From NCBI RefSeq assembly GCF_003330765.1, contig NZ_CP024903.1:2852001-2916000 (forward strand): a stretch of 64,000 nt of DNA. Direction: 5' to 3'. Origin of the DNA: Burkholderia pyrrocinia (GTDB lineage: Bacteria > Pseudomonadota > Gammaproteobacteria > Burkholderiales > Burkholderiaceae). The stretch's first letter is position 1, and each line of letters starts with the position of its first letter. Made by a program: the position numbers and the translations under genes. This document shows, piece by piece, positions 1 through 64,000 of the stretch. A model generated the notes under the pieces. It had not been told where the DNA came from and made no database searches. It saw nothing but the letters and a program-made list of their open reading frames with translations.

Positions 1-1460
1 TCGGCATGGATCTTCTCCCGGTAGGTGTAGGCATTCTTGCCGATTCGGTTCAGCCGGTACGTGACAACGAGTACGCGTCAGGCTACATGGGAACTGGTTT
101 CAATGTCCGTTTCATGCAAGCGATTGCCGACTTCAAAGCCAACGTCGAACGGGCCGAGAAAGATCCACGCGAAATCAAGCGCATTCGCGTTGCGGTTTTT
201 GGGTATGACCGTGGCGGCATTCTTGCTCGAAAATTTGCAAACGAACTGATCGGAAAAGTATGCAAACAGGAAAGCGGAAAAGTAACGTACAAGGGAATAC
301 CTGTCGAATTCGACTTCATGGGCCTCTTCGATTGCGTCGCGACGTCCTATGCCGATTCGATTTTCACCAAAGTGGTCGCTCCCGTCCTGGGCGTCGTGCC
401 AGCCGAAGGGAAGGCCATTAGCTTCTCCATCAAAGGGCTAAGCATGTTTCTCAGCCTCTCCAAACAAACGCTTGGAGAGTATGACCTCCAGAAGGAATTC
501 AAGTCGATTGTTCACCACGTTGCGGCGACAGAACTGCGGTTTTACAAGAATTTGGATTCTCCCAGGAGGTCGCCCGATCATGCGAACTTGCTCGAAATCG
601 TTTATCCGGGCAGCCAGTCGGATGTAGGAGGGGGATTTCGAGAGGGGGAGGATCAAAAGTCGGCGGAGTTGGCTCGTGTATCCGCGCGGAATATGCTCGA
701 TCGAGCTTGGGCGGCCGGCGTACCATTAAAGCCTCTTTCCCAACTTCGCCAAACGAATCCCGGCGTGGCACGCGAATTCGATTTTCAGAAGACTGTCAAC
801 GTGAACGGCAAGAACCTGACCGTCAACGACCTCTTCGCGGCCTACACGGCAATGCTACCGAAAGCGAACGGGCCGCTCGAAACGCATTTCGTCGAGCACC
901 AGAAGCTGTTCGTGTCGTGGGCTCGTCACGTTCATGACCGCACGGCGCATGAAAGCACGGACAACAACCTGTTCATCAACACCGTGGACGCCGATGTCTA
1001 CAACGCGGTCTTCCCGCACGGTGGCGGCTTGCCAAACTACGAAGGCCGGGACTGGTACTACAAGAGCCAGGAACCAAACTCCAAAGTCCCGCAGTTCACC
1101 TTCGGCGAACGCCGGACAGTCGACGACATTTCGGACAAGACCGTGCGCGCATTGGCCACCGCATGGGTGCACCCGCCGAAACTGTCGCCGGAAGTGATCG
1201 CGTTCTTCGACAACTTCGTTCACAACACGATCACGCGGCTCAACAACGTCGCGCTCGGCGACGGTGTATTCATGCAACTTCGCGAAATCGAGGAGAAGGG
1301 CTGGATGGCGCGCCAGACCGACACCGCGAAGGACTACGTGAAGAAAGTCCTCGGCAACGTGTCGAAGAACATCAAGGATGCGCAGGACGAATACGTCAGG
1401 CAGGTCACGTCCGGCCAGATTCCTCGCGGCGCGTCGATCGGCGATCTCTCCGGCGACTAA
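1..1460 (+). CDS. DUF2235 / Tle1-like alpha/beta-hydrolase protein (5' truncated by window edge)
   Basis: This is the C-terminal part of a DUF2235 protein, the family of type VI secretion phospholipase effectors of the Tle1 kind. The first Met is at base 6, but the frame is open to base 1 and the usual N-terminal 'FFDGT' strand is absent, so the gene begins outside the window. The nucleophile elbow of the family, normally GFSRGA, reads GYDRGG here, with Asp at residue 68 counted from base 6. The acid motif SDVGGG (Asp206) and a C-terminal VHPP histidine region are present. Either the protein is a catalytically dead relative or it uses a different residue. No vgrG, tai or other T6SS gene is visible downstream. 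The family call is firm; activity and secretion are inference. Confidence 0.75.
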   Translation, partial: GMDLLPVGVGILADSVQPVRDNEYASGYMGTGFNVRFMQAIADFKANVERAEKDPREIKRIRVAVFGYDRGGILARKFANELIGKVCKQESGKVTYKGIPVEFDFMGLFDCVATSYADSIFTKVVAPVLGVVPAEGKAISFSIKGLSMFLSLSKQTLGEYDLQKEFKSIVHHVAATELRFYKNLDSPRRSPDHANLLEIVYPGSQSDVGGGFREGEDQKSAELARVSARNMLDRAWAAGVPLKPLSQLRQTNPGVAREFDFQKTVNVNGKNLTVNDLFAAYTAMLPKANGPLETHFVEHQKLFVSWARHVHDRTAHESTDNNLFINTVDADVYNAVFPHGGGLPNYEGRDWYYKSQEPNSKVPQFTFGERRTVDDISDKTVRALATAWVHPPKLSPEVIAFFDNFVHNTITRLNNVALGDGVFMQLREIEEKGWMARQTDTAKDYVKKVLGNVSKNIKDAQDEYVRQVTSGQIPRGASIGDLSGD

Positions 1461-1490
1461 GCAGTACACACTGCTCCAATCAGCAAGCCC

Positions 1491-1514
1491 GCCCGGCCGC
1501 ATACGCAGCCGGGC
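1491..1514. terminator. Hairpin between convergent genes
   Basis: GCCCGGC (1491-1497) pairs perfectly with GCCGGGC (1508-1514) around a 10-nt loop. It sits between the stop codons of the DUF2235 gene and the small minus-strand gene, so it could end transcription from both sides. There is no clear U-run. Confidence 0.4.
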
Positions 1515-1536
1515 AGCACACACTGCCAACCCCGCG

Positions 1537-1737
1537 TCAGTTGTACCCGAGAATCGCCACCGCCGCGACATCCGGCCGATCGAGCGTCTTCCCGACGAGC
1601 GACGTCATCGGCTCCTGCAGCACGGCCTGATACGACGTCACGCGCGCCTCTTCCGATACGCCCGCTTCGTCCGATACCGGTTCGTCGAACGCATCGAAAC
1701 CACTGAAAAACGCCGGTTGTTTCTGCGAAAAAGTCAT
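1537..1737 (-). CDS. Small acidic protein of unknown function (66 aa)
   Basis: The start ATG at 1737 follows AAAGGAG with 5-nt spacing; an in-frame GTG at 1743 lies inside that ribosome site and is less likely. The protein has an acidic N-terminal half (FDAFDEPVSDE...SEE) and a short hydrophobic tail ending AVAILGYN. There is no signal peptide, Cys or membrane segment. The gene starts 29 nt after the DUF3422 stop, so the two are probably co-transcribed. The acidic front plus a short neutral tail is reminiscent of RiPP precursors, but no maturation enzyme is nearby, so this is speculation. Not recognised as a known family. Confidence 0.6.
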   Translation of the reverse strand: MTFSQKQPAFFSGFDAFDEPVSDEAGVSEEARVTSYQAVLQEPMTSLVGKTLDRPDVAAVAILGYN

Positions 1738-1766
1738 CTCCACTCCTTTGATATGTCGTTGATGTT

Positions 1767-3086
1767 CTAGCTTGCCTGCTTCAACGTCGCCGCATGCACG
1801 GGCGCGCCGTCATGCGCGATCTCCGCACGCGCAAGCTGCACGCGCGTGCGCCGCGTGATGTGAATCACCGCGAACACGACCGGCGCAATCAGCAAGCCTT
1901 CCGCCAGCTCCGGATCGACCGGCAGGTTCATCACGTGCAGCGCCTTGAACGCCGCCGTCGCGAGCGACAGCACGTAGTACGAAATGGCCGCCACCGACAG
2001 CCCTTCGACCGCGTGCTGCAAATGAAGCTGATTGCGTGCGGTGCGCTCCATGCCCGCCAGCAGGCGCGTCACGTCCTTTTCCTGCGCGAGATTCACGCGC
2101 GTGCGCAGCAGGTCGACCGCCCGCGCGATCCGCGCGGCGATCTGCTCGTGGCGCGCCCACACGCTGCGGCACGTCTCCATCGCCGGCGCAAAGCGCCGTT
2201 CCATGAATTCGGCGATCGTCGGCATCCCTTCGATGCGCTCCTCGCGCAGTTCCTGGATGCGCGCCAGCACGAGCTTTTCGTACGCGCGCGACGCGCTGAA
2301 GCGCGCGCCCGATCCCGACAGCGATTCGACCCGCACCGCGAGATGCGTGAGCTTGACGAGCAGCGCCGCGTCGTCGCCGTCGGCACCGCTCGCGTCCATC
2401 CGCTGCATCAATCCGTGCAGCGCCGCGTGGATCTCGTCGAGCTCGCGGCTCATCCGGCGCGCGACGGGCAGCGCGAGCAGCGCCATCATCCGGTACGTTT
2501 CGATTTCGTAGAGACGCTGCAGCAGGCGGCCGCCCTGCTCCTCGCGGAAATCCTCGTCGACGACGAGAAAACGCATGAAGCCGTCGTCGCGCACATGCCA
2601 GTCGCAGAACACCTTGCCGCCGCCGAGCACGCTGCTGCCGACGAGCGCGGGCCCGTCGATCCAGCGGCGCAGGTCGCCGCAGACGAGCCGCGCGGCGTCG
2701 CCCGACAGCAGTTCCATCCGCACCGCGACGAAGCGGATGCCGGCGAGCCGCGCGAACCACGCGGCCGGAATGCCTTCGATCGCGAGATCGTCGAAATAGC
2801 CGGTGTCGCGGCGCGGCGCGACGAACGTGAAGGTCGAGAATTCGGTGTGGCGTTCCCACTTCAGGTGCCAACCGCACGGCGACTGCACCGCGTAGTGCGT
2901 CGCGCCTTCTTGCGGCGCGGCAATGCCCGTATCGCGGCACAGCGCGTGCAGCAGCGTTTCGTGGATGTCGGGCTGGCCGTCCGCATAGATCGCGTAATGC
3001 GTCAGCGACACGGCTTCGGCGAGCCGCAGGAACGGCCGGGCATGCAATTCCGCGGCCAGCGCGGCGCGCAACGGATGGTCCATCAT
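1767..3086 (-). CDS. DUF3422 family membrane protein
   Basis: About 439 aa, the usual size for DUF3422, beginning MMDHPLRAALAAELHARPF, a typical family N-terminus. Longer frames upstream to 3200 lack a ribosome site. Most of the chain looks soluble and helix-rich, with a coiled-coil-like stretch in the middle. The C-terminus carries two hydrophobic helices separated by a short loop (around residues 355-420, including AISYYVLSLATAAF and GLLIAPVVFAVIHI), so it is probably anchored in the inner membrane with a cytoplasmic body. The function of the family is unknown to me. It is divergent from a LysR gene (160-bp gap), which may regulate it, and is followed by a 66-aa gene in the same direction. 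Confidence 0.85.
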   Translation of the reverse strand: MMDHPLRAALAAELHARPFLRLAEAVSLTHYAIYADGQPDIHETLLHALCRDTGIAAPQEGATHYAVQSPCGWHLKWERHTEFSTFTFVAPRRDTGYFDDLAIEGIPAAWFARLAGIRFVAVRMELLSGDAARLVCGDLRRWIDGPALVGSSVLGGGKVFCDWHVRDDGFMRFLVVDEDFREEQGGRLLQRLYEIETYRMMALLALPVARRMSRELDEIHAALHGLMQRMDASGADGDDAALLVKLTHLAVRVESLSGSGARFSASRAYEKLVLARIQELREERIEGMPTIAEFMERRFAPAMETCRSVWARHEQIAARIARAVDLLRTRVNLAQEKDVTRLLAGMERTARNQLHLQHAVEGLSVAAISYYVLSLATAAFKALHVMNLPVDPELAEGLLIAPVVFAVIHITRRTRVQLARAEIAHDGAPVHAATLKQAS

Positions 3087-3246
3087 CGATACACCATTTT
3101 CCCTGTTCGGTCCTGCACGCCGGATCAGCCGGCCTGACCGCCACGTCACCCTCGGGCGAAACGTCAGCGTGATCGCACTATGGCAGACACACAGCGACAA
3201 TAAAAACGCATAATGCTGATCGTTACATTCAGTTTTACTGATAGCG

Positions 3247-4122
3247 ATGAAGATGCTCGATCACGACGTACTCGCCACTGTCGTCGCCGTCGCGGAGACG
3301 GGCAACATGACCCGCGCCGCCGAGGCCGTGAACCGCTCGCAATCGGCCGTGAGCATGCAGATCAAGAGCCTGGAAGACGCGATCGGGCGGCCGCTGTTCG
3401 TGCGCAAGCCGCGCAGCATCGTGCTGACGCGCGAGGGCGAGGTGCTGCTGGGATTCGCCAGACGAATGCTGGCGCTGCGCGACGAGGCGTGGGCAGCCGT
3501 GGTGCGGCCGGAAGTGACCGGTAAAGTCGTGATCGGCGTGCCGGACGACTACGCGTCGTCGCTGCTGCCGTCGGTCTTGAAGAAATTCTCGGCGACCTAC
3601 CCGAAGGTCGAGATCCAGGTGATCGGGCTGCCGAGCAGCGCGCTCGCGCCGCTGATCAAGGACGGCACCGTCGATCTCGTGTGCGGCACGCGCATCAAGG
3701 GGCTGTCCGGCGACTTCATCCGCCACGAGCCGATGGCGTGGGCCGCGATGACGAACGGGCCGCGCGTGTGGGAGGAGCGGCCGCTGCCGATCGCGGTGTT
3801 CATGCCGGGCAGCGTCGCGCGCGAGAACGCGATCCGCAGCCTCGAACGCGCGAAGCTGCCGTACCGCACCTCGTATGAAAGCCCGAGCCTGCTCGGGCTG
3901 CTCAGCATGGTCGAGGCCGGCCTCGCGGTCGCGCCGCTGGCGCGCTGCGCGATACCCGCGCAACTGTCAATGCTCGGGCGCTCGCACGGTCTGCCCGACC
4001 TGCCGCCGCTCGAACTGATCCTCGCGCGCAGCACGAAATCGAAGCGGCCGCCGTGCGACTTTCTCGCCGAGCAGTTGATGGAAGATCTGCAGCGGCAGAC
4101 GGGGCAAACCGGCGACGCGTGA
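3247..4122 (+). CDS. LysR-family transcriptional regulator
   Basis: 291 aa, standard LysR length. An N-terminal winged HTH (residues about 4-65, with NMTRAAEAVNRSQSAVSMQIK) is followed by a periplasmic-binding-protein-like effector domain (about 90-285). The first strand of that domain begins GKVVIGVPDDYASSLLP, as in the group related to regulators of aromatic or sulfur metabolism. It is divergent from the DUF3422 gene and stops immediately before the stop codon of the convergent minus-strand gene at 4123. Its effector is unknown; DUF3422 is the most likely target by position. Confidence 0.9.
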   Translation: MKMLDHDVLATVVAVAETGNMTRAAEAVNRSQSAVSMQIKSLEDAIGRPLFVRKPRSIVLTREGEVLLGFARRMLALRDEAWAAVVRPEVTGKVVIGVPDDYASSLLPSVLKKFSATYPKVEIQVIGLPSSALAPLIKDGTVDLVCGTRIKGLSGDFIRHEPMAWAAMTNGPRVWEERPLPIAVFMPGSVARENAIRSLERAKLPYRTSYESPSLLGLLSMVEAGLAVAPLARCAIPAQLSMLGRSHGLPDLPPLELILARSTKSKRPPCDFLAEQLMEDLQRQTGQTGDA

Positions 4123-4686
4123 TCAGCGCGTCGCACCAACAAACCCGGCCGCGTCCAGCGCCGCATTGACGTGCGCCGCGACCGCATCGACGAGTGCTTC
4201 AAGCGTATCGCCCCGCACGTGCCGGTGTTCCGGTGCGACGTGCTCGGCACGTTGCCAGCCCCACTGCGCACCCGACGCGACCGACAGCGTCGCGCCGAAC
4301 CAGTTGCCGTTGTGGCGGCCGAAGATGCTCACGCGCCGCTCGTCCACATACTCCTGCTCAGGCAGATAGAGGCGAATCTCGACCGCGACCTGCCGGGGAT
4401 CGTTGGCGCGCGCGGCCGGGCTGACCGCCGCTGCGAACACCTTGCCGATTCGCCAGGTCACGCAGGTCTCCCAAGCCGCGAGCGGGCCGCCGGCCACGTC
4501 GGCACGCTCGGTGTCGACCGACCACTGATGCCCGTGGGGCACGACGATCGCCTGATGCAGCAGCACTTCGGCCACGCGCACCGTCGTCACGAGTTGCCGC
4601 GCGAGCTGCTGGCCCGACGGCAGTGACGCCGTCCGCACGCGGCGGCTTGCCGGCCGTGCGACATGCACTTCTTCCGCGAGGTCCAT
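4123..4686 (-). CDS. Hypothetical protein (187 aa)
   Basis: The start ATG at 4686 has GGAG 5 nt upstream; the open frame extends to 4770 without better support. The product is a soluble-looking protein with no signal peptide, alternating strands and Trp-rich segments (HGHQWSVDTERADV, NWFGATLSVASGAQWGW). It has no cofactor motif I can name. Its stop codon abuts the stop of the LysR gene. The gene upstream (4830-5180) is also unknown and is separated by a terminator-like hairpin, so the two need not be one transcript. I do not recognise the family. Confidence 0.65.
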   Translation of the reverse strand: MDLAEEVHVARPASRRVRTASLPSGQQLARQLVTTVRVAEVLLHQAIVVPHGHQWSVDTERADVAGGPLAAWETCVTWRIGKVFAAAVSPAARANDPRQVAVEIRLYLPEQEYVDERRVSIFGRHNGNWFGATLSVASGAQWGWQRAEHVAPEHRHVRGDTLEALVDAVAAHVNAALDAAGFVGATR

Positions 4687-4787
4687 GGACACTCCGTTAT
4701 TCAGGATCAGCGCCGCGCACGACGCGGCGCACGAACGTTCGCCGCCGGCGGCTGACGAACAACACGGCAACCGGCGCTACGGCGGCG

Positions 4788-4824
4788 GATCAAAAAGCAA
4801 TAAGGAACGAGCAACAATCGTTCC
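4788..4824 (-). terminator. Rho-independent terminator (minus strand)
   Basis: GGAACGA (4804-4810) and TCGTTCC (4818-4824) form a 7-bp stem with a 7-nt loop. On the minus strand the stem is followed by a U-rich tract (TTATTGCTTTTTG). It lies just after the stop of the gene at 4830-5180. Confidence 0.65.
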
Positions 4825-4829
4825 CCGGC

Positions 4830-5180
4830 TCACCCGGCCTTCGGTCCGACGCGCAATCGGCGCGCAACCGGCCCGATCACCGCATCGATTTGCTGCGCGA
4901 TCAGCATGTGCAGCGTGAAATCCAGATCTTCCGGCGCGATGTCGAACTGCACGTGGATCACGTCGCGCACGGCGCGCGCGCTGACGACATACACACCGAG
5001 CGGGGAATGCAGCAACGCCGCGAGCCGGGCGCGCGCGCATTCGCCGGAGTCGGCCGTCAACGTGACGGGCAACTGCAGGCGCGGGCGCGGCGGCGGGAAA
5101 GGAATGACGTTGCGGCATGCGCCGGCGCGCAACCGGCGGCCGGCGACATCGAAGACGGGAACGGGATGAATAAAAGTCAT
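4830..5180 (-). CDS. Hypothetical protein (116 aa)
   Basis: I take the ATG at 5180 (MTFIHPVPVFDVAGRRL) as the start; the upstream frame to 5273 is Arg/Cys-rich and looks non-coding. The chain contains a proline-rich bridge (IPFPPPRPRLQLPV) and a compact region resembling an alpha/beta domain (residues 55-110: LHSPLGVYVVSARAVRDV, FTLHMLIAQQIDAVIG). There are no membrane helices. It is followed by a good terminator. Unknown family; the frame is supported by protein-like composition rather than homology. Confidence 0.5.
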   Translation of the reverse strand: MTFIHPVPVFDVAGRRLRAGACRNVIPFPPPRPRLQLPVTLTADSGECARARLAALLHSPLGVYVVSARAVRDVIHVQFDIAPEDLDFTLHMLIAQQIDAVIGPVARRLRVGPKAG

Positions 5181-5337
5181 GGGGCGGACGGAAGCCGTCT
5201 CGGCAGTTCGACACCTCCCCAGCTTAGAAGACAGCGCATAAACGTCGCGCAAAAAAACGGTGCGGCGGTGCAAAAAACGGCATGCGGGATGTAACCCGCC
5301 GCCGTCGGTCGGCCGGGATCGCGCCCCGGTCGCCCGG

Positions 5338-6351
5338 CTACGCGAATGCCTCGAGCGACGCGCGCCGCCGCTCGTCGACCATCGATTCGATCAGCGACAC
5401 CAGATCGTTGGTCAGCGGATCGCAGATACCGGGCGAGCGATGCAGTTCGAGATCGGCCGCCGGCAGCGGCGGCAGCCCGTCCGCCTCGCCAAGCACGCGC
5501 CAGTTCTCCGGCAGCGTGCAGCGATCGATCATCGTCACGGCCGCACCGTGGTTTACCGCGATCTTGATACCTGTCGGGCTCTGGCTCGTATAGACGACGT
5601 GATACGGCCGCTCGGCCGTCGCGAGCGCCTGCAGCCCGCGCTGCCGGTAGCAGCACGTCTCGGGAAACAGCGCGAGCGGCACCGACGCATGCGGGCCGAG
5701 CGCGAAGTCCCGGTGCGCGGCCCACACGACGTCGTGACGGCCGAGCAGCCGCCCGCCCGCGTTCGGCCCGTGCCGCACGACGAGCGCGACGTCGAGCTCG
5801 CCGGCCTGCAGCCGTTCGAGCAGTTCGAGCGAGGTCCGGCATTGCACGTGCAGGCGAGCGCCCGGCCGCAGCGCATAGAACGACTTCAGCAGGTCGGGCA
5901 GCCACAGCTCCGCATAGTCCTCGGGCAGCCCGAAGCGCACGACGCCGCGGTCGCTGCTCGTCTGCTTCAGCGCGATGATCGCGTCGTTCTGCACCTGGAT
6001 GATCCGCCGCGCGTGGATCAGGAAATTCTCGCCGTCGCGCGACAGTTCGAGCCGCCGGCTGTTGCGCATGAACAGGTGCGTGTCGAGCCGCTCCTCGAGC
6101 GTGCGGATGCGCAGGCTGATCGTCGACTGCGTGCGATGCAGCTGCCGGGCCGCCGCGGTGAAGCCGCCGCTTTCGACGACGGCGACGAATGCCCGGATCA
6201 GCTCGGGATCGAGCGAAGTCAGTTTCGACCAGTCGGGCCTCGAGAAAGCGCCGGGCCGCCCCGAGTTTTCCGCGCCGAAGGAAGTCCCGCTGAGGGCGTG
6301 CCCCGCTTGGGAGGGCTGGCGCAAAGCGTCAGGTTTCTCAATGGCAGCCAT
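5338..6351 (-). CDS. LysR-family transcriptional regulator, divergent from the fae operon
   Basis: The LysR HTH (LDPELIRAFVAVVESGGFTAAARQLHRTQSTISLRIRTLE as a unit, about residues 47-86) is followed by a full effector domain ending near residue 337. The only ATG that keeps the HTH intact is at 6351, giving an unusual 45-residue N-terminal extension with no clear ribosome site. This ATG lies inside the repeated 20-nt motif described at 6348-6370, so the true start is uncertain. The gene is divergent from the formaldehyde-activating-enzyme operon (325-bp gap) and is the natural candidate for its regulator. Confidence 0.85.
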   Translation of the reverse strand: MAAIEKPDALRQPSQAGHALSGTSFGAENSGRPGAFSRPDWSKLTSLDPELIRAFVAVVESGGFTAAARQLHRTQSTISLRIRTLEERLDTHLFMRNSRRLELSRDGENFLIHARRIIQVQNDAIIALKQTSSDRGVVRFGLPEDYAELWLPDLLKSFYALRPGARLHVQCRTSLELLERLQAGELDVALVVRHGPNAGGRLLGRHDVVWAAHRDFALGPHASVPLALFPETCCYRQRGLQALATAERPYHVVYTSQSPTGIKIAVNHGAAVTMIDRCTLPENWRVLGEADGLPPLPAADLELHRSPGICDPLTNDLVSLIESMVDERRRASLEAFA

Positions 6352-6370
6352 CGGAATTACTCGCTTTCGA
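6348..6370 (+). repeat. Repeated motif, copy 1 (core ATCGGAATTACTCGCTTTCG)
   Basis: This 23-nt stretch differs by one base from 26071-26093 and shares its core with the inverted copy at 25835-25854. It lies in the divergent region between the LysR gene and fae. The motif could be a regulator-binding site or part of a 5' leader. Confidence 0.6.
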
Positions 6371-6676
6371 AAAAGGAAGGGAAGACGAAAGATAGGGCTC
6401 GGAGTACGCCGATTGTTGTCCGGATGCGCGCGGCCCTCCAACCCCTGCCCGGGTATGACAAACCCGGAGCCGGCACGCGAACGCGCGCCCGTCTGCCCTG
6501 CCCCGCATGCCGTCGCGGCGGCGGCCGCAGGCCGCCCGGCGGGCGTTCGCGCGCCGGACCAAGGGCTTTTCCGGAGACAACGAAAACTCATGGCTCGATC
6601 AGAAAACATCGATTCACCGGCCGCGGCGCGGCCCACCACAATCGCCTCACACCAACCTCATCGACGAGACACCGCA
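6371..6676. other. Intergenic region upstream of fae
   Basis: About 300 bp of divergent control region between the LysR gene and fae. Apart from the repeated motif at its left end I see no further clear operator or hairpin. The stretch is as GC-rich as the genes, so a sigma-70 promoter cannot be picked out by eye. Confidence 0.4.
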
Positions 6677-7201
6677 ATGACCGCATCCCAACCCAGGCAG
6701 CTCTACATCGGCGAAGGCTTCGAAGGCCCCGGCGTGAACCTCGCGCACATCAACGTGCTGGTCGGCCCGCGCAACGGCCCGGCCGGGCAGGCGTTCGCGA
6801 CCGCACTCGCGACGCCGTCGGCCGGCCATGCGCCGTTCGTCGTGATCGCGCAGCCTGGCGTGCCGACCAAGCCGCTCACGCTGTACGTGAACAAGGCGCA
6901 GATCGCCGGCGACTTCCACGGCAATGCCACGTGGGGCGCGTCGCAGGCCGGCATCGCGAAGGCCGTGGCCGAAGCGCTCGAGAACGGCACGCTGCCGCCG
7001 GAAGCGGAGAACGACTGGGTCGTCGTGTCGGCGAACTGGGTCAACCCGCAGACCGACGATCTCGACGCCGTGTTCGAGAACAACTACCGCGCGTGCCGCA
7101 ACGCGATCGTCGCCGCGATGGAAGGGCTGCCGCATCGCGACGCCGTGTTCGCCGCCGCGCGCGACGTGTCGAACCCGTTCTACACGCCGAAAAAGAACTG
7201 A
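6677..7201 (+). CDS. fae: Formaldehyde-activating enzyme (Fae) homologue
   Basis: 174 aa, close to the ~170 aa of methylotroph Fae, which condenses formaldehyde with tetrahydromethanopterin. The signature around the catalytic His is conserved: GPGVNLAHINVLVGPR, His24, matching the GNEVAHIDLIIG of Methylobacterium Fae. The downstream block FHGNATWGASQAGIAKAVAEAL also fits the family. The other genes of the methanopterin pathway (mch, fhc, mtdB) are not in the window. It is the first gene of an operon with an aldo/keto reductase and an aldehyde dehydrogenase, 40 nt before the next start. It may handle formaldehyde or another small aldehyde released during breakdown of the operon's substrate; the homology is clear, the substrate is not. 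Confidence 0.85.
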   Translation: MTASQPRQLYIGEGFEGPGVNLAHINVLVGPRNGPAGQAFATALATPSAGHAPFVVIAQPGVPTKPLTLYVNKAQIAGDFHGNATWGASQAGIAKAVAEALENGTLPPEAENDWVVVSANWVNPQTDDLDAVFENNYRACRNAIVAAMEGLPHRDAVFAAARDVSNPFYTPKKN

Positions 7202-7241
7202 CGGACAACGCGCGGCCGGACAGGCCGCACCAGGAGGAAGC

Positions 7242-8264
7242 ATGGAATACGTCCGCCTCGGCCAGTCCGGCCTGAAGGTGTCCCGCCTGTGTCTCGGCAC
7301 GATGAACATGGGCACCCCCGAATGGAAGCCGTGGATCTTCGACGAAGCGCAGAGCGAGCCGATCGTGCGCCGCGCGCTCGACGCCGGCGTCAACTTCATC
7401 GATCTCGCGGATTTCTATTCGACGGGCGTCGGCGAGGAAGTGGTCGGCCGCATCCTGAAGCGCAACGCACGCCGCGAGGAGCTCGTCGTGACGACCAAGG
7501 TCGGCTACGACATGGGCAGTTATCCGAACGCGGGCGGCCATTCGCGCAAGCACGTGCTCGACGGCATCGACGGATCACTGAAGCGCCTCGGGATGGATTA
7601 CGTCGACATCTTCATGCTGCATTTCTTCGACGTGAATACGCCCGTCGAGGAAACGATGAGCACGCTGCACGACATCGTGCGCGCGGGCAAGGCGCGCTAC
7701 ATCGGGGTCTCGACGATGTACACGTGGCAGTTCGCGAAGATCATGCAGGCGTGCGAGCGCAACGGCTGGGACAAGCCGATCAACATGCAGCTGCAGCTCA
7801 ACCTCGCGTATCGCGAGGAAGAGCGCGAGATGGTGCCGTACTGCATCGACCAGGGCGTCGGCGTGTCGGTGTTCAGCCCGCTCGCGCGCGGCCTGCTGAC
7901 TTGCGAGTCGCAATCGACGCGCAACCAGACCGACTTCTTCACCGCGCAGATGTACGGCGACACGTCGTCGCTCGCGATCGCCGCATCGGTCGCGAAGGTC
8001 GCGAAGCGGCGCGGCGTGCCGCCCGCGCAGATCGCGCAGGCGTGGGTGCTGAGCCGGCCCGGCATTGCCAGCATGCTAGTCGGCGCGGATTCCGTCGCGC
8101 AGTTCGACAGCGCGCTCGGCGCGCTCGAAACGCAGCTTAGCGAAGAAGAACTGCACGAACTGGAACGTAACTACACGCCGTGCGACCTGATCAACGACTA
8201 CACGGCCGACAAGCGCATCGCGCGCGAGCCGCGCCCGGCGCAGGGCAGCTTCGCGGCAGACTGA
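7242..8264 (+). CDS. Aldo/keto reductase
   Basis: 340 aa, starting MEYVRLGQSGLKVSRLCLGTMNMG after an AGGAGG site. The AKR catalytic tetrad is visible: Asp and Tyr in FIDLADFYSTGVGEE (about residues 50-60), Lys in VVTTKVGY (about 85) and His in FMLHFFD (about 126). A C-terminal NADPH-binding region (SMLVGADSVAQFDSAL) is present. The protein is a cytosolic NADPH-dependent carbonyl/alcohol oxidoreductase of the YghZ/Kvbeta-like branch. It lies between fae and an aldehyde dehydrogenase with short gaps (40 and 13 nt), so it probably interconverts an alcohol or ketone of the same pathway. Confidence 0.9.
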   Translation: MEYVRLGQSGLKVSRLCLGTMNMGTPEWKPWIFDEAQSEPIVRRALDAGVNFIDLADFYSTGVGEEVVGRILKRNARREELVVTTKVGYDMGSYPNAGGHSRKHVLDGIDGSLKRLGMDYVDIFMLHFFDVNTPVEETMSTLHDIVRAGKARYIGVSTMYTWQFAKIMQACERNGWDKPINMQLQLNLAYREEEREMVPYCIDQGVGVSVFSPLARGLLTCESQSTRNQTDFFTAQMYGDTSSLAIAASVAKVAKRRGVPPAQIAQAWVLSRPGIASMLVGADSVAQFDSALGALETQLSEEELHELERNYTPCDLINDYTADKRIAREPRPAQGSFAAD

Positions 8265-8277
8265 AGGAACGAACACG

Positions 8278-9729
8278 ATGAACGAATTTCTGAGAACCGG
8301 CCATTACATCGGCGGCGAATGGCACGAATCGCATGGCGCGAGCGATGCGACCTATCCGGTGCTGAACCCCGCGACCGGCGAGACGATCGCGAAGGTCGCG
8401 AAAGGCGGCGCCGACGACACGCAGCGCGCGATCGACGCGGCCGCCCACGCGTTTCCCGCATGGCGCGCGCTGACTGCCAAGGAGCGCGGCGCCCGCGTGA
8501 AACGCTGGGGCGAGCTGATGCTCGAACACCGCGATGCGCTCGCCGAGCTGCTGACGCGCGAACAGGGCAAGCCGCTCGCGGAAGCGCGCGGCGAGGTGGC
8601 CTATGCGGCGAGCTTTCTCGAATGGTTCGCGGAAGAAGCGAAGCGCATGTACGGCGACGTGATCCCGAGCCCGAAGCCGAACGCGCAGATCGTCGTCACG
8701 CGCGAGCCGGTCGGCGTCGTCGCGGCGATCACGCCGTGGAATTTCCCGCTCGCGATGATCACGCGCAAGGCAGGCCCCGCGCTCGCGGCCGGCTGCACGA
8801 TGGTGCTGAAACCGTCCGAGGAAACGCCGCTGTCGGCGTTCGCGCTCGCGGTGCTCGCCGAGCGTGCGGGCGTGCCGGCCGGCGTGTTCAACGTCGTATC
8901 GGGCGACGCCGTCGCGATCGGCGAAACGCTGACGAGTTCACCCGTCGTGCGCAAGCTGTCGTTCACGGGCTCGACGCGGGTCGGCAAGCTGCTCGCGAAG
9001 CAGTCGGCCGACACGCTGAAGAAGCTGTCGCTCGAACTCGGCGGCAACGCGCCGTTCATCGTGTTCGACGACGCCGATCTCGATGCGGCGGTCGAAGGCG
9101 CGATCGCGTCGAAGTTCCGCAACACGGGCCAGACCTGCGTGTGCGTGAACCGCTTCCTCGTGCAGGACGGCGTGTACGACGCCTTCACGCGCAAGCTCGC
9201 GGACGCCGTGCGCACGCTGCGCGTCGGCAACGCGCTCGCGGGCGACGTCGACCAGGGACCGTTGATCAACGAAGCGGCGCTCGGCAAGGTCGAGCGGCAC
9301 GTGGCCGATGCCACCGCGAAGGGCGCGCACGCGCTCATCGGCGGCAAGCGTCACGCGCTCGGCGGCACGTTCTACGAGCCGACCGTGCTGACCGGCATGA
9401 CACCCGACATGCTGATCGCCGAAGAGGAAACCTTCGGCCCCGTCGCCGGCTGCTTCCGCTTCACGACCGAGGAAGAAGCCGTCGCGGCAGCCAACGACAC
9501 GCCGTTCGGGCTGTCCGCGTACTTCTACACGCGCGACCTCGGCCGTGCGTGGCGCGTGTCAGGTGCGCTGGAAAGCGGGATGGTCGGCGTCAACGACGGG
9601 ATCATCTCGACCGAAGTCGCGCCGTTCGGCGGCGTCAAGCAATCGGGGCTCGGCCGCGAAGGCTCGAAGTACGGCCTCGACGAATACGTGGAACTCAAGT
9701 ACACGCTGATGGCCGGCCTCGGCCGCTGA
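8278..9729 (+). CDS. NAD(P)-dependent aldehyde dehydrogenase, succinate-semialdehyde dehydrogenase type
   Basis: 483 aa with the complete ALDH fold: PWNFPLAMITRK for cofactor binding, FTGSTRVGK, the general base Glu253 in LELGGNAPFIVFDDAD and catalytic Cys287 in NTGQTCVCVNRF. The GQTCVCVNR context and overall length match GabD-type succinate-semialdehyde dehydrogenases. The genomic setting (fae, aldo/keto reductase, MFS permease) argues that the physiological substrate may be another semialdehyde, so I give no gene symbol. It starts 13 nt after the reductase, so it is almost certainly co-transcribed. Confidence 0.88.
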   Translation: MNEFLRTGHYIGGEWHESHGASDATYPVLNPATGETIAKVAKGGADDTQRAIDAAAHAFPAWRALTAKERGARVKRWGELMLEHRDALAELLTREQGKPLAEARGEVAYAASFLEWFAEEAKRMYGDVIPSPKPNAQIVVTREPVGVVAAITPWNFPLAMITRKAGPALAAGCTMVLKPSEETPLSAFALAVLAERAGVPAGVFNVVSGDAVAIGETLTSSPVVRKLSFTGSTRVGKLLAKQSADTLKKLSLELGGNAPFIVFDDADLDAAVEGAIASKFRNTGQTCVCVNRFLVQDGVYDAFTRKLADAVRTLRVGNALAGDVDQGPLINEAALGKVERHVADATAKGAHALIGGKRHALGGTFYEPTVLTGMTPDMLIAEEETFGPVAGCFRFTTEEEAVAAANDTPFGLSAYFYTRDLGRAWRVSGALESGMVGVNDGIISTEVAPFGGVKQSGLGREGSKYGLDEYVELKYTLMAGLGR

Positions 9730-9852
9730 CACCCCCGCCCACGCCCGCCCGGGCGACTGCGCCGCGCGCCGCCCGGCCGCGCGGCGCTTCACACGGCTTC
9801 GCGGCGGCATCCGCCGCCCGCGCGCCGCACGCATAACAATTCCGGAGGCAGC

Positions 9853-11226
9853 TTGACTCAAGCCAACGTTCAATCCGGCACGGCGCACGCCCTGCAGTTG
9901 CCGCGCGGCGCCGATGCGCCGCAGCGCCCCGTCGCGCTCGACGACGTGCCGCTCTGCCGTTTCCACGTGAAGATCGCCGGCCTCACGTTCGGCGCGCATT
10001 TCACCGAGGGCTACACGCTCGGCACGATCGGCTACGCGCTGGCCGCGCTCGGCCGGCAGATGCCGATCGACGCGTTCTGGATGGGGATGATCGGCAGTTC
10101 GGCGCTGATCGGCATCTTCTTCGGCAGCCTCGTGTTCGGCTGGCTGTCCGACCGGATGGGCCGGCAGAAGATCTTCCTGACGAGCTTCGTGATCATCACG
10201 GCGGCCGCCTTCGCGCAGTTCTACGTGAGTTCGCCGCTCGAACTGTGCGTGCTGCGCGTGCTGATCGGCTTCGGGATGGGCGGCGACTTCACGGTCGGCC
10301 ATGCGATCCTCGCCGAATTCTCGCCGCGCAAGCAGCGCGGTGCGCTGCTCGGTTCGTTCAGCGTGATCTGGACGATCGGTTATGTCGCCGCGAACGTGCT
10401 CGGCCTCGCGTACAGCGACGCCACGCCCGACGCATGGCGCTGGCTGCTCGCGTCGGCCGCATTGCCCGCGCTGATCGTACTGGTGCTGCGCATCGGCACG
10501 CCCGAATCGCCGCGCTGGCTGCTCGGCAAGGGCCGCGTGCAGGAGGCCCGCGCGATCGTCGCGAAGCATTTCGGGCCGCACGTGATGCTCGACGGTTCGA
10601 CCGAACCGCATGCGCACGGCGGTTTCGCCCGGCTGTTCCACCGCGACCTGATTCGCCGGACGATGTTCAATTGCGCGTTCTTCGTGTGCCTCGTGATTCC
10701 GTATTTCGCGATCTACACGTTCCTGCCGACGATCCTGAAGACGATCGGCCTCGCCGAAGGCTTCGGCGCCGATCTGCTGCTGAACGGCTTCCTCGTGCTC
10801 GGCGCACTGATCGGCATCTGGCTGACGATCCGGCTGTCGCGGCGCGGTTTCCTGATCGGCTCGTTCGCGGTCACGTGCGCGTCGCTTGTCGCGCTGGCAG
10901 TACTGCCGTCGTCGGCGGCCGTCGCGATGATCGTCGCGTTCGCGATCTTCACGCTGACGATGTCGGCGTTCAGCAACCTCGTCGGCGTGTTCCCGCCCGA
11001 GTGCTTTCCGACCGAAGTGCGCGCGAGCGGGGTTGGCCTCGCGATCGCGTGCAGCCGGCTCGGTTCGGCGATCGGCACGTTCCTGCTGCCGGTCGGCATC
11101 GTGACGCTCGGGTTTCACGCAACGATGTTTGCGTTGGCGGGCGTGTTGCTGGTCGGGATGATCGTGTCGATCGCGTGGGCGCCGGAGACCAAGCATCTGA
11201 CGCTGGAGCAGGCGTCGGGGCATTGA
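9853..11226 (+). CDS. MFS transporter, aromatic acid/sugar-acid:H+ symporter type
   Basis: 457 aa starting at a TTG with GGAGG 4 nt upstream. Twelve hydrophobic helices are apparent. The MFS loop 2-3 signature is GWLSDRMGRQKIF, and RFGMGGD-like helix 4 (LIGFGMGGDFTVGHAILAEF) and PESPRWLLGKGR in the central loop place it with the AAHS/sugar porter-like importers. Its position as last gene of the fae-reductase-dehydrogenase operon suggests that it imports the compound the three enzymes degrade. A stem-loop follows at 11233. Confidence 0.88.
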   Translation: MTQANVQSGTAHALQLPRGADAPQRPVALDDVPLCRFHVKIAGLTFGAHFTEGYTLGTIGYALAALGRQMPIDAFWMGMIGSSALIGIFFGSLVFGWLSDRMGRQKIFLTSFVIITAAAFAQFYVSSPLELCVLRVLIGFGMGGDFTVGHAILAEFSPRKQRGALLGSFSVIWTIGYVAANVLGLAYSDATPDAWRWLLASAALPALIVLVLRIGTPESPRWLLGKGRVQEARAIVAKHFGPHVMLDGSTEPHAHGGFARLFHRDLIRRTMFNCAFFVCLVIPYFAIYTFLPTILKTIGLAEGFGADLLLNGFLVLGALIGIWLTIRLSRRGFLIGSFAVTCASLVALAVLPSSAAVAMIVAFAIFTLTMSAFSNLVGVFPPECFPTEVRASGVGLAIACSRLGSAIGTFLLPVGIVTLGFHATMFALAGVLLVGMIVSIAWAPETKHLTLEQASGH

Positions 11227-11232
11227 TGACGG

Positions 11233-11259
11233 GAGGCGGGCTGCATGCAGGCCCGCCTC
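11233..11259 (+). terminator. Hairpin after the fae operon
   Basis: GAGGCGGGC (11233-11241) pairs with GCCCGCCTC (11251-11259), 9 bp with a 9-nt loop, seven bases after the MFS stop codon. No U-run follows, so it may be a Rho-associated or mRNA-stabilising structure. Confidence 0.5.
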
Positions 11260-11382
11260 GTCGCCCCGACCGTAAAACAGGCGAGACAGTCGGCAGCCGC
11301 GCGTTCGAACTGGCCATTCGGCGGACTCGGCACACCGGATTCGCGGCGATAAGCTGGGGCTTTCCGCTTCTCGTCAGCCACC

Positions 11383-12108
11383 ATGCCCGCCCACCCTGTC
11401 GATCTCAGTCATACGCTACCTTACGAGGCAACGTTCTTCGACGATCGGCTGACGATCGAACGAAACGATCTGGACATCCCCGCATTGCTTGGCATTGACC
11501 ACGACGTTTCCGATGCGTTGCTCGTCTCGTTATGCGGAGCGCCGGCCGGGTCGGATGTCCAGGCCTACCTCGACAGCGCCGGTAAATTGACATTCGCCGT
11601 CACCCACCCGACGTTGATCCGATCGGAAAACCGGATATCAGTATTCCGAACCGCCGATATGCGCGTGCTCGAACTCCGTGCAATCGATCTGGCCGACGGT
11701 GCGGTCGCCGGACTCGGCGCGGCAATGCTCTGGAGAATCGTTCGGGCGTGTGATACGTTGGGCATTGTCCGGATCGGCGCTTTGGCGATGGGCGGCCGCA
11801 AATCACCGCCACAACCCGGCGGCCCACGGCTCCACGGATACTACGCATGGCCGAGATTCGGCTTCGATGCGCCCATTTCCGGCGTGCATGCAGACGAAGC
11901 TGCCCTGTTCCAGTATTTCCAGGGATATCCGGTCGGGTTGGCCGATGGATCGCTTCGATCCCTGCGGACGCTCTATGCAACCCGGTTCGGGCGAGACTTC
12001 TGGCGAGTCGCCGGCTCACATCGATGGATGACATTCGACGTTGCGCCGAATGGCGCATCCGTGTTGACACTGCGGGATTACCTGATCGAGAAGAGGATTT
12101 ACAGATGA
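11383..12108 (+). CDS. Unknown protein with a GNAT-like core (241 aa)
   Basis: The frame is protein-like throughout. The central part (ELRAIDLADGAVAGLGAAMLWRIVRACDTLGIVRIGALAMGG) resembles the beta4-alpha3-beta5 segment of GNAT acetyltransferases, followed by LHGYYAWPRFGFDAPI, where GNATs have a 'GYYxWxRxGF' turn. The canonical Q/RxxGxG/A acetyl-CoA loop is not clear, so activity is open. It overlaps the next gene by 4 bp (ATGA), giving a tight two-gene unit flanked on both sides by unrelated catabolic genes. Its base composition looks a little less GC-rich than its neighbours, consistent with a transferred cassette. The GNAT assignment is tentative. Confidence 0.6.
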   Translation: MPAHPVDLSHTLPYEATFFDDRLTIERNDLDIPALLGIDHDVSDALLVSLCGAPAGSDVQAYLDSAGKLTFAVTHPTLIRSENRISVFRTADMRVLELRAIDLADGAVAGLGAAMLWRIVRACDTLGIVRIGALAMGGRKSPPQPGGPRLHGYYAWPRFGFDAPISGVHADEAALFQYFQGYPVGLADGSLRSLRTLYATRFGRDFWRVAGSHRWMTFDVAPNGASVLTLRDYLIEKRIYR

Positions 12109-12470
12109 CGGAAAAGCACAGCCCGATCACCGGATTCCGGATCGCACGATCGGCGGCGCGCAGTCGCCTGATTCGCGGGAATCGTCTTGTCTGGCGCCCG
12201 GAAGCGAGGCGACTTCTTGAAGAACTCCTCGCGAGCGAACTCCGTCGCAGTCTCGCGCGTACGCTCGCCGTCGGGCCAGCGGCACGGCCAATCGATGAGC
12301 CGGCACCCCCGCTGCCGAGAACAGTCTTCAACGTGGGACGCATCGATCCGTCGAAGTGCAAGTTGCCCATCATTTCGGAAGCCGAAGCCAGAGCCGTCGG
12401 AGGCCGGGAAACGTTCATTCATTTCGGCCTCGACCCGGATCTGTACTCCGAAATGAGTGACACTCTCTGA
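12105..12470 (+). CDS. Unknown basic protein, partner of the preceding gene (121 aa)
   Basis: ATG at 12105 overlaps the stop of the preceding gene, suggesting translational coupling. The N-terminal half is strongly basic (Arg-rich, RIARSAARSRLIRGNRLVWR) with a likely amphipathic helix (EARRLLEELLASELRRSL). The C-terminal half is neutral to acidic (RETFIHFGLDPDLYSEM). No signal peptide or membrane segment. I do not recognise it. The coupled arrangement of two orphan proteins could be an effector/partner or toxin/immunity pair, but nothing in the sequence proves that. Confidence 0.55.
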   Translation: MTEKHSPITGFRIARSAARSRLIRGNRLVWRPEARRLLEELLASELRRSLARTLAVGPAARPIDEPAPPLPRTVFNVGRIDPSKCKLPIISEAEARAVGGRETFIHFGLDPDLYSEMSDTL

Positions 12471-12559
12471 CAGATTGGAGGATCGCCGTGTGAACGACCA
12501 ACGAACCTCGTCGTCGTGATCGACACCGCATTGCGATCCGAAGCTCCACGTCCATGCCC

Positions 12560-13435
12560 CTACCCCTTCCTCGCCGCCTGCTCCCGCAACCACGCGGCGA
12601 ATGCGCGCACCGGCTCGACCGCGACGCTCTCCGGCTCGATGTCGAGCCAGTACCCGAACGGCCCGATCGGCTGCACCGGCGACAGCCGCACCAGGCTGCC
12701 CTCGCCGATCTCCTCCTCGATCATGTTCAGATCGACGACCGCCAGCCCCGCGCCCTTGCGCGCCGCGCGGATCGCCTGTTCGAGCGTCGAGAACTCGATG
12801 CCGTCGCCGATCCGCGCTACCGGCACGCCCGCCTGCTCGCACCAGTCGGCCCACAGCGTCAGGCGCTTGCCCTCGTGCAGCACATGCAGCGACGGCAGCC
12901 GGCCGAGCAGCACGTCGAGCGCGTCGCCGCGATAACGCGGCGCGCCGACCAGCGCATGCCGCTCCATCATCAGCAGCTCCGATTGCATCCCCGCCCGCGC
13001 CGCACGCCCGAAACGGATGTGGCAATGGCAATCGTCGGCCGGCTCGGTGCGGATCGACAGCTCGACGTCCGGCAGCGCCTCCGCGAGCGTGCCGAGCCGC
13101 GGCGAAAACCACTGCGTCGCGAACGTCGGCGGCAGCGACACCGTGAGGCGCCGCTTCGCGCCCGGCCGCGCAGCAGCGACTTCGCCGACGCCGCGCTCGA
13201 TCGTGTCGAACGCCTGCCCGATGAACGGCAGCAGGCGCTGGCCGGCATCGGTCAGGCGCACGCCCTTGTGGTCGCGCTCGAACAGGCGCGCGCCGAGCGC
13301 TTCCTCGAGCAGCCGGATCTGCCGGCTGACCGCCCCTTGCGTCACGCACAGCGAGACCGCCGCGCGGTTGAAGCTCAGGTGACGCGCGGTCTCCTCGAAA
13401 AATCGCAGCGCGATCAACGATGGCAGGCGTCGCAT
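12560..13435 (-). CDS. LysR-family regulator, GcvA-like
   Basis: 291 aa. N-terminal HTH MRRLPSLIALRFFEETARHLSFNRAAVSLCVTQGAVSRQIR as a unit (residues 1-41) has the 'PSLxALRxFE' opening of GcvA/AmpR-type LysR proteins. The effector domain starts RRLTVSLPPTFATQWFSPRL, also typical of this branch. It is head-to-head with another GcvA-type regulator at 13659 (223-bp gap). Either could control the aldA-MFS-enolase-GMC operon that follows on the plus strand. Confidence 0.9.
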   Translation of the reverse strand: MRRLPSLIALRFFEETARHLSFNRAAVSLCVTQGAVSRQIRLLEEALGARLFERDHKGVRLTDAGQRLLPFIGQAFDTIERGVGEVAAARPGAKRRLTVSLPPTFATQWFSPRLGTLAEALPDVELSIRTEPADDCHCHIRFGRAARAGMQSELLMMERHALVGAPRYRGDALDVLLGRLPSLHVLHEGKRLTLWADWCEQAGVPVARIGDGIEFSTLEQAIRAARKGAGLAVVDLNMIEEEIGEGSLVRLSPVQPIGPFGYWLDIEPESVAVEPVRAFAAWLREQAARKG

Positions 13436-13658
13436 GATGTGTGTTCCTCTCTTTCGTGTTGCTGCCGGCCAGCCCCGCCGGCCAGCCCGCGGGCAGCTTT
13501 ATCGCAGAAAAGCGCGTCGACCGTCAGACCGTGAAAACCCCGAGGTCCGGCGCACGGGCCCGGCCATCCGCCGTGGCATCCATCGTCCCCGCCTCGCCGG
13601 CCTCCCGCCTACAATAAGCATCCCGCACCAACAACGACCCTGCCCCGTGAGACGCAAG

Positions 13659-14597
13659 ATGCCGGCGCTCAATGCGCTGAAAGCCTTCGAGATGGCCGGC
13701 CGCACCGGCAGCTTCACGCGCGCGGCCGAACTGCTCAACGTGACGCAGAGCGCGGTGAGCCGCCAGGTCCGCCAGCTCGAAGGCCAGATCGGCGAAACCC
13801 TGCTCGAGCGCCGCCATCACCAGCTCGAACTGACGGCGGCCGGCCGCGTGCTGCTGCGCGCGCTGCAGCAGTCGTTCGACAAGATCGAGCTGACCGTGCA
13901 CAGCCTGCAGGAAAAAACCCACCTGAACCGCCTGCGCGCGAACGTGCCGCCCACCTTTGCCGCGCGCTGGCTGATGCCGCGCCTCAGCCGGCTACGCGAC
14001 GCGCATCCCGAATTCGAACTCAGCCTCACGACGCGCATTCACGACAGCCTCGGCGAATCGCGCGTGCTCGACTGCGCGATCCGGTTCGGCGACGGCGAAT
14101 GGGACGGCTTCGACAACGCGCTGCTGATGCAGGAGCAGCATATCGCCGTCTGCGCGCCCGCGCTGTATGCGCGGTTGCGACAGGACGGCGCGCCGATCGA
14201 CCTGAACCGTTTCACGCTGCTGCACGTGCTCGCGACCGACGACCAGCGCTACCAGACCTGGCAACACTGGCTGAAGGCGGCCGGCATCGCCGACGTCGAC
14301 ACGCGCGGCGGCTACGAATTCGACCTGCTCGACCATGCGATCCGCGCGGCGATCGACGGCCTCGGGATCACGATCGCCGACCGCCACATGGTCGCGCGCG
14401 AACTCGCGACCGGGCAGCTGATGCAGGTGCTCAACGTGCATGTCGACGGCCACCAGTCGTACTGGTTCGTCACGCGCCCCGAGCAGACGAACCTGCCGCA
14501 CATCGTGCAGTTCCGCGACTGGCTGCAGCAGGAAGTGTGGCTCGCGAAACGCCACCTCGAACCGTCGTCGCCGCTGCCGCAGGTGCCGCTGCCGTAA
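13659..14597 (+). CDS. LysR-family regulator, GcvA-like, upstream of the aldehyde dehydrogenase operon
   Basis: 312 aa from ATG 13659 (MPALNALKAFEMAGRTGSF); an in-frame GTG at 13647 would add four residues and is equally possible, as neither has a strong ribosome site. HTH about residues 1-60 with SFTRAAELLNVTQSAVSRQVR, then effector domain with ANVPPTFAARWLMPRL. It reads toward the aldehyde dehydrogenase operon at 14901, 304 bp away, and is the best candidate for its regulator. It resembles its divergent neighbour in the first strand of the effector domain, which hints at an old duplication. Confidence 0.9.
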   Translation: MPALNALKAFEMAGRTGSFTRAAELLNVTQSAVSRQVRQLEGQIGETLLERRHHQLELTAAGRVLLRALQQSFDKIELTVHSLQEKTHLNRLRANVPPTFAARWLMPRLSRLRDAHPEFELSLTTRIHDSLGESRVLDCAIRFGDGEWDGFDNALLMQEQHIAVCAPALYARLRQDGAPIDLNRFTLLHVLATDDQRYQTWQHWLKAAGIADVDTRGGYEFDLLDHAIRAAIDGLGITIADRHMVARELATGQLMQVLNVHVDGHQSYWFVTRPEQTNLPHIVQFRDWLQQEVWLAKRHLEPSSPLPQVPLP

Positions 14598-14900
14598 CGC
14601 GCCTCCGCGCCGATCGGCGCCTGCGGGCGACACCTTACCGGCTCCCGCGCCCGTCCGCATTCGGACCAGTCGGAAAATGCGGGCCCGCCGCCGCCCGCTC
14701 CCCGTCCCGCCACCGCCGCACCGGCCTTGCCGGACGGGCGATTCCGGCCGATTCGCCGAGTAACGTGCGTTTTTCTCATACCCGACGCGAAAATAAGTCG
14801 TTTGTCGTGCACTAAACGCATGAACAGAATGGCCTCTGTCCCGTTACGCGCGTTTCGCCACCCGAAGCGATCCGCCCGCATCCATCGGAGGAGCCTCTTG
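14598..14900. other. Intergenic region upstream of the aldA-like operon
   Basis: About 300 bp. The last 130 bp become AT-richer around 14765-14820 (TTTTTCTCATACC, GAAAATAAGTCG), the likely promoter area for the catabolic operon. I see no perfect T-N11-A palindrome. A strong ribosome site (GGAGGAG) precedes the ATG at 14901. Confidence 0.4.
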
Positions 14901-16325
14901 ATGCGCACCGAACGCAACTACGTGAATGGCCGTTTTGTCGCCCCGGAAAGCGACGCGTTCATCGTCGTCCACAATCCCGCCACCGAAGCGCCGTTTGCGC
15001 GCGTGCCGGCCGCGACGCCGGCCGCGGCACTCGCCGCCGTCGACGCCGCGGCCGCCGCGCAAAAGGCGTGGCGCAAGCTGCCGAGCGCCGAGCGCGCAAC
15101 CTTCCTGCACAAGCTCGCCGACGCGCTGACCGCGCGCGCGCCGCAGATCGGCGCGGCGCTCGCGCAGGAGTCCGGCAAGAGTGTCGAGGACGCGTCGAAC
15201 GAAGCCGTCTACGCGGGCCAGATCACGCGCTACCACGCGGAATGGGCGCGCCGGATCGAGGGCGAGATCATCCCGAGCGACACGCCCGACGAGAACCTGT
15301 TCCTGCAGCGCGAGCCGATCGGCGTCGTCGCGTGCCTGATCCCGTTCAATTTCCCCGTCTACACGCTGCTGCGCAAGGTCGCGCCCGCGCTGATCGCCGG
15401 CAACACCGTGGTCGTGCGGCCGAGCAACCACACGCCGGTATCCGCGTTCGAGATTGCGAAGGCTGTCGACGAAGCCGGCTTCCCGCCGGGTGTCGTCAAC
15501 ATCCTGACGATGGACCACGCGACGGCCGAGGCGCTGTGCACGCATCCGGCGGTCGGGATGATCACGCTGACCGGCAGCGTGAACGCGGGCCGCAAGGTGC
15601 TCGACTACTGCAAGGCGAACATCGCGAAGCCGTCGCTCGAACTCGGCGGCAAGACGCCCGCGATCATCGAGCCCGACGCCGACCTCGAACGCGCGGCCGC
15701 CGCGCTCGTCGCGTCGAAAACCACGCACTGCGGCCAGCTCTGCACGGCCATCGAGCGCGTGTACGTGCACGACAGCGTGCACGATCGTTTCGTCGCACTG
15801 CTGAAGGAAAAGATGACCGCCGTGCGCAGCGGCGACCGCGCGGCCGATCCGTCGAACATGGGCCCGCTCGTCAGCGCGTCGGCACGCGCGCACATCCACG
15901 GGATGGTCGAACGCGCGATCGCGGCCGGCGCGACGCTCGAAACCGGCGGCGCGATCCCCGACGGCCCCGGCTTCTTTTATCCGGCCACGCTGCTGACCGG
16001 CTGCCGGCAGGACATGGAGATCGTGCAGGAGGAAACCTTCGGCCCGATCATGCCCGTGCTGCGCTACACGACGATCGACGAAGCGATCGCGCTCGCGAAC
16101 GACCACCAGTTCGGGCTGTCGTCGGTGCTCTACACCGAGCACTACCGCACCGCGATGACCGTCGCGAACGCGATCGAGGCGGGCGAGCTGTACGTGAACC
16201 GCACGCCGGCCGATCCGTACCAGGGTTTCCACGCCGGCTGGAAACGCTCGGGCCTCGGCGGCGACGACGGCAAGCACGGGATGCTCGAATTCACGCAGAC
16301 GCGCCTCGTCGTCATGAAGTACTGA
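14901..16325 (+). CDS. Aldehyde dehydrogenase, lactaldehyde/glycolaldehyde type (AldA-like)
   Basis: 474 aa from the ATG at 14901; the frame is open upstream but non-conserved. The ends match E. coli AldA closely (C-terminal YVNRTPADPYQGFHAG followed by KRSGLGGDDGKHG). General base Glu247 sits in LELGGKTPAI and catalytic Cys281 in HCGQLCTAIERVYV. AldA oxidises L-lactaldehyde and glycolaldehyde to the acids with NAD+. First gene of an operon with an MFS permease, an enolase-superfamily protein and a GMC oxidoreductase, consistent with breakdown of a deoxysugar, sugar acid or polyol that ends in a small hydroxyaldehyde. Exact substrate not determined. Confidence 0.88.
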   Translation: MRTERNYVNGRFVAPESDAFIVVHNPATEAPFARVPAATPAAALAAVDAAAAAQKAWRKLPSAERATFLHKLADALTARAPQIGAALAQESGKSVEDASNEAVYAGQITRYHAEWARRIEGEIIPSDTPDENLFLQREPIGVVACLIPFNFPVYTLLRKVAPALIAGNTVVVRPSNHTPVSAFEIAKAVDEAGFPPGVVNILTMDHATAEALCTHPAVGMITLTGSVNAGRKVLDYCKANIAKPSLELGGKTPAIIEPDADLERAAAALVASKTTHCGQLCTAIERVYVHDSVHDRFVALLKEKMTAVRSGDRAADPSNMGPLVSASARAHIHGMVERAIAAGATLETGGAIPDGPGFFYPATLLTGCRQDMEIVQEETFGPIMPVLRYTTIDEAIALANDHQFGLSSVLYTEHYRTAMTVANAIEAGELYVNRTPADPYQGFHAGWKRSGLGGDDGKHGMLEFTQTRLVVMKY

Positions 16326-16458
16326 CGCAGCAAGGCCGACGCGCCGTTTCCGGCGCGCGCATCCCGACACCACGCCGCGCGCGCCGCCCCTGATCCGATC
16401 ACACACATAAAAAATCTGCAGACCTCCGCTTGAAGGAAGTCTGATGGAGGAAGACATC

Positions 16459-17790
16459 ATGCCGACCCAACCGTCGACGCCCGCCGCGTCACTCGCGTTG
16501 CAAGACAAAGCGCACGACGCACACGCGTCGCACGACTCGCGCGCGCAGCGCTACCTGCAACTGCTGCTGCTCGTGATCGCCGCGGGCGCAATCTACCCGA
16601 TGCTGTACCTGCGGCAGGTGTACCAGCCGACCATGCTGCAGTTCTTCCGTATCGACGACGTGCAGCTCGGCTACCTGTACTCGTCGCTCGGCACGATCTT
16701 CCTCGTCAGCTACCTGCCGAGCGGCTGGCTCGCCGATCGGCTGTCGCCGCGCTGGCTGATCTGCTTCTCGCTGCTCGCGACGGGCGTGCTCGGGCTCGTC
16801 TATGCGACCGGGCCATCGTTCGACATGCTGGTGCTGATCTTCGGCGGCTGGGGGCTGACCACCGGCCTCACGTTCTGGGCAGCCGTGATCAAGCGCGTGA
16901 ACATGATCGCGGGCTCCGACGAACAGGGCCGCTTCTTCGGCCTGCTCGACGGCGGCCGCGGGCTCGTCGAGGCGCTGCTCGCGACGATCGCGATCACGCT
17001 GTTCGCATACGTGACGCAAGCGCACGGCGGCACCGACGCGGCCGGCTTCAGGCTCGTCGTGCACCTGTACGCGTTCTTCTGCATCGCGCTCGGCGTGCTG
17101 CTTGCGCTGGTGAAAGACCCGGCGCGCGCGGGCGACCGTGCAGCGGCCACGAAGCGCCGCGCCGGCAATGCGCTGGCCGACCTGAAGACGCTCGCGGCAA
17201 TCCCCGAGCTGTGGCTCGTCGCGGCGATCGTGTTCTGCGGCTACCAGGTGTTCTGGGCAACCTACAGCTTCTCGGCGTACCTGCACGAAGGCAATTTCGG
17301 GCTCAGCGCGACGGCGGCCGGCTTCATCACGACGCTCAAGCTGTGGATGCGCCCCGTCGGCGGCATCGGCGGCGGTTTCCTCGGCGACCGCATCTCGAAG
17401 GTCTCCGTGCTGTTCTGGGCGCTCGTGCTCGCGGCGCTGTCGCTCGTCGGGCTGATCGCCGCACCGCCGCACAGCCCGCAGGCGATGCTCGTCGTGCTCG
17501 TGCTGTTCATCGGCATCCTCACCTACGCGGTTCGCGGCCTGTACTGGTCGCTGCTCGACGACTGCAAGGTGCCGACGCATTGCGCCGGCCTCGCGATCGG
17601 CCTGATCTCGGTGCTCGGTTATTCGCCCGACGTGTTCGTGCCGCTGATCAACGGCTACGTGACGCAAACCTACCCCGGCGCGCACGGCTACCAGCTCTAT
17701 TTCGGCTACATCGCGGCCGTCGCGCTCTGCGGCGCGGGCGCCGCCGCGTTCCTCAAAGTCCGCCTCAACCGAATCAAGGAGTCCGCATGA
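16459..17790 (+). CDS. MFS transporter
   Basis: I prefer ATG 16459 (GGAGG 8 nt upstream) over ATG 16444, whose own codons contain that ribosome site; the difference is five residues. About 443 aa with roughly 12 hydrophobic segments and the loop motif GWLADRLSPRWLI, a degenerate DRxGRR signature. It belongs to the general substrate:proton symporter group without a clearer assignment. The stop overlaps the start of the next gene by 4 bp (ATGA), so permease and enolase-superfamily protein are translationally coupled, and it probably imports the substrate of the operon. Confidence 0.87.
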   Translation: MPTQPSTPAASLALQDKAHDAHASHDSRAQRYLQLLLLVIAAGAIYPMLYLRQVYQPTMLQFFRIDDVQLGYLYSSLGTIFLVSYLPSGWLADRLSPRWLICFSLLATGVLGLVYATGPSFDMLVLIFGGWGLTTGLTFWAAVIKRVNMIAGSDEQGRFFGLLDGGRGLVEALLATIAITLFAYVTQAHGGTDAAGFRLVVHLYAFFCIALGVLLALVKDPARAGDRAAATKRRAGNALADLKTLAAIPELWLVAAIVFCGYQVFWATYSFSAYLHEGNFGLSATAAGFITTLKLWMRPVGGIGGGFLGDRISKVSVLFWALVLAALSLVGLIAAPPHSPQAMLVVLVLFIGILTYAVRGLYWSLLDDCKVPTHCAGLAIGLISVLGYSPDVFVPLINGYVTQTYPGAHGYQLYFGYIAAVALCGAGAAAFLKVRLNRIKESA

Positions 17791-19004
17791 AGATCGTTTC
17801 GCTCGAAACCCATATCGTCGCCGTGCCGCCGCCGCATATCGGCGGGATGTACTGGATCTTCGTGAAGCTGAAGACCGACGACGGGATCGAAGGCGTCGGC
17901 GAGATCTATTCCGCGACCTTCCACCCGAAGGCGATGGGCCCGATCATCGACGACGTGTTCGACCGCTACCTGCTGAACCACGACCCGCACCACGTCGAGC
18001 GGCTGTTCCGCCAGACCTATTCGAGCGGCTTCACGCAGCGGCCAGACCTGACGATGATGGGCGTCGTCAGCGGCCTCGAGATGGCATGCTGGGACATCAT
18101 CGGCAAGGCCGCGGGCAAGCCCGTGTACGAACTGCTCGGCGGGAAAATCCACGAGCGGCTGCGCTCGTACACGTACCTGTACCCGAAGAACGCGAAGGGC
18201 GAGTACGACTACGACGACCCCGATCTCGCCGCCGAATGCGCGGCCGAGAACGTGAAGCTCGGCTTCACGGCCGTCAAGTTCGACCCCGCCGGCCCGTACA
18301 CCGCTTACTCCGGCCACCAGTTGTCGCTCGAAGTGCTCGACCGCTGCGAGCTGTTCTGCCGCAAGGTGCGCGAGGCCGTCGGCAGCAAGGCCGACCTGCT
18401 GTTCGGCACGCACGGGCAGATGGTGCCCTCGTCGGCGATCAGGCTTGCGAAGCGGCTCGAGAAATACGACCCGCTGTGGTTCGAGGAACCCGTGCCGCCC
18501 GGGCAGGAAGAAGCGATCGCCGAAGTCGCGAAGCACACGTCGATTCCGATCGCGACCGGCGAGCGCCTGACGACCAAGTACGAATTCCACAAGCTGCTGC
18601 AGGCGGGCGGCGCGTCGATCCTGCAACTGAACGTCGCACGCGTGGGCGGCCTGCTCGAAGCGAAGAAGATCGCGACGCTCGCCGAAGTGCACTACGCGCA
18701 GATCGCGCCGCACCTGTACAACGGGCCGGTCGGCGCGGCCGCGAGCATCCAGCTCGCGACCTGCACGCCGAACTTCCTGATCCAGGAAAGCATCATGACG
18801 TGGGGCGGCTTTCATTCGGACGTCGTGAAGACGCCGATCCGCTGGGAAGACGGCTACATCATCCCGTCGAACGAGCCGGGCCTCGGGATCGAGCTCGACA
18901 TGGACGTCGTGCGCCGTCACACGCCCTACACGGGCGAACGGCTGCACCTGCAGATGGGCGAGACGCCCGTCGACGTGAAGAATCTCGCTCCCGCGAAGGG
19001 CTGA
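17787..19004 (+). CDS. Mandelate racemase/muconate lactonizing (enolase) superfamily protein
   Basis: 405 aa with an N-terminal capping domain (about 1-125, ending ACWDIIGKAAGKPVYELLGG) and a TIM-barrel domain. The closest pattern is galactonate/acid-sugar dehydratases. The beta4 and beta5 metal ligands are present (WFEEPVPP, ATGERL), as is the catalytic His in IAPHLYNGPVG. The beta3 ligand motif, normally VDxHGR, reads FGTHGQ, so the usual Asp is Gly; the dyad Asp in LQPD reads LQLN. Such changes suggest altered chemistry or a distinct subgroup. The gene overlaps the permease and is followed 16 nt later by a GMC oxidoreductase. Family certain, reaction unknown. Confidence 0.85.
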   Translation: MKIVSLETHIVAVPPPHIGGMYWIFVKLKTDDGIEGVGEIYSATFHPKAMGPIIDDVFDRYLLNHDPHHVERLFRQTYSSGFTQRPDLTMMGVVSGLEMACWDIIGKAAGKPVYELLGGKIHERLRSYTYLYPKNAKGEYDYDDPDLAAECAAENVKLGFTAVKFDPAGPYTAYSGHQLSLEVLDRCELFCRKVREAVGSKADLLFGTHGQMVPSSAIRLAKRLEKYDPLWFEEPVPPGQEEAIAEVAKHTSIPIATGERLTTKYEFHKLLQAGGASILQLNVARVGGLLEAKKIATLAEVHYAQIAPHLYNGPVGAAASIQLATCTPNFLIQESIMTWGGFHSDVVKTPIRWEDGYIIPSNEPGLGIELDMDVVRRHTPYTGERLHLQMGETPVDVKNLAPAKG

Positions 19005-19020
19005 GCGCAAAGGAAGCGAC

Positions 19021-20688
19021 ATGACCTACGACTACATCATCGTCGGCGCGGGCTCGGCCGGCTGCATCCTCGCGAACCGCCTGAGCGAATCGGGCCGGCA
19101 CTCGGTGCTGCTGCTCGAAGCGGGCGAGCGCGACGCGTCGTTCTGGTTCAAGGTGCCGGTCGGCTTCACGAAGACCTACTACAACCGCCGCTACAACTGG
19201 ATGTACTACAGCGAGCCCGAAGCGCAGCTCGCCGGGCGCAAACTGTACTGCCCGCGCGGCAAGGTGGTCGGCGGGTCGGGCTCGATCAATGCGATGGTCT
19301 ACGTGCGCGGCCAGCGCAGCGACTACGACGACTGGGCGAACGCCGGCAATCCGGGCTGGGCATACGACGACGTGCTGTCGTACTTCCGCAAGCTCGAAAC
19401 CCACGCGGCCGGCGCAACCGATCCGCAGCATCACGGCGCGACGGGGCCGATCCACATCACGTCGATGAAGGCCGACGTGCATCCGATCGTCCACGAGTTC
19501 CTGAAGGGCTGCGGGCAGCTGAACCTGCCGCGCACCGACGACTTCAACGGCGCGCAGTTCGAAGGTGCAGGCATCTACGACCTGAACACGAAGCACGGCG
19601 AGCGCTGTTCGAGCAGCTTCGCGTACCTGCGGCCCGCACTGGGCCGCGCGAACCTCACGCTGCGCTCGGGCGTGCTCGTGCGGCGCGTGACGTTCGACGG
19701 CACGCGCGCGACCGGCGTGGTCGTGGCGGGCGAGCATGGCGATGAATCGCTCGTCGCCGCGTGCGAAGTGATTCTCGCGGCCGGCGCGGTCGATACGCCG
19801 AAGCTGCTGCAACTGTCGGGCGTCGGCGATCCGGCGCTGCTCGCGCGCCATCGCGTGCCGCTCGTGCAGGCGCTGCCGGCGGTCGGCCGCAACCTGCAGG
19901 ACCACCTGTGCGTGAGCTTCTACTTCAAGGCGAACCGGCCGACGCTGAACGACGAGATGGGCACGCTGCTCGGCAAGCTGAAGATCGGATTGCGCTACCT
20001 GCTGACGAAGCGCGGCCCGCTCGCGATGAGCGTGAACCAGGCCGGCGGCTTTTTCCGCGGCTCGGGCGACGTACCGGAGCCGAACCTGCAGCTCTACTTC
20101 AACCCGCTGTCGTACCGGATTCCGAAGAGCGACCGCGCGAGCATCAAGCCCGAGCCGTATTCGGGCTTCCTGATCGCGTTCAACCCGTGCCGGCCGACAA
20201 GCCGCGGCACGATCGAGATCGCGTCGAACCGCGCGGAAGAGGCGGCGAAGATCCGCATCAACGCGCTGACCACGCAAAAGGATCTCGACGAGGCCGTGCA
20301 AGGCAGCAAGATGATCCGTTCGCTGATGCGCGCGCCGGCGCTGAAGTCGATGACCGTCGGGGAAATCTCGCCGGGCCCGCAGGTCGACTCCGACGAAGCG
20401 ATGCTGCAGTACTTCCGCGAGCAGTCGGGTTCGATCTACCACCTGTGCGGATCGTGCGCGATGGGGCCCGATGCGGCGACGTCGGTCGTCGATGCGTCGC
20501 TGCGCGTGCACGGGTTGCAGGCGCTGCGGATCGTCGATGCGTCGGTGTTTCCGAACATCACGTCGGGCAACATCAACGCGCCGACGATGATGGTCGCGGA
20601 GAAAGGCGCGGATCTGATTCTGGCGGATGCGTTGCGCGGCGACGCGACCGACGTGCAGTCCGGCCAACGGGAAGCTATCGCGCACTGA
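19021..20688 (+). CDS. GMC-family FAD oxidoreductase (choline dehydrogenase-like)
   Basis: 555 aa, typical length for bacterial GMC alcohol dehydrogenases. FAD dinucleotide motif YIIVGAGSAGCILANRLSES (residues 4-23), GMC signature 1 around PRGKVVGGSGSINAMVYVRG (about 77-96), and the C-terminal catalytic block with His in IYHLCGSCAMGPD and Asn in NITSGNINAPTMMVAEK. Likely oxidises an alcohol or sugar to aldehyde/lactone and passes electrons to the respiratory chain; no signal peptide, so cytoplasmic or peripheral. Last gene of the operon; a long hairpin follows. Confidence 0.9.
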   Translation: MTYDYIIVGAGSAGCILANRLSESGRHSVLLLEAGERDASFWFKVPVGFTKTYYNRRYNWMYYSEPEAQLAGRKLYCPRGKVVGGSGSINAMVYVRGQRSDYDDWANAGNPGWAYDDVLSYFRKLETHAAGATDPQHHGATGPIHITSMKADVHPIVHEFLKGCGQLNLPRTDDFNGAQFEGAGIYDLNTKHGERCSSSFAYLRPALGRANLTLRSGVLVRRVTFDGTRATGVVVAGEHGDESLVAACEVILAAGAVDTPKLLQLSGVGDPALLARHRVPLVQALPAVGRNLQDHLCVSFYFKANRPTLNDEMGTLLGKLKIGLRYLLTKRGPLAMSVNQAGGFFRGSGDVPEPNLQLYFNPLSYRIPKSDRASIKPEPYSGFLIAFNPCRPTSRGTIEIASNRAEEAAKIRINALTTQKDLDEAVQGSKMIRSLMRAPALKSMTVGEISPGPQVDSDEAMLQYFREQSGSIYHLCGSCAMGPDAATSVVDASLRVHGLQALRIVDASVFPNITSGNINAPTMMVAEKGADLILADALRGDATDVQSGQREAIAH

Positions 20689-20720
20689 CGCGACAGCTGC
20701 AAGCGAAACAGGGGCAACGA

Positions 20721-20761
20721 CGAAAGACGGCGCACCGCTCATCGCGGTGCGCCGTCTTTCG
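20721..20761. terminator. Bidirectional hairpin terminator, 18-bp perfect stem
   Basis: CGAAAGACGGCGCACCGC (20721-20738) is exactly complementary to 20744-20761, with a 5-nt loop TCATC. The A-rich/T-rich stem base (GAAAGAC/GTCTTTC) gives a short U-tract in both directions. It lies between the convergent GMC and LysR genes, and the LysR stop codon falls in the loop. Confidence 0.8.
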
Positions 20762-21644
20762 TTCGGCGCTGCGCCGGCGCGTCGCCGAACACCTGCACGA
20801 TGTGATCGATCATCGCGCTCATGCGTGCGGTATGCCGCAAGTCCTTGTGCGTCACCATCCAGACTTCGTAAGGACGCGCACCGGTACAGGCCGGCCACAC
20901 GCGCACCAGCCCGTCGCGCTCCGCGATCGGCACCGGGAGCTCGCCGAGCCCGAGCCCGGCGCGCACCGCGGCGCGCAGCATCAGGTTCGAATTCAGCCCC
21001 GACACGATCCGTCCCGCGCGGACCGGCTCGCCAACCATCGTGAGCAGTCCGTGCATCTGCAGGTGCGGCAGGAAGCACACGACGTCGTGACCATCGAAGC
21101 CGGTGCCGGGCACCGGCTCGCCGTACCGTTCCAGATAGTCCGCCGATGCGTATAGCCCCGTCGGCCAGGCGGCGAGCCGGCGCGTGAGCAGATCGGGATT
21201 GTCGGGCTTGATCGTCCGGATCGCGATGTCGGCCTCGCGCTTCGCGAGGTTCTCTACCTGCGTCGACGTGTTGAGCAGCACGCGCACATCCGGATGCTCG
21301 TCGTGCAGGTTGCGGATCGCCCCCATCACGAACTCGAGCCCGATCGTATCGGTCGTCGTCACGCGCACGTCGCCCGCGAGGCGCCGGTCGACGCCCTGGG
21401 TCTGCCGCACGAGATCGATCGCCGATTGCTCCATCTTCTCCGCGTTCCGCAGCGCCACCTCGCCCACCGCAGTCGGCACGTACCCGACGGACGTGCGCAG
21501 AAACAGCGTTGCGCCAAGCGCGCGCTCGAGCGCCGCGAGCCGCCTGCCGACCGTCGCCTGGTCGAGCCCCACGACCCGCGCAGCGCCGCGCAGGCTGCGT
21601 TCCCGGTAGATGGCAAGAAAAATCCGGGTGTCATCCCAGTTCAA
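20739..21644 (-). CDS. LysR-family regulator, divergent from quinone oxidoreductase
   Basis: About 301 aa from a TTG start at 21644 with GGGAGA upstream; an ATG at 21668 would add eight residues but encloses that ribosome site. HTH LNWDDTRIFLAIYRERSLRG followed by AARVVGLDQATVGRRLAALE is the variant with 'TVGRR' seen in the subgroup that controls oxidoreductases. Effector domain about residues 85-285. The last codons run into the bidirectional terminator. Divergent from the quinone oxidoreductase gene (122-bp gap), its likely target. Confidence 0.88.
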   Translation of the reverse strand: MNWDDTRIFLAIYRERSLRGAARVVGLDQATVGRRLAALERALGATLFLRTSVGYVPTAVGEVALRNAEKMEQSAIDLVRQTQGVDRRLAGDVRVTTTDTIGLEFVMGAIRNLHDEHPDVRVLLNTSTQVENLAKREADIAIRTIKPDNPDLLTRRLAAWPTGLYASADYLERYGEPVPGTGFDGHDVVCFLPHLQMHGLLTMVGEPVRAGRIVSGLNSNLMLRAAVRAGLGLGELPVPIAERDGLVRVWPACTGARPYEVWMVTHKDLRHTARMSAMIDHIVQVFGDAPAQRRTKDGAPR

Positions 21645-21766
21645 GGGCGTTCTCCCTATGTGATGCAAATCTGCATCTGTGGTCTTGAAAATCGCTGCGC
21701 GAATTCATCACCCCGCAAGCCTATACTTTTTTCACCGACCACTCACCTGTCTGTTGCGAGGCAAAC

Positions 21767-22798
21767 ATGTCCGATACACGCTCCCCCCTTCCCGCCGACA
21801 TGGCGGCAGTCGAAATCACCCGCCCCGGCGGCCCCGAAGTCCTGGCGACGACACGGCGCCCCGTGCCGCGGCCGAACGCCGACGAAGTGCTGATCCGGAT
21901 CCACGCCGCCGGCGTGAACGGCCCGGACGTGCTGCAACGCAAGGGGTTCTACAGCCCGCCGCCCGGCGCGTCCGACATTCCGGGCCTCGAGATCGCGGGC
22001 GAAGTCGTCGCGATCGGCGAGGCCGTGCGCGGTTTCGTCCCGGGCGACCGGGTAAGCGCGCTGGTGACGGGCGGCGGTTATGCGGAATACGCGGTCGCCC
22101 ATCATCTCGCGACGATGAAGCTGCCGCCCGGCCTCGACATGATCGAAGCCGCGGCGATGCCGGAAACGTTCATGACGGTCTGGCTGAACCTGATTCAGCG
22201 CGGGCGGCTGCAGGCGGGCGAATCGGTGCTGATCCACGGCGGCGCGTCGGGCATCGGCACCGCCGCGACGATGATCGCGAAGGCAATGGGCGCGTCGACC
22301 GTCATCACGACGGTCGGCTCGGAAGCGCATCGCGCCGCGAGCCTGCGGCTCGGCGCGGATCACGCGGTCCATTACCGCGAGCAGGATTTCGTCGCCGAAG
22401 TCGACGCCATCACCGCGGGCAAGGGCGTGGACGTGATCCTCGACATCATTGCGGGCGACTACGTGGCGCGCAATTACCGGGCCGCGGCAATGAACGGACG
22501 GATCCTGCAGGTCAGCGCGCTCAACGGGCCGGCGAAGGAGCTCGACGTGTGGCCGATGATGACCAAGCGCCTCACGCACATCGGTTCGACGCTGCGCTCG
22601 CGCTCGCCCGAGGAGAAGGGCGCGATCATCGCCGAACTCGAACGGCACCTGTGGCCGCACGTCGAGGCCGGCACGGTCAGGCCGCAGGTGTTTCGAACCT
22701 TCCCGCTCGAGGACACGCGCGACGCACACGTGCTGATCGATTCGGGCGTCCACATCGGCAAGATCGTGCTGACGACGGCCGCGCACCGCGCGGCCTGA
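21767..22798 (+). CDS. NAD(P)H-quinone oxidoreductase (zinc-free MDR, PIG3-like)
   Basis: 343 aa medium-chain dehydrogenase/reductase without the Zn-binding cysteines. The opening MAAVEITRPGGPEVLATTRRP, the GVNGPDVLQRKGFYSPPPGASDIPGLE region and the nucleotide-binding HGGASGIGTAA loop (about residues 155-165) are characteristic of the TP53I3/PIG3-type quinone reductases. Reduces quinones or other electrophiles with NADPH in the cytosol. Paired divergently with a LysR gene, an arrangement common for electrophile-inducible reductases. Confidence 0.9.
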   Translation: MSDTRSPLPADMAAVEITRPGGPEVLATTRRPVPRPNADEVLIRIHAAGVNGPDVLQRKGFYSPPPGASDIPGLEIAGEVVAIGEAVRGFVPGDRVSALVTGGGYAEYAVAHHLATMKLPPGLDMIEAAAMPETFMTVWLNLIQRGRLQAGESVLIHGGASGIGTAATMIAKAMGASTVITTVGSEAHRAASLRLGADHAVHYREQDFVAEVDAITAGKGVDVILDIIAGDYVARNYRAAAMNGRILQVSALNGPAKELDVWPMMTKRLTHIGSTLRSRSPEEKGAIIAELERHLWPHVEAGTVRPQVFRTFPLEDTRDAHVLIDSGVHIGKIVLTTAAHRAA

Positions 22799-22813
22799 GC
22801 GGGGTGACGCGTA

Positions 22814-23635
22814 TCAGTTCACGCTCGACCGCTTCTCCACGAACCTTCTCACGTAATCATCCGCCGGCCGCGACAGGATATCGTCCGGCGTCCCGACCTG
22901 CACGAGCGCGCCGTCGCGCAGGATCGCGATCCGGTCGCCGATCCGTAATGCCTCGTCGAGATCGTGCGTGATGAACACGATCGTCTTGGAAAGCGTCGCC
23001 TGCAGTTCGAGCAACTGATCCTGCATCTCGGTGCGGATCAGTGGGTCGAGCGCGGAGAACGCCTCGTCCATCAGCAGCACGTCGGTATCGGCGGCCAGCG
23101 CGCGCGCGAGGCCGACGCGCTGCCGCATCCCGCCCGACAACTCGTCCGGATAGTGATCGGCATAGCCGTCGAGCCCGACCTTCGTCAGCCAGTTGCGCGC
23201 CGCGTCGGCCGCGTCGTGCCGCTTCTCGCCGCGCGTGCGCAGCGCATACGCGGCGTTGTCGAGCACGGTCTGGTGCGGCAGCAGCCCGAAGTTCTGGAAC
23301 ACCATGCTGACCTTGAAGCGGCGCAGCTCGCGCAGCCCGTGCGCATCGAGCTTGATCACGTCGCTGCCGTCGATCACGATCTCGCCGGCCGTCGGCTCGA
23401 TCAGCCGGTTGAAGTGCCGCACGAGCGTCGACTTCCCGGAGCCCGACAGTCCCATGATTACGAAGATCTCGCCCGACTCGATGCCGAGGCTCACATCGTT
23501 GAGCCCGACGTTGCAGCCCGTTTCGGCCAGCACCTCGGCCTTGCGCTTGCCGGCCCTCAGCAGGTCGAGCACGCGCGCATGCGCGGCCTGCGGCCCGAAC
23601 AGCTTGTACACGTGTTTGACGTCGATGGTCGCCAT
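22814..23635 (-). CDS. Glycine betaine/proline-type ABC transporter ATPase
   Basis: 273 aa. Walker [10 protein letters not shown], signature [15 protein letters not shown], Walker [14 protein letters not shown] and the H-loop [10 protein letters not shown] are intact. The N-terminal extension with [18 protein letters not shown] is characteristic of ProV/OpuAA ATPases. It lacks the C-terminal CBS tandem of ProV (usually ~400 aa), so osmotic gating through CBS domains is not expected. GGAGG precedes the ATG at 23635. Last gene of a substrate-binding protein - permease - ATPase operon. Confidence 0.93.
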
Positions 23636-23649
23636 GTCTGCCTCCGTTC

Positions 23650-24618
23650 CTATGCGCGCGACGATTGCGTCGCCTGATTCGAATCGACGCCCGGCGACGA
23701 CGCCTTGCGCGGCAACCGGTACGGCACGCGCGATGCGCCCTTCTGCCGGCGCTGCTGCGCGAGCCGCCGCCGTGCACGCCGCTCCTGGCCGAAGCCCTGG
23801 CTGATCCGGTCGATCACGATCGCCAGGATCACGATCGCGAGGCCGGCCTGCGTGCCCTTGCCGACGTCGAGCGTCTGGATGCCCGCGAGCACGTCCTCGC
23901 CGAGCCCGCGCGAGCCGATCATCGACGCGATCACGACCATCGACAGCGCCATCATCGTCGTCTGGTTGATGCCGGCCATGATGCTCGGCCGCGCGAGCGG
24001 CAACTGCACGTTGACGAGCAACTGCCAGCGCGTCGTGCCGAACGCGCGCGCGGCTTCCGTCACGTCCGGATCGACCTGGCGGATGCCGAGATCGGTCAGG
24101 CGGATCAGCGGCGGCAGTGCGTAGATGATCGTCGCGAGGATCGCGGGCACCTTGCCGAGGCCGAACAGCATCAGCACCGGAATCAGGTACACGAAGCTCG
24201 GCAGCGTCTGCATCACGTCGAGCACGGGCAGCAGCATCCGGCGCAGCCACGCGCTGCGCGACGCGAGGATGCCGACCGGCACGCCGATCGCGACCGACAG
24301 CACCGTCGCGACGAGCATCAGCGCGAGCGTCTGCATCAGCTTGTCCCACAGGCCGAAGCAGCCGATCGCGTAGAGCAGCAGCATGAAGAGCACGCCGAGG
24401 CCGATGCGGCGCGTCGCATTCCACGCGATCGCGCCGACGACCAGCAGCACGAGCCACGGCGGCGCCACGCGCAGCGCGCCTTCGAGCGGCACGAGCAGGT
24501 AGCGCAGCAGCAGCGTGCTGAAATGATGGAAGTTGTCGCCGTACTGCGCGACGAACGTCTCGAGCGCGCTGTTGACCCAGTCGGCGATCGACAGGTGCAG
24601 AAAGAAGCCGTTCATCAT
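23650..24618 (-). CDS. Glycine betaine/proline-type ABC transporter permease
   Basis: 322 aa with about six membrane helices and the permease EAA-like loop ([26 protein letters not shown], about residues 190-215). The N-terminal [27 protein letters not shown] is typical of ProW/OpuAB. The C-terminal tail ([13 protein letters not shown]...) is long and basic and faces the cytoplasm. It sits 14 nt upstream of the ATPase start. With the ATPase and binding protein it forms an importer for betaine, choline or related quaternary amines. Confidence 0.92.
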
Positions 24619-24685
24619 GGTTCTCCGTCGCGCCGCGAAGGCGCGTGACGGCGGCGGCGGACGCGGGCCCGACGCCGCGCGCAGG

Positions 24686-25723
24686 TTACGCGCCCTTCAG
24701 GCTGCCGGCGATCTTCTGCGCGACATCGGCCGGCACCCACTGCTTCCACATGTCCGGGCGGGTCTTCAGGAACTGCGTGGCCATCGCCGCGCCGTCGATC
24801 TTCTTCGTCGTCATCTCGAGGATCGTCTGGTTCAGGAAGTCCATCGGAAAGCGCACCTTCCCGAATACGCCGACGAGATCGGGGTTCGCGTCGGCGAACG
24901 GCTTCGACACGCCGACCGTCAGCCGCGACACCATGTACGACGACGCACACTGGTGCGTGCTGCTCTCGTCGCGCAGCGTCTTCCAGCATGCTTCGTTATA
25001 GGCCGGCATCTTCAGCGCGGCGAACTTGTATTTCGCCATCAGCGCGGCCGGGCCCCAGTAATAGAACACGATCGGCGCGCCGCGCTGGTATGCGGACGCG
25101 ATCGCCGCGTCGAGCGCCGCACCCGTGCCCGGATGGAAGTTCGTATACGTCTGGTCGAGCTTCAGCACGCGCAACAGGCGCGAGTTCACGCGCTCGCAGT
25201 CCCAGCCCGTCGGGCAGTTCAGGAAGCGGCCCTTGTCCGGTTCCTCCTCGTCGGCGAACACCTGCTTGTATTTCGGCAGATCGTCGACCGACACGAGCCC
25301 CGGCGCGACCGGCTTGATGTGGCGCGCCGGATCGCCTTTCACCACGTATTCGGGCACGAACCAGCCTTCCGTCGTGCCGCCCGGCAGCGTGTCGCCGATC
25401 AGCTTCACGGCGCCCGACGAGACAGCCTTCGCGGTGATCTCGCTGCGGCCCGTCCACTGCTCGGCCCAGATCTGCAGGTCGTTGCGCGCGAGCGCCGTTT
25501 CCGTCGCGGCCGTGCTGCCCGGCACGACGTCCGTCTTGCAGCCGTAGCCCTTCTCCATGATCTGCCGCAGCACCTCGGTCGCGAACGACCCGCTCTCCCA
25601 CGTGATGCCCGCGAAATGGACCGTCTTGCCGTCGGCGCACGCGCCGCCGGCCGCGTGGGCCGCGGGCGCGGACAGGATCGCTGCGGCGGCGAGAAGGACC
25701 GTTTTCAGTCGTCGAATCTGCAT
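24686..25723 (-). CDS. Periplasmic glycine betaine/choline-binding protein (OpuAC family)
   Basis: 345 aa from ATG 25723, with a clear signal peptide (basic MQIRRLK, hydrophobic VLLAAAAILSAPAAHA, cleavage after AHA). Mature part starts GGACADGKTVHFAGITWESG. Aromatic residues that could box a quaternary ammonium group are spread as in the family (ITWESG, IWAEQW, VFYYWGP). The upstream frame to 25795 is not needed. First gene of the ABC operon; 561 bp of divergent sequence separates it from the porin gene. Confidence 0.92.
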   Translation of the reverse strand: MQIRRLKTVLLAAAAILSAPAAHAAGGACADGKTVHFAGITWESGSFATEVLRQIMEKGYGCKTDVVPGSTAATETALARNDLQIWAEQWTGRSEITAKAVSSGAVKLIGDTLPGGTTEGWFVPEYVVKGDPARHIKPVAPGLVSVDDLPKYKQVFADEEEPDKGRFLNCPTGWDCERVNSRLLRVLKLDQTYTNFHPGTGAALDAAIASAYQRGAPIVFYYWGPAALMAKYKFAALKMPAYNEACWKTLRDESSTHQCASSYMVSRLTVGVSKPFADANPDLVGVFGKVRFPMDFLNQTILEMTTKKIDGAAMATQFLKTRPDMWKQWVPADVAQKIAGSLKGA

Positions 25724-25834
25724 GGTGGGTCGTCTCCAAATCGAATCTGTTGTTTGTGCGGCGCGGCATGCGCGTCGGCCGGCGAATGCGTTCACGTCCG
25801 GTCAGCCTGCATGTTTGGACCGCCAATTTGTTTA

Positions 25835-25854
25835 GGGAAACGAGTAATTCCGAT
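25835..25854 (-). repeat. Repeated motif, copy 2 (inverted)
   Basis: Read on the minus strand the site is ATCGGAATTACTCGTTTCCC, identical to copy 1 over the first 15 bases. It lies 111 bp upstream of the binding-protein start codon and faces it. Confidence 0.55.
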
Positions 25855-26070
25855 CACTGCAATCGGTAGCGCCAATCGATCTCCGGGCACCCCGCCAAGC
25901 CCGCCGGGCGGGCCTCGCGGCCGATTTCCGGAGGCCATGCACGGCCCGGCGCGGGCTGCGTTGCGACACCGTTCGGCAGTTGCCCGGCCGGCCTTGAATC
26001 GCTGCGCCGCGCGCACCGTTTCGACTGTCGAAACCGCCCGCCGTGCCCCCATCGGCGAACCCGATCCCAT

Positions 26071-26093
26071 CCATCGAAATTACTCGCTTTCGA
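26071..26093 (+). repeat. Repeated motif, copy 3
   Basis: The 23 bases match copy 1 (6348-6370) with a single G-to-A change. It lies 192 bp upstream of the porin start and faces it; the core is ATCGAAATTACTCGCTTTCG. Confidence 0.6.
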
Positions 26094-26285
26094 TTCCGTT
26101 TCGGCTTGGGAAGAATGCGCGGTGTCATCGGAGGAGACACGACCCGACGCTGCCGGTCGCCGCGCCGCCGCGCATCGCGCGCCCCGGCGCCGCACGCGCT
26201 GCGCCGGATCGCCCCGGATGACGGGACGCGCCTCGCCGGACGCGTTCACGACAACCGATACAAGCTGGATACCCCGGAGATCTCA

Positions 26286-27437
26286 ATGAAAAAGACCCTG
26301 ACGGCGCTTGCCGTAACGGCAACCTTTGCATCCCCCGTGTTCGCGCAAAGCAGCGTCACGCTGTACGGCGTGATCGACGAAGGCCTGAACTACACGAACA
26401 ACGTCGGCACCGGCCACGTCTACGAGATGGCGAGCGGCTACGCGCAGGGCAGCCGCTGGGGCCTGAAAGGCAGCGAGGATCTCGGCGGCGGCATGAAGGC
26501 GATCTTCCAGCTCGAAAACGGCTTCGACGTGAACAGCGGCCGGCTCAACCAGGGCGGCCGCATGTTCGGCCGCCAGGCGTACGTCGGCCTGAGCCAGGCG
26601 CAGTACGGCACGCTGACGTTCGGCCGCCAGTACGACTCGGTCGTCGACTATCTCGCGCCGACCACGGCCAACGGCAACTGGGGCGGCTACCTGCTCGCGC
26701 ACCCGTTCGACAACGACAACACCGACAACTCGTTCCGCCTCGACAACACCGTGAAGTACGCGAGCCCGAACTTCGGCGGCTTCCAGTTCGGCGGCGCATA
26801 CAGCTTCAGCAACAGCACGAGCTTCTCGGATAACCGCGCGTACAGCTTCGGCGCGCAATACCAGAACAACGGGCTGCTGATCGGCGCCGCGTACCTGCAG
26901 GCGAACCATCCGGGCGACGGCTCGGCCGGCGCGATCACCGCGAACGACGCGAGCTACATCGCCGAGCGCATGCGCGTGTTCGGCGCGGGCATCAACTACA
27001 CGTTCGGGCCCGCGACGGTCGGCTTCGCGTACACGAACTCGAACTACAAGAACCCGACCGGCAACGGCTACCTCGGCACGCCGGGCGCGATCATCGCGCC
27101 GGGAGCGACGGTCAGCGCGATCAAGTACCAGAACTTCGAGGTGAACGGCGCGTACCAGATCACGCCGGCGTTCATGGTCGGTGCGCAGTACGTGCTGTCG
27201 CTCGAGAAGTACGACGCGTCGACCGGCAACGCGAAGCCGAAGATCCACTCGGCCGGGCTGATGGCCGACTACAACCTGTCGAAGCGCACCGACGTGTACG
27301 TGCAGGCCGCGTACCAGCATATCGCCGGCGACAAGACGAACTCGATCCTCGACAACGCGTTCATCCCCGGCACCGACGCGCCGTCGTCGACGTCGAACCA
27401 GGTGGCCGTGCGTCTCGCGCTGCGCCACAAGTTCTGA
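26286..27437 (+). CDS. Outer-membrane porin, Burkholderia Omp38/OpcP type
   Basis: 383 aa with signal peptide MKKTLTALAVTATFASPVFA and mature start QSSVTLYGVIDEGLNYTNN, the classic beta-proteobacterial trimeric porin opening. The KGSEDLGGGMKAIFQLENGF and FGRQAYVGLSQAQYGTLTFGRQYD blocks are diagnostic, and the chain ends in the outer-membrane sorting signal VRLALRHKF (C-terminal Phe). Sixteen-stranded general diffusion porin for small hydrophilic solutes. GGAG lies 6 nt before the ATG; a terminator follows. Its position opposite the betaine importer may link solute entry across both membranes. Confidence 0.95.
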   Translation: MKKTLTALAVTATFASPVFAQSSVTLYGVIDEGLNYTNNVGTGHVYEMASGYAQGSRWGLKGSEDLGGGMKAIFQLENGFDVNSGRLNQGGRMFGRQAYVGLSQAQYGTLTFGRQYDSVVDYLAPTTANGNWGGYLLAHPFDNDNTDNSFRLDNTVKYASPNFGGFQFGGAYSFSNSTSFSDNRAYSFGAQYQNNGLLIGAAYLQANHPGDGSAGAITANDASYIAERMRVFGAGINYTFGPATVGFAYTNSNYKNPTGNGYLGTPGAIIAPGATVSAIKYQNFEVNGAYQITPAFMVGAQYVLSLEKYDASTGNAKPKIHSAGLMADYNLSKRTDVYVQAAYQHIAGDKTNSILDNAFIPGTDAPSSTSNQVAVRLALRHKF

Positions 27438-27496
27438 CGCGTCCCGGTTCTCCGTTCTTCACGCGACACCCGGGCCGGTCGGCCCGAGGTGTCTTC

Positions 27497-27533
27497 GCCC
27501 GCCCTCAGGCGCCAGCCTGCCGGCGGGCTTTTT
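27497..27533 (+). terminator. Rho-independent terminator after the porin
   Basis: GCCCGCC (27497-27503) pairs with GGCGGGC (27522-27528); the stem is followed directly by five T residues (27529-27533). The loop of 18 nt is somewhat long. Confidence 0.65.
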
Positions 27534-27764
27534 CATCGGCGCGGCAATGCCTGACCGGCCGATCCGGCCGGACTCGGTAAACACCGCGCGATCGCCCCGT
27601 CAACCGTGACAGGTCAACCGCCGGCGATCCGCCGATACACTGTGGGCGATCCCGCCGGCCGGCATCCGCGATAGCCGCGATGCCGGCCGGTGCATTCATT
27701 GCGCACGGCCTGCCGCTTTCCGCCCGCACCCCGCGCGTTCCGCACGTCCCCCAAGGAGTTTCAC

Positions 27765-27932
27765 TTGAAGCACTGGCGCCGCGCACTGTTCGCATTCGCC
27801 GCCGGCCTCCCGGCCGCCGCGTCCTCTTATGCCCGTCCCGTCTGCACCGTCGTCGCCGACGCCGGCCTGCGCTCGCGCGACACGTTCCTGGCCGCGCTGC
27901 CGGCGCTCGCGAAACCGGCGCGGCCGCAATGA
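27765..27932 (+). pseudogene. Internally deleted class D (OXA-type) beta-lactamase remnant, 55 codons
   Basis: A TTG start with AAGGAG 6 nt upstream opens an uninterrupted 55-codon frame. It begins with a signal peptide (HWRRALFAFAAGLPAAASSYA) and then RPVCTVVADA, the start of mature Burkholderia OXA enzymes. This runs straight into GLRSRDTFLAALPALAKP, which matches the last residues of the same enzymes (pattern AGxRxRxxFLxxLPxL). All catalytic motifs in between (STFK, SxV, YGN, KTG; some 200 residues) are missing. So the gene kept both ends, the frame and its ribosome site but lost the enzyme. The stop overlaps the acyltransferase ATG. Family recognition is from memory of OXA-57-like sequences. 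Confidence 0.72.
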
Positions 27933-29068
27933 GCGCCGGGCCGCGCAATGCGCGGATCGACCTGCTGCGCGGCGTGTCGATCCTGCTCGTCCTGCTGCAT
28001 CACTTCAACATCGCGTATCCGCTGCGCGACACGGCGCTCGCGCGCGTGCTCGGCTGGAACACGATCCATGCGATCGTGCGCAACGGCAACTATGGCGTGA
28101 CGATGTTCTTCGCGATCTCGGGCTACCTGATCACGTCGAATGCGCGCCGGCGCTGGGGCAGCCTCGGCGCGCTCGACGTGCGCGCGTTCTATGTGTCGCG
28201 CGTCGCGCGGATCGTCCCGTGCCTGCTCCTGCTGCTCGCGCTCGTCAACGGCCTCGCGGCGGCCGGCGTGCCGATCTTCGCGAACCATGCGCCGCAGGGC
28301 ATCGCCGTGTCGTTCTGGCGCGTGAATCTCGCGTCGCTCACGTTCTGGATGAACGTGCTGATCGGCGCAGCCGGATGGGTCAACTACGCGCTCGGCGTGC
28401 TGTGGTCGCTGTCGGTCGAAGAGGTGTTCTACCTGTCGTTTCCGCTGCTGTGCATCGTCCTGCGCCGCGACACGCGGCTGTTCGCGTTCTGGCTGCTGGT
28501 CGCCGCGATCGGTCCCGTGTACCGCTTCACGCATCCGGGCGACGAAGGCGGTTTTCTCTACGCGTACTTCGCGTGCTTCGACGGCATCGCGATCGGGTGC
28601 TGCACCGCGTTGCTCGCCGAACGCGCACGCTGGCAGGTGCTCGCGGCAGCGCCGGTGCAATGGCTCGCAGCAGCGGCGATGACGGTGCTCTACCTCGCGT
28701 GGCCGATCGCCGAGAGCCATGTCATCGGCGTATCCGCGATGGCGCTCGGCACGGCCGTGCTGCTGATCGGCGCACATGCCGAACGCGAACGCGCGCACGG
28801 CCGCATGCTCGCGCCGCTGCGCTGGAGCGGCCGGCTCAGCTACGAGCTGTATCTGTTCCACCTGATCGTGCTCGGCGCGCTGCGCACGTTCTGGCCACCG
28901 TCTGCCACGCATGGTGACGGCAAGCTGGCATTGCTCGTCGCGTATCTGATGCTGTCGGCCGGCTTGAGCGCGATCATCGCGCGCGGCTATGCGACACCGC
29001 TCGACCGCGCCATCAAGCGGGTTGCGTCGCGGCCTGCGGCGCGCGTGCCGGACGGCGCGCGCTTCTAG
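27929..29068 (+). CDS. Acyltransferase 3 family membrane protein
   Basis: 379 aa, starting at an ATG that overlaps the stop of the beta-lactamase remnant (ATGA). The family Arg-x10-His motif is visible near the N-terminus (RNARIDLLRGVSILLVLLHHF), followed by about ten membrane helices and the conserved SLSVEEVFYLSFP region (about residue 160). Transfers acyl (often acetyl) groups to surface carbohydrates at the inner membrane. Its target is unknown; no polysaccharide genes adjoin it. Because it has no ribosome site of its own, its translation may depend on the 55-codon remnant upstream. Confidence 0.88.
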   Translation: MSAGPRNARIDLLRGVSILLVLLHHFNIAYPLRDTALARVLGWNTIHAIVRNGNYGVTMFFAISGYLITSNARRRWGSLGALDVRAFYVSRVARIVPCLLLLLALVNGLAAAGVPIFANHAPQGIAVSFWRVNLASLTFWMNVLIGAAGWVNYALGVLWSLSVEEVFYLSFPLLCIVLRRDTRLFAFWLLVAAIGPVYRFTHPGDEGGFLYAYFACFDGIAIGCCTALLAERARWQVLAAAPVQWLAAAAMTVLYLAWPIAESHVIGVSAMALGTAVLLIGAHAERERAHGRMLAPLRWSGRLSYELYLFHLIVLGALRTFWPPSATHGDGKLALLVAYLMLSAGLSAIIARGYATPLDRAIKRVASRPAARVPDGARF

Positions 29069-29224
29069 CGCGCGATCGGCAATCCCTGCCGGGTGGCAGC
29101 GGGCCAAGGGAAAAATTGGCCGAGCCCCTGCCGTACCGCAAGACGGGCCGGTTCCCCCCGGCGTCGATGCTTTCGAAAACCGGAAGGAACTGTACGACTT
29201 CTGAAAGGATGCGGCGCGGCTGCG

Positions 29225-29815
29225 TCAATCGACGTGTTCGACGGTGGCGCTGCGCACGGTCACGATTCGCGCAGGCGGAATATTTGCCCAGACGATACGA
29301 CTGCCGCAGGCAACAAATGCCGAATCGCCCAGCGGATGACGGCGGGGCGAACGCAAGTCGTATGTAAATTGAATCATCACGCCGTCTGCCGACAGCACGC
29401 GATGACATTGATCGATGATGGCCGTCACGTCCTGGCGCGGCAGCGTGCGCAGCGGCAGGCACGACACGATCGCATCGACCCGCGCGTCGGGCGGCAGCAG
29501 CCGCTCGAGCTGCCGCGCGTCGCCCGACACGATCGAGATGCCCGGAAAGCGTATGCGCAGGTGCCGCACGAACGCCGGCGAACGCTCGACCACCACGAGG
29601 CGCCGTGGCGCGACGCCGCGTTCGAGCAACGCCGCGGTGATCGCGCCGGTGCCGCCGCCGAGTTCGACGACCAGCCCGTCGCCGTCCGGCACCGCGTCGG
29701 CCATCTCGCGCGCCAGATGCCGCGAACTGGGGCACAACGCGCCCACCGCGGCCGGACGGCCGACCCACTCGCGCACGAACAGTGCCGAGACACGCCACAT
29801 GTTCGGCCTGATCAT
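29225..29815 (-). CDS. Class I SAM-dependent methyltransferase (PmtA/KsgA-like)
   Basis: 196 aa from ATG 29815 (MIRPNMWRVSALFVREW); ATG 29800 is an alternative. SAM-binding motif I is VVELGGGTGAITAALLERG (about residues 46-64), motif II LVVVERSPAFVRHL, and a motif IV-like DAIVSCLPLRTLP replaces the NPPY of rRNA methylases. This pattern is closest to the phospholipid N-methyltransferase (PmtA) group, which methylates phosphatidylethanolamine toward phosphatidylcholine; I regard that as plausible, not shown. Preceded by an overlapping 29-codon ORF. Confidence 0.8.
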   Translation of the reverse strand: MIRPNMWRVSALFVREWVGRPAAVGALCPSSRHLAREMADAVPDGDGLVVELGGGTGAITAALLERGVAPRRLVVVERSPAFVRHLRIRFPGISIVSGDARQLERLLPPDARVDAIVSCLPLRTLPRQDVTAIIDQCHRVLSADGVMIQFTYDLRSPRRHPLGDSAFVACGSRIVWANIPPARIVTVRSATVEHVD

Positions 29816-29901
29816 TGGCCGACCTTGACCGGTTGCGCCGTCGGCTTCGACATGCCGGCGACTTCGTGGGACAGGGCTACGGCGACACAGGGCTTGTTCA
29901 T
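29812..29901 (-). CDS. 29-codon ORF coupled to the methyltransferase
   Basis: ATG at 29901 has a near-perfect AGGAGG 6 nt upstream, much better than that of the methyltransferase. It encodes MNKPCVAVALSHEVAGMSKP and nine more residues and stops in a TGA overlapping the methyltransferase ATG (ATGA). It may be a translated leader that couples initiation of the methyltransferase, or a small protein. No membrane helix. No homologue known to me. Confidence 0.5.
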   Translation of the reverse strand: MNKPCVAVALSHEVAGMSKPTAQPVKVGQ

Positions 29902-30023
29902 GCGCATCCTCCTGGACGAATCGGTCCGTCGCAGGAAGAGCGACGATCAAATCGATTCTAGGAAACGCAATATTAAGGCGACGTGAAGATTGTCCCTAAT
30001 ACGTCGCAGTGCTGCACGCGCGA

Positions 30024-30053
30024 GCCGGTGCCGGTGCCGGTGCCGGCGCCGGA
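30024..30053. repeat. Hexanucleotide tandem repeat (GCCGGT)
   Basis: Three perfect GCCGGT units (30024-30041) followed by two variants (GCCGGC, GCCGGA). It lies 7 nt beyond the stop codon of the minus-strand aldo/keto reductase, so it cannot shift that frame. Confidence 0.6.
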
Positions 30054-30060
30054 TGCCGGA

Positions 30061-31098
<1,038 letters not shown>

Positions 31099-31103
31099 CT
31101 AGG

Positions 31104-31121
31104 TTGATAGATACCGCTCAA
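31104..31121. promoter_or_regulatory. Candidate LysR operator between aldo/keto reductase and LysR
   Basis: TTGA-N10-TCAA (31104-31121) is an interrupted palindrome of LysR-box form (T-N11-A core). It lies 60 bp upstream of the reductase start and 44 bp upstream of the LysR start. Confidence 0.5.
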
Positions 31122-31164
31122 CAATCGGCGTACTCTTTCATGCGTTATTGAGGAAATTTCATCA

Positions 31165-32085
31165 ATGCTCCGCACCGGCCTCGGCGAACTGACGACCTTC
31201 ATCACGATCGCGGAGCAGCGCAGCTTCAGCGGCGCGGCCCGCATCCTGGGCGTGTCGCCGTCAGCGCTGAGCCATGCGATCCGCCACCTCGAAGCACGGC
31301 TCGGCGTGCGGCTGTTCAACCGCACGACCCGCTCCGTCGCGCTGACGGAGGCCGGCGAACAGCTGCTGCTGCGCGTACGGCCCGCCGTCACCGACCTCGA
31401 AGACGCGCTGAACGACGCCGCGACCGCCCGCAATCGCCCGTCCGGCCAGATCCGGATCAGCGCATCGGAATCCGCTTCGCGCCCGCTCATCCGGCACGTG
31501 TTGCCCGGTTTCGTCGCACGGTATCCGGATATTCACGTCGAATTCGTCGTGGATTCGCGGCTGATCGATATCGTCGACCAAGGCTTCGACGCCGGCATCC
31601 GCGTACACGAGGACGTGCCGCGCGACATGATCGCCGTGAAGTTCGGCGACGCGGTCCGCTTCATCACGGTTGCATCGCCCGCGTACTTGTCGTGTCACGC
31701 GCCGCCGGAGAGCCCGCAGGACCTTACGCGTCACCGGTGCATCCGGTTCCGGTTCGAAAGCGGCGCGATCTTTCGCTGGGATCTGATGCGCAACGGCAAG
31801 AACGTCAGCGTGGACGTCGACGGACCGATGACGCTCGGCAACCCGAACCTGATGGTCGAAGCGGCGCTGGCCGGCATCGGGATCGCATGGGTAACGGAAT
31901 CGCGCGTCACCGACCATCTGGCTTCCGGGCGGCTGGTGCGCGTGCTGCCCGGGTGGGAGCAGAATTTCGACAGCCTGTGCCTGTACTACCCGGCGAACCG
32001 TCATCCGCCGGCCGCGCTGCGGCTGTTCGTCGAGGCCGTGCGCGAGTGGGCGACGCAGCCCCGGCCGGTCGACAACGAATCGTGA
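31165..32085 (+). CDS. LysR-family regulator, divergent from aldo/keto reductase
   Basis: 306 aa. HTH about residues 4-63 (ITIAEQRSFSGAARILGVSPSALSHAIRHLE as a unit). The effector domain begins GQIRISASESASRPLIRHVLPGF and includes PDIHVEFVVDSRLIDIVDQGFDAGIR, typical of the DsdC/YafC-like branch that often neighbours oxidoreductases. Probably controls the divergent reductase through the palindrome at 31104. It is followed at 39 bp by the convergent poxB gene. Confidence 0.92.
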   Translation: MLRTGLGELTTFITIAEQRSFSGAARILGVSPSALSHAIRHLEARLGVRLFNRTTRSVALTEAGEQLLLRVRPAVTDLEDALNDAATARNRPSGQIRISASESASRPLIRHVLPGFVARYPDIHVEFVVDSRLIDIVDQGFDAGIRVHEDVPRDMIAVKFGDAVRFITVASPAYLSCHAPPESPQDLTRHRCIRFRFESGAIFRWDLMRNGKNVSVDVDGPMTLGNPNLMVEAALAGIGIAWVTESRVTDHLASGRLVRVLPGWEQNFDSLCLYYPANRHPPAALRLFVEAVREWATQPRPVDNES

Positions 32086-32124
32086 ACCGCGCGCGCCGCA
32101 CGATGCAGCGCGCCCGGCGCCGCC

Positions 32125-33846
32125 TCACCTCAGGTTGGTTCTCGCGAGCTCGACAATCTCGTCGCCGCGCCCGCTGAGGATCGCGCGCAGCATGAACAGG
32201 CTGAAGCCCTTCGCATGCGCGATCTCGATCTTCGGCGGCATCGCGAGCTCGTATTTCGACGTGACGACGTCGACGACGGCCGGCCCGTCATGCTCGAACG
32301 CCATGCTCAACGCGTGCTCGACGTTCTCCGAATGTTCGACGCGCACGCTGAAGATGCCCGCGCCCTTCGCGATCGCCGCGAAGTCGGTCGGGCTCAGGTC
32401 GACGTTCGTGTCGAGATAGCCGGCCGCCTTCAGCTCCATCGACACGAAGCCGAGCAGGCTGTTGTTGTACACGACGATCTTGATCGGCAGGTTGAGCTGG
32501 CGCGCGCTCAGCAGATCGCCGAGCAGCATCGACAGCCCGCCGTCGCCGGACAGCGACACCACCTGCCGCCCCGCATGCGCGCCCTGCGCGCCGAGCGCCT
32601 GCGGCATCGCGTTCGCCATCGAGCCGTGGTTGAACGAGCCGTGCAGTTGCCGCTTGCCGTTCATCGTCAGGTAGCGCGCAGCCCACAGCGTCGGCGTGCC
32701 GACGTCGGCCGTGAAAATCGCATCGTCGGCCGCGACTTCGTCGACGATCTTCGTCAGGTATTGCGGATGGATGGCACGGCCCGGCGGCTCGGCCACCGCG
32801 AGATCGTCGAGCCCCTTGCGCGCGGCCGCGTAGTGCTTCAGCGCATTCTCCAGAAAGCGCCGCTGGGTCTTGCGCGTGAGGCGCGGCAGCAGCGCCGCGA
32901 TCGTTTCCTTCACGGTGCCGACGAGGCCCAGCGCGAGCGGCGCGCGATGCCCGAGCTGCGAGCCCTTCCAGTCGATTTGCGCGACCTTCGCGTTCGACGG
33001 ATAGAACGGCCGGTACGGAAAATCCGTGCCGAGCATCAGCAGCGTGTCGCACGATTCCATCGCGTGATAGCCCGAGCTGAAGCCGATCAGCCCCGTCATC
33101 CCGACGTCGAACGGGTTGTCCCATTCGACGAACTGCTTGCCGCGCAGCGCATGCACGACCGGCGCGCCGAGCGTATCGGCCAGCGCGACCACTTCGTCGT
33201 GCGCGCCCTGCGTGCCGCTGCCGCACAGCAGCGTGACCGCGTCGGACCCGTTGAGCAGCGCCGCGAGCCGGTCGAGGTCGGCATCGGCCGGCAGGATCGA
33301 CGGCGGGGACGATTCGCTCCACGCCGGCGCTTCTTCCGGGCCGTCGCCGAGCGCGATGTCGCCCGGCAGCACGATCACCGCGACGCCGCGCTCGTCGATC
33401 GCCGTGCGCATCGCGCGCGCGAGCACGCGCGGGAACTGCGACGCGTTCGTCACCAGCTCCGCGAAGTGGCTGCACTCGCGGAACAGTTCCTGCGGGTGGG
33501 TTTCCTGGAAGTAGCCGAGGCCGATCTCGGTCGACGGGATGTGCGCGGCGATCGCAAGCACCGGCTGGTGATTGCGGTGACAGTCGTACAGCCCGTTGAT
33601 CAGGTGCAGGTTGCCGGGGCCGCAACTGCCCGCGCACACCGCGAGCCGCCCGGTCGACGCCGCATCCGCGCCGGCCGCGAACGCCGCGCTTTCCTCGTGG
33701 CGCGTATGCATCCACCGGATCGAGCCGATCTGGCCCAGGCTGAACGACAGGCCGTTCAGGCTGTCGCCCGTCACGCCCCAGATGCGCTCGACGCCCGCCG
33801 CAGCCAGCGTCTTCGCCAGGTATTCCGCCATCGTCTGTCTTGCCAT
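32125..33846 (-). CDS. poxB: Pyruvate dehydrogenase (quinone) / pyruvate oxidase
   Basis: 573 aa, the same length as E. coli PoxB (572). ThDP family architecture: Pyr domain (about 4-165, activating Glu in [14 protein letters not shown]), central FAD-binding domain (about 190-330), PP domain (about 365-530) with the ThDP motif [13 protein letters not shown]...NN (about 432-460). The C-terminal membrane-binding tail ([23 protein letters not shown]) matches the lipid-activated segment of PoxB. Converts pyruvate to acetate and CO2, passing electrons to ubiquinone. ATG at 33846; the frame upstream to 34050 is not conserved. Monocistronic by context. Confidence 0.93.
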
Positions 33847-34074
33847 GATGCCCTCGCTCGTTGATGGGTCGTCACACGATTGATCCGGCTCCGGCGGCCG
33901 CCCTCGCCGCCGACCGGACGAGCATACGCGATCGTCCCGCGCGGCGTCGCGACGATGCGGACGCGTCGCGCGGTCACGCGGCAGCGACCGCGCTCGCATC
34001 GGTCCGTTCCTTTCGGCCAGGTCGGGCAATCGCCGCCGTTTCGTCGGCAACCGGGCAGGCAGGCACGCGCGCGC

Positions 34075-34602
34075 TCAACTCCAGTCCGACGCCGACTCGT
34101 CCGGATCGACGAGCGTCAGGCCCGCCGCCGGCAGCGGCAGCGCGGTCTTGTAACGCACCTGCTTCAGCGCGAAGCTCGACCGGATGTTCGACACGCCGGG
34201 AATCGTCGTCAGACGCTCGATGATGAAACGTTCGAGCGTGCGCATGTCCGGCATCACGACGCGCAGCAGATAGTCTGCGTCGCCCGACATCAGGTAGCAC
34301 TCCATCACCTCGGGCCGCTGCGAAATCGCCTCCTCGAAGCGCCGCAGCGCATCCTCGACCTGTTTCTCGAGGCTGACCTGGATGAACACGTTGATCCGCA
34401 GGCCGAGCGGCTCGGGATCGAGCAGCGTGACCTGCTGCCTGAACAGCCCGAGTTTCTCGAGCGCGCGCACGCGGTTGAAGCACGGCGTCGACGACAGGTT
34501 CACCGCGCGCGCGAGCTCCGCGTTCGTGATCCGCGCGTTCTGCTGAAGCTGGTTCAGGATGCCGATGTCGATGCGGTCGAGCCGCTTGGGCGAGGTGCTC
34601 AT
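34075..34602 (-). CDS. Lrp/AsnC-family regulator (MdeR-like position)
   Basis: 175 aa. N-terminal HTH ([20 protein letters not shown], then [22 protein letters not shown]) and C-terminal RAM ligand-binding domain ([20 protein letters not shown]). ATG 34602 preferred over 34635. Divergent (149-bp gap) from a large 2-oxoacid dehydrogenase E1, the same layout as mdeR/mdeB of the pseudomonad methionine-degradation locus but without mdeA. Two GAATATT boxes in the gap are likely binding sites, so it probably activates the E1 gene in response to an amino acid. Confidence 0.9.
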
Positions 34603-34607
34603 AGTTT

Positions 34608-34643
34608 GAATATTCCTGATCTCAAGACGATTCAAGAATATTT
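34608..34643. promoter_or_regulatory. Pair of GAATATT boxes, probable Lrp-family binding sites
   Basis: GAATATTC (34608-34615) and GAATATTT (34636-34643) start 28 bp apart, close to three helical turns, in an AT-rich island between the divergent Lrp and E1 genes. Lrp dimers usually bind such spaced AT-rich palindromes. Confidence 0.5.
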
Positions 34644-34751
34644 ACACTATCCGGCGGCAAATTCCCACCGAAATCAGACGCAAATTCTGTGAGCCGGCGC
34701 GTAGCATGAGTCTCCTTGATGCGTGCCTCCGCCGGCGCGCGGGGGACTCAC

Positions 34752-37481
34752 ATGACGGATCTGTCGAACGGTATCGAACACGCGCAGCGCGCGGCCCTCG
34801 CGCGCGTCGATGCGGACCCGGAAGAAACCACCGAATGGCTCGAAGCGCTCGACGCGGTGGTCGCGCACGTCGGCCGGGAACGCGCGCAATACCTGTTCGA
34901 CCGCCTCGCCGAACATGCGCGCGCGAGCGGCCTCGCGTCGCCGCGCACGCCCGTCACGCGCTACCTGAACACGATTCCGCTCGCCGAGCAGCCGCCGTAT
35001 CCGGGCGACCCCGATCTCGAGGAACGGCTGTCGGCCGCGCTGCGCTGGAATGCGCTCGCGATGGTGGTGCGCGCGAACCGCGCGTACGGCGAACTCGGCG
35101 GCCACATCGCGAGCTATGCGTCGGCGTCCGACCTGTTCGAAACCGGCTTCAACCATTTCTTCCGCGCGTCGTCACCCGCGGCCGGCGACGCAACCGGCGC
35201 GGTCGGCGGCGATCTCGTGTACTTCCAGCCGCATTCGTCGCCGGGCGTCTATGCGCGCGCATATCTCGAAGGCTTCCTCACCGAGGACCACCTGAAGCAC
35301 TACCGCCGCGAAATCGCCGGCCCGGGCCTGTGCTCGTATCCGCATCCATGGCTGATGCCCGACTTCTGGCAGTTCCCGACCGGCTCGATGGGGATCGGCC
35401 CGATCAACGCGATCTACCAGGCGCGCTTCATGCGTTACCTGCGCGATCGCGGGCTCGCGGATACGGCGGGCCGTACCGTGTGGGGCTTCTTCGGCGACGG
35501 CGAGATGGACGAACCCGAATCGCTCGGCGCGCTGTCGCTCGCCGCGCGCGAAGGGCTCGACAACCTCGTGTTCGTGATCAACTGCAACCTGCAGCGGCTC
35601 GACGGCCCCGTGCGCGGCAACGGCCGCGTGATCGACGAGCTCGAAGCGCAGTTCGCGGGCGCCGGCTGGAACACGATCAAGGTGCTGTGGGGATCCGACT
35701 GGGATCCGCTGTTCGCGCGCGATCACGCCGGCGCGCTCGCCCGTGCGTTCGCCGAGACCGTCGACGGCCAGTTCCAGACCTTCTCCGCGAACGACGGCGC
35801 ATACAACCGCGCGCGCTTCTTCAGCCAGGACCCTGCGCTCGAAGCGCTCGCGGCACAACTCACCGACACGGAGATCGACCGCCTGCGCCGCGGCGGCCAC
35901 GACGCGCGCAAGCTGCACGCGGCGTATGCGCGCGCACTCGCGCACCGCGGCCAGCCGACCGTGATTCTCGCGAAGACGATGAAGGGTTACGGAATGGGCA
36001 CGGCCGGCCAGGGCCGGATGACGACCCATCAGCAGAAAAAGCTCGACGTCGACGATCTCAAGGCGTTCCGCGACCGCTTCCGGTTGCCGCTGTCGGACAG
36101 CGACGTCGAGCAGCTCAGGTTTTACAAGCCAGCGGAAGACAGCCCGGAAATGCGTTACCTGCATGCACGCCGGGCTGCCCTGGGAGGCTATCTGCCCAGA
36201 AGGCGGAGAGTGGCATCGAAGGGGCTGACCGTTCCTTCGATGCCGGCCTGGGGAGCGTTCGCGCTGGACGCGGCCGGCCGCGAGATGTCGACGACGATGG
36301 CGCTCGTGCGCATGCTCGCCGCGTTGATGAAGGACCACGACATCGGTTCGCGCGTCGTGCCGATCGTCGCCGACGAGGCGCGCACGTTCGGCATGGCCAG
36401 CCTGTTCCGGCAAGTCGGCATCTACTCGCCGTTCGGCCAGCGCTACGAGCCCGAAGATCTCGGCTCGATGCTCTATTACCGCGAAGACACGCGCGGCCAG
36501 ATCCTCGAGGAAGGCATTTCGGAAGCGGGCGCGATCTCGTCGTGGATCGCGGCCGCGACGTCGTACAGCGTGCACGACCTGCCGATGCTGCCGTTCTACA
36601 TCTACTACTCGATGTTCGGTTTCCAGCGGATCGGCGATCTGATCTGGGCCGCCGCCGACCAGCGCTCGCGCGGCTTCCTCGTCGGCGCGACGTCGGGGCG
36701 CACGACGCTCGGCGGCGAGGGGTTGCAGCACCAGGACGGCAGCAGCCATCTCGCGGCGTCGACGATTCCGAACTGCCGCGCGTACGATCCCGCGTTCGCG
36801 TACGAGGTTGCGACGATCGTCGACGCAGGCATGCGCGAGATGGTCGAAGCGCAGCGCGACGTGTTCTATTACGTGACGGTCACGAACGAGAACTACGCAC
36901 AGCCTTCGATACCCGGCGGCGATGCGTCGGCATTGCGCGAAGGAATACTGAAGGGGATGTATCCGCTGCCGGCCGATTCGAATGCGGGCGCGCGCGTGCA
37001 GTTGCTCGGCTCGGGCGCGATCCTCGGCGAAGTCGTCGCCGCGCAGCGAATGCTGAAAGACGACTGGAACATCGACGCGGCCGTGTGGAGCGTCACGAGC
37101 TTCACCGAGCTGCAGCGCGACGGAATGGCGGCCGAACGGCTGTCCCGCCTCGACGACGCGCCGGTCGCACCGTACGTCACGCAGGCGCTTGCCGCATCGC
37201 GCGGGCCGGTGATCGCCGCGACCGATTACGTACGTGCGGTGCCCGAACTGATCCGCGCGTACGTGCCGCGCCGCTACGTGACGCTCGGCACCGACGGGTT
37301 CGGGCGCAGCGACACGCGCGAGGCATTGCGGTCGTTTTTCGAGGTGGATCGCGCGAGCATCGTGCTCGCCGCGTTGAAGGCGCTGGCGGATGAGCAGGAG
37401 ATCGACGATGCCGTCGTGCGTGCCGCGCGCGAACGGCTCGGCAAGGCTCCGCAGTCGGACATCGCGCCGTGGCAATGCTGA
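34752..37481 (+). CDS. Homodimeric 2-oxoacid dehydrogenase E1 (AceE/MdeB-like), orphan
   Basis: 909 aa, the size of AceE-type E1 (about 890). Features: N-terminal TRYLNTIPLAEQPPYPGD and RWNALAMVVRAN blocks of AceE, ThDP motif GDGEMDEPESLGAL...NCNLQRLDG (about residues 250-290), and the C-terminal transketolase-like part with YIYYSMFGFQRIGDLIW. Normally decarboxylates pyruvate and acylates the lipoyl E2. Here no E2 or E3 follows, and the divergent Lrp regulator suggests a role with a 2-oxoacid from amino-acid breakdown, such as 2-oxobutyrate as proposed for MdeB. It would need E2/E3 from elsewhere. Start 34752 chosen over 34716. Confidence 0.9.
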   Translation: MTDLSNGIEHAQRAALARVDADPEETTEWLEALDAVVAHVGRERAQYLFDRLAEHARASGLASPRTPVTRYLNTIPLAEQPPYPGDPDLEERLSAALRWNALAMVVRANRAYGELGGHIASYASASDLFETGFNHFFRASSPAAGDATGAVGGDLVYFQPHSSPGVYARAYLEGFLTEDHLKHYRREIAGPGLCSYPHPWLMPDFWQFPTGSMGIGPINAIYQARFMRYLRDRGLADTAGRTVWGFFGDGEMDEPESLGALSLAAREGLDNLVFVINCNLQRLDGPVRGNGRVIDELEAQFAGAGWNTIKVLWGSDWDPLFARDHAGALARAFAETVDGQFQTFSANDGAYNRARFFSQDPALEALAAQLTDTEIDRLRRGGHDARKLHAAYARALAHRGQPTVILAKTMKGYGMGTAGQGRMTTHQQKKLDVDDLKAFRDRFRLPLSDSDVEQLRFYKPAEDSPEMRYLHARRAALGGYLPRRRRVASKGLTVPSMPAWGAFALDAAGREMSTTMALVRMLAALMKDHDIGSRVVPIVADEARTFGMASLFRQVGIYSPFGQRYEPEDLGSMLYYREDTRGQILEEGISEAGAISSWIAAATSYSVHDLPMLPFYIYYSMFGFQRIGDLIWAAADQRSRGFLVGATSGRTTLGGEGLQHQDGSSHLAASTIPNCRAYDPAFAYEVATIVDAGMREMVEAQRDVFYYVTVTNENYAQPSIPGGDASALREGILKGMYPLPADSNAGARVQLLGSGAILGEVVAAQRMLKDDWNIDAAVWSVTSFTELQRDGMAAERLSRLDDAPVAPYVTQALAASRGPVIAATDYVRAVPELIRAYVPRRYVTLGTDGFGRSDTREALRSFFEVDRASIVLAALKALADEQEIDDAVVRAARERLGKAPQSDIAPWQC

Positions 37482-37541
37482 TCGGGCGATACGAAGGTGC
37501 GGCGGCCGACGGCTGTTCTTCGATCAGCGCGATACGATAGC

Positions 37542-38015
37542 CTAGCCGAAGAGACGAGGGTCCAGCGCGAACGCTTCTTTGCTGATGACTTTCACACTCG
37601 ACGCAAAATCCGCATGCATCGGGTTCAGCAGCAAATTGAAGTCGGTCGGGCAGACGACTGACGGCACGCGCATCGCCAACTGCTCGCCCGCTTCAAGCCA
37701 GGCCTGCCCGATCCGGGCGGTCGACTCCGGATCCTGTGACAGCGCCGCCCAATCGTCCGGCAGGTCCGGCTGGTGCGCGTTGTCATGGACGGTGTCGGGC
37801 ACTTCGAGCGTCACCAGGAAAAATCCGCTAGCAGGAAGCAAGCCGGACATATGGACCAGCGCCTCCAGCAACGACGTCGACGCATGGCAGCAGGTGTACA
37901 GCACGCGCATGCCGCGAGGATTCCAGCGGCCACCCGTAATCGCCGCACCGTTCCCGCTCAGGTCGTCTGCCAGGTAGCGACCCTTGCGTTCTTTCGCGAG
38001 ACGGTACAGCCTCAC
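37542..38015 (-). CDS. RES-domain toxin
   Basis: 157 aa covering one RES domain: MRLYRLAKERKGRYLADDLSG, GGRWNPRGMRVLYTCCHASTSLLEALVHM and the downstream VPSVVCPTDFNLLLNPMH. The Arg, Glu and Ser that give the domain its name are all in place. RES toxins degrade NAD+ by phosphorolysis or hydrolysis and are held inactive by a co-encoded Xre/MbcA-type antitoxin. ATG 38015 overlaps the antitoxin stop by 4 bp; the antitoxin comes first, as usual for this family. Confidence 0.9.
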   Translation of the reverse strand: MRLYRLAKERKGRYLADDLSGNGAAITGGRWNPRGMRVLYTCCHASTSLLEALVHMSGLLPASGFFLVTLEVPDTVHDNAHQPDLPDDWAALSQDPESTARIGQAWLEAGEQLAMRVPSVVCPTDFNLLLNPMHADFASSVKVISKEAFALDPRLFG

Positions 38016-38515
38016 GCAGCGACCCCGAACTGTGCACGGTTCAGAATATCTCGCACACGGTCGTAGCCAGGCTGCACGTCGAGCACTTCAATCGGCTTCA
38101 AACCGTCAAGCTCCGCGTTCGCCCGGCTCATCCACTCCGCGGCACGCTTGCCATCCTCAAACAGATCGGTGGCGAGATCCAGCACATAGAGCACGCGCGC
38201 AACGCGATCGGACTCGCCTTGCGACAGCCGATCGTGCTTGGCAATTTTCCGCAGAATGGTCGAGCTGGGCAGGCTCAGCGCATTCAAGAGGGTCTGAACC
38301 GGCACACCGAGCAACTCGCGCGCAACGCGCTCAATGATGGCCGCGTCGAAACCATCGGCGATCGTGCGTCGCTGCGACATCGGCGCCATCCGGCGAAAGG
38401 TGTCGAAATCGCCCTTGCCAGTACCCAGACCGTTCGAGCTGCCCGCAGCCTTTGCGGTGCGGGACGCGGCCGCCCGCTTGGCAGGCTGGCGGGCCGCAGG
38501 TGGGGTTGCTGTCAT
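38012..38515 (-). CDS. Xre/MbcA/ParS-type antitoxin
   Basis: 167 aa from ATG 38515 (GGGAG 5 nt upstream). N-terminal Ala/Lys-rich tail (about 1-40), Xre-like helical region (IIERVARELLGVPVQTLLNALSLPSSTILRKIAKHDRLSQGESDRVARVL as a unit, about 60-110), then the toxin-binding domain with LFEDGKRAAEWMSRANAELDGLKPIEVLDVQPGYDRVRDIL, in which the GLKPIEVLDxxxGxxxVxxIL pattern is diagnostic (PF09722). Neutralises the RES toxin and probably represses the operon. Confidence 0.9.
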   Translation of the reverse strand: MTATPPAARQPAKRAAASRTAKAAGSSNGLGTGKGDFDTFRRMAPMSQRRTIADGFDAAIIERVARELLGVPVQTLLNALSLPSSTILRKIAKHDRLSQGESDRVARVLYVLDLATDLFEDGKRAAEWMSRANAELDGLKPIEVLDVQPGYDRVRDILNRAQFGVAA

Positions 38516-38625
38516 GACGACTCCCGAATGGGTCAATTGATTCTCCCATTGTACGCTCTCAATCGGGAACTTGGCATTATCCAAATGGCATAGCCGTAGT
38601 CGCCGGAAATCGACGGCGCGCTGCG

Positions 38626-39126
38626 CTAGACCGGCAGCACATGCGTCGACAGAATCTCCTTCAGCACCATGAATGACCGCACCTGCCGCACGCCCGGCAG
38701 ATAGATCAGTTGCTCCGCGTGCAGCCGGTTGAAGCTCTCGTTGTCGCGCGTGCGCACCAGCATGAAATAGTCGAACTCGCCGGTCACGACGTGGCATTCG
38801 ACACACCCCGACACCTTCTGCGCGGCCTTCTCGAACGCGGCGAACGCCTCCGGCGTCGAGCGGTCGAGCACGAAGCCGATCACGACGAGCATGCCGGCAC
38901 CGAGTGGCTTCGGGTCGAGCAGCGCGACGATCCCGCGAATCATCCCCATCTCCTTGAGCCGCTCGACGCGCCGCAGGCACGCCGGCGCGCTCAGCTTCAC
39001 CCTGGCAGCGAGGCTCACGTTCGAGATCGACGCGTCCTGCTGAAGCTGCCTGAGGATCGCGCGATCGATGCGATCGAGCGCGGGCGCGGCATCGGCCGGC
39101 GTCGACGATCTTCCACTTAATTTCAT
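38626..39126 (-). CDS. acdR: Lrp-family regulator of ACC deaminase (AcdR)
   Basis: 166 aa from ATG 39126, with GGAGG 8 nt upstream; ATG 39141 contains that site. HTH LDRIDRAILRQLQQDASISN then VSLAARVKLSAPACLRRVERLK, and RAM domain with CHVVTGEFDYFMLVRTRDNES. Divergent from acdS with a 198-bp gap, the standard acdR-acdS arrangement, in which the octamer activates acdS when ACC is present. The AT-rich stretch near 39185-39250 is the probable shared control region. Confidence 0.9.
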   Translation of the reverse strand: MKLSGRSSTPADAAPALDRIDRAILRQLQQDASISNVSLAARVKLSAPACLRRVERLKEMGMIRGIVALLDPKPLGAGMLVVIGFVLDRSTPEAFAAFEKAAQKVSGCVECHVVTGEFDYFMLVRTRDNESFNRLHAEQLIYLPGVRQVRSFMVLKEILSTHVLPV

Positions 39127-39324
39127 TGCGTCATCCTCCATTTTTTTGAATCCGAATTGCTTGATTGATGCGCGATTCGTTCCCAACGTAGGTCGACGAT
39201 ATTTATTTCGCAAGCTCATTTCTCGCCTGCATGCCTATCATTTTTTCATCGGGAGACGGCGTGCCGGCTCCTCCCGAGCGCACCGCTTCCCGTGCAACCC
39301 CTGCCTTTCCGGAGACACCATTCG

Positions 39325-40341
39325 ATGAACCTGCAACGCTTCCCCCGTTATCCGCTGACGTTCGGCCCGACGCCGATCCAGCCGCTCAAGCGCCTGAGCG
39401 CGCACCTCGGCGGCAAGGTCGAGTTGTATGCGAAGCGCGAGGACTGCAACAGCGGCCTCGCGTTCGGCGGCAACAAGACCCGCAAGCTCGAATACCTGAT
39501 CCCCGACGCACTGGCGCAGGGTGCGGACACGCTCGTATCGATCGGCGGCGTCCAGTCGAACCAGACGCGGCAGGTCGCGGCCGTCGCCGCGCATCTCGGG
39601 ATGAAATGCGTGCTCGTGCAGGAGCACTGGGTCAACTACGACGATCCCGTGTATGACCGCGTCGGCAATATCCAGTTGTCGAGGATGATGGGCGCCGACG
39701 TGCGGCTCGTGCCGGACGGCTTCGACATCGGCATTCGCCGCAGTTGGGAAGAAGCGATGGAAAGCGTGCGGCAGGCGGGCGGCAAGCCGTATCCGATTCC
39801 GGCCGGCTGCTCCGAGCATCCGCTCGGCGGGCTCGGCTTCGTCGGCTTCGCCGAAGAGGTGCGGCAACAGGAAACGGAACTCGGCTTCAAGTTCGACTAC
39901 ATCGTCGTGTGCTCGGTGACGGGCAGCACGCAGGCGGGCATGGTGGTCGGCTTCGCGGCGGACGGGCGCGCGAATCGCGTGATCGGGATCGACGCGTCCG
40001 CGACGCCGGAGAAAACGCATGCGCAGATCACGCGCATCGCGCGGCATACGGCCGAGCTCGTTGAACTCGGGCGCCGCATCGACGAGCAGGACGTCGTCCT
40101 CGACACGCGCTACGCCGGCCCCGAATACGGGCTGCCGAACGACGGCACGCTCGACGCGATCCGCTTGTGCGCGCGACTCGAAGGCATGCTGACCGACCCC
40201 GTCTACGAGGGCAAATCGATGCATGGAATGATCGACAAGGTGCGGCTCGGGGAGTTCGAGCCCGGCTCGAAGGTGCTGTATGCGCATCTCGGCGGAGTGC
40301 CGGCGCTGAGTGCGTACAGCGTCATGTTCCGGGACGGGTGA
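39325..40341 (+). CDS. acdS: 1-aminocyclopropane-1-carboxylate (ACC) deaminase
   Basis: 338 aa, exact family length, starting [23 protein letters not shown]-binding Lys51 in [11 protein letters not shown], and the two residues that separate true ACC deaminases from D-cysteine desulfhydrases are both present: Glu295 ([11 protein letters not shown]) and Leu322 (LYAHLGG). Converts the ethylene precursor ACC to 2-oxobutyrate and ammonia, a plant-association trait. The product could be oxidised by the orphan E1 upstream (34752). A diverged dead fragment of another copy lies at 52208. Confidence 0.97.
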
Positions 40342-40878
40342 CCGGCTGACGCGCACGGCATGCGTTTGCGGCGGCTGCACGTGCCGACGCACGCATGCCG
40401 GCCCGGAAAATCGCCCCGCGCCGCGCCGGCGGCACATCGCACCCGATCTCCCGCCGAAGTCGTCCCGATTCGACTCCTTCGCGCTGCGGCAATATGCGGC
40501 AGCCTCGCTCCCGAGGCCGGAGAAATAGCAGACTTGCCCGCCCGATTATTCGCGCCGATCAGACCCGTATCAAAGCATTCGTACGTGTACCAATAAATAC
40601 AAAGTCCATTTAATACACGTTCTATTTAAATCACATCCCCGCTTACCGAAAATTGACGCGTGTTTGTTGGGCTCGACGCGTCGCCTCCCACTGACCCGAG
40701 CATCGCTCGGTTTCCGGCAGATGCAATTCACGCAGCGCCTGCGATCGACCGATCGGGCAGGCGGCGTCTCATTTCATCGATTGTTTGCGTTGTCCGGCGC
40801 CCGCCCTCGTGGCGCGCAATCGCGTCCGGCAATCGGCTCGACGAACGCAAATCAAATCAATCGGCAGGGGAAGGGTTT
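40342..40878. other. Intergenic region between acdS and exopolysaccharide operon
   Basis: 537 bp. Arms CGGCATGCGT (40356-40365) and ACGCATGCCG (40391-40400) could form a hairpin after acdS. From about 40585 to 40635 the sequence is strikingly AT-rich for this DNA (ATAAATACAAAGTCC, TTTAATACACG, TATTTAAATCAC), the probable promoter/UP region of the exopolysaccharide operon. That leaves roughly a 240-nt leader before the first ATG. No gene is convincing here. Confidence 0.5.
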
Positions 40879-42294
40879 ATGAATACCGCATTCGAAGAAC
40901 GGCGAGCCGCCTCACCATCGGCAGCAGCGGGGCTGCTCGCGCGGATGTCGGATCTCGTTCTGATTGCATTCGGTGCAGCGGGAACAACATGGGTACTGCC
41001 GGGCCAAAGCGGCCATCACGCCGCCGAAGTGGCGCTCGTCGCCTGTGCCGCAACGTTCGCGATGGCGCTGTTTCCTGCATTGGGCATCTATCGCACGGCG
41101 CGCATGCGTTCGAAGTGCCGGGCCGCGCTCCGCATGTGCATCGCGTGGGGCCTGGCGCTGGCGTGCGCGACGCTCGTCATGCTCGCGCTGTACGGCGCGC
41201 GGTTCGCGTCGCCGCTCTGGCTTCTGTGCTGGGCGTCGACGAGCGGCGCCGCACTCGTCGCGGCGCGGCTCGTCGCCCGCACGACGCTCGACCGGATCAG
41301 CGGCGCCGGCGAGCGCGACCGTGCCGTGGCGATCGTCGGCACGGGCGTGCATTGCGCAGCGGTCCTCGAGCGAATCGCACTCGCGCCGCACGCCGGGTTT
41401 CGGGCCGTCGCCCTGCTTGACACCGCGTGCGCCGGGCAGCATGCGCGCGACGGCGTCCCGCTATTCGGCGATCTCGGCGCATTCGCGGCGCATGTACGCA
41501 CGCAGTCGATTCCCGAGGTGTGGATCGCGTTGCCGATTGCCGAAGAGCAGGCCGTACTGGCCGTCCTCGACGCGTTCCGACTCGATCTCGTCAACGTTCG
41601 CTTCATGCCCGACGTCAGCAAGCTCGCGCTCTTCGAAGGCGAAATGGTCGATCTGGTCGGCGCACCGGCCATCAACCTGGTCGCATCGCCGCTATCCGCG
41701 AGCGCACTGCTGCAGAAGGCCGTCTTCGACCGCATGTTCTCGGCGGCCGTGCTGGTCGGCATGGCGCCGCTGCTGCTCGCGATCGCCGTCGCGGTCCGGC
41801 TGTCGTCGAAGGGCCCCGTCCTGTTTCGACAACGCCGCAAGGGCGCGGACGGCAAGATCTTCACGATCTACAAGTTCCGGACGATGCGACTCCATGCCGA
41901 CGCCGATGGCCGCGTCCGGCAGGCGACGCGCGCCGATCCGCGCGTAACCCGGATCGGCGCGTTCCTGCGCCGCACGAGCCTCGACGAGCTGCCGCAGTTC
42001 GTCAACGTGCTGCGCGGCGACATGTCCGTCGTGGGGCCGCGCCCGCACGCGATCGAGCACGACACGCTGTACCAGAAGATCGTCGACGGCTACATCCATC
42101 GGTACCGCGTCAAGCCCGGCATCACCGGCTGGGCACAGATCAACGGCCTGCGGGGCGAAACGGATCGCATCGACAAGATGCAGCACCGCGTCGAGGCCGA
42201 TCTCCATTACCTGCGCAACTGGTCGTTCGCACTCGACATGCACATCGTTGTCGCCACCGCTACCCGCGGCTGGACGCACCGCAACGCGTACTGA
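40879..42294 (+). CDS. Undecaprenyl-phosphate sugar-1-phosphate transferase (WcaJ/BceB-like)
   Basis: 471 aa polyprenyl glycosylphosphotransferase. Four N-terminal membrane helices (about 20-125), a CoA-binding-like soluble domain ([19 protein letters not shown], about 150-260), one more helix ([26 protein letters not shown]) and the catalytic domain with [50 protein letters not shown] and [15 protein letters not shown]. It places the first sugar phosphate (probably glucose-1-P) on undecaprenyl phosphate. First gene of the operon; 49 bp before the OPX gene. Confidence 0.93.
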
Positions 42295-42343
42295 CCCAAC
42301 CGAGACGCGGCAGCACGGCGCCGCATCATTGAAAGGACTGCTT

Positions 42344-43492
42344 ATGAGAACCGCCATGATCGGACGGATCGGAAACGCGTGCCCGCGCGCCGTTCGCGTC
42401 GTGTTGCTGGCCACCGCCAGCCTTGCGCTGTCCGCCTGCGCATTCGCGCCCGGCATGCGCATGAGCGACGCACATCCCAGCGCCGCGAGCGCGGCCGACG
42501 ATGCGCCACGCTATGAGATGACGGAGATCGACGCCGCGCTCATTCATGCGCTGAAAGCGCAGGCGGCACGGCAACTGGCCACGCAGGCCGACCTGCTGGC
42601 CGCACCGCCCGGCGCATACCGGATCGGCCCGGGCGACGTGCTGCAGATCACCGTCTGGGACCATCCCGAGCTCGCGGCCGCGCAAGGCGCCGCCACGCAG
42701 AATGCGCCGCGTGCCGCCGATCCCGTCGCCGGCTTCGTGGTGGACCAGAACGGCGACCTGTCGTTTCCGTTCGCCGGCAAGGTGCCCGTCGGCGGGCTGA
42801 CCGCCGCCACCGCGCAGACCCGCATCGTCGCCGCCCTTGCCCGCGTGTATCGCGATCCGCAGGTGACGCTGCGCGTCGCGTCGTTCCGCTCGCAGCAGGT
42901 CTATATCGACGGCGAAGTCCGCACGCCGGGCGGCCAGCCCGTCAACGACGTGCCGATGACGCTCTACGAGGCGCTCGGCCGCGCGGGTGGGATGAGCCCC
43001 GCCGCCGACCAGAGCCGCATCGCGCTGGTGCGCGGCGGCGTCACCTATCCGCTCGACCTGACCCGGATGCTGCGGCATGGCCAGAATCCGGCCGACGTCG
43101 TGCTCGCGCCCGGCGACCTGCTGCATGTGCCGGCCCGCAACGAGTACGGCGTCTACGTGATGGGTGAAGTGAACAAGCCGTCGCTCGCGCTGCCGCTGCG
43201 CGACGGCCGTCTGACGCTGTCCGACGCGCTGTCGCAAGCCGGCAGCGTGAACGCCGGTACCGCCGACGCCGCGCAGATGTTCGTGATCCGCGGCTCGCAG
43301 ACGGGCAACCCGCAGGTGTTCCATCTCGACGCGCGTTCGCCCGTGTCGATGGTGCTGGCCAACGAATTCGAGCTGCAGCCCCGGGACATCGTCTACGTCG
43401 ACGGCAACAGCCTGGTGCGCTTCAGCCGCGTGCTGAGCCTGCTGCTGCCGGGCGTCAGCACCAGCGCCGCCGCCGCGCTCGCCGTCAAATGA
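42344..43492 (+). CDS. Outer-membrane polysaccharide exporter lipoprotein (OPX/Wza-like)
   Basis: 382 aa from ATG 42344 with AAAGGA upstream. Lipoprotein signal with lipobox LSAC, Cys32. PES (Poly_export) domain [20 protein letters not shown] (about 83-102) and two SLBB domains (about 180-330: [23 protein letters not shown]). Forms the outer-membrane ring that exports the polymer together with the BY-kinase encoded two genes on. The C-terminal stretch includes [18 protein letters not shown], the amphipathic barrel helix. Stop overlaps the phosphatase start. Confidence 0.94.
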
Positions 43493-43986
43493 GCGCCGCA
43501 ACCACGCTGGTTGTCGTCTGCATCGGCAACGTCTGCCGCAGCCCGATGGCGGAAGCGCTGTTCCGCGCGCGCCTGCCGGACGTCGACGTGCAGTCGGCCG
43601 GCCTCGGCGCGCTCGTCGGACAGCCGGCCGACCCGCACGCGGTCGCGCTGATGCGCGAGCGCGGCCTCGATATCGCCGCGCATCGCGCGCGCCAGTTGCC
43701 GGCCTGGCTCGCGACGCGGGCCGACCTGATCCTGACGATGGATTCCGGCCAGACGCGCGGGATCTCCCACCGCTATCCGCACCTGCGCGGCCGCGTGTTC
43801 CGGCTCGGCGACGGCGCGCCGCACGGCTTCGACGTGCCGGATCCGCATCTCGGCACGCGCGCGTCGTTCGAACGCAGCCTCGCGCTGATCGAACGCGGCA
43901 TCGCGGGCTGGTGCGCAAGGATCGCGCCGGACGCCCCGCCGGACGGCACCTCGCCGTCCGCTCCCTCACCCCGTCTTCCGGACTGA
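43489..43986 (+). CDS. Low-molecular-weight protein tyrosine phosphatase (BceD/Wzb-like)
   Basis: 165 aa. P-loop CIGNVCRS (Cys11-Ser18, CX5RS) near the N-terminus and the general-acid loop DVPDPH near residue 115. Removes phosphate from the C-terminal tyrosine cluster of the BY-kinase, allowing its cycling during polymer export. The C-terminal tail (about 148-165, [15 protein letters not shown]) is a short Pro/Ser-rich extension. Coupled to the OPX gene by a 4-bp overlap and followed 4 nt later by the kinase. Confidence 0.94.
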
Positions 43987-43990
43987 ATCG

Positions 43991-46288
43991 ATGACGTCAA
44001 TTTCTCCCCCTCTGCACGCGCGGGAACGCACCGACGAGATCACGCTGACCGGCGTGATCGACGTGCTCGTGTCCCATCGCTGGCTGATCGCGTGCGTGAC
44101 CGCCGCCTGCGTAGGCATCGGCACGCTGTATGCGTTTCTCAGCCATCCGCAATACCAGGCCGACATCCTCGTGCAGGTCGAGGACAGCGGCGACGCATCC
44201 GCCGCGAAAAGTCTGCTCGGCGACGTGTCGTCGCTGTTCGACGTCAAGTCGACCGCCGCCGCGGAAGCGCAGATTCTCTCATCGCGTCTCGTCGTCACGC
44301 GCGCCGTCGACGATCTGCGCAGCTATATCGTCGTGGGGCCGAAGCGCTTCCCCGTGGTCGGCGATTTCATCTCGCGCTTCAACATCGGCATCGCCCGCCC
44401 CGGCCTGCTCGGCATCGGCGGCTATGCGTGGGGCACCGAGCGCGCCGATCTGGCCCGCTTCGACGTGCCGCAACCGCTCGAAGGCGATCGCTTCGAGCTG
44501 ACGCTGCTCGACGCCGGGCGCTACCGGCTGTCCGGTTCCGCGCTGCCCGCCGCCGTCACGGGCCGGATCGGTCAGCCCGGACGCTTCGCGACCGCGAATG
44601 GCCCGATCGTCATCGACGTCGCTGGCATCGATGCGCACCCGGGCACCCGCTTCACGCTCGTGCGCCAGTCTCGTGCCGAGACGATCGACGCGTTCCGGCA
44701 TGCGCTCGACGTGCAGGAGAAGGTCAAGCAGTCCGGCGTGATCGTCGCGACGCTGCGCGGCCCCGATCCGCAGCGCGTGCAGGCGCAACTGAAAGCCATC
44801 GCGGACCACTACGTCCGCCAGCACATCGAGCGCCGCTCCGCGGACGCCGCGCAGTCGCTCGCGTTCCTCAACGCGCAGTTGCCCATGCTCAAGAAGCAGT
44901 TGCAGAAGGCCGAACAGCGCTACACGGACATGCGCAACGCGAACGGCGCGCTCGACCTGACCGAGGAAGCGAAGCTGATCCTGCAGCAAACCGCCGACGC
45001 GAAAACCCGCCGGCTGGAACTGCAGCAGAAGCGCGATGAAATGGCTTCCCGCTTCGCGCCAGGACATCCCGACATGGCCGCGCTCGACGCGCAAATCGCA
45101 ACGCTGCAACGCCAGCAGCAGGCATTCGACCGTCAGGTCCGGCGCCTGCCCGATCTCGAGCAGGATGCCGTGCGGCTGATGCTCGACGTCAAGGTCGATA
45201 CCGACCTCTACACGGCGCTGCTCGGCAACGCGCAGCAGCTCGAACTGGTCAAGGCCGGCCGAACCGGCAGCGTGCGGCTCGTCGACGCGCCGATCGTGCC
45301 CGAAGATCCGGTTCGCCCCAAGCGGCCGGTGGTGATCGCCGCCGCCGCGCTGTTCGGCTTGCTGTTCGGCACCGCGCTCGCGTTCGCGCGCGACTTCCTG
45401 TTGGGCGGCGTCGGCAGTGCCGACGAGATCGAACAGCATCTCGGCGTCAGCGTCTACGCAACGATTCCCGATTCGCCCGATCAGCGGCGCATCGCCCGGC
45501 AAATGGCCGCGCACGCGCCGGGGCCGCACCTGCTGAGCACGCTGGCGCCGCACGATCCGGCGATCGAGAGCCTGCGCAGCCTGCGCACCGCGCTGCGCTA
45601 TGCGATGCAGGACGCGAGCAACAACGTGCTGCTGCTGAGCGGCCCCGCGCCGGGCGTCGGCAAGTCGTTCGTGGCCGCGAACTTCGCGGCGCTGCTCGCC
45701 GCGAACGGCACGCGCGTGCTGCTCGTCGACGGCGATCTGCGCAAAGGCTATCTGCATGAGTATTTCGGCGTCGCACGCGAGCGCGGCTTTGCCGAGCTGG
45801 TATCGGGCATGGCCGAGCCGCAGGACGTGATTCACGCGAACGTTGCGCCGAACCTCGATTTCATCGCGACCGGTGCGTTGCCGCCGAATCCCGCCGAAGC
45901 GCTCGTCCATCAACGGGTCGATGCATCGATCGGCCTGCTGTCGGCGCGCTACGACGCGGTGGTGATCGACTCCGCGCCGATTCTCGCCGTCACCGACGCG
46001 GTCGTGCTCGGCCGTCGCGCGGGCGCCGTGCTGCTCGTCGCCCGCGCCGGCTCGACGCGCCTCGCCGAGCTCGACGAAGCGGCCCGCCGCCTCGCGCACA
46101 ACGGCATCGCCGCGCGCGGTGTGCTGCTCAACGGCGTCGCGCCGCACACCGGGCGCTACGGCGCGCGCGACGGCGCGTATCGCTACATGCAATACGACTA
46201 CGCACCGCGCCACGGCGCGACAGATTCGTCGTCCAGAAGCAGGCTGCGCGCGCTCGCGGCGCGCATGCGTCGCGGAGGTGCGCGATGA
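43991..46288 (+). CDS. Polysaccharide co-polymerase with BY-kinase domain (Wzc/BceF-like)
   Basis: 765 aa. N-terminal Wzz domain with TM1 (WLIACVTAACVGIGTLYAFL, about 36-55), a long periplasmic coiled coil (about 270-400), GNVR-type region and TM2 (VVIAAAALFGLLFGTALAF, about 448-466). Cytoplasmic kinase: Walker A GPAPGVGKS (about 551), A' LLVDGDLRKGY, B VVIDSAP (about 657). C-terminal Tyr cluster with five Tyr in about 17 residues (RYGARDGAYRYMQYDY, about 720-738). It sets chain length and gates export in a phosphorylation cycle with the preceding phosphatase. Confidence 0.95.
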   Translation: MTSISPPLHARERTDEITLTGVIDVLVSHRWLIACVTAACVGIGTLYAFLSHPQYQADILVQVEDSGDASAAKSLLGDVSSLFDVKSTAAAEAQILSSRLVVTRAVDDLRSYIVVGPKRFPVVGDFISRFNIGIARPGLLGIGGYAWGTERADLARFDVPQPLEGDRFELTLLDAGRYRLSGSALPAAVTGRIGQPGRFATANGPIVIDVAGIDAHPGTRFTLVRQSRAETIDAFRHALDVQEKVKQSGVIVATLRGPDPQRVQAQLKAIADHYVRQHIERRSADAAQSLAFLNAQLPMLKKQLQKAEQRYTDMRNANGALDLTEEAKLILQQTADAKTRRLELQQKRDEMASRFAPGHPDMAALDAQIATLQRQQQAFDRQVRRLPDLEQDAVRLMLDVKVDTDLYTALLGNAQQLELVKAGRTGSVRLVDAPIVPEDPVRPKRPVVIAAAALFGLLFGTALAFARDFLLGGVGSADEIEQHLGVSVYATIPDSPDQRRIARQMAAHAPGPHLLSTLAPHDPAIESLRSLRTALRYAMQDASNNVLLLSGPAPGVGKSFVAANFAALLAANGTRVLLVDGDLRKGYLHEYFGVARERGFAELVSGMAEPQDVIHANVAPNLDFIATGALPPNPAEALVHQRVDASIGLLSARYDAVVIDSAPILAVTDAVVLGRRAGAVLLVARAGSTRLAELDEAARRLAHNGIAARGVLLNGVAPHTGRYGARDGAYRYMQYDYAPRHGATDSSSRSRLRALAARMRRGGAR

Positions 46289-47532
46289 GCGACCGGATCG
46301 ATCTCGACGCCATCCAGCGCGCCGGCACCAGCCCTGTCGCGCCCACACCGGCCGTGCGCACCGTGCGCCGCACCGGCGCCCTGCCCGCGCGTCGGCTGCG
46401 CATCGTGCTCGTCGCCGAAGCCGCGGGTGGCGGCGTGGCCGTCCATCTCGCCAGCCTGATCGACGGGCTGAGCGCCGATGACAACGTCGAGCTGCATCTC
46501 GTCGTGCCGCACGGGCCGCGCTTCGACACATCGATACTCGATGCGCGCGTGCTCGCGCATTGCCGCTCGGTGCACGCGGTGCCGATGCGGCGCGCGGTCG
46601 GCTGGCGCGACGCGCTGGCCGTCGCGCACCTGTATCGCCATCTGCTGCGCATCCGGCCCGACATCGTGCACAGCCACAGCTCGAAGGCAGGCGCCATCGC
46701 GCGGCTGTGCGCGGGGCCGTGGCGGCAAGTCTATACGCCGCACGCGGTGTATACGCTCAATCCGTCGCTGAGCGATCGGCAGCGCCGCGTCTACGGCGCG
46801 ATCGAGAGCATGCTCGGCCGCCTGCGCACGAGCCGGATCGTCGCGGTGTCGCGCGACGAGGCCGATCATCTGCATGACGCACTCGGCATTCCGACGCGGC
46901 GCATCGACACGATCGTCAACGGCGTGCCGCCGCCGGCCCTGATGCCGCGCGACGACGCGCGCTGCGCACTCGGCGTCGCGGGCAACCCGCTCGTGATTGG
47001 CTTCGTCGGGCGCTTCGATCACCAGAAAGGCGTCGACCGCCTCGTGCGAATCGCGCGCGGCGTCTACCGGCAATGCGGCGCCGACGTGCAGTTCGTCGCG
47101 ATCGGCCCCGGCGATTTCGCGGCGGCGGCAGGCCGCGACGCCGATGACCTGTCGCCGAACCTGCGCGTCGTCGGCGCGCTGGCGCGCGCGAACCGCTACT
47201 TCTCCGCATTCGACCTGTTCGCGCTGCCGAGCCGCTACGAAGGCTTTCCGTATGTCTGCCTCGAAGCGATGGCGGCCGGCGTGCCGATCGTCGCGTCGCA
47301 CGTTGCCGGCGCGGCCGAGCTGATCCGCGCCCGCGAGATCGGGGTCGTCGTGCCGAACGACGACGATACGACCGATTTCAAGCACGCCGTCGTCACGCTC
47401 GCGCGCGACGCCGCGTTGCGCGGCGCGATGCGTGCGAATTGCGCGCCGGCCGCCCGGCACTACTCGGCGGACGCGATGGTCCGCCAGACGCTCGACCTCT
47501 ATCTCAGCCTCGTTCCCAGGAAGACGACATGA
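46285..47532 (+). CDS. GT4-family glycosyltransferase
   Basis: 415 aa, GT-B fold. N-terminal acceptor domain with AEAAGGGVAVHLASLIDGL (about 40-58) and the HSHSSKAGAIARL block (about 130). C-terminal donor domain with FVGRFDHQKGVDRLV (about 236-250) and the EX7E-type signature region LPSRYEGFPYVCLEAMAAGVPIVAS (about 312-336). The N-terminal 30 residues are poorly conserved. It adds a sugar to the lipid-linked precursor; it is the only dedicated glycosyltransferase in the locus. Overlaps genes on both sides by 4 bp. Confidence 0.93.
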   Translation: MSDRIDLDAIQRAGTSPVAPTPAVRTVRRTGALPARRLRIVLVAEAAGGGVAVHLASLIDGLSADDNVELHLVVPHGPRFDTSILDARVLAHCRSVHAVPMRRAVGWRDALAVAHLYRHLLRIRPDIVHSHSSKAGAIARLCAGPWRQVYTPHAVYTLNPSLSDRQRRVYGAIESMLGRLRTSRIVAVSRDEADHLHDALGIPTRRIDTIVNGVPPPALMPRDDARCALGVAGNPLVIGFVGRFDHQKGVDRLVRIARGVYRQCGADVQFVAIGPGDFAAAAGRDADDLSPNLRVVGALARANRYFSAFDLFALPSRYEGFPYVCLEAMAAGVPIVASHVAGAAELIRAREIGVVVPNDDDTTDFKHAVVTLARDAALRGAMRANCAPAARHYSADAMVRQTLDLYLSLVPRKTT

Positions 47533-48686
47533 CCTCGCCCACCCATGTGGCGCTGCTGCATGCGTACAGCGCTCGCAATTCCGGGGACGGCCTGCTGGTC
47601 GACCTCTCCATCGCGCTGCTGAAGGAAGCCTTCGGCGACGCGATCCGTGTATCGATCGTCGCCGCCGACCCGGCGTCGTTCCCCGCGTACGCCGACGTGC
47701 GTGCGGCACCCGTACTCGCGGAACACGGCACGAGCCGCCTGATCGGCGCGGCGAGCGCCGCGTTGCCGGTTTCCGCGAACGCGCGGCTGGCCGGTTTGCG
47801 CCGCCTGCTCGCTAGCGTCGACTTGATCGTCGGCGTCGGCGGCGGCTATCTGCGCGCGCGCGATTCCGTCGAAGCGCTGAAGCTCGAGGCCGGCCACCTG
47901 CTGCAGATGCGCGCGGCATACGCATCGAGCAAGCCGACCATCTACCTGCCGCAAAGCATCGGCCCCGCGCGATGCGCAGCGCCGGTCGCCGCGCATCTGC
48001 GGCACCTGCTCGCGTCGTTCGATTGCGTATTCGTGCGCGACGACCGGTCGGCCGCGTTCCTTGCCGCCAATCCGAACACGCGGCGCGCGCCCGATCTTGC
48101 CGTGCTCGACTTCGAGCACCGCCGCGACGCGATCCTGAGCCGCGCGGCCCTACGCAGCGACGGCGAGGTCCGCCATGTCGCCTTCGTGCTGCGCCGCGCG
48201 CCGGGCTGGAACCGTGCGCAACGGATGCGTTACGCGACGTCGATCGCGCGGCTCGTCGCACAGATCGGCGCGGCCTGTCGCGTCAGCTTCGCAGTGCAGA
48301 GCACGGGCCGCGGCAACGACGACGTCGCGTACTACCGCAGCATCGGCATCCGGGACACGCTCGTTCCGCTCAGGATCCTGCTCGACACGGACACGCCGGA
48401 CCGCGTGATTTCCGTGCGCCTGCACGGCGCGCTCGAATCGGTGCTGCACGGCGTCCCCGCGTTCCATCTCAGCTACGAACGCAAAGGCTTCGGCGCCTAT
48501 GCGGACCTGCGACTCGACGACTGGGTCGTCAACGGCGCCGACTTCGATCCGGACGCCGTCGCACGCACCGTGCTCGCTCCCGACGCCGCGGCCGCGTTCT
48601 GGCAGACCGCGCAAACGGGTTTCGAGCAGATCCGTATCGGCCGCGCACGCGTGATCGCCGCGCTGCGCGCGGCACGCGCCGCCTGA
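47529..48686 (+). CDS. Polysaccharide pyruvyl transferase family protein
   Basis: 385 aa from ATG 47529, overlapping the glycosyltransferase stop. PF04230 hallmarks: HAYSARNSGDGLLVDLSIALL (about 10-30), YLPQSIGPA (about 138), FVRDDRSAAFL (about 168) and RLHGALESVLHGVPAFHLSY (about 297-316). Transfers pyruvate from phosphoenolpyruvate to form a ketal on a hexose, giving the polymer a negative charge. Some family members instead act as general GT-B-like enzymes, so pyruvylation is likely but not certain. Confidence 0.9.
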   Translation: MTSPTHVALLHAYSARNSGDGLLVDLSIALLKEAFGDAIRVSIVAADPASFPAYADVRAAPVLAEHGTSRLIGAASAALPVSANARLAGLRRLLASVDLIVGVGGGYLRARDSVEALKLEAGHLLQMRAAYASSKPTIYLPQSIGPARCAAPVAAHLRHLLASFDCVFVRDDRSAAFLAANPNTRRAPDLAVLDFEHRRDAILSRAALRSDGEVRHVAFVLRRAPGWNRAQRMRYATSIARLVAQIGAACRVSFAVQSTGRGNDDVAYYRSIGIRDTLVPLRILLDTDTPDRVISVRLHGALESVLHGVPAFHLSYERKGFGAYADLRLDDWVVNGADFDPDAVARTVLAPDAAAAFWQTAQTGFEQIRIGRARVIAALRAARAA

Positions 48687-48704
48687 CACCTACCGGAATC
48701 ACGC

Positions 48705-49982
48705 ATGCTCATTCGACTTCTGCTCCGCTTCTCCGCGCTGGGCCTGAAATTCGGGCTCGCGATCGTCGTCGCGCGCATGCTCGGCTTCGACGCGGTTGCC
48801 GCCTACGGAATCGCGGTCGCCGCGTCCGTGATCGCGTCGAAGGTACTCGGGCTCGGCTTCAGCACCGAACTCAACCGCCGGCTCAGTGCTCGCAATCCGC
48901 TACCCGCGATCGGCAGGGCACGCACGCTGTGCGGCGTGTTCGCCGGCCTTTACCTGCTGGCCGTGCTGGCGCTCGGCGCTGCGGGCGGGGGCGCCGCGCA
49001 TGTGCTCGGCATCCCGACGTCGCTCCTGTGGGGCGTGCTGCTCGTCGCGCTTTCCGAGCATGCCGCATTCGAGGCCAACGCGTGGCTATTCTCGCTGCAT
49101 CGCCCCCGGGCCGGCTCGCTGCTGCTGTTCGTTCGCACCGGCGCATGGGCCGGCCTCGCGTGCGCAGGGCTGCTTGCCGGCGTCCTACACTCGATCGAGG
49201 CCGTCTTCGCCCTCTGGTTCGCGAGCAATGCACTGGCCGTCGCCGTGTGCTGGCGCAGTCTCGCCGCGCTCATGCGCCGTGCGCCGCATGCCGCGCGGGC
49301 GGATCGCGCGCCAGGACTGCACGACCTGTTCGCGGTGTGGCGGCACGGTCTGCCGTTCTATCTGGCTGGCGTGCTGCTGTCGTCGCTGCAATACGCGGAA
49401 CGCTTCATCGCCGGCGGCCTCGCGAGCACCGATGCGCTCGGCCGCTACGTGTTCGCGTGGTCGATCGCGAATGCCGTGCAGACGATCGCGTTCTCGGCGA
49501 TCGCCGTCACGGCCGGGCCCCGCTTCGTGCGAACACTCGCCGCCGATCCCGCCGCATTCGGCCGGCAGTTGCGTCGCGCGCTAGCGGCGGCCGTGGGCGT
49601 CACCGCGCTTGCCGCCGTGGCGATTCTTATCGTGCACGACGAACTGTTCCGGCTCGCGCACGAGCAGGCTGGTACGCGCGAGGTCGCCGTGCTGGCCGTG
49701 CTGCTGGCGTCGTTCGCGTTGCGCTCGGCCGCCGATGTGCTGTGGACGGCCGCGATCGCGTTGCGCGCGGGCCTGGCCGTCACGCTGTCGATGGCCGCCG
49801 TCGCGGCCGCATGGGCACCGCTTGCGTGGCATCTGATCGGGCATGCGGGCACGACGGGCGCAGCGCTTGCACATCTGGCAGCCAGCGTCGGCATCGTCGC
49901 GGCCCTCGCGCTGATCGTCGCGCGCGGCGCGCGAACGCATGCCGTCACACCGCGTCGGGAGGGCCTGTCCGATGCTGCGTAA
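48705..49982 (+). CDS. Oligosaccharide flippase (Wzx-like)
   Basis: 425 aa, almost entirely hydrophobic, with about 12 helices; N-terminal LIRLLLRFSALGLKFGLAIVVARMLG is typical of the polysaccharide-biosynthesis/MATE-like flippases. The middle holds a short charged cytoplasmic loop (about 195-215). Moves the lipid-linked repeat unit across the inner membrane. Starts 18 nt after the pyruvyltransferase and overlaps the next gene by 11 bp. Confidence 0.88.
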   Translation: MLIRLLLRFSALGLKFGLAIVVARMLGFDAVAAYGIAVAASVIASKVLGLGFSTELNRRLSARNPLPAIGRARTLCGVFAGLYLLAVLALGAAGGGAAHVLGIPTSLLWGVLLVALSEHAAFEANAWLFSLHRPRAGSLLLFVRTGAWAGLACAGLLAGVLHSIEAVFALWFASNALAVAVCWRSLAALMRRAPHAARADRAPGLHDLFAVWRHGLPFYLAGVLLSSLQYAERFIAGGLASTDALGRYVFAWSIANAVQTIAFSAIAVTAGPRFVRTLAADPAAFGRQLRRALAAAVGVTALAAVAILIVHDELFRLAHEQAGTREVAVLAVLLASFALRSAADVLWTAAIALRAGLAVTLSMAAVAAAWAPLAWHLIGHAGTTGAALAHLAASVGIVAALALIVARGARTHAVTPRREGLSDAA

Positions 49983-51111
49983 CCTGCTCGTCGCGGGCCC
50001 GCCACTCAGCCGCGCGCTGATACGCGCGATCGCTACCGCGACCGTGCTCGTCTACTGGGGCATTTACGCAAAGGCTGGCACGTTTCTGCCGGAGTTCGTC
50101 TTTCGCGACGCGGAAAAGATCCAGAGCCAGATTGGCGGCTCGAATACCTACGATGGCACGTCGTTCGACGCGGTCGCCCGGTTCTACGCGATGCTCGGCG
50201 AAACCGGCACACACCTGTTCGTGGCGACGATCGGCGCGCTGTGCATCTGGCGCATGATCGGCCACGGCACGCGCGTCGGGTCGATGGCGGCGTGTCTCGT
50301 CCTGCTCGCGCCCTGCGTGTTCTTCAACCTGTTCGTCGCGAGCAAGGACACGATCGTCGTATTGATGGCCATCGTGCTGGCCGGCATCGCGCAGCGCCGC
50401 CCGACCGCCGTCTTGTTCGTCGCCGCCGTGATGCTCTATGTAGGCTATGCGGTGTTCGTGCGCAGCTACTTCGCGCTGGTCCTCGCGATCGCGCTCGTCG
50501 CATTGCTGTTCAGGCATATGTCGTGGCGCGGCAAGGCATGGCTGACGCTCGCGGTACCCGCCGTGCTGTTCCTGGTGCCGCCCGACGCGTACTACCTGCT
50601 GCAGCACCCGCGCGACATGGCCGCCGACTACCTCGCGTACGGCTCGCCGTTCGGCGCGCGCACCAGCTTTCGCAATCCGATGGAGCCGACCTCGTTCGCG
50701 GCCTTCTGCGCGAACTATCTGTATGCGGTGCTGCGGCTGAACCTGCCGGCGATGTTCATGCCGGGGCCGAAGGAGATCGTCATGCAGATGTTCGTGTGGA
50801 TCGCGCTCGCGTCGGTATGGCGCCGCACGCGCGGCGCCGGCCGGGCGCGCGAACTGCTCGCCTGCCTCGTCATCGGGCACGTCGCCGTATCGATGCTGTT
50901 CGAGCCCGACCTCGGCAGCTACACGCGCCACCTGTCGAGCGTGGCGCTGCTGTGCGCGATGCAGTTCGCCGGAATCGGCCCGCGCGCCGATCGATCGCGC
51001 CCGACGCCCCACTACCGGGGCGATGCGCATGCGCAAGCTGCCGAAGATGCAACGGCCCGGTCGCGCCTTGCCGCTGCCGGCCCGCGACACGTCGACCGAG
51101 CCCCGACATGA
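49972..51111 (+). CDS. Multi-spanning membrane protein, candidate polysaccharide polymerase (Wzy)
   Basis: 379 aa from ATG 49972. About ten membrane helices with one large loop (about 45-75, FRDAEKIQSQIGGSNTYDGT) and a hydrophilic C-terminal tail of some 45 residues (IGPRADRSRPTPHYRGDAHA...). Sequence similarity of Wzy proteins is too low for recognition, but the locus encodes initiation, flippase, OPX and co-polymerase and no other polymerase, so this is the only candidate. The tail reads into the acyltransferase start (ATGA) and is of unusual, low-hydrophobicity composition. Confidence 0.7.
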   Translation: MLRNLLVAGPPLSRALIRAIATATVLVYWGIYAKAGTFLPEFVFRDAEKIQSQIGGSNTYDGTSFDAVARFYAMLGETGTHLFVATIGALCIWRMIGHGTRVGSMAACLVLLAPCVFFNLFVASKDTIVVLMAIVLAGIAQRRPTAVLFVAAVMLYVGYAVFVRSYFALVLAIALVALLFRHMSWRGKAWLTLAVPAVLFLVPPDAYYLLQHPRDMAADYLAYGSPFGARTSFRNPMEPTSFAAFCANYLYAVLRLNLPAMFMPGPKEIVMQMFVWIALASVWRRTRGAGRARELLACLVIGHVAVSMLFEPDLGSYTRHLSSVALLCAMQFAGIGPRADRSRPTPHYRGDAHAQAAEDATARSRLAAAGPRHVDRAPT

Positions 51112-52193
51112 ACACGCTCTCGCAGCGCCAGACCGTGTTCAGCAACATTCAGCGCGCACGAGCGGTGGCAGCGCTCGCGGTTGTCGGCTACCACATGCAC
51201 GTGCTGCCGTTCGGGCAGAACGGCATCGACGTGTTCTTCGTCATCGGCGGCTTCATCATGTCGTGCGCAGCGCCGCGCGAGGGCCGTGCATTCCTCGGCA
51301 AGCGGCTGATCCGCATCGTGCCGCTCTATTGGCTGACGACGCTCGGCGTCTATGCGATCGCAGTGCTGCGTCCGCAATGGCTGAACACGACGACGGCGGG
51401 GCTGGACTACCTCGTGAAGTCGCTGTTGTTCGTCCCCTACGTCGACGACAGCGGCCACCGCGGCCCGCTGAATCCAAACGGATGGACCCTCGAATACGAG
51501 ATGCTGTTCTATCTCGCAGTCGCGGCATCGCTGCGGTTTGTGCGGGCCCGTTACGCGACCGCGCTCGCCGCGTTGCTGCTCGCGCTCGTCTGCGTGACCC
51601 TGGGCGCGACGGGCGCGACCGTCGTCGCGGCGCATCCCGGGATGCCGCTCATGCTGGAATTCGGACTCGGCGTGCTGGCCTACTGGACGCTGGAAACCGG
51701 TATCGGCAGCCGGATCGCCGCCTCCGTCTGGGCGGCGCTCGCCGCCGCGAGCGTCGCGGCGCTCGCGCTGCTCCCTGCCCTGCACGACGTGCCGTCCGGC
51801 TTCGCGCGCGTGGCCGGCTGGGGTGGCCCGGCATGCGTGCTGATCGTCTCGCTCGTCGCACTGGAGCTGCACGGCCGAAAGATCGCGAACCGGCTCGCGA
51901 TGGCGCTCGGTGCCGCCAGCTATTCGATCTATCTGATCCATCCTTTTGTGATCGGCATCGCGGGCAAGATCATCGGGGCGCGCGCCGATCTCGGCACCTC
52001 GTCCGGGATCGCCGTCACATTCGCTTGCCTCGTCGCGATCTGCGCAAGCGGCTTCGCCTGCCATGTCTGGATCGAAAAACCCATGCTTGCAATGCTTGAT
52101 CGATGGTTCAGGCGTGTGCGGCCGGCGAGGGATCCGTCATGGCATCCGGTCCAAGGCAATCCGCAGCACGCCGTGAGCAAATCGTATGTGTGA
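51108..52193 (+). CDS. Acyltransferase 3 family protein
   Basis: 361 aa from ATG 51108. Arg-x10-His motif in [21 protein letters not shown] (about 14-34), then [14 protein letters not shown] (about 38-51) and about ten helices; the [15 protein letters not shown] block (about 124) is a family hallmark. Adds acetyl or other acyl groups to the lipid-linked repeat or growing polymer. Last gene of the exopolysaccharide operon. Its C-terminal residues ([20 protein letters not shown]) run up to the acdS relic 15 bp on. Confidence 0.9.
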
Positions 52194-52207
52194 CACGCGA
52201 TCATCAA

Positions 52208-52920
52208 GCTGGGTCAATTACTACGACGCCGTCTACGATCGCGTCGGCAACATCGAGATGTCGCGGATCATGGGCGTCGACGTGCGGCTCGCGCCAGACG
52301 GCTTCGACATCGGCATCCGCCCGAGCAGGGAAAACGCGCTGGAGAGCATGCCACGCGCGGGCGGCAAGCCATATCCGATTCCGGCCGGATGCTCGGAGCA
52401 CCCGCTCGCGGCCTCGGTTTCGTCGGCTTCGCCGAAGAAATGCGGCAACAGGACGCGGAACTCGGCTCCAAGTTCGACTACATCGTCGTGTGCTCGGTGA
52501 CGGGCAGCATGCAGGCGGGGGATGGTCGTCGGCTTCGCGGAGGACGAATCCCCGACCGCATGATCGGCATTGATGCATCCGCGACGCCGTAGAAAACGCA
52601 CGAACAGATCACGCGGATCGCTCGCCATACCGCCGAGCGGGTCGGTCTCGGGCGGCATCGACGAGAAAGACGTGACCCTCGACACGCGCTACGGCTGCCC
52701 CGAATATGGCTTGCCGAACAATGGCACGCTCGAGGCGATCCGGCTGTGCGCGCGGCTCGAAGGTGTGCTGACCGACCCGGTCTACGAAGGAAAGTCGATG
52801 CACGGGATGCTCGACAAGGTACGGCCCGGCGAATTCGAACCGGGCTCGAAGGTACCGTACGCATCTGGGCAGCGTGCCGGCGTTGAGCGCTTACAGCTTC
52901 ATTTTCCGCGACGGCTGAAG
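52208..52920 (+). pseudogene. Frameshifted 3' fragment of a second ACC deaminase gene
   Basis: From 52208 the DNA aligns with acdS codons for about residue 111 to the end ([20 protein letters not shown] at the start; GRP/EFEPGSK and the final FHFPRDG-like end). It needs at least four frame changes (near 52408, 52520-52545, 52650 and 52860) and has an in-frame TAG near 52590 where the intact gene has GAG. The first third is absent. Roughly four bases in five match the live acdS at 39325 by eye, so this is an old or foreign copy rather than a fresh duplication. Same strand as acdS. Confidence 0.9.
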
Positions 52921-52946
52921 CCCAACGCCCGGCGATGGGGAAAGCA

Positions 52947-52981
52947 GTGAAGCGGGGCAGCAGCATCGCCGTCCGCTTCAC
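52947..52981 (-). terminator. Hairpin after the fimbrial operon
   Basis: GTGAAGCGG (52947-52955) and CCGCTTCAC (52973-52981) form a 9-bp stem just past the adhesin stop codon; on the minus strand it is followed by TGCTTT. Probable terminator of the fimbrial transcript. Confidence 0.5.
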
Positions 52982-52989
52982 GAATCCGG

Positions 52990-54057
52990 TCAGTTGTACT
53001 CGAGAATGTAGGTCAGCGTGGCATCCGCCCGGCCAGCCTTGATCTCGCCGCCGCTAGCGGCGTAACTGGCCTTGCCCCGGAATCGATACAGTTCGCTATC
53101 GGCGCCACTGGAGGTCCAGGTAGTCCTCAGCGCCCGCTCCTTGGCAAACGGCAATGCGACGCCGCTGCTGTCGGTCAGTGCGACACCCACACCCTGAGCC
53201 TTGCCCGCCTGACCTTGCCCGCCCGTGAGCAGCATGCCGTCGCGCGGCGAATTGCCTGCGAAATAGATCTTCACCGCCGGCTTCGTGGTCGGATTCATGC
53301 CATCGCAGCGGATGTCCAGCGAAAAATCCTGTTGCGTCACGTTTCCCTTCTTGAGGTCCCCAATGGCGACTCGCCCCAGATCGACGGTAGGCGGCAGCGC
53401 CGGGTTATAGCAACTCGTGTAGTAGAAGTTCTGTTGCAGCGTGGTCGTCAACTGCGTGCCCGTGATGGAAATACGGGTCTTCGGGTTGGTGGCGATGTGA
53501 AAGTGGGTACTCAAATTGAACGGCGTCATGCTGCCCTTTCCCACCTCCATCCCGGTGCGGATGAACTCGACGCGCATCCTGTTGGCGAACGGGTTGGGAA
53601 TGGTCGGCCCCGAGGACTCGCGGTCGAAGGGCGGAAGGATGGGGGTCATCCAGTTGCCGAGGCTCGACATGAAGCTCAACCGAATGCCGACGCCGGTGAC
53701 GCCGCTTTCGTAGATCATCTTGCTCGCATCCTGCAGCGGCAGCGTGGTCACCAATGCGTCCATGCCCCAAAGGTCGCCTCGATCGCAATTCCACAACGGG
53801 GTTCTGTCGTAGACGACAACGTCATAGGCGGCCATCACTGCGCCAATGGCGACGGCCTTCAGCGTGGTGGTGGCCGGCAACGCCGCGACTTGTACCTGGG
53901 AAGGCGGCTGGAGCCCGTTCATCACACACGTGGCCCGGGCCTGCACGCTCCAGCCACCCCAGAACAGCAGCATGCCCCATAGCATCGCCGTGCGAAGCCG
54001 TGCCATGCCCTGCCTCGACATGCCGGAGCGGTATTGGATATTGGTTTGACTATGCAT
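52990..54057 (-). CDS. Fimbrial tip adhesin (two-domain, FimH-like)
   Basis: 355 aa with an N-terminal export signal (the hydrophobic run AMLWGMLLFWGGWSVQARA near 24-42; the true start may be Met13 or Met18). About residues 45-200 form a variable lectin-like domain with Cys pair candidates (TCVMNG, WNCDRGD). The C-terminal half is a pilin domain: FSLDIRCDGM, VALTDSSGVALPFA and the chaperone-binding beta-strand ending LTYILEYN. Length and two-domain layout fit tip adhesins of chaperone-usher pili. Last gene of the operon; receptor unknown. Confidence 0.85.
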   Translation of the reverse strand: MHSQTNIQYRSGMSRQGMARLRTAMLWGMLLFWGGWSVQARATCVMNGLQPPSQVQVAALPATTTLKAVAIGAVMAAYDVVVYDRTPLWNCDRGDLWGMDALVTTLPLQDASKMIYESGVTGVGIRLSFMSSLGNWMTPILPPFDRESSGPTIPNPFANRMRVEFIRTGMEVGKGSMTPFNLSTHFHIATNPKTRISITGTQLTTTLQQNFYYTSCYNPALPPTVDLGRVAIGDLKKGNVTQQDFSLDIRCDGMNPTTKPAVKIYFAGNSPRDGMLLTGGQGQAGKAQGVGVALTDSSGVALPFAKERALRTTWTSSGADSELYRFRGKASYAASGGEIKAGRADATLTYILEYN

Positions 54058-54104
54058 TGCAGTCTCTCGTATCTGTGATTAAGGACGCGCTTTCCGGACC
54101 CGGA

Positions 54105-56612
54105 TCAGTTGGCGCTGGCATCCGTGTCGCCGCGCATGCAGCTCACCGCCTGGCGCTCGTAGGCCAGCTCCTTGTTCTGCGGCTTCAGGGTGTAGCCGAT
54201 CGTGCAGCGCTTGTCGCCCCAGCGCACGTCGATGCTGCCTTGGTCCTCGATGCCGAACACGAGCAACCGGGACTGGTTGTCCACCATGCCGAGCGTCTTG
54301 CCCTGCGCGTCGTACGCCTGGGCACCGAACGGAATCTTGCCCCCTTCGTCCAGGCTCAGTTCGAACTGCACGCGCCGCCCCGACTCGGCCTCGAAGCGGG
54401 TCTTGACGATGGCCCCGCGCGTGGGCACCACCATCCTGGCGTTGTCGGTGATTTCCGTCTCGGTTCCGATGCTGGACGGGTCGATGCTGAGCCAGTTCTG
54501 ACGGTAGGGCTGCAGGTACGGCAAGACCGCATAGCCGCGCCGGTCGGTGCGGACCGTCTGCGATCCGCCGAACGTCACGTCACGCACCTTCGGCACCTCG
54601 ACCACGGCGAACGTTTCGCCGAGCGGCTGCCCCGTCGTGATGCCGCCACCGTGCACGACCACCGAGCCTGCGGCGCCCACATCCAGATGCCTGCCGGAGC
54701 GGTCCTGGTTGAAGTTGCCGGTCAGCTTTGCATTGGGCGTATCCCAGCCGGCGCTGACACCGCCCGATCCGCCGCCATTGCGGCTGTAGCCGGCCTGCAC
54801 GCCGTAGCTGAGGGTGTTGCTCTCGTTCAGGAAACCCGACACGCCGGTCTGCATGTTGAAGTCGCCGCCCGTGGACGAGACCGCATTCGCATAGACGCGA
54901 TGCGTGTTCGACACCTTGCCCAGCGGGATGCTGACCGATACGTTGAACTGCGTTTCCGGGCGCCCGAAGGGCCCCGATTCCTGGATGCGCGATGCCGCGA
55001 TGTTGTAGCTGACGTTCTTGTAGCTGTTGCTGTAACCGACCTGCAGACGCCGGCTGCGTCCCTCGCCGTTCCAGTACGTGGTATCGCCGACGCCGAGGAA
55101 CATCGAGCCACTTGCAAGCGGCTGGTTGATGTTCACGTCCAGGCGGCTTTTCTGCCGCATGATGCGCGGGCCGTACGAACGGTCCGTGTCCTCCACGTGC
55201 TGGCTCAACGTGCGGTAGCCATCCGTGGAATAGCGATAGCCGACCATCGTGAAGGTCGTATTGGTCGGATAAAGAGTCTTCGAGTACAGGAATCGTACGC
55301 TCTGGCCTTGCCTGGTGCCGGCCGACGTGCGCGACCGGCTGTTCGTGACGTCCAGCGACACGCCGCCGAAGGGTGTGTTCACACCCACGCCGACGTTGGC
55401 CGCCATATAGTTCTGTGCGGCGAGAATACCGCCATATCCGGTGAAGTTGTCGGACAGGCCGTACACCAGCGTACCCTGCGAGAACTTCGGGCTCGACTGG
55501 CCCGGCACGCGATACTGGCCGGCAGCGAATGCGTAGCGCAGGCTGCCGCGCCGGACCATCACCGGCAAGTAGGAGTATGGCTGCGTGAACCGGCGCACAC
55601 GTCCGTCCGCCTCGGTGATCTTGATCTCGAGGTCGCCGTTCGAGCCGCTCGGATAGATGTCCGTGATCTCGAACGCACCGGGCGGCACCGGCGTCGAATA
55701 GATCACATAGCCGTTCTGCCGCACCTCCACGACGGCATTGCTCTCGGCAATGCCGCGCACGGTCGGCGCGAAGCCAACCTCGCTATCAGGCAGCATGCCG
55801 AGATCGGTGCCGATCTGCGCGCCCACGAAGCGCACGCTGTCGAAGATCTCGCCTGACGTATACAACTCGCCGGCCGCCACCTTGCTGCGCAGGCGCCGTA
55901 TATCACGCTCCACGAAGCTGCGGTTGCTGCTGAAGCGGCTCCCCGCGCCTGTGGTTCCGGTCAGCGTCGATTCGTTGCGGAAGCGCCAGCCACCAGCATT
56001 GAAGCCGCTGCGCAGACCGACGAAGTAGTACTCGCTGCTGTATCCGTGGCCGTCGTTGCGGCTGTAGTTGACCTGGTAGTCGCTGTAGAGGGCGGGAATG
56101 CCGTCGTCCCAGAGCGACGGGTCTACGTAGCCGCGCGACGTTCGAGCGACATATTTTTGCGGGAAGCTGATGTTCAGCGACAGCGTATTGGACTCGAAAT
56201 CCACGGCAGCGCCGTCCGCCACGCTGGCCAGATCCACGACCGTCGCATCGTCAGCGCCCGACGCGATGCGCCCGTCCTTCTCCAGCCGCGCGACGTCGAC
56301 ACCGACCGCACGCAACAGCCCGAGCGTCACCACCGGCTTGACGGCGCCGTCGGCGTCCGCGCGGAACACGATGTGATGGCGCTTGAGCAGCGTGCGATTC
56401 AGGTAGACGTAGACGTCGTAGCTGCCCGGCAGCACCGAGCTACCCTTCTCGAAATAGCGTAGCTCGACAGGCCCTTCACCCTTGCGCAGGAAAGACTCGT
56501 TGAATTCCATGGCATGGCCTTGCGCAGGCAGCACCAGTCCAAGCATCGCGAGGCACGATGCGCCGATCTGCCCGGCAGTCCAAACATCGGCTTCCTTCCT
56601 GACGATTTCCAT
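54105..56612 (-). CDS. Fimbrial outer-membrane usher (FimD/PapC family)
   Basis: 835 aa, standard for ushers. Signal peptide ending LPAQGHA, then N-terminal chaperone-binding domain (MEFNESFLRKGEGPVELRYFEKGSSVLPG), FVGAQIGTDLGMLPDSEVGFAPTVRGIA of the barrel start, plug domain about 230-320 (VVEVRQNGYVIYSTPVPPGAFEITDIYPSGSNGDLEI as a unit), 24-strand barrel, and C-terminal domains with Cys in TIGYTLKPQNKELAYERQAVSCM. Assembles and exports pilus subunits. The 124-bp gap to the chaperone gene is long for such an operon. Confidence 0.95.
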   Translation of the reverse strand: MEIVRKEADVWTAGQIGASCLAMLGLVLPAQGHAMEFNESFLRKGEGPVELRYFEKGSSVLPGSYDVYVYLNRTLLKRHHIVFRADADGAVKPVVTLGLLRAVGVDVARLEKDGRIASGADDATVVDLASVADGAAVDFESNTLSLNISFPQKYVARTSRGYVDPSLWDDGIPALYSDYQVNYSRNDGHGYSSEYYFVGLRSGFNAGGWRFRNESTLTGTTGAGSRFSSNRSFVERDIRRLRSKVAAGELYTSGEIFDSVRFVGAQIGTDLGMLPDSEVGFAPTVRGIAESNAVVEVRQNGYVIYSTPVPPGAFEITDIYPSGSNGDLEIKITEADGRVRRFTQPYSYLPVMVRRGSLRYAFAAGQYRVPGQSSPKFSQGTLVYGLSDNFTGYGGILAAQNYMAANVGVGVNTPFGGVSLDVTNSRSRTSAGTRQGQSVRFLYSKTLYPTNTTFTMVGYRYSTDGYRTLSQHVEDTDRSYGPRIMRQKSRLDVNINQPLASGSMFLGVGDTTYWNGEGRSRRLQVGYSNSYKNVSYNIAASRIQESGPFGRPETQFNVSVSIPLGKVSNTHRVYANAVSSTGGDFNMQTGVSGFLNESNTLSYGVQAGYSRNGGGSGGVSAGWDTPNAKLTGNFNQDRSGRHLDVGAAGSVVVHGGGITTGQPLGETFAVVEVPKVRDVTFGGSQTVRTDRRGYAVLPYLQPYRQNWLSIDPSSIGTETEITDNARMVVPTRGAIVKTRFEAESGRRVQFELSLDEGGKIPFGAQAYDAQGKTLGMVDNQSRLLVFGIEDQGSIDVRWGDKRCTIGYTLKPQNKELAYERQAVSCMRGDTDASAN

Positions 56613-56736
56613 ACCCTTTCTCTCAGTAGTTCACCTCCCGGCGCGAGCGGAATCGCAAGCGCGAGCGCTCCCCTCCCAAGGCAGGGCCTCGGGATGACGA
56701 AGATGAAGAGGAATGCGGCGCGTTAAGCTGGCCGCC

Positions 56737-57453
56737 TCAACTAGCGGTGGTTCCGTCGTGGGGCTCGACGGCGCCGTAGTCGTTGATCGATTCGAAGTGA
56801 ACCTTGGCACCCGCGGCAGCGGCGCTGCCCGGCAGATCCTTGACATCGAAATTGCGTGTGGCGGACGGCGGCACCATCTCGGCCGCCGCGGCATAATCCC
56901 GGCCGCCGCTTTGCACCTTGACCGAAGCCAGCGATACATGGAAAGCCGACGGATTGCTCACTTCGAGCTGCGCCTTGCCGCCGCGATTGACGAGGCGCCA
57001 GCGAAGCTGCGCAGGTGCGCTCTCCACCTTGCCGGGCAGGCCGGCAGGCCGGTAGAAGAACTTGATGCGCTGACGCACGGCAATCTGCAGCGTGTTGTCG
57101 CCCTTGGACTTCTGCGGGATCTCCTGCACATTGAGCCAGAACGCCGACTCGCGATCGGTGGGCAGGCCCTGACCGTAGTAGAGAACGCGCAGCGTCTGCT
57201 GCTTCTCGCCGCCCAGGCGGCTGAGCGTCGGCGTGATGACGAACGGCACGTCCGCCTTCTCGTCGTTCGGATCCATCCACGTCTGGATCATGACGTCGGC
57301 CGGCGCGCGGTTCCGGACCATTAGGGACGCCTCCTTGCTCGGCGCGGCCAGCACGACGCGGGTTCCGTCGAGCGTGATGCCGGCGAGCGAGGCGCCCGAA
57401 GACAGCAATAGCGAGCCGGCCAGGGCCAGCCCGGCAAAGTGGAAGCGTTTCAT
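56737..57453 (-). CDS. Periplasmic fimbrial chaperone (FimC/PapD family)
   Basis: 238 aa with signal peptide (FAGLALAGSLLLSSGASLA). Ig-like domain 1 begins GITLDGTRVVLAAPSKEASL and contains the conserved Arg/Lys pocket (TRV..., QIAVRQRIKFFYRP). FVITPTLSRLGGEKQQTLRVLY is the F1-G1 region that donates a strand to subunits. Domain 2 about 150-230. Longer than most because of a C-terminal extension (PHDGTTAS). Follows the pilin gene after a hairpin. Confidence 0.93.
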   Translation of the reverse strand: MKRFHFAGLALAGSLLLSSGASLAGITLDGTRVVLAAPSKEASLMVRNRAPADVMIQTWMDPNDEKADVPFVITPTLSRLGGEKQQTLRVLYYGQGLPTDRESAFWLNVQEIPQKSKGDNTLQIAVRQRIKFFYRPAGLPGKVESAPAQLRWRLVNRGGKAQLEVSNPSAFHVSLASVKVQSGGRDYAAAAEMVPPSATRNFDVKDLPGSAAAAGAKVHFESINDYGAVEPHDGTTAS

Positions 57454-57473
57454 ATTGAATTGGATAGAGTGCG

Positions 57474-57499
57474 TGGGCGGGAAGCGATCTCCCCGCCCA
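57474..57499 (-). promoter_or_regulatory. Intercistronic hairpin between pilin and chaperone
   Basis: TGGGCGGG (57474-57481) pairs with CCCGCCCA (57492-57499), an 8-bp GC-rich stem with a 10-nt loop in the 54-nt gap. There is no U-run. Such structures in fimbrial operons protect the 3' end of the major pilin message and lower downstream expression. Confidence 0.5.
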
Positions 57500-57507
57500 G
57501 AGGCTGA

Positions 57508-58101
57508 TTACTCGTAGGTCAGCGTGAAAGGCAGCGTGCCGTTGGCGGTACCGGCAGCGATTTCGTTGCCATTCGCCACGTAAGCAGCGCGCAGCGCCAG
57601 GTTGGCCGTGTAGATCGGAGCTTCGGCCGTGCCGCCTTGGACCAGCGGTGCGTCGAACGTCTCGTTGGCGTTCAGGTTCAGCAGCGTGCCCGCCGTGCTG
57701 TAGATACCGATGCCCACGCCCGTGGCGGTACCGGTGACTTGCAGCAGCTTGTTGTTCTTGCCGTCCACTCCCGAACCACCAGCCGGATCGAAACGAACCT
57801 TGACCGAGCTCAGGCCCTTGCCGGTCGCACCGCAATCGAGGTTGAGGTTGATCGCAGTACCGGCCGCAATGCCGCCGCCGGCGGTGCCGGCCAGCGTATC
57901 CGCGCTGACCTTGCCCAGCTTGACGTCGATGGACTGGCCACCCTTGCTGCCGGTGACGGACGTCCCGTTACCGCCGGTAATGGCGCACGATGCGGCGACG
58001 ATCTCACCCGTAAAGTTGATGGTGCCGTCTGCAGCCATCGCGCTGCTTGCTGCCAGTGCGACCGCTGCTGCGATAGTCATTTTCTTGATGTTGATTGCCA
58101 C
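57508..58101 (-). CDS. Major fimbrial subunit (FimA-like pilin)
   Basis: 197 aa from a GTG start at 58101 with GGAG 6 nt upstream; ATG 58080 is an alternative. Signal peptide ending SSAMA, mature start ADGTINFTGEIVAASCAITG. The Cys pair (ASCAIT and LDCGAT, about 39 and 90) forms the pilin disulfide. C-terminal NGTLPFTLTYE is the chaperone-recognised strand with penultimate Tyr. The chain is Gly/Ala/Thr-rich with no charged patches, as expected of an abundant structural pilin. First gene of the operon. Confidence 0.94.
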   Translation of the reverse strand: MAINIKKMTIAAAVALAASSAMAADGTINFTGEIVAASCAITGGNGTSVTGSKGGQSIDVKLGKVSADTLAGTAGGGIAAGTAINLNLDCGATGKGLSSVKVRFDPAGGSGVDGKNNKLLQVTGTATGVGIGIYSTAGTLLNLNANETFDAPLVQGGTAEAPIYTANLALRAAYVANGNEIAAGTANGTLPFTLTYE

Positions 58102-58671
58102 GATTCACTCCGTTTAAAAATCATGAAATAACTCTTTGTCAGAGCTGGAATAATCATAATTTCCGAAGAAAAATCGCGATATAGTAATGGTTCGAGACTA
58201 TGAATCAAACCCGTAGTACTTGTACTAAATCTTATGCGAGCGCATATTCACCACCAATCGATCGCTACGCACTCGTCGGCAAAAAAATACATAACATATT
58301 GATTTCATTGAACAAATATTAAAATTATATTTTTGCAACGAGCAGGCAACAGTACGGCTACGAGTGAAGCCAATCTCATGCACACGACATCGCGCCCCCG
58401 GATTTCTCAGCGATAACGGTTAAATAAATTTAACTTTCCATGCGCAGCGGGGCTGCGTCGCGCGGCTAATCGGGCAACGTGGACCTGGAAGCGCAAACAC
58501 AATGAGCGGCGGTTTTCACGAATACTTCATGTATCGGCGCGAAGCGTTTGAATCGGATGCGCGGGCGCCCGAAGCAGTGGCCGCCTTGTTTGCCGCGAAT
58601 GGGCGCGATTCGGGCGTCCCGACCCCACCGCCGTCAACGGCGACGGCGACGGCGAACCTTGGAGGCGTCGA
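58102..58671. other. AT-rich control region upstream of the fimbrial operon
   Basis: 570 bp, clearly the most AT-rich stretch of the window (especially 58140-58340, with runs such as AAATATTAAAATTATATTTTTG). It contains the interrupted palindrome at 58214-58227. This is probably a strong, silenced or regulated promoter (H-NS-like binding is plausible) for the fimbriae. No gene is convincing; open frames at 58502 overlapping the kinase gene have no support. Confidence 0.5.
58214..58227. promoter_or_regulatory. Palindrome TAGTAC-TT-GTACTA, candidate response-regulator site
   Basis: Six-bp arms TAGTAC and GTACTA, perfectly complementary, separated by TT, 113-126 bp upstream of the pilin start codon. 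NarL/RcsB-family regulators bind inverted or tandem sites of this size; a LuxR-type regulator gene lies 3.5 kb upstream in the same direction. Confidence 0.45.
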
Positions 58672-61713
<3,042 letters not shown>

Positions 61714-61754
61714 GTCGTTACGATCTCGTCGGCTTCCGGTCGCAGCGTTTGCTG

Positions 61755-62429
61755 CTACGCATTCTCCGGCGGCACGTCGCCGGCCGGCGCATTCTGGAGC
61801 TTGCCTTCGTCGGCATAACGGATCAGGTCTGCGTCGCGGACGATGCCAAGCTTCTTCATTGCACTGGACTTCTGCGAACTGATGGTCTGCTTGCTGCGGT
61901 GGAGCTGCGCGGCGATCTCGCCAACCGTGTACCCCGCGCAATACAGCCGGACCACTTCGATCTCGCGCGTCGTCAACTGGCGCACGGTCGGCGGCGCTTC
62001 GCTGCCGTCCAGCAATTGCTTGATGAACGGCGACATGTAATTCGCGCCGACATAAGCGGCATGAACGGCGCCGACCAGATGCGAAATCGCGTCCGACTTG
62101 CTCAGGATGCAGCCGACGCCCTGTTTCTGGATCGCCCGCAGCACGCTCGGATTGTCGATCATCGTGATCGTCACGAGGTGAAGCGCGGGATAACGACGCT
62201 GAAGGAACGACAACAGCGCAAGCCCGTCGCCGTACTTGCCGCCCGGCATCACGTAGTCCACCACGACCACGTCGCACGGTTGCTCGTCGAGCGCCGCTAC
62301 CAGGTCTGTCGAGTTCGAGACGGCTCCCACCAGCTTGATCGTGCTGCTTCCCGCAAGCGCCTGCGACATCCCGAGCGCGGACGAAGGATGATCGTCCGCC
62401 ACCGTCACACGCACAAAAAATTCATCCAT
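61755..62429 (-). CDS. LuxR/NarL-type response regulator (RcsB-like)
   Basis: 224 aa. Receiver with acidic pair Asp11/Asp12-Asp13 region (ADDHP), phospho-acceptor Asp58 (VVVVDYVMPGG), conserved Thr and Lys (LSKSDA, where Lys is in the usual KP position but Pro is Ser). LuxR-type HTH about 150-210: LTTREIEVVRLYCAGYTVGEIAAQLHRSKQTISSQKSSAMKKLG. The insertion GGKYGDG after the MP of the receiver is characteristic of RcsB-like proteins. Most likely accepts phosphate from the HPt of the kinase encoded downstream and regulates the fimbrial genes. Confidence 0.93.
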   Translation of the reverse strand: MDEFFVRVTVADDHPSSALGMSQALAGSSTIKLVGAVSNSTDLVAALDEQPCDVVVVDYVMPGGKYGDGLALLSFLQRRYPALHLVTITMIDNPSVLRAIQKQGVGCILSKSDAISHLVGAVHAAYVGANYMSPFIKQLLDGSEAPPTVRQLTTREIEVVRLYCAGYTVGEIAAQLHRSKQTISSQKSSAMKKLGIVRDADLIRYADEGKLQNAPAGDVPPENA

Positions 62430-62815
62430 GGTTGCTGTTCTCCCCGTAGCTTCCGGCCATGCTGCATATTTCCCGAATCGACGGGCGCCGTTGGCGCCAC
62501 GTCATGCGGAAAAACGACCGCATCCGGCAAACCGGATGAGTCACGACATGATTTTAAGATAAAAGGGATGGACCGCCTCGCGCCGTGGGACTGGCGGCCG
62601 GGATCACGTCGCGGTTTCGCCCGCCACCGCGCGGGAAAATCCGGCACACACGCGCAAGCCGCGAGCGACACATGCGCATACGCGCCCGCGGCGTGCCCGC
62701 CGGATGCAATCGGGCAACCGGCGCGGACAACGGCACCGGTACGCCAGTGTACGGGGGTGACGTGCGCCTGCGCAAATGCCCCGATACGCTTCCGCTCGCG
62801 TCCGTGCGGCCGCGA
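62430..62815. other. Intergenic region upstream of the response regulator
   Basis: 386 bp between the 75-aa gene and the response regulator. There is a short AT-rich patch at 62540-62570 (GACATGATTTTAAGATAAAAGG) that could hold a promoter. The rest is GC-rich with no repeat or hairpin that stands out. Confidence 0.35.
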
Positions 62816-63043
62816 CTATCGCCCGACCGCCGGATCGCTCCCGTCGCCCTGACCGTCTTCCGCCAACTGCTGCCACTCGCTGAGGGCGCGCCGCCGCTGT
62901 GTCGGCGACATCATCAGGAACTCGTTCATCTTCACGAGAAATTCTTTCCTGGATTTCTCCGGTAGCGTTGCAAATCCGAGCAGCAGTGCGAACACCTTAC
63001 CCGTATAACGCACGGCCTTTCCCCCCCATTCGTGAATAGTCAT
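62816..63043 (-). CDS. Small protein of unknown function (75 aa)
   Basis: Begins MTIHEWGGKAVRYTGKVFAL with a short hydrophobic patch (FALLLGFATLP) and continues with helical, charged sequence (KSRKEFLVKMNEFLMMSPTQRRRALSEWQQL). The ribosome site is weak. It lies between two phosphorelay genes reading the same way, 54 nt after the hybrid kinase, so it may be part of that transcript. The amphipathic middle looks like a partner-binding helix. No family recognised. Confidence 0.5.
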   Translation of the reverse strand: MTIHEWGGKAVRYTGKVFALLLGFATLPEKSRKEFLVKMNEFLMMSPTQRRRALSEWQQLAEDGQGDGSDPAVGR

Positions 63044-63097
63044 GCGCCGCTCGCGTTGCGATGCGGCACGCCTGCCTTCGATACTTCGGCCGTGCGG

Positions 63098-64000
63098 TCA
63101 CGTCGACACGGCCTGATCCTGCACACGCTCTGCCGGTACGCGTTTCCCCCGGCGCCGCGCCGCCAGCGTCAGCGCGCGGATCCATTGCGCCAGCGTCACC
63201 GGCTTCGTCAGCCGCTGCTCCACGTCGGCCGCCGCATACCGCGCCGCCTCGTCCGGCGCCAGATGCGAGGTCACCACCACCACGTCGCAGGACAGGCCGA
63301 GATCGCGGACCCGCTCGGCCAACGCGCAGGCGGGCATGTCGGGCAGATCGGCGTTCAGCAGAAGCACGTCCCACGCGCCGCCAGCCAGCCGGTCGAGCGC
63401 CGTTTTCCCGAGCCCCACGGCCTGAACTGCGCATCCGAGCACATCGAGTTGCTCCCGAAGCAATGCGACGCTCGCCGCGTCGTCGTCGGCAAGCAGCACG
63501 CGCAACGCTTGCTGGCTCTCCGCCTCGTCCGCCCGGTCCGCAGCCTCGCACGGCGACGCGCGCGGGCCGGCAATCTCCGCCACCCGCATCATCGCGGCGC
63601 GCAAGCCCCCCAGCGAATAGCTCGACACGCGAATCGTCCTGCCGGCGATATCGGGCTGAAGCGGTCCGTCCGGCGTCGCGAGAATCACCGGCGTGTCGCC
63701 GCCGAGGCTATCCAGTTGGGTGTGAGGCCATGCGTCGGCATCCCCGAACAGCAGGACCGCGCATGCGTGCGCGACGCGCTCGCGCGGGATGCGCGCCGGG
63801 CTGTCGTACGAGTCGACGTCGAAGCCCCACGTGCGCAGATGGGGCAGTGCGAGATTGCGCCACGCTTGCCGCGCCGACACGACAAGCGCCGCGCGATCGC
63901 CGGACGACTCGCAGGCGGCGTCCGCAACGATTGCAGTCCCGAGCGGCAAGCGCACGGTGAAGCTACTGCCGACGCCCGGCGCGCTCGTCACCGATATCGT
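63098..64000 (-). CDS. Hybrid histidine kinase, C-terminal part (runs off the right edge), degenerate receiver
   Basis: The frame is open through base 64000; the visible part starts with the end of the HATPase domain (SAPGVGSSFTVRLPLG). An RcsC-like alpha-beta-loop segment follows (VVSARQAWRNLALPHLRTWGFDVDSYDS). Then comes a receiver domain with the acidic pocket (LLADDDAAS), Thr/Ser (VVVTSH) and Lys (LTKPVT), but the acceptor position reads Asn (VLLLNADLPDM). So this receiver probably cannot be phosphorylated. No HPt domain follows. It is in line with the other phosphorelay genes and the fimbrial operon. Confidence 0.88.
   Translation of the reverse strand, partial: TISVTSAPGVGSSFTVRLPLGTAIVADAACESSGDRAALVVSARQAWRNLALPHLRTWGFDVDSYDSPARIPRERVAHACAVLLFGDADAWPHTQLDSLGGDTPVILATPDGPLQPDIAGRTIRVSSYSLGGLRAAMMRVAEIAGPRASPCEAADRADEAESQQALRVLLADDDAASVALLREQLDVLGCAVQAVGLGKTALDRLAGGAWDVLLLNADLPDMPACALAERVRDLGLSCDVVVVTSHLAPDEAARYAAADVEQRLTKPVTLAQWIRALTLAARRRGKRVPAERVQDQAVST

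Follow-up and report, generated by a model that had tools for sequence, protein, structure and literature searches.

The window analysed here, a stretch of 64,000 nucleotides from Burkholderia pyrrocinia (contig NZ_CP024903.1), carries on its + strand, in this order, a complete copy of the plant-hormone and plant-growth gene acdS, a nine-gene exopolysaccharide (EPS) operon, 15 bp of spacer and a fragment of a second acdS, beyond which fimbrial and sensor kinase genes are found on the opposite strand. The features are as follows, with G numbers denoting compared genomes.

38626..39219, -, Lrp/AsnC-type regulator (lrp), left neighbour of acdS, presumably acdR-like by position (Pfam AsnC_trans_reg and HTH_AsnC-type)
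39325..40341, +, live acdS (NCBIfam TIGR01274, 646 bits, cut-off 392)
40564..40766, +, sequence upstream of wcaJ (blastn 69-84% among the 14 matches listed, each of partial length)
40879-42294, +, wcaJ-like undecaprenyl-P glucose phosphotransferase (Pfam/NCBIfam)
42338-43492, +, wza (Pfam/NCBIfam)
43489-43986, +, wzb, LMW phosphatase (Pfam/NCBIfam)
43991-46288, +, wzc (Pfam/NCBIfam)
46285-47532, +, GT4 (Pfam/NCBIfam)
47529-48686, +, pyruvyl transferase (Pfam/NCBIfam)
48705-49982, +, wzx-like gene (Pfam match under the cut-off)
49939-51111, +, wzy by position (no family match)
51108-52193, +, acyltransferase (Pfam/NCBIfam)
52194..52208, +, 15-bp junction from the EPS stop codon to the fragment, a non-homologous join (sequence)
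52209..52918, +, acdS fragment, pseudogene of outer type (homology, tree and AU tests)
52919..52989, no strand, 3' flank of the foreign acdS, similar over its first 36 bp to what follows live acdS in G010
52947-52981, no strand, hairpin in the gap where the EPS and fimbria genes converge (fold z -1.39, not significant)
52990..54057, -, fimbrial tip adhesin, MrkD-like plus fimbrial domain (Pfam; 68% to G010)
54105..56612, -, fimbrial usher (Pfam; 87% to G010, 84-86% to G062, G032, G061 and G023)
56737..57453, -, fimbrial chaperone (Pfam; 93% to G010)
57508..58101, -, major fimbrial subunit (Pfam; 92% to G010)
58672..61674, -, hybrid sensor kinase, which we take to be BvgS-like (Pfam: HisKA, HATPase and receiver, with Hpt just under the cut-off)
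61755..62429, -, LuxR-type response regulator, rr (Pfam; 88% to G010)
63098..64000 and on to 66157 beyond the window, -, second sensor kinase with receiver, HK2 (Pfam; AU test on HK2+rr)

Live acdS is of the near-relative (resident) type, lies inside the starred sets of near relatives in the trees (10, 13 and 15 rows) and forms the left shoulder of a variable region. Behind it, the nine open genes from 40879 to 52193, all on the + strand, constitute a probable Wzx/Wzy-type EPS operon according to their ORFs and to Pfam and NCBIfam, in which the initiating phosphotransferase, Wza and Wzc score above curated cut-offs, the Wzx-like match of 24.4 bits falls below the Pfam cut-off of 28.2 and the gene in the Wzy position lacks any Pfam or NCBIfam family match. 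The Bep cluster of B. cenocepacia (Bcam1330-1341), described in PMC3584217 as 12 ORFs on both strands including a manC-type gene, shares with this operon Wza and Wzc homologues, glycosyltransferases, a flippase-type transporter and an acyltransferase, whereas all nine genes of the window operon lie on a single strand and include a WcaJ-type initiator, an LMW phosphatase and a pyruvyl transferase. The stretch upstream of wcaJ is common to other EPS loci, and G022 and G059 have it behind acdS without a full operon there. Scans for promoters and terminators remained near shuffle level, with 1 promoter-like site where shuffles averaged 0.8 and 9 terminator-like sites where they averaged 6.0 (sd 3.3).

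The earlier note on this DNA had reported an acdS fragment behind the EPS operon, and this was borne out: it occupies 52209-52918 in the same orientation as the live gene, 15 bp past the last EPS gene, with the acdS stop at 52916-52918, so that the interval ends at 52918 and not at 52920 as had been given. It corresponds to acdS nt 303-1017, i.e. 715 of 1017 nt (70%) from the 3' part, in 710 bp of the window, in agreement with the reported last two thirds carrying several frameshifts, as five small indels were counted in a single alignment against G022, the nearest live allele: two 1-nt and two 2-nt deletions, and an insertion of 1 nt. Its divergence from live acdS had been put at one base in five and is about one in six (83-84% identity, E 9.5e-215). 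A chance match is excluded, and this is the only strong second acdS copy in the 8.0-Mb genome, with 40 of 467 candidates scored and two other matches of 38 and 43 bp. Of its 23 private states, 19 fall at codon positions 1-2, compared with 3, 0 and 1 private states in three live control alleles. For the stretch spanning the junction (52180-52215), the best match among the fetched loci reached only E 0.03, in aceE-side sequence. The 3' flank matches that of G010 (blastn 78% over 55 bp, about 20 bp of which are the acdS end itself; E 1.7e-6), where a similar short flank stands behind live acdS and again before the intact fimbrial operon. A bidirectional terminator behind the fragment was considered and dropped, since shuffled sequences fold almost as well as the hairpin (z as listed above).

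In the acdS tree, the fragment clusters with the outer genomes G022 and G062 (support 96/80), and AU tests on this tree, which omits G036, G038, G042 and the outgroup rows, reject its placement both as sister of live acdS (p-AU 0.001) and within the 15-row clade of near relatives (p-AU 0.003). Three sites separate 15 near from 4 outer alleles by a fixed difference, and at each of them the fragment carries the outer state. Counted genome by genome, the outer:near figures favour the outer side for G022 (7:1), G059 (8:3) and G048 (8:5) and go against it for G062 (5:6), G047 (3:5), G010 (2:6) and G006 (2:9). A tree of the fragment against acdS alleles had been suggested beforehand; in it the fragment falls in another lineage and the live gene is resident-like. 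With the outgroup included, resolution near the root of the acdS tree is poor and the fragment sits on a long pseudogene branch, an observation that counts against the explanation preferred below.

Outer affinity extends beyond the fragment. By sequence comparison, the outer type continues rightwards through the kinases as far as about 66.3 kb, HK2 being the last gene of this tract, whereas lrp-acdS and the genes from 66.7 kb, as well as aceE, are of near-relative type. The BvgS-like kinase is 78% identical to that of G010 versus 60-62% in ten near relatives; the response regulator alone is not discriminating, because near relatives reach 82-86% against 88% for G010. Grouping the window with its nine near relatives in HK2+rr is rejected (p-AU 0.003), as is grouping it with G010 in the genes D67-D70 (p-AU 8e-5). 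DNA identity at 64.3-66.3 kb is 86-90% to G010 versus 70-80% to near relatives, similarity to G010 breaks off at 66312, and near relatives become similar again from 66690-66714. The left junction shows no homology, and the change of affinity on the right, within 66.31-66.69 kb, fits homologous joining, although the crossover itself is not visible. Several observations go against this picture or complicate it: the node that joins the window's HK2+rr to those of G006 and G010 lacks a star (80/99), which counts against the preferred explanation; at 62.8-64.3 kb G010 is no closer than other genomes; and G034 equals G010 at 61.3 kb, with G022 and G032 above it at 61.8 kb. Also, fimbriae of this kind occur outside the outer genomes, as the near relatives G061, G032 and G023 have them near acdS (usher 84-86%), and over 54.3-58.3 kb G061 equals or exceeds G010 in 4 of 8 steps of 500 bp. 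G061 has acdS, EPS and fimbriae in the order of the window, together with near-relative kinases, and no fragment was detected there.

What follows acdS was compared across 62 Burkholderia loci, after G016 and G040 had been dropped for having no acdS match and G039, with only a 3' piece of acdS at the locus, had been excluded. The next recognised element was this EPS family, a relative or a remnant in 16 loci (15 within 0.7 kb), a kinase or regulator in 13, another polysaccharide cluster in 9, the D66-D71 genes in 7, fimbriae in 4 and aceE in 1, with nothing recognised in 12; a surface cluster or remnant therefore adjoins acdS in 29 of the 62. The shoulder genes are conserved across species, with 60 full and 0 partial copies of lrp and 62 full copies of acdS in the fetched stretches. 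The phylogeny of the EPS alleles is in strong conflict with that of the flanking genes: G027 and G056 are sisters in acdS (99/96) and in HK2+rr (100/99), and an EPS tree holding them together is rejected with lnL 666 lower. These results support the view that Burkholderia species exchange surface-structure clusters in a region whose left shoulder is acdS, and they uphold the proposal of an exchangeable site behind acdS, including the anticipated loci with fimbriae or a different polysaccharide cluster as the next recognised element. Polysaccharide loci of the cps or O-antigen type are exchanged between conserved flanks, and the present locus resembles them in its conserved shoulder, variable surface genes and discordant allele phylogeny, but differs in having acdS as left shoulder and in housing fimbriae, at least two types of polysaccharide cluster and kinase/regulator genes.

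The most probable explanation, to which we assign a probability of roughly 0.55, is that some 14 kb of imported DNA were joined behind acdS-EPS and that the fragment marks their left end. Such a block would comprise the acdS 3' part, the fimbrial operon, the BvgS-like kinase, the response regulator and the second kinase; it may have come in a single event from an unsampled outer Burkholderia lineage with the fimbrial operon directly behind acdS, and would have replaced whatever stood between resident acdS-EPS and the genes starting at 66.7 kb. Its right end was probably joined by homologous recombination at 66.3-66.7 kb, while the left end would have been broken inside the donor acdS and joined without homology 15 bp past the last EPS gene, a mode that, after uptake of the DNA, would correspond to homology-facilitated illegitimate recombination. 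No single donor fits: the fragment is nearest G022 (88%), and the fimbriae and kinases are nearest G010. An exchange had been proposed earlier with the opposite polarity, the fragment marking the far end of an incoming EPS cassette with a new acdS; the origin of the fragment in another lineage's acdS, best read as a recombination scar, is supported, whereas the polarity is not supported, as live acdS, lrp and aceE are near-relative and the fragment and kinases outer. For displacement arrays in V. cholerae T6SS clusters, PMC5361080 describes incoming modules that have homology as an anchor on one side and an illegitimate join on the opposite side, with displaced genes and a 3' end left behind, by a mechanism proposed to be akin to homology-facilitated illegitimate recombination. 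One homologous and one illegitimate end are likewise proposed here; however, those arrays consist of effector-immunity modules and not of surface-structure operons, and in Burkholderia the scar lies in a metabolic shoulder gene with the proposed homologous end on the far side (compare PMC5361080).

An identical final mosaic would result from two steps that keep the polarity proposed earlier, in which an outer acdS-fimbria-kinase block first replaced the resident region cleanly and an lrp-acdS-EPS segment from a related strain later recombined in the left flank, its right end joining inside the earlier acdS. The near-relative type of live acdS and lrp fits such a closely related donor and EPS alleles do move between species, but one extra clean import is needed, and in G010 the decayed fimbria-kinase block adjoins acdS with the intact copy distal, the order expected if blocks join on the right, although this argument is weak as decay does not equal age; we regard two steps as unlikely. 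Slightly less likely still is a joint import of EPS, fragment, fimbriae and kinases from an outer lineage already carrying the scar. The operon most similar to the window EPS is that of the outer species G006, and therefore the import could have included it; G006 is also among the nearest relatives of HK2. Against this, G006 yielded no fragment, other acdS alleles are closer to the fragment than that of G006, and the window EPS is at most 79% (DNA) and 74% (protein) identical to any operon compared, and arrival of the EPS together with the fragment block is not demonstrable.

Tandem duplication of the window's own acdS, with one copy then decaying, would account for the same orientation and neighbouring position; it was set aside as highly improbable, since sisterhood of fragment and live gene is rejected as given above and outer affinity extends through the kinases to 66.3 kb. 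Equally improbable is a site-specific integrative element with acdS as attachment site: a whole gene on one side with a 3' piece on the opposite side recalls islands in gene ends, yet the fragment is 710 bp long and 16% diverged from live acdS, the 19 proteins scanned include no integrase, and a scan of the window, which ends short of the border at 66.3 kb, found no tRNA. Nor did any repeat join both borders beyond chance (a 19-bp pairing, E 0.55, among at most 14 matches listed per border query), and the island was dropped. acdS remnants in other species cover differing parts of the gene, though two start at the same base.

These remnants occur in the same orientation in four other species. 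The cases named beforehand as contrary evidence were found in part: 13 other loci, plus one remnant, have EPS no more than 0.7 kb behind acdS, and the fragment was not found in those 13, while in G062 the same fimbrial family adjoins an acdS remnant from a different part of the gene, without such EPS in the fetched stretch. Likely EPS remnants stand behind acdS in G059, G045 and G047. At a threshold of at least 60% protein identity, the fetched stretches hold partial copies of bvgS (5), D66 (4), acdS, usher and D67 (3 each), HK2 (2) and aceE, wzc, wzy, act3, rr, D68 and lysE (1 each), with none for lrp and 13 other genes; acdS is thus not unusual in leaving remnants here. The window's own fragment, that of G032, wcaJ pieces in G059 and act3 pieces in G045 fall below this filter.

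We tentatively extend the picture to acdS as a genus-wide shoulder, where fimbria blocks might travel with the acdS 3' end and broken pieces might record donors and recipients. The locus identifies a site at which polysaccharide and fimbria clusters pass between Burkholderia species, in the window along with adjoining sensor kinases; dead acdS pieces are suggested as indicators of the direction of exchange, and surveys that rely on acdS as a marker could be misled by them. Among the paper titles listed in literature searches, none deals with an acdS-flanked EPS or fimbria locus, and by a term search, with 12 of 22 places listed, the terms polysaccharide, exopolysaccharide and fimbria are absent from the main text of PMC4048297 on acdS evolution. 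Among the remnants, a common breakpoint at acdS nt 818 was observed in G062 and G005.

The window holds two versions of acdS, one on each side of a nine-gene exopolysaccharide (EPS) operon that extends from a wcaJ-like gene to an acyltransferase gene:

39325-40341, complete acdS
40879-52193, EPS operon, nine co-directional genes
52209-52918, 5'-truncated acdS fragment, in the orientation of the complete acdS and the EPS operon

The fragment begins after a spacer of 15 bp behind the EPS operon, has a convergent fimbrial operon to its right, and retains nt 303-1017 of acdS with 83-84% identity to the live gene. It differs from the nearest live allele by five indels and is a decayed pseudogene: it carries 23 nucleotide states absent from every live allele, of which 19 affect the first or second codon position, and the corresponding totals of private states for three live controls are 3, 0 and 1. 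Elsewhere in the same genome (8.0 Mb, 3 contigs), further matches to acdS cover just 38 and 43 bp (40 of 467 candidates scored).

In a tree of acdS nt 303-1017 that leaves out the outgroups and three long rows, the live acdS falls within well-supported sets of 10, 13 and 15 rows from near relatives of the window, and the fragment groups with G022 and G062 (support 96/80), two of the outer genomes. When five outgroup rows are included, the fragment is found among outer species, with a poorly resolved base. AU tests reject both a sister placement of the fragment to the live gene (p-AU 0.001) and a position inside the near-relative clade of 15 rows (p-AU 0.003). Few sites separate these 15 near alleles from four outer ones by a fixed difference; at 3 of 3 such sites the fragment carries the outer state. 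Comparisons with single outer genomes, expressed as outer:near counts, favour G022 (7:1), G059 (8:3) and G048 (8:5), and speak against G062 (5:6), G047 (3:5), G010 (2:6) and G006 (2:9). On these trees, AU tests and site counts, the fragment is of the type carried by G022 and its kin, and neither G010 nor G006 is its source.

The simplest history, to which we assign a probability of roughly 0.55, is a single import of the acdS fragment, fimbriae and kinases, placed behind the resident acdS-EPS pair. The right end of such a block would have been joined homologously and the left end illegitimately. An event with one homologous and one illegitimate end is proposed for T6SS clusters of V. cholerae (PMC5361080), and for conjugation in E. 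coli such events are reported to occur with a low frequency (PMC3240628). Judging from their position, the kinases may regulate the fimbriae.

The extent of the outer-type tract was followed by an identity scan in 500-bp steps against 13 genomes; for its outer border, which is beyond the end of the window, flanking sequence of the same genome was used. In aceE, lrp and acdS, near species show 80-95% identity and match or surpass the outer species in most steps. Across the fimbrial genes, identity to G010 is 77-94%, with the near relative G061 equal to it or higher in 4 of 8 steps between 54.3 and 58.3 kb, and the usher of the near relatives G032 and G023 is 84-86% identical. Since these three near relatives carry them, the fimbriae alone are no proof of outer origin. 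Across the first kinase (58.8-61.8 kb), identities are 73-90% for G010 versus 64-84% for near species, apart from a single tie by G034 at 61.3 kb. G022 has the top identity (89%) at 61.8 kb, at 62.8-64.3 kb none of the 13 genomes stands out, and at 64.3-66.3 kb G010 shows 86-90% versus 70-80% for near species. Similarity to G010 stops at 66312, and that to near species is back from 66690-66714, with 89-97% in the first 1.5 kb. For the proteins of the second sensor kinase (63098-66157) and the LuxR-type response regulator (61755-62429), a tree that keeps the window together with its nine near relatives fails the AU test (p-AU 0.003), and the window joins G006 and G010 (support 80/99) in a set not marked as well supported. 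For D67-D70, genes further right, the AU test rejects a grouping with G010 (p-AU 8e-5); the window lies in a well-supported 21-row set without G010, G022, G047, G059 and G063. Among the compared genomes, one per species, no single donor matches all parts of the tract. The segment 58100-58670, upstream of the pilin gene, has a lower G+C content (0.556 over 58001-59000) and, among the matches listed for the loci examined, is partly common to G010 only. Right of the window, at about 75.8-87.3 kb (G000:C2:2927800-2939300), some 11 kb with several long ORFs and no substantial match in 13 relatives is likely another insertion.

The layout of G010 is the one to be expected of the donor type, with these fimbriae directly behind acdS. 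Sequence resembling the 3' flank of the fragment immediately follows the live acdS of G010, for about 36 bp after the stop codon, and recurs before an intact fimbrial operon (67 bp, 75%); a decayed fimbria-kinase copy adjoins acdS (L044) and is followed by the intact copy, each preceded by the flank-like sequence. In G061 (L093, L113), the order acdS-EPS-fimbriae-kinases is that of the window, the kinases are of near-relative type, a piece of usher lies between EPS and fimbriae, and no acdS fragment was detected at this locus. Therefore, these fimbriae can reach the place behind the EPS operon by other ways as well.

A search of the window's genome and 64 others, one per species, gave an acdS match in 63 of 65, with none in G016 and G040. 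One stretch was taken per matching relative (n=62), with unequal lengths downstream of acdS (3 to 75 kb), and 62 loci with full acdS were read, counting the window and leaving out G039, whose acdS at the locus is a 3' piece only. The lrp-acdS pair hardly varies, with 60 full copies of lrp and 62 of acdS; what is recognised next on the 3' side of acdS differs between loci.

Next recognised element 3' of acdS (62 loci)
EPS operon of the window's family, a relative or a remnant: 16, of which 15 within 0.7 kb
BvgS-like kinase or its regulator: 13
Another type of Wza/Wzc cluster, opposite strand: 9
D66-D71 genes: 7
Chaperone-usher fimbriae: 4
aceE: 1
No recognised element in the stretches examined: 12, two of them with stretches of about 5 kb

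The opposite-strand Wza/Wzc cluster lies at a nearly constant distance of about 7.5-9.1 kb past acdS.

Remnants of acdS, each in the direction of acdS, are present in four other species (G062, G005, G032 and G039), two of them located as follows:

L094 (G062) 11725-11923, acdS remnant
L199 (G005) about 19782-19979, minus strand, acdS remnant

In G062, acdS nt 818-1017 adjoins the fimbrial family of the window; its identity is 96% with the G059 acdS and 91.5% with the live gene of G062 itself. This remnant also occurs in the record of B. ubonensis LMG 20358, where it matches the B. stagnalis LMG 28156 acdS with 95.5% identity. In G032, acdS nt 193-419 has the 3' end of a second EPS copy on one side and the fimbrial family of the window on the other, and carries the outer state at 4 of 4 fixed sites. 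The strongly decayed remnant of G005, also nt 818-1017, is of near-relative type and lies beyond a different polysaccharide cluster. The remnants of G062 and G005 both start at nt 818 and have a few bases to the left of that position in common, which may reflect coincidence or a preferred breakpoint. Debris occurs throughout the region and acdS is not unique in leaving pieces: one filter, which missed the acdS fragments of the window and G032, found 5 partial copies of bvgS, 4 of D66, 3 of usher and 3 of D67 versus 3 of acdS, and none of lrp, D69-D71, lrp2, azlC or surE in the examined stretches.

The EPS operon is complete within the examined stretch at 15 of 62 loci. From its gene families, that of the window most likely directs synthesis and export of a pyruvylated, acylated polymer via the Wzx/Wzy route. 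Likely remnants follow acdS in G059 (46% identity over the N-terminal third of wcaJ), G045 (55 acyltransferase residues, 50% identity) and G047 (cut in wzc), and sequence upstream of wcaJ is, among the matches listed, still present in G022 and G059; because of these, EPS of the window's family is probably old at the acdS site and was lost repeatedly. EPS alleles are mobile as well: G027 and G056 are sisters in the acdS tree (99/96) and in that of the second kinase and regulator (100/99), and forcing them together in the EPS tree (16 genomes) costs 666 log units. The window's genome has a second Wza/Wzc-type gene pair at G000:C3:83180-86700, 68-71% identical in DNA. In G039 (L072), acdS is cut down to its last 109 bp ahead of the EPS operon, probably a leftover of its own gene, and another contig has a divergent match to acdS (76%).
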